This document shows positions 1 to 26,213 of a stretch of DNA of 26,213 nt, piece after piece (within the stretch, counting starts at the first letter, position 1; every line of letters starts with the position of its first letter). The notes beneath the pieces were generated by a model that searched no databases, had not been told where the DNA came from, and saw only the letters and a program-made list of their open reading frames with translations. Source of the stretch: a virus; IMG/VR virus record IMGVR_UViG_3300044638_007832, positions 1 to 26,213 of that record, one strand, 5' to 3'. The translations under genes were made by a program, and so were the position numbers.

Positions 1-314
1 TTATAGAGATTGAAGAAACTTCTAAGTTAAGATATCTTAGAAATGCTTGGAAAGTAGATGATAATGGTCAAATATTTTTTGATAGAAACAAAGGAGAAGA
101 ATTAAAAAAAGAACAATTTAGAAATTTGCGAAAACCATTCTTGGAAAAACTAGACGTGCAATTTATGCGAGCTTTAGAAGCTGGCGACACATCTTCTTTG
201 CCTCAAATTGCCGCAAAAAAACAACAACTAAGAGACATAACTGATATAAGTTTTAATGATTACGATACTCCCCAAAAACTTCATGAATTTATACCAGATA
301 TTTTAAAAACTTAA
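1..314 (+). CDS. Tail-assembly-chaperone-like protein, C-terminal part (5' end outside window)
   Basis: The reading frame is open from base 3 to the TAA at 312-314 (103 residues visible) with no stop upstream, so the gene begins before the window. An internal TTG at 126 could serve as a start but would cut an obviously continuous protein. The C-terminal half reads L-x-K-L-D-V-x-F-M-R-A-L-E-A-G-D, then I-A-A-K-K-Q and L-R-D-I. This resembles the C-terminal block of phage tail assembly chaperone and tail-fibre-associated proteins (the Phage_tail_APC type: charged N-terminal part, LDV, an ALE-GD step, a K/Q-rich helix, LRD). In such proteins the domain sits at the end of a fibre or tail protein or stands alone as a chaperone; the visible part cannot tell which. 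It is followed after 12 bases by the FkbM gene on the same strand. Confidence 0.7.
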   Translation, partial: IEIEETSKLRYLRNAWKVDDNGQIFFDRNKGEELKKEQFRNLRKPFLEKLDVQFMRALEAGDTSSLPQIAAKKQQLRDITDISFNDYDTPQKLHEFIPDILKT

Positions 315-326
315 TATATAATAGTC

Positions 327-956
327 ATGGGTTATTCTTATGACTATTATGTAGAAACTTGTTTAATGTTGCGGCAGAATGGATTTTATCCAAAAAGAAT
401 ATTAGATATTGGCGCAAGCGTCTGTCAAACGGCAGACGTTATGCATGATGTTTGGCGTGTTGCTTATATCGTTCTTTTTGAAGGCAACAAAGAATGTGAG
501 CCTTTGTACAAAATAAAAGATTATGCTTATCATATCAAATTACTTGGTAAAGAAAATGGAATCGCCAAATTCTATAAAACGAAATGGAGTCCCATTTGTT
601 CAGGCAATTCTATATACAAAGAAAACTCGTCAACCTACAATGAAGAAAACTTGATAGTCGAAGAGTTGCCGATTTATAAACTAGATGATTGCATTAATGG
701 CATTTTTGATCTAATAAAAATTGATACTCAAGGTAGTGAATTAGATATTATCAATGGAGGATTGCAGACTTTCTCAAACGCCAAAGTAGTTATCGCAGAA
801 GTGTCTTTAACTAATTACAATGAAGGCGGCTGCACGAAGCAACAGATTGTCGATAAAATGATTAGTCTAAAGTTCGATCTTATATCTATAATAGAATCAG
901 TAGTAAATGAAAACAATGAACTAATCGCTGAAAGTTTATTATTTATCAAACCTTAA
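327..956 (+). CDS. FkbM-family SAM-dependent methyltransferase
   Basis: A 209-residue protein. It carries the class I methyltransferase motif I as ILDIGA (residues 25-30), an acidic residue after strand 2 (E52, in LFEG), and the FkbM hallmark LIKIDTQGSELDIINGG at about 129-145, followed by the strand VVIAEVSL at about 154-161. FkbM enzymes usually O-methylate sugars or small molecules using S-adenosylmethionine. The length fits a stand-alone catalytic domain. There is no signal peptide or membrane segment. The ATG is preceded by an AT-rich tract with no Shine-Dalgarno site. The gene converges on the minus-strand glycosyltransferase and their stop codons overlap (TTAA at 953-956). With two glycosyltransferases and a sulfotransferase nearby, a role in capping or modifying a glycan is likely; the acceptor is unknown. 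Confidence 0.85.
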   Translation: MGYSYDYYVETCLMLRQNGFYPKRILDIGASVCQTADVMHDVWRVAYIVLFEGNKECEPLYKIKDYAYHIKLLGKENGIAKFYKTKWSPICSGNSIYKENSSTYNEENLIVEELPIYKLDDCINGIFDLIKIDTQGSELDIINGGLQTFSNAKVVIAEVSLTNYNEGGCTKQQIVDKMISLKFDLISIIESVVNENNELIAESLLFIKP

Positions 957-1918
957 AGATCTAAAATCTTCTTCCACCATTTTATTACCATTTGTGGGCG
1001 AAAGTTTCTTGGGTTTTGTTGATTTGGAGCGTAATTCTTGAAGTAGTTTATGTATGTATGCATGTCAGAGGTCAAGCTGTTATTATTTATTAATTCTGGC
1101 AATGATCCTAGACAATTGAGTCCATAAATAAATGGTGTCGTTTTAAGAATATCAGCCAATACAACACTTATACCAAAAGTTTCGGGCATCATATTTACAT
1201 AAAACATGCCTTTGCATTTTGCCATAAGTTCAACAACTTCTTTAAAATTCAACGTACCAATATAATTGACATTATAATTTACATCGGTAATATCATTTTT
1301 TGGATTATCATATCCCGGCAAACATACATTTAAGACATCAGTGCCAGATAGTATTTTTTCGTCTTTTAAATATTTCCACATCTGCAAAGTATGTGGATAT
1401 CCTTTCATTAAACTACTGGCATATATATAATTTTTCTTATTTTGAGGAATTGGATAATCGTACACCCAATCAGGAATCATAAAATAAATAATATGTTTGT
1501 TCCAATGATCAGGAAATAAATTGTCTTGAAATTTGCTGAGAGTAATTAAAGATAACTTCTTTTCCTCAAATAATTTATAGAATTTTAGATTATGAACGCC
1601 ATTAAGATCAGTTGCCCACATGAAAGCTTTTTTGTGGGCGATCTTTGGAATGTCGCTGTATCTATGAATTATTAAATTTTTACATTTTACCTTGTATTTA
1701 TTTACTAAAACATTTGGTAAATACAATACGTTATTTATATATATTTCTTTTTCGCAGTTATTGAAGCAGATAACTTTATATCCTTCTTTCGCCAACTCTT
1801 CAAGAAGAAGAATGGCTTGAAATTCGCTGCCGCCCATGCCTTTTTCATGCATGGTATTGCCAGTATAAGACATTCCGATACTGTCAAATAAAATTATATC
1901 TGCGAAAATTTCGTTCAT
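953..1918 (-). CDS. Glycosyltransferase, GT4-like (GT-B fold)
   Basis: A 321-residue protein. The N-terminal region has the donor/acceptor-site loop typical of GT4 enzymes, GMGGSEFQAILLLEELAKEGY (about residues 28-48), followed by a Rossmann-type strand. The C-terminal half has IYASSLMKGYPHTLQMW, which matches the GT4 pattern of a strand followed by a KG...L segment. Near residues 245-256 is MPETFGISVVLADIL, which corresponds to the E-x7-E nucleotide-sugar-binding region but with a non-acidic second position (A-D instead of E). The protein is shorter than typical GT4 enzymes of 350-400 residues. Its ATG overlaps the stop of the upstream gene as ATGA (1915-1918), so the two glycosyltransferases are translationally coupled. 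A sugar-transfer role on a phage or host glycan is inferred; the substrate cannot be read from sequence. Confidence 0.8.
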   Translation of the reverse strand: MNEIFADIILFDSIGMSYTGNTMHEKGMGGSEFQAILLLEELAKEGYKVICFNNCEKEIYINNVLYLPNVLVNKYKVKCKNLIIHRYSDIPKIAHKKAFMWATDLNGVHNLKFYKLFEEKKLSLITLSKFQDNLFPDHWNKHIIYFMIPDWVYDYPIPQNKKNYIYASSLMKGYPHTLQMWKYLKDEKILSGTDVLNVCLPGYDNPKNDITDVNYNVNYIGTLNFKEVVELMAKCKGMFYVNMMPETFGISVVLADILKTTPFIYGLNCLGSLPELINNNSLTSDMHTYINYFKNYAPNQQNPRNFRPQMVIKWWKKILDL

Positions 1919-2679
1919 ACAAGAACTTTGAAATCGTCATCTGGATCACTCTTTGCAAAATATCTAGAAATATCTGTTACTGGTTGTGGATTGAAAGTTT
2001 CTTGCTTCTTAAAAGAATTAATCCATTTACCTACGTCGCCAACAAATGTCTTCGTACCTGTGTGCGAGCAGGTAATCTTTGTGTCAAGGTAAACGCTGTT
2101 TCCAAGATTGCGCCACTTTTTGCACATATAAATGTCTTCGCTAATAAGATCGCCATCTTCGCACACAACTTCGAACACCATGCGTGTGTCGCCCTTTTCA
2201 GATGTGTAAGGCTTTGAGATTTCCCAAAGAACTTCCATAGCCTTGCGGGAAATCTTCATGAAGCCGCAACCCAATCCAGCAACTTCCAAAAGACCATCTT
2301 TGTCAATGCTTAGATTCAGTTTGCTGTTATCTTTGTCGAGAGCTTTTACTACATAAAGTTCTTCATTGTCGCTCTTCTTTCTATAGCTGCCGCCAATCAA
2401 ATCTTTGTCGCTATTTACTAGTTTATAAAAGTCCAATGGATTCCAGCCGACATCACCATCAATAAAAAACAATACATCAATATCGTTGCTGTAAGCTAGT
2501 TTAAATAAATCGTTTCGGGCGCGTTGAATAAGAGAGTCGTAACAAATAAATAATGGAAAAACTTCTACATTATTCTTTTCTGCTAAAGATAGAGTGTTTA
2601 GAAGTGAGTCGATGTAATAAACATCAAGTTTGCCGTCGTATGATGGAGTTGCGATTAAAACTTTCTTTTTATCAGCCAT
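1915..2679 (-). CDS. Glycosyltransferase, GT-A fold with DxD motif
   Basis: A 254-residue protein. It opens with a strand VLIATPSYDG (7-16), then the helix DSLIQRARNDL (48-58), and the metal/nucleotide-binding motif D74-G-D76 in VLFFIDGDV. It continues with GCGFMKISRKAME, as seen in the acceptor region of GT-A enzymes, a candidate catalytic acid in SEDIYMC (E181/D182), and a late histidine H206 in TCSHTG that could complete metal binding. All key residues expected of an active enzyme are present. The start is the ATG at 2679, spaced 7 T from a GAGG Shine-Dalgarno site. That site lies in the 3' arm of a terminator-like hairpin (2680-2712), so translation may depend on hairpin state. The gene overlaps the downstream GT4-like gene by four bases. 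Confidence 0.8.
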   Translation of the reverse strand: MADKKKVLIATPSYDGKLDVYYIDSLLNTLSLAEKNNVEVFPLFICYDSLIQRARNDLFKLAYSNDIDVLFFIDGDVGWNPLDFYKLVNSDKDLIGGSYRKKSDNEELYVVKALDKDNSKLNLSIDKDGLLEVAGLGCGFMKISRKAMEVLWEISKPYTSEKGDTRMVFEVVCEDGDLISEDIYMCKKWRNLGNSVYLDTKITCSHTGTKTFVGDVGKWINSFKKQETFNPQPVTDISRYFAKSDPDDDFKVLV

Positions 2680-2712
2680 AAAAAAACCTCAAGAACGATA
2701 TGTCCTTGAGGT
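2680..2712 (-). terminator. Hairpin plus T-run that also contains the downstream ribosome binding site
   Basis: Read on the minus strand, an 11-bp stem with one G-T wobble (arms 2712-2702 and 2696-2686) closes a 5-base loop and is followed by seven T, the form of an intrinsic terminator for the sulfotransferase and 93-residue genes. The T-run ends directly at the glycosyltransferase ATG (2679), and the GAGG at the end of the stem is that gene's only plausible Shine-Dalgarno site. The element may therefore both attenuate transcription and mask translation initiation. On the plus strand the stem has one mismatch. Confidence 0.7.
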
Positions 2713-2747
2713 ATTTTAACTTTTTTGTTTATAGTTTTCTACTTGTA

Positions 2748-3029
2748 TTATCGGCTTAGAGCGGGTGGATATTCACCAGTAACAAGAGTAACTACAGCGG
2801 CAGCTAGTTCCGCATCAGTCCATTGACCAGCTTGATCATAAGTATCGCCAGACCAAACCGTATACCAATTATGAGCGTAAGGATTGGTGGATACTTTTAC
2901 CAAGCTTTTTACTGTCTTACCAACTGGATCATCAGTTGTTTGGAGGATTTCGATTTGACTGCTATTGGCAGCTTGTTGGATTTCTACTGCATTTGGTAGA
3001 TTAATAATTGGGAATACTGGATCGCTCAT
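2748..3029 (-). CDS. Hypothetical protein, 93 residues
   Basis: I do not recognise this protein. It has no signal peptide, transmembrane segment or cysteine. The N-terminal third is polar (QQAANSSQIEILQTTDD) and the middle reads like a beta-rich region (NPYAHNWYTVWSGDTYDQAG). The C-terminal part starts with a short helix, WTDAELAAAVVTLVTG. It begins with an ATG 41 bases after the sulfotransferase stop, on the same strand and without a visible Shine-Dalgarno site, and ends 35 bases before the hairpin. A small virion or fibre-associated protein, or a protein acted on by the neighbouring modification enzymes, is possible, but nothing in the sequence shows it. Its place between intact genes in one operon supports it being a real gene. 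Confidence 0.6.
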   Translation of the reverse strand: MSDPVFPIINLPNAVEIQQAANSSQIEILQTTDDPVGKTVKSLVKVSTNPYAHNWYTVWSGDTYDQAGQWTDAELAAAVVTLVTGEYPPALSR

Positions 3030-3070
3030 ATTTTGTATATATTTTTACACTATTTTTGTATCTATAGAAA

Positions 3071-3895
3071 TTAATAATCGTAACTAAAAGCCTTGTAGAA
3101 CCAAGAAAATCTATTATAAATATTATCGCAGTTCTGCTTGCCTAACACATCGATATAATCATTTGGAACAGGCTTGATAACTTTCTGAATAGTATGGTCG
3201 CCGAAAGGAATATGCATACGATCATCTTCAAAAGTTTTTTGTTCAACATTGTTAAAGTCATGTTGATAAAATGGCAATTCAAGATATTCATAAACTCGCT
3301 GCATTTCACGTTGAGGATTGGCTGCAAAGTTTTCAAACTTAATAAATAAACACTTTTTGCTTAACTTACGCATGATTGTGTCGTATAATACATCCATACT
3401 CACTGCAAGTGGCGGCGCTTGCATTAAAAAGTAATCTATTCTTTTATCTACTGTTGTGTTGCGAAGTTCGTTCCAATTCTGAAGACCAGCATCTATGTTT
3501 TGATGTTGTCGCCACTTTTTTTCCATGCTTGCGACTACTGCTCGCAGATCGCGAACCATAACAATAACCTTTGGTTCTGGATAATACCAGTTTAAAAAGT
3601 CATAAGTCACACTCCAACCTCTGCTCTTATCAATAATATATTTCTTATCGGTGATGGCGTTGAAGTATGCGAACATGCCTTCTTTGCAAAGAGCTTTAAA
3701 CGCTGGTTCAACAACATTTATATCTTGAGCCTTGAATTCTATATTTGTAGAATATATATTTCTGGCATTAAGAAAGATTTCGATCAACCCACTTGTTGGT
3801 GTGGCGTAAAAATCAGGATTTTGGGCTAGTACGTTTTGTAATAATGTCGAACCTGCTCTCGGCAAAGAGCATTGAAAAAATATCTTTTCAACCAT
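3071..3895 (-). CDS. Sulfotransferase (PAPS-dependent)
   Basis: 274 residues from the ATG at 3895. The 5'-phosphosulfate-binding loop is FFQCSLPRAGSTLLQNVL (residues 6-23; the family pattern is LPRSGTTLL). The 3'-phosphate-binding region is VIVMVRDLRAVVASMEKKW, containing the conserved R and S. Further on, IKFENFAANPQREMQRVYEYLELPF matches the family's late segment (Y/F-E-D/N-L ... P ... Y-FL-L). Such enzymes move a sulfuryl group from PAPS to a hydroxyl or amino group of a sugar, protein or lipid. The frame stays open upstream to 3967, but that part would be antisense to the P-loop of the divergent kinase-like gene, and family members start just before this loop. Only 10 bases separate its ATG from that of the APS kinase-like gene, which could make its donor. 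Confidence 0.82.
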   Translation of the reverse strand: MVEKIFFQCSLPRAGSTLLQNVLAQNPDFYATPTSGLIEIFLNARNIYSTNIEFKAQDINVVEPAFKALCKEGMFAYFNAITDKKYIIDKSRGWSVTYDFLNWYYPEPKVIVMVRDLRAVVASMEKKWRQHQNIDAGLQNWNELRNTTVDKRIDYFLMQAPPLAVSMDVLYDTIMRKLSKKCLFIKFENFAANPQREMQRVYEYLELPFYQHDFNNVEQKTFEDDRMHIPFGDHTIQKVIKPVPNDYIDVLGKQNCDNIYNRFSWFYKAFSYDY

Positions 3896-3905
3896 ACCAT
3901 ATATT

Positions 3906-4361
3906 ATGTCAGTTGGTTCGTTTTTAAAGGTGTTAATCATGGGTTTACCGGGATCTGGTAAAACCACATTAGCAGCAGATTTGTTTTATCTTTTAAGTAG
4001 TAATTATAAGTGCCATTGGTTAAATGCAGACAAAGTTCGTGAACAATTCAATGATTGGGATTTCAGCGAAGCTGGTCGTGAGCGCCAAGCCAAAAGAATG
4101 AAAGATCTGGCTGATATGCACGGCCAATATAATGAAATAATTATTTGTGATTTCGTGTGTCCTTTGCAGAAAACTAGAGATCAATTTAATCCTGATTTTA
4201 TAATCTTTATGAATACTATTAATCAATCAAGATATGAGGATACGAATAAAGTATTTGAGCCGCCAAAAAAGTTTGATATCGAAGTCAAAAGCAAGAATAG
4301 TAACTATTATTCTAAAATGATCTACAACGAAATAGTTCATAAAATGAATAAAAAAGTGTAA
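3906..4361 (+). CDS. APS kinase-like P-loop kinase (CysC-like)
   Basis: A 151-residue P-loop protein. After a first strand LKVLIM comes the Walker A loop GLPGSGKTT (residues 13-21). Next is NADKVREQFNDWDFSEAGR, which follows the adenylylsulfate kinase pattern D-G-D-x-x-R ... N-x-D-x-x-F-S-x-x-x-R, then a helix and the strand IIICDFVCPLQKTRDQF, equivalent to the V-S-F-I-S-P-Y-R-x-x-R block. It lacks a DFV-type sulfurylase fusion and is somewhat shorter than bacterial CysC (about 200 residues), with the C-terminal lid reduced. APS kinase phosphorylates adenylylsulfate to PAPS, the sulfotransferase donor, and a sulfotransferase gene lies divergently next to it. The ATG at 3906 is preferred over that at 3939 because the first strand precedes the P-loop. 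An AAA_33-type nucleotide or polynucleotide kinase remains possible. Confidence 0.75.
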   Translation: MSVGSFLKVLIMGLPGSGKTTLAADLFYLLSSNYKCHWLNADKVREQFNDWDFSEAGRERQAKRMKDLADMHGQYNEIIICDFVCPLQKTRDQFNPDFIIFMNTINQSRYEDTNKVFEPPKKFDIEVKSKNSNYYSKMIYNEIVHKMNKKV

Positions 4362-4370
4362 GTAGTATAT

Positions 4371-4886
4371 ATGGTTAATTATAGCGTCCATGATTTGGCT
4401 GATGAGATTTTTGGAAACGAATTCGACTACGACAGTGGTTATGCCCAGTTTTATTATATTTCTGGATGGCTTGGTAATAATGTCGGACTATTAAATACAA
4501 AATTATTTACTAATTTTAGTGTTGATGGTTCTAATTTCATTCCTACAGGAGAATTTAAACAGGAAGAAAGATCGATATATAAACAAATGTATTTGTACGA
4601 GTTTTATACAAAGAAAACTCGTCAAGTTCTTCGTGGAATAGATTCTAGTGTTGATTTCGTTACTCTTCGTGAAGGTGATACCATGATTACCCGTACAAAT
4701 AAAAATGAATTGGCTAAAACTTATCGTGGATTAGCTAATGATGCTAGAGAAGAAATGGAAAGATTAGTTACTGCTTATAATATATATCAAGCGGCACCAG
4801 TTCAAGTAGCGGGAGAAGATGGTTCGCCTATATTTACTGGTTCTGGATACTTCTATTATCCTTATGGATATGGCATTGGACCTTGA
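4371..4886 (+). CDS. Putative head-tail connector/neck structural protein
   Basis: A 171-residue protein without a signal peptide. An N-terminal aromatic-rich helical segment (IFGNEFDYDSGYAQFYYISG) leads to WLGNNVGLLNTKLFTNFS, then an E/K-rich helix with YKQMYLYEFYTKKTRQ. A conserved-looking block, TLREGDTMITRTNKNELAKTYRGLAND, is followed by a helix and a Y/G-rich tail (FYYPYGYGIGP). This layout (helix with a W-L-x-x-N-x-G-x-L-N step, aromatic helix, R-E-G-D loop, K-T-Y-R helix) reminds me of small connector or neck proteins of uncultured tailed phages, but I cannot assign it to a named family. It starts 9 bases after the kinase-like gene and ends just before the strong bidirectional terminator, so it closes the + strand unit. 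Confidence 0.65.
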   Translation: MVNYSVHDLADEIFGNEFDYDSGYAQFYYISGWLGNNVGLLNTKLFTNFSVDGSNFIPTGEFKQEERSIYKQMYLYEFYTKKTRQVLRGIDSSVDFVTLREGDTMITRTNKNELAKTYRGLANDAREEMERLVTAYNIYQAAPVQVAGEDGSPIFTGSGYFYYPYGYGIGP

Positions 4887-4904
4887 TTAATAGTTAAATT
4901 AAAT

Positions 4905-4940
4905 AAAAAACCCCCAGTCTTGCGACTGGGGGTTTATTGT
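4905..4940. terminator. Bidirectional intrinsic terminator between convergent genes
   Basis: A 9-bp GC-rich stem (4911-4919 with 4924-4932) closes the tetraloop TTGC and is extended by three A-T pairs. An A-run lies on the left and T-rich sequence on the right, so it can stop transcription from both sides. It sits between the stop of the + gene ending at 4886 and the stop of the - tail tube-like gene at 4950. It is by far the most GC-rich short stretch in the area. Confidence 0.92.
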
Positions 4941-4949
4941 TTTTATTTA

Positions 4950-6377
4950 TTAATAATTTCTACCACTACCGATTGTGTAGAAGTTGGCGATAGTGTATCC
5001 TAAGCCAGAGTAGAAGGCTGTTCCTTGAGAAGGATCATTAGCAGGAAGAGCATATCCACTTTCTAGAGCCATGTTGACTCCAGTGGCATAACTTCCGCTC
5101 ATAAACAATCCATTAGTAGAATCGTTTGCTCCACCGATTTGAATTGAATAGGTCAAATCAACAGTTTCATTACCTCCGATATCTTGAGTGTGATTTTCAC
5201 TGGTCAAGATAGCTCCACGGAAGTTGTAAGAAATCTTTGGAGTTGGATTTTGTCCGACATCAGCACATTGATTTAAAGTAATTGTGAATTGTTTTGTTGT
5301 TTGATTTCCGCAAAGAAAATCAAATAGATCTTTATTATCAACCATTTCATTTACTAATGCGTTAATAGTAATATCCATATTTAGAGGAACATTAACAACG
5401 CGATTGTAACCGAACAAGGCACCAAGTCTGCTAAGAGTTGTTCTAGCTAGAGGAACTGAGAATCCAAAACTTTGAATGTTAATAGCATTTGTTCCAATAT
5501 TTTCAACATTAACAAAGGTATCTTCTGCTGATGTACTAGCTCCTGGAACAGTAAGAACAATATCTCCTGGTCTCAAAGCTGTTACTGTGGCTGATCCAGT
5601 ACCTGCTGTTGTCCCAAGTTGAGCAGCATTGATCTTATAATACTTATTATATCCAGTAATTCTTGTAGCTGGAGAAGTCGCTGAACCGTTGTAAATAGCT
5701 GGTGAACTACCACTATATCCTACTCCAGCAGTTCCAGCTCTAACATCACTCTTGATATTGAATCCTTCAACAGTTACAGAAGCAGTAGGAACTTCGCCTA
5801 CAGAAGCTGTAAATTGATAATTAGTAACGAAACCATTACCGATGGCGATTACGCTATCAGTTGGAGATGTGATGGATGCTCCAACTACGTCTTCACCTTC
5901 GTCAACAGTTAAAATATAATAATTTTGTCCTTGAGTTTCTGATAAGAAACCAGAAACAGCTCCTGCTCCAGATACCATGGCAGTATCCCAAGATGGAGCG
6001 CCAGCAGTTGATGTAGTAGTTCCACCGAAATTGAATCCCATCAATCTTTCATTCAAGCCATCAGTAATATAATAGCTATAATCAAGAGTTACGGTGGGTG
6101 GTTCGTTAACGATAGTTCCGATACGAGCTAGTTTACCGAATTCATTGACATCTTGACGGTTAATTGTAAAGTTAAAATTACAATTTTGTACGCGATCTAG
6201 CTTATAAAGAAGACCTGTTCCATAGGTTCCAGATAAACCAGCAGCAACATTTCCATCTTGAGGTTGATTTTTAGCGGCAGCAGCGGTTGGTGCGCCAGAA
6301 GCCCAAAGTTGAACTCCTGTTGCGTTTGGAGCGATAAATAAAGCTTTGCTTTGATATATTACACGATTTCTTGACAT
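4950..6377 (-). CDS. Major tail tube-like protein
   Basis: A 475-residue beta-rich, A/G/T/S-rich protein with few cysteines, typical of an abundant virion subunit. The N-terminal part has CNFNFTINRQDVNEFGKLAR followed by PPTVTLDYSYYITDGLNERLMGF, a pattern I associate with phage tail tube subunits (strand, N-R-Q-D-V loop, strand). A second similar unit appears from about residue 300 (INIQSFGFSVPLARTTLSRLGA, then VNVPLNMDITINALVNEM), so two tube-type domains may be fused, with a Ser/Thr-rich Ig-like segment between. The C-terminus ends in a VDLTYSIQIGG strand and a G/S-rich tail. It lies downstream of neck-like genes on the same strand and on the far side of the divergent point from the tape measure gene. 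No Shine-Dalgarno site is visible. A sheath or other tail subunit is the main alternative. Confidence 0.72.
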   Translation of the reverse strand: MSRNRVIYQSKALFIAPNATGVQLWASGAPTAAAAKNQPQDGNVAAGLSGTYGTGLLYKLDRVQNCNFNFTINRQDVNEFGKLARIGTIVNEPPTVTLDYSYYITDGLNERLMGFNFGGTTTSTAGAPSWDTAMVSGAGAVSGFLSETQGQNYYILTVDEGEDVVGASITSPTDSVIAIGNGFVTNYQFTASVGEVPTASVTVEGFNIKSDVRAGTAGVGYSGSSPAIYNGSATSPATRITGYNKYYKINAAQLGTTAGTGSATVTALRPGDIVLTVPGASTSAEDTFVNVENIGTNAINIQSFGFSVPLARTTLSRLGALFGYNRVVNVPLNMDITINALVNEMVDNKDLFDFLCGNQTTKQFTITLNQCADVGQNPTPKISYNFRGAILTSENHTQDIGGNETVDLTYSIQIGGANDSTNGLFMSGSYATGVNMALESGYALPANDPSQGTAFYSGLGYTIANFYTIGSGRNY

Positions 6378-6434
6378 ATGTTTGTATAGTTAAATTGTTA
6401 ATATTTTTTACAGAGTAAAAGTATTTTTGGGAAA

Positions 6435-7298
6435 TTAATTCCTTGGGAAACGAACGTTTCCAATGTTGAATTCCATGAATCCGATGTGCAAATTTGGATT
6501 AAGTTCTTTAAGAACGTTGTCGCGAATCTTAGATATATCAATATCATATATAAAACAAGGATTCGTAAATCCACCATTTGTTATAGCGTTAGCGTAATTA
6601 AAACCAGTAGGATATAATCCTGTTTTTAATTGAGAAAACTCTCCCAATGGATGGGCGGTCATTGGTATAATTTTAAAACAACTATTGAAAGAATCGGCAA
6701 AAGTGCTTAAAACACCGTCTAATTGATATAGATTTTCAGCAAAAACAACACTTTTTATTTTTATATTCGTTTGATCTTGACCGCCAAATGAAAAAGGTTC
6801 GTTAAAATTATGTTCTAAAGATATAAAGCAACAAGGTGTGACGGGATTATATGGAGGAACATATGTTTCTTGAACAGTAAAACGACTGTTTTGTATATAT
6901 TTGCCTTCGATTATTAAATTGTCTTCTGGTTGATCTGTTATATAACTATTAATTTCTTTTACTGTGTAGGTGCCAGTTATATTTAAACCGCTTGACACTC
7001 CGCTATTAAATATTGCTCTGCCATTATTAAAATCGAGCATTAATCCGCTTGTTCCAGTAGGAACAAAGTTTCCATTGACGGTTAAGCCGCTTGGTATAAC
7101 CGCTCCAGTTATATTATGGTCAAAAACCCATTGTTTATATGGACTTCCATATACAACTTTGTTGCCTCCTAGTCTTGGGTCTTCATAATTATAAAATTTA
7201 GTAGTGTAAGTTTTATAAGCATCACTTCTTTTCATCAAAAAGTTATCATACCATAAAAAGAATGAATTTACTATGTCATGCGTAAATTTGGGTTTCAT
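6435..7298 (-). CDS. Putative tail/neck structural protein
   Basis: A 287-residue protein I cannot place in a named family. It starts with an aromatic helix (THDIVNSFFLWYDNFLMKRSDAY). Next is a loop region with Pro/Gly-rich beta strands (about 75-150). A central part containing CCFISLEHNFNEPFSFGGQDQTNIKIKSVVF follows, then a helix (LDGVLSTFADSFNSCFKIIP) and a C-terminal beta segment FMEFNIGNVRFPRN. Its start overlaps the stop of the upstream gene as ATGA (7295-7298), so it is coupled to the neck-like gene, and 57 bases separate its stop from the tube-like gene start. Position between neck and tube genes would fit a tail terminator or tail-to-head joining protein; this rests on gene order only. 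Confidence 0.6.
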   Translation of the reverse strand: MKPKFTHDIVNSFFLWYDNFLMKRSDAYKTYTTKFYNYEDPRLGGNKVVYGSPYKQWVFDHNITGAVIPSGLTVNGNFVPTGTSGLMLDFNNGRAIFNSGVSSGLNITGTYTVKEINSYITDQPEDNLIIEGKYIQNSRFTVQETYVPPYNPVTPCCFISLEHNFNEPFSFGGQDQTNIKIKSVVFAENLYQLDGVLSTFADSFNSCFKIIPMTAHPLGEFSQLKTGLYPTGFNYANAITNGGFTNPCFIYDIDISKIRDNVLKELNPNLHIGFMEFNIGNVRFPRN

Positions 7299-7888
7299 AA
7301 AATTGATTTTTCTAGTTCTTGAATTTTTTTATTATATTTATTGATTAATTTAGATATGTAAGCGGTATTTTTAAATCGAACATCGTTTCTAACTTTGTTT
7401 TGGCTTTGAATGCCAAGTCCAGATCTACTGTTTTTAACTTGTTTTACATAATATCCTAATCCAGAAATACCTTCTTCTATACCTTTTGCCCAGCTTCTTC
7501 CGGTTTCCCAAGGTAAAGGGGTGGCTAAAAATATTTGTTTAGCCGTTGGGATTTCAAATATATAAGTTATTATTGAATTATTTTGTACTATTTTTCTAAA
7601 AGAAGATTGTTTTAACATTTGGCGAATGACTTCAGTTGGTCTGTCGCCATTTTCAAAACCGATGAAAGAATACAAATTAGTAATACCATTCAATGTCCTA
7701 GAAGAATTAGAAGCATCTATTCCTCCTTCTATTTCCACAGTAATAGGATGATTATCAAAATCAGCCAGCATCTCTGTTTTTAATTTATCAAATTGATCTG
7801 AAATAGCTTTGTCGGCATAAGAGGTGTATTCTGGCTGTTTGTTTAATTGTCTTAGTATTGCATTTAAATCTTGTGGATTTAGGTTCAT
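7295..7888 (-). CDS. Putative neck/tail-completion protein (HK97 gp10-like position)
   Basis: 197 residues from the ATG at 7888, which lies one base after the stop of the upstream gene. A TTG at 7933 would add 15 residues overlapping that gene and is less likely. Helical N-terminus (MNLNPQDLNAILRQLNKQ, then SDQFDKLKTEMLADFDNHP), then a strand ITVEIEGG, then a G-F-E-N-G-D-R-P-T-E-V loop. The striking later block PLPWETGRSWAKGIEEGISGLGYYV precedes a basic tail SRSGLGIQSQNKVRNDVRFK and a C-terminal coiled helix. The helix-strand plan and the basic, Gly/Arg-rich arm resemble neck or tail completion proteins, which sit between connector and tail. It forms a tightly packed unit with the genes on either side, all on the minus strand. 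Confidence 0.62.
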   Translation of the reverse strand: MNLNPQDLNAILRQLNKQPEYTSYADKAISDQFDKLKTEMLADFDNHPITVEIEGGIDASNSSRTLNGITNLYSFIGFENGDRPTEVIRQMLKQSSFRKIVQNNSIITYIFEIPTAKQIFLATPLPWETGRSWAKGIEEGISGLGYYVKQVKNSRSGLGIQSQNKVRNDVRFKNTAYISKLINKYNKKIQELEKSIL

Positions 7889-7889
7889 C

Positions 7890-8345
7890 TTATGGATCAG
7901 GCTTGAGATATAAAGTATAATACTGGCTATCAAATAATCCGTGGCCTCTAAAAGATGAATTTAAAACAAATCTTCTACCATCTAAATCAAAACGTCTAGC
8001 ATCTTTAATATATTCATAGTCTTCCGCTCTAATTTTTAGTCTTACGGTTCCTACAACTGCTTCTAGTTTGATTTGGGTATTTACGGCAGTTTCGCTCCAA
8101 TATTGTTTTCTAATATCATCATTATAATAAATTCTTGCTTTAAATTGCTTGTAAACAGGTGTATTTATGATAGAGGTCGTTTGACCGGCAGTATTATATA
8201 ATGGATTAAAGTTTGGATCAGTGATAATGACAACTTCAGACGCTTCTTTAAAGACTGTAATAGTACGAGCGAATGTTTCGTGAACATCCTCTATTATTAA
8301 GTCTAAAGCGGCTTTTTCACTATCTGATAATAAACTTGTAGCCAT
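7890..8345 (-). CDS. Putative head-closure (stopper) protein
   Basis: A 151-residue protein. An N-terminal helix (SEKAALDLIIEDVHETFAR) is followed by a beta-barrel-like series of strands: TITVFKEASEVVII, YKQFKARIYY, TQIKLEAVVGTVRLKIRAEDYEYIKDA, RFDLDGRRFVLNSSFRG, QYYTLYLKP. This helix-then-barrel plan, with a closing strand pair around L-D-G-R-R-F, matches the shape of head-closure proteins of siphophages and myophages, which cap the connector after packaging. It is the first gene of the minus-strand neck and tail unit and starts 34 bases from the divergent chaperone-like gene. The assignment rests on predicted fold and gene order, not on a specific motif. Confidence 0.6.
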   Translation of the reverse strand: MATSLLSDSEKAALDLIIEDVHETFARTITVFKEASEVVIITDPNFNPLYNTAGQTTSIINTPVYKQFKARIYYNDDIRKQYWSETAVNTQIKLEAVVGTVRLKIRAEDYEYIKDARRFDLDGRRFVLNSSFRGHGLFDSQYYTLYLKPDP

Positions 8346-8379
8346 AATAGAAATTTAATTTATTAACTTTATTATAAGT
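8346..8379. promoter_or_regulatory. Divergent intergenic region between two late transcription units
   Basis: Only 34 bases separate the minus-strand neck unit from the plus-strand chaperone/tape-measure unit. The stretch is almost wholly A/T and holds TTATAATAA on the minus strand and its complement TTATTATAA on the plus strand, which could serve as overlapping -10 or late-promoter elements. There is no clear -35 box. No Shine-Dalgarno site is seen for either gene. Both transcripts would have very short leaders if they start here. Confidence 0.4.
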
Positions 8380-9141
8380 ATGTCTAAGAGTATTTACACG
8401 TTTAATATAGAAAAGAAAGCCGAAGTAGAAGAAAAAAGAATAGAAACTTATTTGGAAGATGGCATCGAAAAACAAAGAACCATCACCGAAAAGGTAGAAA
8501 AGGTTATTCCAATAGAGATTTTATTGAAGGAACCAAACAGAAAGCAGGTTCAAGAGGCAGAGCTAGTTTTTTCTGTAGAGATGAGTAAATCTATTAAACT
8601 CGGTATCCTAACAAAGAACATGTTGCTAAATAAGTACAAGGATACTGGAGGTTTGGATGGAGAAAAAGAAACAAAGGCTTTGTCGCAAGCTTATGCAGAT
8701 TATCAGCAAGTACAAATAGACATCGTAAATCTCAGAATTATTCCTGACGCTGAAAAGACGGAAGACCAGGTACAAGAACTTCAACAAAAAGAAAATAGAA
8801 TGCTAGAATTGAGAAAAGAAATTGTTCAGCGTGAAAGCAGTTATTTGACTTTATTCAGTCACACGGCGGATGCGAGGGCGCAGAATAAGTCTATTTTGTG
8901 GTACGTTTTAAATCTATCTTATTATAAAGATACAAGCTTGGGTCATAAAGATTTCGTTCCCATTTTCAAGGGTAACACTTTCGAAGAAAAGGAAGAAGCG
9001 TTGTCAAAGATGGAAGACGAGCAAGACTTTATTTATCAAAACACTTATCTAAAGTTAGCGAGCTTGTTTAGTTATTGGTTCTTCTCTGGAGTCGTTGATA
9101 AGGAAGAGTTCGATAAGATCATAAGAGAACAGAATGGATGA
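8380..9141 (+). CDS. Putative tail assembly chaperone, first of a pair
   Basis: A 253-residue highly charged protein. A short beta N-terminus (SIYTFNIEKKAEVEEKRIETYLEDG) leads to a region typical of capsid- or tail-bound helpers (IPIEILLKEPNRKQVQEAELVFSVEMSKSI). After that comes a long predicted coiled coil rich in E/K/Q (about residues 105-155), then a helical domain with FSHTADARAQNKSILWYVLNLSYYKD and a final helix bundle. I know no exact family. It lies two genes upstream of the tape measure, the usual place of the chaperone pair (lambda G/GT type) that binds the tape measure during tail assembly. Its end overlaps the next gene by 8 bases (ATGGATGA at 9134-9141), which puts the second gene in the +1 frame. 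Confidence 0.6.
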   Translation: MSKSIYTFNIEKKAEVEEKRIETYLEDGIEKQRTITEKVEKVIPIEILLKEPNRKQVQEAELVFSVEMSKSIKLGILTKNMLLNKYKDTGGLDGEKETKALSQAYADYQQVQIDIVNLRIIPDAEKTEDQVQELQQKENRMLELRKEIVQRESSYLTLFSHTADARAQNKSILWYVLNLSYYKDTSLGHKDFVPIFKGNTFEEKEEALSKMEDEQDFIYQNTYLKLASLFSYWFFSGVVDKEEFDKIIREQNG

Positions 9142-10120
9142 TTCTCTATTCTATAAAAATATATTTAAAGATATATGTGCTGGCTTTTCTGTAATCGAAA
9201 CTGTTTTTGGAAAAGCCTATGTGAAGCATATTAATTTTATCGAACAGAGTTATATAGAAGAAAATAGAAAAAAACATCTAGAATACGCCAAGAAAAATGG
9301 GCTTCCTACCGTTCAGGAAGCCCTTGCTAATTTAGAAGAAGAAGGATTTTGGACAAAAGCCGATGAAAGCAAGATTAATCAAGAAGAAGTTTTTGTTAGA
9401 AAATTGCAAGATCAAAAGAAAACTACATATTTAAAATCGCAAATTGACGCTTTCAATAGTCAAATAGAAGAAAGTCTTAAAAAATTAAACAAGTTAAAAA
9501 ATACAAGAAACTCTTATCTTGGTAATACTTGCGAGAATTACGCTGATCAAAAAAATACAGAAGACTTTTTAAAGTTTACTTTGTACACAGATGCATCTTT
9601 AACAGATAAAAAATTCTCTGATGAAGAATTCGATGAGATTCTTGTATCAGATCTTGGCGATATAATTGAACAATATAATGAAGTTAATCGCAAATTCACT
9701 GATTTAAATATACAAAAGACAGTATTGCAGGACTTTTTTAGTTATTATATATCGTTTTCAGAAGATCCTATTCATTTTTTTGGTCTTCCAGTAACTAAAT
9801 TAACGTTTAATCAATTAAGAACGCTAATTTATGCAAGATATTTTAAGAATATCTTTATGCAAAACGACAATATGCCAGAAGAATACCGCCGAGATCCTGA
9901 GAAGATTTTTGATTATGTAAACGCTAATGAAAAAGCTAAAGATATAATTAATAAAGAAAAAGATGGTCAAGCACAATCTATCGTTGGCGCAACAAAAGAA
10001 GATTATAAATATCTTAATATGGACAAAGGTACGACAAAGACTCTTTCTTTGTCAGAAGAAGCGAAGAAAAAAGGTGGCTCGTTGGACATGAATGATTTAA
10101 TGAAAATCATGGGAGTTTAA
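9134..10120 (+). CDS. Putative tail assembly chaperone, second of a pair
   Basis: A 328-residue acidic/basic helical protein without a signal peptide or membrane span. It contains a coiled coil around residues 85-130 (FVRKLQDQKKTTYLKSQIDA, then IEESLKKLNKLKN), a helical core, and FFGLPVTKLTFNQLRTLIYARYFKNIFM near residues 215-242. The C-terminus is flexible (KKKGGSLDMNDLMKIMGV). Length, helical content and position directly before the tape measure gene fit the T-type chaperone partner. No classical -1 slippery heptamer is visible near the end of the first gene, and the second frame has a TAA at 9122-9124, so start-stop coupling is more likely than a programmed frameshift. The gene stops 24 bases before the tape measure start. 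Confidence 0.58.
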   Translation: MDDSLFYKNIFKDICAGFSVIETVFGKAYVKHINFIEQSYIEENRKKHLEYAKKNGLPTVQEALANLEEEGFWTKADESKINQEEVFVRKLQDQKKTTYLKSQIDAFNSQIEESLKKLNKLKNTRNSYLGNTCENYADQKNTEDFLKFTLYTDASLTDKKFSDEEFDEILVSDLGDIIEQYNEVNRKFTDLNIQKTVLQDFFSYYISFSEDPIHFFGLPVTKLTFNQLRTLIYARYFKNIFMQNDNMPEEYRRDPEKIFDYVNANEKAKDIINKEKDGQAQSIVGATKEDYKYLNMDKGTTKTLSLSEEAKKKGGSLDMNDLMKIMGV

Positions 10121-10144
10121 TAGTTTTTAAGTGTAATTAAAAAT

Positions 10145-13100
10145 ATGGCAGTACAAATTAGTGTTCAAGCTAGTCAAACAGCATTAGCGCAGAGTATCGC
10201 TCAAGGCGTTGCCGCATTTAATGCAAGATATGCATCACAGAATCAACTGAATCTGCAAATTAATGCAGGTAGTTTTACTCAGCCATTAGGAAGAATCACT
10301 GGCAACTTAAAAGAATTTGAATCTGCGCTCGCAGCTTCTAATGCTCGCGTACTTGCATTCGGAGCTTCTACAGCGGTAATCGGTGGTGTAGGTAAAGCTT
10401 TCAGAGAAATAGCTAATGTTACTATAGAAGTTGAAAAAAATATCACAGATATTAATCGTGTTTTAGGGTTAAGCACAGATAAATTACAAAAATTTTCTTC
10501 TGATCTTTTTGGAGTTGCTAAACTAACAGCTTCTTCATTTCAAGATGCAGCTAAGGCAAGTTTAGAATTTTCTAGACAAGGTTTAAATGCTGAAGACACT
10601 TTGAAGAAAACTGCCGATGCAATGACTCTTGTTCGTCTTACTGGAGTATCAGCTACTCAAGCCGTAGAAGATTTGACTGCTGCTACAAACGCTTTCAAAG
10701 AAACAGGATTAACTACAAACGATATTTTAAATAAAATTGTAGCAGTAGAACAACAATTTGCAGTTTCAGCAGACGATTTGACTTCAGCCGTTTCTAGAAC
10801 AGGTCAGGCCGCAAAAGAAGCTGGTGTTAATTTCGATCAGTTGAACGCTTTGGTCGCTTCTGCTCAGGAAAAAACTGCCCGTGGTGGTGCGGTTATCGGT
10901 AACGCTCTTAAAACAATTTTTACTCGTTTACAAAGAACTGAAACTTTGGATCAGTTGGAAAATTTTAATATTGCCGTAAGAGATATCGAAGGAAATGTTT
11001 TGCCAGCTATACAAATATTACAAAATTTCGCTGGAGCTTATAAAGATTTAAGTTCAGCTCAAAAAGCCAGCCTTTCTGAACAGGTTGCTGGTGTTTATCA
11101 AGTAAACATATTAAAATCTATAGTAACAGATCTTAATGAAAAACAAGGAGTTTATAATAGAGCTTTAGATTACGGAACGCAAGCTACAAACGAGGCTGAA
11201 CAAGCTAACGCTAAACTAAATTTAACTTTAGCTGCACTAATATCTCAAACAGGAACAAATCTTCAACAGTTAAGTAATAATATTGGTAAAGTAACTTTTG
11301 AACCTGTTTTCAAGAGTTTGGTAAGTCCTTTCAACGACGCAGTAACTTATATTAATGATCTTTTAGAAGGAGAAGGCATTGGTTCTCAATTTGCAAATGG
11401 TTTATTACTTGGAATTAAAAATATATTGAGTGGTCCCGGTTTAGTTGGCGCAGTCGCAGTAATTGGAAAAGTAATTACAAATACTTTTAGTTATGCAAGT
11501 TCAGCGCTGCCAGCTTTATTCGGAATCACTACCGAAACACAAAAGAGAAAAAATATTGAAGAAGCGGTTTTAAAGATTATCCAAAGTCAATCTCAAGTAT
11601 CTTTAGCTTTAAGAGGTCAACAAGGAAATCTTGTAGCTCAATCTCAAACTTTATTTAATTTAGCTCAAGCTCAAACAGCAGAATATCAGCAACAATTAGC
11701 CACAGCAAAACAATTAGCTGCTGCTTTAACTCCTCGCAATATTACAGTAGGGCAAGCTGGATTGCAAGTTGGAAAAATAAAAGCAGGTGGATATATTCCA
11801 AGAGACGTTCAAAATGCTGAAGTAATGGGTGCGGCGATTGGTGGGTACAAAGCTGGAAAAGTTATAAACGCTCCAGTTGGTGGAGTAATGAATACCGCAG
11901 AAAAAATAAAATATATTCCCGGTTTCGCTCAACCTTTTATTAATCCTCCAGCAGGATCAAAAGCGGGTCGTATGCATAGAATAAAATCTATAAATCAAAC
12001 AGGCGTTGATCCATATGCTGCTAACGGATTTTTACCTAATTTTGCAATTCCGCAAGCATATGTAGAGGAAAAATATGATAACGTAGTTAAAGGTAAAACT
12101 CCTAATAAATTAAGAAATTCTTATTCTTTAAATATTGATGGTTTACCATCTGATCGTTTGAACGCTGATTTAAATTTAGATTTTAAAGGCACAAAAATAG
12201 ATGCTGGTTATTCTAATGCAGACGAAATTCCAACTAGAAATAAGTATTTTGATCAAATTTATGGCCAGATAAAAATTGTCAAGTTTCTTGAAAAAGAAAT
12301 GCTTACTAATGCTGTAGATTCTATTTGGGAAAAAGTTACATCTGGTAAAAATGATTATTCGCCTGACGATTCAATTTTAAAACTTTTATTATCTCCTGAT
12401 TTAACTAAACAAGCATTCAATCGTGCTTTATTAAAAAATAATGTTTCTCTTCAAGATTTAAGAGACAAATATAATCGTTCTATTGGTGGACAACCTTTGC
12501 AAAATAAAACATTTAAAACTGTTAAAACCAAAAGGGAATTAAAAACACCAAAGGATTTTCAAGAATCTTTGTCTGGTGATAAAAATAATTTTATTGGTTC
12601 ATTTTATGAAGGTATTCTTTTAAATAATTTAAAAGGTTATGTTTTAGCGGATAATGAATATAGCGCTGTTGATTTAGTCGGCGATAAATACAATTTGTCA
12701 TTACCACCATTGGAAGCTAAAGGTGGGCAAGCTGAACTTGATCAATTAATAAGAAAAGGAATTCGTAGCAGTTCTTTAAAGGCAGACGATAAAACAGGTC
12801 CAGAAAATTTTGGAAGATTAGTAGTGGTTCAGCCTTATGGTTCTGGTTTGGCTTATAATTCTGGTTTTATACCTAACTTTTCTCCAATAATAGATGATAA
12901 TTATTTTGATAAACACGCATTTCCCGGTGGAACTGCGATTGGCCCAATTCCAGATAAAGCTATACAAAATATTTTAGATAGACAAAGAAAACGTCAAATG
13001 ACGTATTTGGATTTTGATAGAACGTTAGTCAGAACAATGGGTGACATAGCTTACGCTAAAGTCGCACCAGAACAGAAAAAAGGTGTTTTGCAAAAAATGT

Positions 13101-16100
13101 TTTTGGATAAAGAAGCTAGATTGAAAGATGTTAAAGGATCTAAACTTACTCAGTTTGGTGAATTATTACGTCAAAAAATACAACAAAAAATAATTGATCC
13201 AAGTTTACTTGGATTAATGACGGCTTCTGATGAAACTCCAGGTATGCCAGAATATATATCTAGCATTTGGGGCATACAAAAAAGAAATCAAGTTTACTCA
13301 GCAAAACCCGGTACAAAAGAAGCCAGATTAGCAAGTTTAGGTGTTTCAGCAAATGGATTTATTCCAAATTTTGCAACAGGTTTATCTCCAAAAGTCACAA
13401 GACTTCCTTGGTTAAAATCTTTTGCTAATAAAGAATGGTTTAATAGATTTCCTTGGTTTAATGATATTGATTTAAAAAATACAAGTCAAAATATGGATTA
13501 CAATCCATATACTGGTGAAAGAAAATTGATTGCTGGTTCTGAAATGTTCAGAGAGTTAAATTTCTTAACTCATGGAAATAATAAAAATATTACAACTGGA
13601 AATTCTCCATTGTTTAGTTATTTATACGAAGAATACGTTCGTGATATTTTAAATGAGGTTACTAAAAATAAATCTATTAAAGATGCTGAAGAAGCTGGTT
13701 TTCCAATGCGAGATAAATATGGAAATCCTACAAAATTTGATCCTTTCAAAGCAGCAAATACTGCTCCAATGGATGCTCTTATTAGAAATAGAGCAGGAAG
13801 AATTGGCGGCATTGAAATAAAAGGTGGAACAGAAGAAAACTGGAAAACAAAAGATATACTTAAAAAAGAACAAGATTTTGAAACTCAAAATCCCGGTTCT
13901 ACTTTGGGTAGACGTACTCGCGTTTATTCAAACATGTATAAAGGAACTGATTTTCTTACTAAAGGATTATTAAAGAGACTCGGAGTTGACAAAGCTAAAA
14001 CAATTACTAATAAATTAATAAGCTTTTATGCTGATAAAATCGCAGGTCATGAATCAGAAATAGAAAGTAATTGGAGAAATAATAAAGGATTGAGTGGAGG
14101 TTTTATTCCTAACTTTAGTATGGGTGACAGAATGCGTGAAAATATGATGCAAAATAATTTACGTCCAATTGTTCATGATTTAAAAACCGGAAAAGAAGCT
14201 TATGCTCAACCAGGAATAAAAGGAAAAGAATATTTATATCACAAAGACGCATACAATGCAGAACTAAAAACTGCTGGCGCAGATATTAATGATTATGATT
14301 TTGCTGAACTTCCTAATTTAGTTAGAGGGTTTATATATCCTAATGGAACAATAACGTGGGATTATTCTGAGAAACAACAAGAAGCTTTACAAGATCCAAA
14401 TGTAAAAGCAAAAATTTTAGCTAAACTTAATGCTGTACAAACTAGAATTCCGAAACCAATTCCAACGAAAGCTAAACGCATTTCACCTTTGGCAGCGTTT
14501 AGAAATGAAGGTTTTATTCCTAATTTTGCTGATCCAAAAATTAAAATAAACTCTGGCAAAGACGCAGTTGAATCTTTTTATAGTAAAAATTCAGAAGTAA
14601 AAGGTAAAAAATTAACAGGTGGCGTTATAGCTTTTCCTATTCCTCAAACTACAGATTTATATTCTGTTGGATCTTCTGCTGTAAACATTCAAGGTTCTGG
14701 GTTTGGAATTCCTTTATATGATGCGGTATTGGCCGAAATATCAAAAAGAGGAGGTTGGTTAACATCCGATAGATTAACAGTTAGCGACAAGGCTAAAAGA
14801 ATTTGGGATGGTTATAGAAAATTAAGAACAGGCGATGTAAACAGTAAAAAATTGCCAATGAAAAATTGGTTTTTAGATCCAGCATTCAATGGAGGCAGCT
14901 ACGAGTTTCCAATGAATCCACAAGATTTATCAAAATATAAATCTACATGGCCTTCTGAAAATGATCCTATTTGGTCTCTACAATACGCTTATCAATTTAA
15001 AAAATCTAAATTAGATGAGCTTGTTAAAAATAATATGGCGTCTGGTTTCATTCCTAATTTCGCTTATCAACAAGCAGTAATGAGCTTGGAAGAAAGCATG
15101 AGCGGAAATAAAGCTATTCTTGATAAAACTACTGGACCTTTTCCATTCGTTAGAAATAGCAGCCAACCAAATTTTGCTTCAGCGGTAGCAGATCATGGTG
15201 GAGTTAAAAATGCATTGAGTGATTCAATGGCTGGACAAAAAGCTGCTGGATTGATGGCTAATGGTAATATACCTAATTTTGCTGCGCCTAATCCTATAAC
15301 TTTAACAGGAAAAGGATATGCTGGAAATGCTAAAGTTGAACAAGCAATAAATAATTATTTAAAATCTATTGATATTTTAACTATTTCGAATGGCGACATT
15401 AGAAAAGCTTTAGACGGTTTATATAAAACATTAGGATTAACTGGTCAAGAATTTGAAAAATTAAAAAAAGAAGTGGTTGCACATGCGAAAGCAGAAAAAA
15501 AAGCAGCACAAGCTTTTATTGGGCCAATGCCTCAACAAAATACCGCAACAACGGCAGCGGCGGCAGTTCCTCTTGGGCCACCTAATCCAACAGCATTACA
15601 GTCTGCTAGATTAAGAGCATCAAGTTTTGGTAGAAAAGCTAACACATTTGCTCAAGGGATTGGTAATAATTTAGCTTTCACTTTAGGCGCTCCGTTAATT
15701 GCTGGGCAACTTGAAAGCGCCATTACAAGGGGTCGTGACAGATCTGAAATGTCTGTTGGAGAAAGATTTGCGGGTTCTGCTATAAGTTCTGGATTAACAA
15801 ACATAAGTACTGGAGCTTCTTTAGGAACAGCTTTAGCGCCTATTCTTGGACCATTAGCTCCTTTTGGTCCAGCTATTGGTGCAGCAACTGGAGCGATTGT
15901 AGGATTGGGAACAGCAGCATTCGGAGCTTCTGATAATCTTGAAGATTTACAAAAGAAAGCTGAAAATTATAGAAATCAAACTCAAGAAGCAATTCAATCT
16001 GGAAAAGGTATCATAGATACAGTAAAAGCTTTAGGAAATTTAGATCCTAATTCTTTAGAGGCGTTCGATGCAAATCAAAAATTAGAAGAATATTTCGTTA

Positions 16101-19100
16101 AAATATCAGAAACAGGTCTAGATGAAAAATTTAGAGAAGCTGGATCTGATGTCGAAAAAATGACAGAAGCTATAAAAGCTTATGAAATGGAAAGAATGGC
16201 TGGCGCTAAGAGAGTTGCTGAATCGGCAAATAGAATGTCTAAAAAGGATTTATCTATTGAAGAATTGGGTAAAAAGGGAATTTTGAGAACAGAAAAAGCG
16301 GCAGTAACTAAATACGCTCAAAATCAAGGTCTTGGCGGCGCTACTTCAAGTTATGTGGTGATGGAAGATGTGATAGCTAGCACAGGAGAAGCTGGAGAAG
16401 CTAATTTTAAAAAGATAGTTACTCAAAATAGTCAACTTTTTGCTGATTTAGAGAATGTTCAAAACCAGTTAGAAGGAAATTTTGCAGAATTTGCAACAGA
16501 ATTTAAATCTCAATTTTCTGATTTGGTTTTTAATCAAGGAGAATTGTCTGATATGCTTAAAAAGTATAATGTTACTGGAGTAGACGCAAATGCTTTAGCT
16601 ATTCAACTTCAAGAAGTAGCAAAAGATAATGGTGACTATGGAAAATTTATAGTTAATAATTTTGATAAAATTATTGAAGGTTTAGTAAGCGGAAAATATA
16701 AAACAGCAGCAGAAGCCGCTAAAGCTCAAAAAGAAATTGCACAAAGACAAGAAGGTGTTCGTCAAAAGCTATTTCAATATTCTCAGGCTATCGAACAAGC
16801 TATTGCAAATACAGCAATGCAGATTGAAAATTATGATTTTGAAAAGAGTTTTGGAAAACTAAATTTAGAAAAATCATCTCAATTAATTAATGATGGATTA
16901 GCCGCCATCTCTAAAAATATAGATAATGCTTTTAAAAATCAATTTGATTTATTAGTTGGAGAAACTGCAAATATTCAACAAAAGAAAATGTTGGATTTTG
17001 ATGCTGCGAATTTTGAAAGGGGTTTTGAATTGCAAAAACAATCTAGAACTTTAGGCAGATCAAAAGAACTAGTCACTGTTCTTCAAGGAGCTTTAGAAGA
17101 AACCGCTGCTGGAAATATAGATCAAGTTGTAGAAGCTTTTCAAAAAACAGGAAAAGTTGACATCTCTACTATATCTGGTCTTAAAAAAGGAGAAGAATCA
17201 AAAAGAGCTATACAAGCTTTTAATTTAACTACAAGTTTAGAAGAAAAAGCGGCTAAAAATAAAGACGACAATGCGCGTAAAACTTTTATGGCCGAACAGG
17301 CTTATGCTAATAAATCTTTGGAATTAAAAACTGCTGTTGGAAAACTAGATTACGATCTTTCAGAAAGACGTTATAAAAATACTTTACGCGAAAAAGAATT
17401 AGTAGATAGCATTACTAATCAAAATAAACAGATTCAGATTAAAGGACAAGCTGAGATCGAAAGAAGTCGCATCGAAACAGAAAGTCCTTATTTCATGCTT
17501 GGAAGAGGGGAATTTGCTATTAGTGATGAAAAGAGAGCTAGAGAAGCGCAGAATACTCAAAAAGGTTTTGAGTTAGAAGCGAGACAAGCAATTGCTGATG
17601 CAGAAATAGCTAGAATACAAAGAGAAGTATTTGCCGATAATACTGATGCGACATTGCAAAATACAACAGCTATAGAAGACTTGATTATGGCTATGACACA
17701 GGAAGGCGCTAAAAATTTTGAAACACAGACCAATAAAATTGCAGAGCTTGACAAGCAAATTCAAAATGTTGGATCAACTATATCTGATGAAGCAATGCAA
17801 AGAGATCCTTTAATTGTGCAAAAAGAGAGAAAAAAATTAGAAGAAGAAAAACAAAAAATTCTTTCTTCTTCTGAATACGCTTCTGGCAAAGCGGCTTCCG
17901 ACTTAAGAAATAGGCAGATAGAAATGCAAGTCGCTAGACAAGAATTGCAAAACCGCAGAACTAAAGGAGGATCTTTTGGTTCAATGGATTTGTCTTCTAT
18001 AAAAGATCCAGTTAATTATTTAAAAGAAAGAGCTTCAGAAGAAAGAAAGATTTTGCAGACTTTAGAAGATCAAAAGGAAAGTCTAGTTATTCAATCAGAA
18101 GAAGGAAATTTAACTCTTGAGCAATCTCAAAAGTTAAAAACTCTTGATGAACAAATAGCTAAACAAAGAAGCGTTGTCAATGATGTTGACAATGCAAACC
18201 TTTCTATACAAGAAAAAATAACAACAGAAAAAACTCGTCAAAATCAACTTGATAAAGATAGAGAAAAGAGGGGTAAATTTGGTACAGGAGTTTCTAAAGC
18301 TCTTGGAGACATAAGAACAGAAATTGATACTTTTGAAGAAAGGCTTGGAGGAACAACCGTAACCGCTTTCAGAGATGGTTTGGTTGGAGCCATGGATGCT
18401 GCAATAAACAGGACTGATGATCTTGGAAGTGCGTTGTTAGAAGTCGCTGGAGGATTCTTAAAGAGTATACAAAATGCAATGTTCCAACAAATTGCTAATC
18501 AGATAGTCAGTGGAGCAGGTTTTGCAATTGGTAAGCAAAAAGGTGGGGTCATACACGCTCAGGCTGGCATGTATATTAGCGATGCTGGAAGAACTGGTGA
18601 CGTTAATCCAGCCATGCTTGAAGATGGAGAATATGTATTAAATAGAAAAACAGTTAAAGCTTTGGGTGGTCCAAAAGAAATAGATAAACTTAATTTTGGG
18701 ATGTTTCCAAGATTTGGCGTTGGAGCTAGAAGATTTGCTAATGGTGGAAACACTGGAAGTATGCAAGCTGCTGCTTCAATGAATGAACCTTTTGCTGAAT
18801 TAAGTGAGTTTGGAAAAGAAAATAATCCTGAATATCAAAAATATTTAGAAAGAATAAGAGCAGAACAAGCCAAAAAAGATGCAAAGAAAGCCCAAAGAAG
18901 CGCATTAATAAGATCTTTAATTGGTACAGCTTTGACAACTGGATTAATGATGGGTGTCGGTTCTTTAGCTAAAGGAATGGGTCCAAAAGGTGCAGGTGGA
19001 GCATCAGCACCTAAAGGTCCAGGAATTGATAAACCAGCTGATTTAGGATATGGAGTTGGATCATCAAGTACGACATCTTTAGCCATAGGAACTGGCGGTC

Positions 19101-19531
19101 AAACGGGTGGTTTATTTTCAGGAAAACGATTTGCAAATGGTGGTTATCTTCCTTATGGAAACAGATTAAACGATAGTATTCCAGCTTTACTAAGTGGCGG
19201 CGAATATATTGTTAATAGTAAAGCCGTTAGAAAGTATGGAGTTGGCGGACTAAATAGAATCAATTCTGGAGTCGCTAGATTCCAAGATGGAGGTTTGGTT
19301 GGTGACACAGCAAAAACAAACGCCAATACAGAATCTTCAACTTCCAATAATGTTAGCGTTAATATTACAGTTAATGCTACAGATGGTAAAGCTCAGAATG
19401 AACAGTCTTCTGCTGACGGAGGAGACGATAAAAACAGAGCTTTGGGTAACAAGATTAAAGAAGTTGTTCTACAAGTTATCACAAATGAGCAAAGAACTGG
19501 CGGCTTGTTGGATTCCACAAAGAAAAAATAA
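10145..19531 (+). CDS. Tape measure protein with embedded enzyme-like domains
   Basis: A 3128-residue protein. Residues about 40-390 match the TP901-type tape measure core: AFGASTAVIGGVGKAF, then SASSFQDAAKA-like helices, and GGAVIGNALKTIFTRLQR near 250-267. A hydrophobic segment lies at about 419-465. Residues 627-1713 carry at least seven G-F-I-P-N-F-A/S motifs separating five enzyme-like domains (listed separately). A second hydrophobic, Gly/Ala-rich segment (1876-1928) is followed by long helices to about 2790 (many Q/E/K, coiled-coil-like), then two copies of a G-E-Y-V/I repeat near the C-terminus and an N/S/T-rich tail. Tape measure length sets tail length. If only the non-cargo part counts (about 1970 residues at 1.5 angstrom each), the tail would be about 300 nm. 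No frameshift or interruption is seen. No Shine-Dalgarno site is visible before the ATG. Confidence 0.95.
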   Translation: MAVQISVQASQTALAQSIAQGVAAFNARYASQNQLNLQINAGSFTQPLGRITGNLKEFESALAASNARVLAFGASTAVIGGVGKAFREIANVTIEVEKNITDINRVLGLSTDKLQKFSSDLFGVAKLTASSFQDAAKASLEFSRQGLNAEDTLKKTADAMTLVRLTGVSATQAVEDLTAATNAFKETGLTTNDILNKIVAVEQQFAVSADDLTSAVSRTGQAAKEAGVNFDQLNALVASAQEKTARGGAVIGNALKTIFTRLQRTETLDQLENFNIAVRDIEGNVLPAIQILQNFAGAYKDLSSAQKASLSEQVAGVYQVNILKSIVTDLNEKQGVYNRALDYGTQATNEAEQANAKLNLTLAALISQTGTNLQQLSNNIGKVTFEPVFKSLVSPFNDAVTYINDLLEGEGIGSQFANGLLLGIKNILSGPGLVGAVAVIGKVITNTFSYASSALPALFGITTETQKRKNIEEAVLKIIQSQSQVSLALRGQQGNLVAQSQTLFNLAQAQTAEYQQQLATAKQLAAALTPRNITVGQAGLQVGKIKAGGYIPRDVQNAEVMGAAIGGYKAGKVINAPVGGVMNTAEKIKYIPGFAQPFINPPAGSKAGRMHRIKSINQTGVDPYAANGFLPNFAIPQAYVEEKYDNVVKGKTPNKLRNSYSLNIDGLPSDRLNADLNLDFKGTKIDAGYSNADEIPTRNKYFDQIYGQIKIVKFLEKEMLTNAVDSIWEKVTSGKNDYSPDDSILKLLLSPDLTKQAFNRALLKNNVSLQDLRDKYNRSIGGQPLQNKTFKTVKTKRELKTPKDFQESLSGDKNNFIGSFYEGILLNNLKGYVLADNEYSAVDLVGDKYNLSLPPLEAKGGQAELDQLIRKGIRSSSLKADDKTGPENFGRLVVVQPYGSGLAYNSGFIPNFSPIIDDNYFDKHAFPGGTAIGPIPDKAIQNILDRQRKRQMTYLDFDRTLVRTMGDIAYAKVAPEQKKGVLQKMFLDKEARLKDVKGSKLTQFGELLRQKIQQKIIDPSLLGLMTASDETPGMPEYISSIWGIQKRNQVYSAKPGTKEARLASLGVSANGFIPNFATGLSPKVTRLPWLKSFANKEWFNRFPWFNDIDLKNTSQNMDYNPYTGERKLIAGSEMFRELNFLTHGNNKNITTGNSPLFSYLYEEYVRDILNEVTKNKSIKDAEEAGFPMRDKYGNPTKFDPFKAANTAPMDALIRNRAGRIGGIEIKGGTEENWKTKDILKKEQDFETQNPGSTLGRRTRVYSNMYKGTDFLTKGLLKRLGVDKAKTITNKLISFYADKIAGHESEIESNWRNNKGLSGGFIPNFSMGDRMRENMMQNNLRPIVHDLKTGKEAYAQPGIKGKEYLYHKDAYNAELKTAGADINDYDFAELPNLVRGFIYPNGTITWDYSEKQQEALQDPNVKAKILAKLNAVQTRIPKPIPTKAKRISPLAAFRNEGFIPNFADPKIKINSGKDAVESFYSKNSEVKGKKLTGGVIAFPIPQTTDLYSVGSSAVNIQGSGFGIPLYDAVLAEISKRGGWLTSDRLTVSDKAKRIWDGYRKLRTGDVNSKKLPMKNWFLDPAFNGGSYEFPMNPQDLSKYKSTWPSENDPIWSLQYAYQFKKSKLDELVKNNMASGFIPNFAYQQAVMSLEESMSGNKAILDKTTGPFPFVRNSSQPNFASAVADHGGVKNALSDSMAGQKAAGLMANGNIPNFAAPNPITLTGKGYAGNAKVEQAINNYLKSIDILTISNGDIRKALDGLYKTLGLTGQEFEKLKKEVVAHAKAEKKAAQAFIGPMPQQNTATTAAAAVPLGPPNPTALQSARLRASSFGRKANTFAQGIGNNLAFTLGAPLIAGQLESAITRGRDRSEMSVGERFAGSAISSGLTNISTGASLGTALAPILGPLAPFGPAIGAATGAIVGLGTAAFGASDNLEDLQKKAENYRNQTQEAIQSGKGIIDTVKALGNLDPNSLEAFDANQKLEEYFVKISETGLDEKFREAGSDVEKMTEAIKAYEMERMAGAKRVAESANRMSKKDLSIEELGKKGILRTEKAAVTKYAQNQGLGGATSSYVVMEDVIASTGEAGEANFKKIVTQNSQLFADLENVQNQLEGNFAEFATEFKSQFSDLVFNQGELSDMLKKYNVTGVDANALAIQLQEVAKDNGDYGKFIVNNFDKIIEGLVSGKYKTAAEAAKAQKEIAQRQEGVRQKLFQYSQAIEQAIANTAMQIENYDFEKSFGKLNLEKSSQLINDGLAAISKNIDNAFKNQFDLLVGETANIQQKKMLDFDAANFERGFELQKQSRTLGRSKELVTVLQGALEETAAGNIDQVVEAFQKTGKVDISTISGLKKGEESKRAIQAFNLTTSLEEKAAKNKDDNARKTFMAEQAYANKSLELKTAVGKLDYDLSERRYKNTLREKELVDSITNQNKQIQIKGQAEIERSRIETESPYFMLGRGEFAISDEKRAREAQNTQKGFELEARQAIADAEIARIQREVFADNTDATLQNTTAIEDLIMAMTQEGAKNFETQTNKIAELDKQIQNVGSTISDEAMQRDPLIVQKERKKLEEEKQKILSSSEYASGKAASDLRNRQIEMQVARQELQNRRTKGGSFGSMDLSSIKDPVNYLKERASEERKILQTLEDQKESLVIQSEEGNLTLEQSQKLKTLDEQIAKQRSVVNDVDNANLSIQEKITTEKTRQNQLDKDREKRGKFGTGVSKALGDIRTEIDTFEERLGGTTVTAFRDGLVGAMDAAINRTDDLGSALLEVAGGFLKSIQNAMFQQIANQIVSGAGFAIGKQKGGVIHAQAGMYISDAGRTGDVNPAMLEDGEYVLNRKTVKALGGPKEIDKLNFGMFPRFGVGARRFANGGNTGSMQAAASMNEPFAELSEFGKENNPEYQKYLERIRAEQAKKDAKKAQRSALIRSLIGTALTTGLMMGVGSLAKGMGPKGAGGASAPKGPGIDKPADLGYGVGSSSTTSLAIGTGGQTGGLFSGKRFANGGYLPYGNRLNDSIPALLSGGEYIVNSKAVRKYGVGGLNRINSGVARFQDGGLVGDTAKTNANTESSTSNNVSVNITVNATDGKAQNEQSSADGGDDKNRALGNKIKEVVLQVITNEQRTGGLLDSTKKK
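12047..12856 (+). other. Tape measure cargo domain 1: PD-(D/E)XK nuclease-like
   Basis: Residues 635-904 of the tape measure protein. The segment SFYEGILLNNLKG holds E822. A strand with D843 follows (SAVDLVG), and 13 residues later LEAKGG holds E857-x-K859. This E ... D-x13-E-x-K pattern on a strand pair is the signature of PD-(D/E)XK nucleases. The first half of the segment (about 640-800) is not recognised and may be a separate helper domain. The residue pattern is visible; the fold is an inference. Confidence 0.55.
12884..13351 (+). other. Tape measure cargo domain 2: HAD-like phosphatase
   Basis: Residues 914-1069. Motif I is YLDFDRTLVRT with nucleophile D956 and acid D958, then T960. 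Motif II is LMTAS with T1026 (the position after a hydrophobic strand). Motif III is a lysine in AKPGTKEARLASLG (K1054 or K1058). The usual order and spacing of the superfamily hold, but the acidic motif IV expected afterwards is missing before the next F-I-P-N-F repeat, so activity may be altered or absent. Probable role: phosphatase or phosphate binder; substrate unknown. Confidence 0.65.
13376..14098 (+). other. Tape measure cargo domain 3: second PD-(D/E)XK nuclease-like domain
   Basis: Residues 1078-1318. A helix with E1162/E1163 (YLYEEYVRDIL) is followed by a strand with D1210 (APMDALIRN) and, 13 residues on, E1224-I-K1226-G-G. The D-x13-E-x-K-G-G core is spaced exactly as in cargo domain 1, although the two domains share little other sequence. 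After the core come helices with several lysines. It suggests a second, diverged nuclease-type module in the same protein. Confidence 0.58.
14120..14509 (+). other. Tape measure cargo domain 4: unrecognised
   Basis: Residues 1326-1455, about 130 residues between two F-I-P-N-F repeats. Visible pieces: RPIVHDLKTGKEAYAQPG, a helix with the K-D-A-Y-N-A-E-L pattern, and NLVRGFIYPNGTITWDYSEK, which reads like an edge strand and turn. I do not recognise a family. Confidence 0.5.
14531..15043 (+). other. Tape measure cargo domain 5: possible GNAT-like domain
   Basis: Residues 1463-1633. A strand SSAVNIQGSGFGIPLYDAVLAE (G1517 to about E1530) has the form of the acetyl-CoA-binding turn (G-x-G/F-G-x-x-L-Y). 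It is followed by WLTSDRLTVSDKAKRIWDGYRKL, where S-D ... S-x-x-A-x-x-I-W resembles the late helix of phage GNAT-like proteins. The second half (about 1560-1633) is rich in aromatic and proline residues and not assigned. Confidence is moderate at best because GNAT motifs are short. Confidence 0.42.
18542..19294 (+). repeat. Two C-terminal G-E-Y repeats in the tape measure protein
   Basis: Copy 1 (18542-18748) contains LEDGEYVLNRKTVKALGG and ends in RFANGG. Copy 2 (19130-19294) starts with FANGG, holds DSIPALLSGGEYIVNSKAVRKYGVGG, and ends in RFQDGG. This unit (N-G-G ... D/S-I-P-A-x-L-x-x-G-E-Y-x-x-x-x-x-A-V-x-x-x-G) is common near the C-terminus of tape measure proteins and may contact the tail tip complex or hold the tape measure in the tail. 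Confidence 0.75.
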
Positions 19532-19534
19532 CAA

Positions 19535-20641
19535 ATGAAAAATAAAGCTCAAGCACAATATAATCAAAAAGTATTTTTGGAAGGAGTAAAACTAAAAGGT
19601 GTTACTTCTGTTGATGGATCGTATACTCATTCAGTTATGCCAATAAATGTGCTTGGTCAAGGAGCGATTAAAACTGTTATCGCCGATGTTCCACAGGCTG
19701 ATTTTTCTATAAGTAGAAATATTGCTTTTGCTGATATCTTTAATCCTTTTACAGGAGTTGTGGAAAGGTTGCGAGGCTCTTTAAATTATGGAGATAAGAT
19801 ATTTGGATTTGAAGATGGTTATTTATCTTCTTATTCATATGATGTATCTTATGGAGACGTTCCGCAAACTAATATTGGTATAAAAGTTTATGGAGACATT
19901 GGAAGCGGAATGTATTTATCAAACTCTTCTAATCCTCAATTTGTAGGAATAGATGGAACATTGAATGCAACAGGTGATTATAATGATGCAGAAGATATAC
20001 CAATATATCCTGCAAACATTGTTTTGTCTTGCAGAAACAGTAGTACAAATAGAGTTAAATCTTTTTCTTTCTCTAGTAATATAAATTACGATGTTATATA
20101 TGGCGTAAATTCTATAAAGCCAATTCAGGTTTCTATAAAATATCCTATTGAAGTTATGGTGGATTTCACCCTTGAAGTGGATGATTACGAAACAAAAAGA
20201 ATGACAGATATGTTAGTAACTGGTATTGCAGATCCATTTACAATCGATGTTTTTGGAACAGTTTTCGAAGATCAACCAATTTATACACAAACTTTTACTT
20301 TCAATGGTCCATTATTAACTCCTTTAGAGGCTGGCGATGGAACTCCTTTGTTATTTAATAGAAAGCCAGGTTTTAATAGTAATTTTGTAGGACCGATTCC
20401 AGAAAGTTCAGAATCTTATAATTATATTAAATTATTTAGTTTTTCTTATTCTCCAGATACTAGCAAGCTAGTTTCTGAACAAGTTTCAGCGTCTGCTGAT
20501 GACGTAACCAATGTAAAATTAAGTTATATAACATATGTTAATAAAACTTCTCAGAACTCTGATATCTTTTTTAATCAATATAAAAATGATCAAATTATTT
20601 ATCAATCTGCTGCACAAGCTTTTGAAGAACAAAACAAGTAA
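19535..20641 (+). CDS. Putative tail tube/hub-like structural protein
   Basis: A 368-residue beta-rich protein starting 3 bases after the tape measure stop. It has an N-terminal strand block (DFSISRNIAFADIFNPFTGV) followed by GSLNYGDKIFGFEDGYLSSY. A second, similar block around 195-240 reads FSFSSNINYDVIYGVNSI, then IEVMVDFTLEVDDYETKRM. Both blocks recall the strand-loop-strand units of the tube-like protein at 4950-6377, so this may be the distal tail tube, hub or an adaptor with a duplicated tube fold. The C-terminal region has IKLFSFSYSPDTSKLVSEQ and ends in a helix. Position after the tape measure gene fits a distal tail (Dit-like) role. There is no signal peptide. Confidence 0.62.
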   Translation: MKNKAQAQYNQKVFLEGVKLKGVTSVDGSYTHSVMPINVLGQGAIKTVIADVPQADFSISRNIAFADIFNPFTGVVERLRGSLNYGDKIFGFEDGYLSSYSYDVSYGDVPQTNIGIKVYGDIGSGMYLSNSSNPQFVGIDGTLNATGDYNDAEDIPIYPANIVLSCRNSSTNRVKSFSFSSNINYDVIYGVNSIKPIQVSIKYPIEVMVDFTLEVDDYETKRMTDMLVTGIADPFTIDVFGTVFEDQPIYTQTFTFNGPLLTPLEAGDGTPLLFNRKPGFNSNFVGPIPESSESYNYIKLFSFSYSPDTSKLVSEQVSASADDVTNVKLSYITYVNKTSQNSDIFFNQYKNDQIIYQSAAQAFEEQNK

Positions 20642-20673
20642 TTTAAAAAAATAGAGTGTAAATTAATATATAT

Positions 20674-22647
20674 ATGGCAGAAACAATTCCAGATCTAGAT
20701 CAAGTATCTTCGATACCTCAAAACGCTTTGTTTCTTTTGAGCTATTCGGGCGCAGCTTCTCAAGTTGTATCTTTTGAGGATTTGTCAAAAAACTTTAATT
20801 TTGTACAACCTGTTTCTGGAAATGACATGTTGTTTGGAATTCAAGATACGCCAGTAATACGAATAGTTAATAGTAATAGATATATTGCGATATCGCCAAC
20901 TGGATCTTTTTCTCCATTGTCAGCGTTTCATATTAGTGGGGCTTCTGGAATTAATAATGTTTTCACTCTTCAGAATCATACTGGAGCAAGTGGCGCAATT
21001 AGATTTTATGATGAAACAGGTTCTTGGTATCTTTTAAAAGATGGATACAATAATTTTTCTATCAGCGGAGTATTTAGCACAAATATTCAAAACAATAGTC
21101 TTTTAATTTCAAATGATGGATCTATTTTAATTACGGATGGGTCTTTATATTCTTATGATACAGTAGATTCGGATGTTAATATTCAGTTTTCTGTAGCAAC
21201 AGGCATAAGATTTAGTTTCGATGATAATACTAACGCTGGAGATATTACATTAAGTACTAGTGGAATTAATTTTGATTCTGATGTTTATATAGGATATAAT
21301 ACAGGAGCAAATACAATTACTGGAGCATTTTTTGGTCTTAGTGGTGCTGTATTCGTAGACAAAGATGATGCTACAGTAAGAGTTGGAAACACAAATAGAA
21401 ACACAGACGCAAGACTAACGATTTCAAATGTTGTCGTTGACGGTTCTCCTTATAAAACATTATTGATAGAAGATGCTGGTGTTCCTAATTTATTTTTTAG
21501 AAATACAGGAACACTTCCAAATCTTACGGCTTCAATAATGTATAATCAGCCAGTCTCGCAATTACATTTTGCAAGAAACAAGACAGCGGCGACTGTTGAT
21601 ACCACTGATCCTGTAATTTTTGATTTGGCTAACGGAAGATTAGGATTAGGAGGAATAGATCCTACATATCCATTAGATGTTACTGGAACTTCTTCATTTT
21701 TATCTCGTTACCAAAGTTATTCTCAATCTGCATTTTCAAGAATGCAAAGTAATTATGCTACTTCAAGTGGTCCAGTTGATTATGTTGCAACTGCCTATGG
21801 ATCAGGTGATTTTAACTCATTTATAATTGGATACGATTTTGATAAAGCTACAGTTGGTCCTTCTGGCCCAGCTTCTGGTCCAACAACAAGAGTAGGACAA
21901 TTCTTCTTTCAAACTGGAAATGCTTCTAATGTTTATGACGCTTCAAGAAACATAGTCACCATTTCAGATCAAGGAGATATAAATAACAAAGGATTATATA
22001 CTAGTGATGATAATTTTTGTTATGGTAAGTTTATTGATATTCATCGCGCATCGAATTTAACGGGCGGTGCAGTTTATTTAAATTTAGATAATATAGATTA
22101 TGGATTCAACCAATCTGGAAGCGCAGCGTACCATGCTCTTTTTCCAGCTTCAGGGAGAATAATTGGCGTTGATTTTATTTGCCAATTAAATAGCGGAATA
22201 TCTGATGGAACTGGATATTTAGTATTTAATAATTTTAGCGGAATGACGCTAAACAATGTTGGTGGAACAACATTTGTTAGTGGAATTTCTACTAGTGTTA
22301 ATAAAAGATTTTTTCAAGTTTGGGATGCTTATTCTAATGATTACTACGATTCTCCAACTCTATCAAACCATTGTTATGTTTCTGGAGTTATATCTGGTCA
22401 AGGATTTTTAAATTTAAAAGCTAGAATAAATAACTTTTCAGTAGGAAATAAATTTAATAACTCAGTTACCAAATTAGCTTTTAATCGTTACGATTATGGA
22501 AGTTGGGTAGCCTATGCTTTAAGAAATGATGGTTCTGGCGGAACGGTCTTTACTCCTTTGACTGGAGCAATGAACATAACAACAATGGCAGAATATTTTT
22601 ACGTTTCAGATACCGATTCAAGTGCTGGTTCTTACATTTCACAGTAA
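20674..22647 (+). CDS. Tail fibre-like structural protein
   Basis: A 657-residue protein rich in G, S, T, N and aromatic residues. Its N-terminal region (SIPQNALFLLSYSGAASQVV) looks like a helix that anchors fibres to the virion. The middle is a run of short strands and loops. Residues about 325-340 read GRLGLGGIDPTYPLDVTGTSS, the pattern seen in phage fibre and chaperone-region repeats (G-N-V-G-I-G-x-x-x-P-x-Y-x-L-D-V-x-G). A short Gly/Pro/Ser stretch (about 393-403) resembles a collagen-like linker. The C-terminal half is a beta-rich domain with G-S-G-G turns. The stop overlaps the next start by one base (TAATG). The domain pattern fits a side tail fibre or a baseplate-attached fibre. Confidence 0.65.
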   Translation: MAETIPDLDQVSSIPQNALFLLSYSGAASQVVSFEDLSKNFNFVQPVSGNDMLFGIQDTPVIRIVNSNRYIAISPTGSFSPLSAFHISGASGINNVFTLQNHTGASGAIRFYDETGSWYLLKDGYNNFSISGVFSTNIQNNSLLISNDGSILITDGSLYSYDTVDSDVNIQFSVATGIRFSFDDNTNAGDITLSTSGINFDSDVYIGYNTGANTITGAFFGLSGAVFVDKDDATVRVGNTNRNTDARLTISNVVVDGSPYKTLLIEDAGVPNLFFRNTGTLPNLTASIMYNQPVSQLHFARNKTAATVDTTDPVIFDLANGRLGLGGIDPTYPLDVTGTSSFLSRYQSYSQSAFSRMQSNYATSSGPVDYVATAYGSGDFNSFIIGYDFDKATVGPSGPASGPTTRVGQFFFQTGNASNVYDASRNIVTISDQGDINNKGLYTSDDNFCYGKFIDIHRASNLTGGAVYLNLDNIDYGFNQSGSAAYHALFPASGRIIGVDFICQLNSGISDGTGYLVFNNFSGMTLNNVGGTTFVSGISTSVNKRFFQVWDAYSNDYYDSPTLSNHCYVSGVISGQGFLNLKARINNFSVGNKFNNSVTKLAFNRYDYGSWVAYALRNDGSGGTVFTPLTGAMNITTMAEYFYVSDTDSSAGSYISQ

Positions 22648-24278
22648 TGGCTAAATTTTTAACATTTGAAACGACAGCGATAAGATTAAACGATTCTATT
22701 TTCCCTTCTAATTCAGCATCGTTTGGTCTTCAGGCTAATACTGTTCCTGTTTTTGATATTAATGGCAATCTTATTGATTACGCCCCAAATGGGCCTATTC
22801 AAGGAAAGTTTTCTACAGAGTTTTATTTGACAGGAGCGTTGCCAGACTTTCTAAAACTTGAGAATCAATCTGATGTTCCTATTTCGGTTTCTTTTAATAA
22901 TTTTAATATTCCAAGTGCATTTTTGACTGATTTAAGTTTTAGTGTAGAACCTTATCAGCCAATTGCAGTTAGTACAAGTTTTGATTTTTATCACGGAATC
23001 AAGGCTTTGGATACAAATTTAAATGATGTTCATAATTTATTTAGTCCTGCTGATGGATCAACAAAAGTTAAAAATAAGTTGGCGACATTAAATGGTCTAT
23101 CAAGTTATATAATAACTAATAATAGATCTTCTTATCCTGATAATTATGATGATTTTATTGTAAGCAATTTTAATTATTCTTTTACCGTAGAAAGACAGCC
23201 TCTTTTAAGAGTAAAACAAAGTATACCTTTAAGAGTAGCTTTGAGGCAGGTTAACGCTCAGTTTGGTGTGACTGCAAATAATATTGATGGAGTTTTAGAT
23301 ATTCATGGAAACGATGCGGTATTTAATGCTGTTTTAAAAGACGCGCAAAATCCTTCAGTTTATACTAATATGAGTTTGACAGGAATAATTGTGGACCAAA
23401 ATTATGCGATCTCTGATTCTAGTTATGGAGTTGGATCTATAAAGATGATCCAAAACATAAGTAAAAAGAGAAATATAATTAATATACCTTTTGGAACTAA
23501 TGATCCAGCAATTGTTGAAGTTTCAAAACCTATTATAAATATAAGTATTCCTACTCCTCCAGTAGGCCAAACAAATCCAAAGCCACCAATGCCGCCTCCA
23601 CCTGAGCTTGTTCAACCAATTATTCCTCCTGCTCCTGAATTGGCTCCTGATTTAATTTGGTTTAATATATATGTTACACCATATGATTTGCCAAATGCTT
23701 GTTCAAATAAAAAACATATAATATCTCAAATAAAAATAGCAGCTGATTACAATTCAATAATAGATGGAAAACAATATATAATACAATCTAAAAATCTACA
23801 ACAAACAGTAGAATATAATGATGTCTCCCTTGCGGCCAATAAAATCGCAAATAATCTGACAGTTCCAATCCTTTTTATGTGTTCTGTGGGAGTAAATCAA
23901 AATGTTTTAGATGCTAGTGCTTTAGATCCTTTGCCATTTCCGAATTTTGCAAATTCAGACGAATGTTCATATGAAGACGATCCTACTGTTCTAAATAAAT
24001 TAGCCTTTCAAGCGAGAGGGACTAATTATATACATACAGAAGTGAATGGCGATTTTCAATGTTCTTTATTTGAAAGTCCAAGTATAGAAATTATATCGCC
24101 ATCTTATACAAAAACATGTTATAGTCTAAAAGCGTATTGCACATGGAAATATTTGCTTGCGCGTATGAATTACGCTCGTAATAATGATGAGTTTATACCT
24201 GATAGCGAAAATATTTATTTAATAAATTTCCCATTTATTGCCAATGGTTCAAAAGTTTATGATGTTTTTACACCATGA
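22647..24278 (+). CDS. Tail tip structural protein with proline-rich hinge
   Basis: A 543-residue protein with two parts joined by a proline-rich hinge at about residues 301-335 (short runs of P with K, M, E, V and L). The N-terminal part is beta-rich and includes NFNYSFTVERQPLLRVKQSI, resembling the strand-loop pattern of the tube-like proteins, then DGVLDIHGNDAVFNAVLKDA. The C-terminal part has FNIYVTPYDLPNACSNKKHI and a cysteine-rich end (seven cysteines from about 348 on), unusual among neighbours and possibly metal-binding or disulfide-forming outside the cell. The protein is translationally coupled on both sides (TAATG before, ATGA after). I do not recognise a family; location suggests a tail tip or fibre-attachment protein. 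Confidence 0.6.
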   Translation: MAKFLTFETTAIRLNDSIFPSNSASFGLQANTVPVFDINGNLIDYAPNGPIQGKFSTEFYLTGALPDFLKLENQSDVPISVSFNNFNIPSAFLTDLSFSVEPYQPIAVSTSFDFYHGIKALDTNLNDVHNLFSPADGSTKVKNKLATLNGLSSYIITNNRSSYPDNYDDFIVSNFNYSFTVERQPLLRVKQSIPLRVALRQVNAQFGVTANNIDGVLDIHGNDAVFNAVLKDAQNPSVYTNMSLTGIIVDQNYAISDSSYGVGSIKMIQNISKKRNIINIPFGTNDPAIVEVSKPIINISIPTPPVGQTNPKPPMPPPPELVQPIIPPAPELAPDLIWFNIYVTPYDLPNACSNKKHIISQIKIAADYNSIIDGKQYIIQSKNLQQTVEYNDVSLAANKIANNLTVPILFMCSVGVNQNVLDASALDPLPFPNFANSDECSYEDDPTVLNKLAFQARGTNYIHTEVNGDFQCSLFESPSIEIISPSYTKTCYSLKAYCTWKYLLARMNYARNNDEFIPDSENIYLINFPFIANGSKVYDVFTP

Positions 24279-26213
24279 AAGCGATTAACGATTATAGAAT
24301 ATTGATGCCAAACATTCCGTTTTACGAAACGGGAGTGACTTTTAATGAATTTGATGTTGTATATTATACTGGAATAAATCCCGGCACATACATAGATGAC
24401 AAGGGAAACTCAAGAGTAGTCGCTGCGCCATTTACTACTGGATATTTTTATTGTAAAACTAATTTACCTTCTGGAGAAAACTTTTTCTTTAATCGTCCAG
24501 ATGGAAACAATAGTGGTTATTATTGGACAAATAAATTTTTCTTTGTTCCTACTTATGGATCAAGCGTAAATTTTAAAGCTAATTTTTATGAAAATAAATT
24601 TCAAGATGATTATACTGTAATCATTGGTAAAAGTGAGAACGTGGTTCAAGTAGACGCGAAATTACAATTTAGTAATATAACAGATACTGAAGCAAAAGCT
24701 TTAAATCATTTTTATCAACAATCATTTGTAAAACCTGCCCAGTCTAGCGGTCAAGGATTGTTGCCGATTGAGACTGCTTTGTTTCCTCCGCATTCAAAAG
24801 TAAGACCTTATTATCTTAAAACTATAGATAATAATTTTGAAATGGTTGATTTAAATTCTGTCACTCTAAGCTTGGAATCTCCATTTGTTTCAATAACAGA
24901 ATGGAAAGAAAAATTAATACCATACGGAGCATGTGATTTTGACAATAATAAACCATATTCTAAAGATGATTATGTTTTCTTGAATAATGCAGGATCAAAA
25001 AATGGATTTTATTATTTTAGCGGAGACGCTGGAGATGAACCTGTTGTAGGAATAAGTCCAGCAACTAGCAATTCGTTTTGGACTCAAAAATTTTATTTTC
25101 AGCCAGACAATGCACAGCAGCTTCAATTTAATTCTAATAGTTATAAAAACGATTTAGGAAATTTTTATTTATATCAGAACGACGGTATTAACTCAAATTC
25201 TTTTGATTTTTCTTTAACTTTTAATAACAGATCAGATAAACAAGCGAAAGCAATTTTACATTTCTTGGAAAACCATAATGGAATTGATCTTTTTGATTAT
25301 GACATGTACACATTCTTTACTGGAACAAGATCTTTTTATTGTCCAGAATGGAGTCATACTTATAATTTCTTAGACAATAATTCTATAACCGCAAGATTCA
25401 TTGAGTCTAAATTTTCTTTTGACAGAGTATTCGATTTTAAAACTTATTTAACTCCAACTGGTTTTGACTTTGGTTTTTTACCAGCAGGGTTTCAAACAAG
25501 TAGAGAATATGGTATTATAAATAGTGGATTAAGATATCCAGCTTCATATTCTATTTTAAATAAAGTAGAACAATCTACTCCAACAACAAATTTCTTTTAT
25601 CACGATTCTTCAGAAAGTGCGACGATTGATGTAAGAGCGGGTAGTACGGGGTATTTTAATATAATATTTCAACACCCACAAAATAGAACAGGTCCAGATC
25701 AAATATATGGATATTTTAATGTGGGGCAATCCCAAGATAATTTTGGAACAGTTGGAAATGATTTTCAAATATATTATACAGGATCAAAAGTAAGTGCTGG
25801 ATCGGCGGCTCCTTATAACTTCTTATCTGGAGTTCAAAACTGCGTAGCTTCGCCTGTTTTATATGAAAATAAATTAGCTCTTTTAACTCGTTGGACACTT
25901 CCTGAATCTGGATATTTCTTTACAGGATTTTCTGGAAGAATATCAATGAATAGTGGATTTTCTCCTCTTTTGTCTGTAACAGGAAAAAACGTAGCGATTC
26001 CATTAAATACTTCAAACTATTTATATGACGTTGGAACTCCAGGAATTACTACATATGAAATGCTTTTTACAGATTTAAGTTTTAATACAGATTATTATGT
26101 CACAATAAGTGGCATGAATGATACATATACTAATACCACTGGTCAAGCCGTTTTTGCAAGTGGAGTTAGTGAAATAAATTCTTGGCCTTCTTCAGATCCG
26201 GTTAAAGGTTATG
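24275..26213 (+). CDS. Tail tip protein: two tandem gpM-like domains plus Ig-like domains (3' end outside window)
   Basis: The frame is open from the ATG at 24275 to the window end (646 codons, no stop). The N-terminal region has two similar units: copy 1 with YYWTNKFFFVP, then D-T-E-A-K-A-L-N-H-F; copy 2 with SFWTQKFYFQP, then D-K-Q-A-K-A-I-L-H-F-L-E-N-H-N-G, and both end in strand pairs (SVTLSLESP; SITARFIES). The helix with A-x-x-L-x-F-L-E and the following C-x-x-W matches lambda minor tail protein M, which links tube and tip. From about residue 390, F-D-F-G-F-L-P-A-G-F and N-S-G-L resemble an ASH/Ig-like domain, and later strands fit a further Ig or Fn3-like domain. Overlap with the upstream gene is ATGA. 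Confidence 0.75.
   Translation, partial: MKAINDYRILMPNIPFYETGVTFNEFDVVYYTGINPGTYIDDKGNSRVVAAPFTTGYFYCKTNLPSGENFFFNRPDGNNSGYYWTNKFFFVPTYGSSVNFKANFYENKFQDDYTVIIGKSENVVQVDAKLQFSNITDTEAKALNHFYQQSFVKPAQSSGQGLLPIETALFPPHSKVRPYYLKTIDNNFEMVDLNSVTLSLESPFVSITEWKEKLIPYGACDFDNNKPYSKDDYVFLNNAGSKNGFYYFSGDAGDEPVVGISPATSNSFWTQKFYFQPDNAQQLQFNSNSYKNDLGNFYLYQNDGINSNSFDFSLTFNNRSDKQAKAILHFLENHNGIDLFDYDMYTFFTGTRSFYCPEWSHTYNFLDNNSITARFIESKFSFDRVFDFKTYLTPTGFDFGFLPAGFQTSREYGIINSGLRYPASYSILNKVEQSTPTTNFFYHDSSESATIDVRAGSTGYFNIIFQHPQNRTGPDQIYGYFNVGQSQDNFGTVGNDFQIYYTGSKVSAGSAAPYNFLSGVQNCVASPVLYENKLALLTRWTLPESGYFFTGFSGRISMNSGFSPLLSVTGKNVAIPLNTSNYLYDVGTPGITTYEMLFTDLSFNTDYYVTISGMNDTYTNTTGQAVFASGVSEINSWPSSDPVKGY
24452..25408 (+). 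repeat. Tandem gpM-like domain duplication
   Basis: Copy 1 spans about residues 60-203 (24452-24883) and copy 2 about residues 245-378 (25007-25408). Aligned landmarks: G-Y-F-Y-C / G-F-Y-Y-F; W-T-N-K-F-F-F / W-T-Q-K-F-Y-F; D-x-x-A-K-A-L-N-H-F / D-x-x-A-K-A-I-L-H-F; final strand L-S-L-E-S / A-R-F-I-E-S. Copy 1 has an insertion (VKPAQSSGQGL) after the helix. Confidence 0.7.

What the first reader, a model, noticed from the sequence alone, without database searches (positions are those of the whole stretch)
12023..15283. Tape measure protein carries a row of five enzyme-like domains separated by G-F-I-P-N-F-A motifs
About 1090 residues of the tape measure protein consist of soluble, enzyme-like domains divided by at least seven copies of one heptapeptide. 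Tape measures often hold a peptidase or lysozyme domain, but a modular chain of nuclease-, phosphatase- and acetyltransferase-like units set off by a fixed linker would be a cargo system: the tail tube could carry effectors into the cell, or the linker could tie domains to the tube. The linkers use different synonymous codons, which argues for selection on the peptide.
Basis: partly seen in the sequence, partly recalled or inferred. Interest (0 to 1): 0.85.

Follow-up and report, generated by a model that had tools for sequence, protein, structure and literature searches.

The report
Swappable enzyme cassettes in phage tape measure
The protein that sets the length of this uncultured virus's tail carries a row of interchangeable enzyme-like domains separated by one repeated seven-residue motif, and related viruses swap these domains at that motif, which suggests a delivery rack for proteins that enter the bacterium with the viral DNA.

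Summary
A 3128-aa tape measure protein (TMP) carries seven G[FN][IL]PNF[AS] copies over residues 628-1713, bounding five 130-272-aa segments and a 66-aa spacer. The layout recurs in uncultured phages: 280 of 308 viral loci have the motif in a long ORF, and 123 of 129 assessable non-redundant ORFs share this TMP's N-terminus. 293 long segments form 132 families, 100 of them singletons. Two families keep a PD-(D/E)XK-type E-D-[DE]xK signature; others match SNase and GNAT. Folds of the window's own domains are unproven: their model failed, and a confident model of the commonest cassette matched no solved fold. Delivery into the host is inferred from reported TMP ejection. Best reading: a cassette array of injected effectors, akin to polyvalent proteins and TMP-related effectors of contractile injection systems, but built into a phage TMP with a conserved seam motif.

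The parts
10145..19531 (+). tape measure protein ORF, 3128 aa
10523..11092 (+). PhageMin_Tail domain of the TMP (residues 127-316)
   Evidence: E=1.7e-24
12026..12046 (+). motif copy 1, GFLPNFA (residues 628-634), left edge of the array
12047..12862 (+). cassette D1, 272 aa, family F21; E...D...LEAK pattern (PD-(D/E)XK-like)
   Evidence: the family has only 2 members, so the signature is weakly tested
12863..12883 (+). motif copy 2, GFIPNFS
12884..13354 (+). cassette D2, 157 aa, family F12; HAD-like TYLDFDRTLVRT pattern, fold not verified
13355..13375 (+). motif copy 3, GFIPNFA
13376..14098 (+). cassette D3, 241 aa, family F2; E-D-[DE]xK signature kept in 13 of 13 aligned sequences
14099..14119 (+). 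motif copy 4, GFIPNFS; DNA similarity blocks with L009 and L059 end here
14120..14509 (+). cassette D4, 130 aa, family F20, no recognised signature
14510..14530 (+). motif copy 5, GFIPNFA
14531..15043 (+). cassette D5, 171 aa, family F6; GNAT-like GSGFGxxLYDAxL pattern, no Pfam GNAT hit; homologues in L010 (same left neighbour), L109 and L140 (other left neighbours) and L090 (left side cut by the contig end)
15044..15064 (+). motif copy 6, GFIPNFA
15065..15262 (+). D6, conserved 66-aa spacer module at the right edge; best-predicted part of the window model (block pLDDT 76-91)
15263..15283 (+). motif copy 7, GNIPNFA, right edge of the array
15854..15910 (+). weakly hydrophobic glycine-rich segment (residues 1904-1922), possible membrane-inserting part; one of three such segments (others at residues 420-440 and 2920-2938)
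   Evidence: hydropathy scan; role inferred

Best explanation
A cassette array built into a phage TMP. Shown: a TMP backbone is interrupted at a nearly fixed place by one to five exchangeable domains, each bounded by [AS]xG[FY][IV]PN[FY][AS], and whole domains move between phages at the motif. Inferred: the motif is a flexible linker lying outside the folded domains and a tolerant seam for in-frame exchange; the TMP with its cassettes sits in the tail tube, leaves ahead of the DNA as TMPs are reported to do, and presents or releases the cassettes in the periplasm or cytoplasm, where nucleases, acetyltransferases and other enzymes act on the host or on rival DNA at the start of infection. The many singleton cassettes would reflect an arms race. 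Whether the motif is also cut or bound is open.
For: Swapping: inside the array, blastn blocks between the window and L009, L010, L059, L109 begin and end within 4 nt of motif codons, with one exception at 29 nt (L009, 14481); the L090 block ends inside motif 7, its other end being the contig end. Over 244 non-redundant ORFs, 73.5% of 3436 match ends inside the array lie within 10 nt of a motif in both sequences, against 10.9% (one sequence) or 1.3% (both) for random positions. Restricted to matches through long cassettes and away from ORF ends, 210 of 409 ends (51.3%) do, against at most 2.0% for motif positions shifted by 90 or 150 nt; taking one end per query ORF (78 ORFs), 37% (without the ORF-end filter gave 52.4% of 420). 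63 clean swap pairs, 14 families, 38 ORFs. Exchange: dS of D5 is 0.33-0.48 with L010, L090, L109, L140, while N-terminal dS is 1.04-1.21 with the three where it could be measured. Constraint: dN/dS of D1-D5 0.02-0.51. Enzymes: E-D-[DE]xK in F2 13/13; in F0 E 58/60, D 60/60, D/E 59/60, K 59/60; SNase E=1.9e-9 in L109, GNAT E=4.1e-7 in L070. Motif outside the fold. TMP location and ejection: passages of PMC11661146 and PMC13190303.
Against: No virion or infection data. Folded 15-30 kDa domains in, presumably, three TMP copies would be tight in a ~4 nm tube lumen (recalled dimension), so they may be unfolded or elsewhere. The window's cassettes have no Pfam match and failed fold prediction. The commonest family (F0) has a nuclease-like signature but a confident model with no PDB match. 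Some dN/dS values are not low (D4 0.51 with L010, D5 0.45 with L109, D1 0.34 with L009). Half of the match ends in the strict test, and most when one end per ORF is taken, do not fall at a recognised motif; degenerate motifs such as GFIPHFA in L059 explain some but were not counted.
Confidence: 0.58

Rival explanations
1. The cassettes are structural or assembly modules (tail rigidity, chaperone docking, tube contacts) that never act as enzymes in the host; the motif is a docking peptide for the tail tube or the tail assembly chaperone.
For: Everything lies in a tail protein; the motif is kept and repeated; two overlapping ORFs directly upstream (8380-9141, 9134-10120) occupy the usual chaperone position (recalled, no profile match in PHROGs).
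Against: Catalytic-type signatures kept at low identity, SNase and GNAT matches and 100 singleton families of 132 do not look like a structural role. Motif spacing is irregular (43-1242 aa), unlike docking to tube rings.
Confidence: 0.17
2. The motif is a processing site: a phage or host protease cuts at GF[IV]PNFA and frees each cassette before or during injection.
For: Short, well-kept peptide placed outside the folded domain; 80alpha TMP is reported to be often fragmented in SDS-PAGE (PMC11661146, passage).
Against: No protease family was listed for the window's cassettes; nothing here tests cleavage. It is an extension of the best explanation rather than its opposite.
Confidence: 0.25
3. 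The nuclease cassettes are selfish in-frame homing elements that spread through TMP genes.
For: A nuclease-type signature marks the commonest family (F0: 75 of 293 long segments), and homing nuclease genes interrupting TMP genes are known (ICP1, PMC10448857, passages).
Against: No intron family in the window at Rfam's gathering scores and the reading frame runs through; GNAT cassettes use the same seams; the motif DNA is diverse (477 21-mers), so there is no fixed DNA target; in the window's relatives cassettes replace one another.
Confidence: 0.08
4. The mosaic is an assembly artefact of metagenomes.
For: All material is metagenomic; no cultured-phage match for D1, D2, D3, D5 or D6.
Against: The 1222-aa region around the array is 100% identical as protein in three further contigs from differently numbered metagenomes (L006-L008); junctions fall at motifs, in frame, across many contigs. 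Whether those metagenomes share a sampling site was not checked.
Confidence: 0.02

Closest known systems
Polyvalent proteins of phages and conjugative elements (Iyer et al. 2017, PMC5512222; passages seen)
   Same: Several unrelated enzyme domains in one polypeptide, predicted to be injected with the DNA, with variable composition.
   Different: The passages concern head-packaged (MuF, portal) or conjugative proteins; 'tape measure' does not occur in the paper's main text. Here the carrier is the TMP and cassettes are set off by one motif.
TMP-related effectors of contractile injection systems: Sle1 type (PMC13277306; abstract and one section read), S. davawensis CIS effector (PMC11126660; search listing only)
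   Same: TMP-like part with variable functional domains, packaged in a tail-like particle.
   Different: Bacterial CIS of actinobacteria with a variable C-terminal region; here a phage TMP with an internal array, backbone on both sides and a seam motif.
Phage TMPs with muralytic domains (TM4, search listing; Basilisk type, passages; T5 pb2 recalled)
   Same: Enzyme domain inside a TMP.
   Different: Those digest peptidoglycan; none of the 20 Pfam families matched by the 119 cassettes scanned at E up to 0.01 is muralytic.
T6SS effector Tde1 with a TMP-like glycine zipper (PMC10240207; passages seen)
   Same: Links TMP membrane segments to translocation of a DNase.
   Different: A single effector of a secretion system, not a phage tail.
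Polymorphic toxins (recalled)
   Same: Conserved carrier, exchangeable toxin ends.
   Different: Here the exchange is internal, can be multi-slot and is in a virion protein; immunity genes were not looked for.

Membership tests
Tailed-phage tape measure protein | PhageMin_Tail / TMP profile in the N-terminal part | tested here: met
   Pfam E=1.7e-24 and PHROGs E=2.2e-41
Tailed-phage tape measure protein | Length matches the tail length | not testable with these tools
   no micrographs of an uncultured phage
Polyvalent injected protein | Two or more unrelated enzyme domains in one phage polypeptide | tested here: inconclusive
   In relatives partly: L109 has an SNase match and a D5 homologue; L073 has an F0-like signature and a sub-cutoff GNAT match. 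In the window, patterns only, without profile or fold confirmation
Polyvalent injected protein | Enters the host with the DNA | not testable with these tools
   inferred from the reported ejection of TMPs
PD-(D/E)XK nuclease (D3, family F2) | E, D and [DE]xK residues conserved across the family | tested here: met
   13 of 13 at E85, D133, [ED]147, K149
PD-(D/E)XK nuclease (F0 and F2) | Matching fold or profile match to a solved member | tested here: inconclusive
   F0 model pLDDT 83.7, no Foldseek match at E<=0.001; F2 profile, no credible PDB sequence match
HAD phosphatase (D2) | Profile match plus the full set of catalytic motifs | tested here: inconclusive
   DxDRT pattern only; no Pfam HAD or credible PDB sequence match
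GNAT acetyltransferase (D5) | Pfam GNAT profile match | tested here: inconclusive
   Pattern present, but neither the window copy nor 4 homologues matched a GNAT profile
Homing endonuclease or intron in a TMP gene | Intron structure or interrupted frame | tested here: not met
   no Rfam match at gathering scores in the window; the frame is continuous

The most novel reading that the evidence does not exclude
The phage tail is a programmable injector: its ruler protein holds a standardised rack in which any effector domain flanked by GF[IV]PNFA can be slotted, so phages draw from a shared pool of first-strike enzymes delivered before or with the genome, with the motif acting both as recombination seam and as release or anchoring signal.
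Probability: 0.4. Interest if true: 0.93.

Novelty: new variant of a known kind. Interest (0 to 1): 0.8.

Why it matters
A broad survey of phage protein mosaicism reported that TMPs often give a mosaic signal by sequence but that no genuine recent case could be confirmed (PMC10684548, passage). These arrays supply such cases with sharp boundaries. If the cassettes are effectors, they form a large reservoir of enzymes that act in the first minutes of infection, findable by one heptapeptide. The natural seam motif would also say where a tail-tube carrier tolerates foreign domains, and why a ruler protein accepts cassette arrays of 164-1079 aa (range in 41 complete ORFs).

Tried and rejected
Structure of the whole window array (1176 aa, 43-row alignment): failed, mean pLDDT 43.8, so not used for fold claims. 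F0 model against PDB by Foldseek: no match at E<=0.001; the VIA second look at Foldseek's own list gave best Z 3.8; no chain described as a PD-(D/E)XK nuclease stood out in the listed rows. This neither supports nor excludes the nuclease reading. A PDB sequence search with the F0 profile gave only lectins at E 0.14-0.23, read as chance; the F2 profile gave one carboxylesterase at E=1.5; D2 gave nothing credible and D5 nothing. PADLOC and NCBIfam on 119 cassettes gave few and weak hits (best E 0.00017 and 8.2e-5, the latter a nuclease model), not used. HATPase in L033 (E=3.7e-5) and one GNAT row (L073) lie below Pfam's curated cut-offs and are weak. Cultured phages: no tblastn match for D1, D2, D3, D5 (E up to 1) or the D6 spacer (E up to 0.1) (D4 not run); the N-terminal 640 aa has only distant relatives, the top-ranked at 28% over 64% (Bacillus phage Stahl). 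Bacterial genomes: of 27 stretches with the exact pattern AxGFIPNFA, only L149 and L161 are multi-motif ORFs; seven are one protein of Alicyclobacillus and relatives, the rest have one motif or none in an ORF of 60 aa or more. Motif ORFs that are not TMPs (terminase-like, DNA polymerase-like, an unidentified 1832-aa protein; names by eye) were taken as chance. hhalign of D5 with GNAT cassettes matched only a shared tail segment, not the GNAT part, so it was not used as support. Considered and dropped: motif spacing matching tube ring spacing (too irregular).

Limits of counts. Motif residue frequencies are biased by the query; synonymous codons are not. Match ends from related sequences are not independent. 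44 of 244 non-redundant ORFs hit neither the N-terminal nor the following (1714-2000) window profile; many of those are cut by locus ends. The 41 'complete' ORFs were chosen for a first motif at 500-700 and two or more motifs, so the small spread of the N-terminal length is partly set by that choice. Dropped before counts: 16 loci without a motif ORF of 60 aa or more and 12 with only shorter ORFs than 300 aa; 36 near-duplicates of 280 ORFs; window slices, domain-query loci other than L140, and genome-contig loci. Literature lists were capped; one search found nothing.
Full report
Observation. The window's 3128-aa ORF at 10145-19531 is a tape measure protein (TMP) by Pfam and PHROGs. It holds seven copies of G[FN][IL]PNF[AS] between residues 628 and 1713; none arose in 2000 shuffles. 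They bound five segments of 272, 157, 241, 130 and 171 aa (D1-D5) and a 66-aa spacer (D6). No Pfam or PHROGs family names D1-D5.

How common. Of 308 viral loci examined, 280 carry the motif in an ORF of at least 300 aa, 12 only in shorter ORFs, 16 in none of 60 aa or more. 230 of 280 ORFs have two or more copies. Of 129 non-redundant ORFs with an intact 5' end and the first motif at residue 400 or later, 123 carry this TMP's N-terminal region; of all 244 non-redundant ORFs, 200 match the window's N-terminal or following region, the rest being mostly cut by locus ends or chance motifs. The first motif lies at residue 525-575 in 36 and 615-665 in 75 of 145 ORFs with an intact 5' end, elsewhere in 34. 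In 41 complete non-redundant ORFs, chosen for a first motif at 500-700 and at least two motifs, the part before the array is 609 aa (s.d. 40), the array 452 aa (s.d. 221, range 164-1079) and the part after it 1339 aa (s.d. 189). 27 of these 41 hold one long cassette; the window (as L006) with five is at the maximum, shared with L010. No match was found in cultured phages for D1, D2, D3, D5 or D6 (D4 was not run), and in bacterial genome contigs only 2 of 27 hits of the pattern AxGFIPNFA are multi-motif ORFs.

Swapping at the motif. Against L009, DNA similarity of 95.4% runs from 5795 to 14116, inside motif 4 (14099-14119), reappears at 14481-14528 up to motif 5, and resumes at 15044, the first base of motif 6. 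L010 stops at 12045 (motif 1 ends at 12046), returns at 12859-13374 for D2 at 87% against 68% upstream, and again at 14098-15282. L059 breaks at 12045, 13352, 14116 and 15043; L109 at 12046, 14508 and 15284; L090 ends at 15282, its left end being its contig end. By protein, L010 shares D2 (85%), D4 (62%) and D5 (84%) with the window but has other domains in slots 1 and 3. Over 244 non-redundant ORFs, 73.5% of 3436 match ends in the array lie within 10 nt of a motif in both sequences; random positions give 10.9% for one sequence and 1.3% for both. Because many of these matches cover conserved spacers, I repeated the count with matches that run through long cassettes, away from ORF ends: 210 of 409 ends (51.3%), against at most 2.0% when motif positions are shifted; with one end per query ORF, 37%. 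The 293 long segments fall into 132 families, 100 of them singletons, with 63 clean swap pairs in 14 families and 38 ORFs. For D5, dS is 0.35, 0.33, 0.48 and 0.40 with L010, L090, L109 and L140, while the N-terminal backbone dS is 1.05, 1.21 and 1.04 with L010, L109 and L140 (not measurable for L090); D6, beside it, is 1.55, 0.97, 1.36 and 0.58. D5 therefore moved more recently than its backbones parted. Some cassettes have lost the seam between them: L059 reads GFIPHFA after its D3, and family F24 aligns as F2 followed by F14.

The motif. 684 copies show 477 different 21-mers; part of this variety is in the peptide, but copies of exactly GFIPNFA differ by 3.1 bases on average between ORFs and 2.5 within an ORF. 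The peptide is kept and the DNA is not. Its extended form is [AS]xG[FY][IV]PN[FY][AS] (partly set by the query). In the one confident cassette model (F0, mean pLDDT 83.7) the first 30 residues and the last 13, which hold the two motifs, have pLDDT of about 50-61, and the domain between runs from 71 to 97. I read the motif as a linker outside the folds. Cleavage or binding was not tested.

What the cassettes are. Family F2 (with D3) keeps E, D, [ED] and K at PD-(D/E)XK-like positions in 13 of 13 aligned sequences, ten of them at 26-31% identity to the window. Family F0, the commonest (75 of 293), keeps E 58/60, D 60/60, D/E 59/60 and K 59/60 in the 60 of 75 members aligned; but its model matched no solved fold, so it may be a divergent or different fold. 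Profile matches in relatives above Pfam's cut-off: SNase in L109 (E=1.9e-9), GNAT in L070 (4.1e-7) and L055 (1.3e-4), a cytidyltransferase-related region in L057 (6.1e-8); below it: GNAT in L073, HATPase in L033. Most of the cassettes scanned have no match at E up to 0.01 (20 families over 119 cassettes, most in one member). For the window, D1 has an ExK-type pattern, D2 a HAD-like pattern, D5 a GNAT-like pattern that no profile confirms, and D4 none. D1-D5 have dN/dS of 0.02-0.51 in the pairs measured, which suggests constraint, weakest for D4.

Mechanism. From passages read: in phage 80alpha the TMP N-termini sit at the neck and the C-termini at the baseplate, in three copies, and the TMP is probably ejected along with the DNA (PMC11661146); lambda's TMP helps the genome cross the inner membrane (PMC13190303). 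In the window a weakly hydrophobic glycine-rich stretch (residues 1904-1922) follows the array; two others lie at 420-440 and 2920-2938. If the C-terminus leaves first, the array would follow this segment across. Delivery of nucleases and modifying enzymes at genome entry is the most likely use; this step is inferred.

Known and new. Polyvalent proteins (PMC5512222) and TMP-related effectors of contractile injection systems (PMC13277306) are the nearest kinds. A survey of phage protein mosaicism could not confirm recent mosaicism in TMPs (PMC10684548, passage). 'GFIPNFA' and 'IPNFA' gave no relevant paper in the held library, and the papers listed by searches pairing TMP with domain shuffling, cargo, effectors or polymorphic toxins do not, by title and abstract start, show this arrangement (lists capped). 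Closed papers and preprints outside that library were not searched.

Noticed in passing
window 3071-3967 (-) and 3906-4361 (+): A sulfotransferase-family protein (Pfam E=3.2e-18) overlaps head-to-head with an adenylylsulfate-kinase-like protein (E=6.2e-13): a possible phage sulfation pair.
   Followed up: no
window 327-956 (+): FkbM-type methyltransferase (E=1.3e-10), next to two minus-strand ORFs (953-2679) without a Pfam match.
   Followed up: no
L099:3601-4329 and 59 aligned relatives (family F0): A cassette family with a conserved G-E-D-[DE]xK-K signature gives a confident model (pLDDT 83.7) without any convincing match in the PDB; possibly a new fold.
   Followed up: partly
L103:969-6362, L257:3-3833, L096:1-3789: Another short spacer type beside the motif, with EAAG..RA..REK..MP.GA.LA(V/I)AN..EAIIPM; L103 has a PhageMin_Tail match.
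   Followed up: no
L307:22-5517, L279:3714-9170, L298:1-4320: An unidentified protein of about 1820-1832 aa (cut in L298) has one GFVPNFA about 200 residues before its end; L307 has no Pfam match, and none matched the TMP N-terminal profile.
   Followed up: partly
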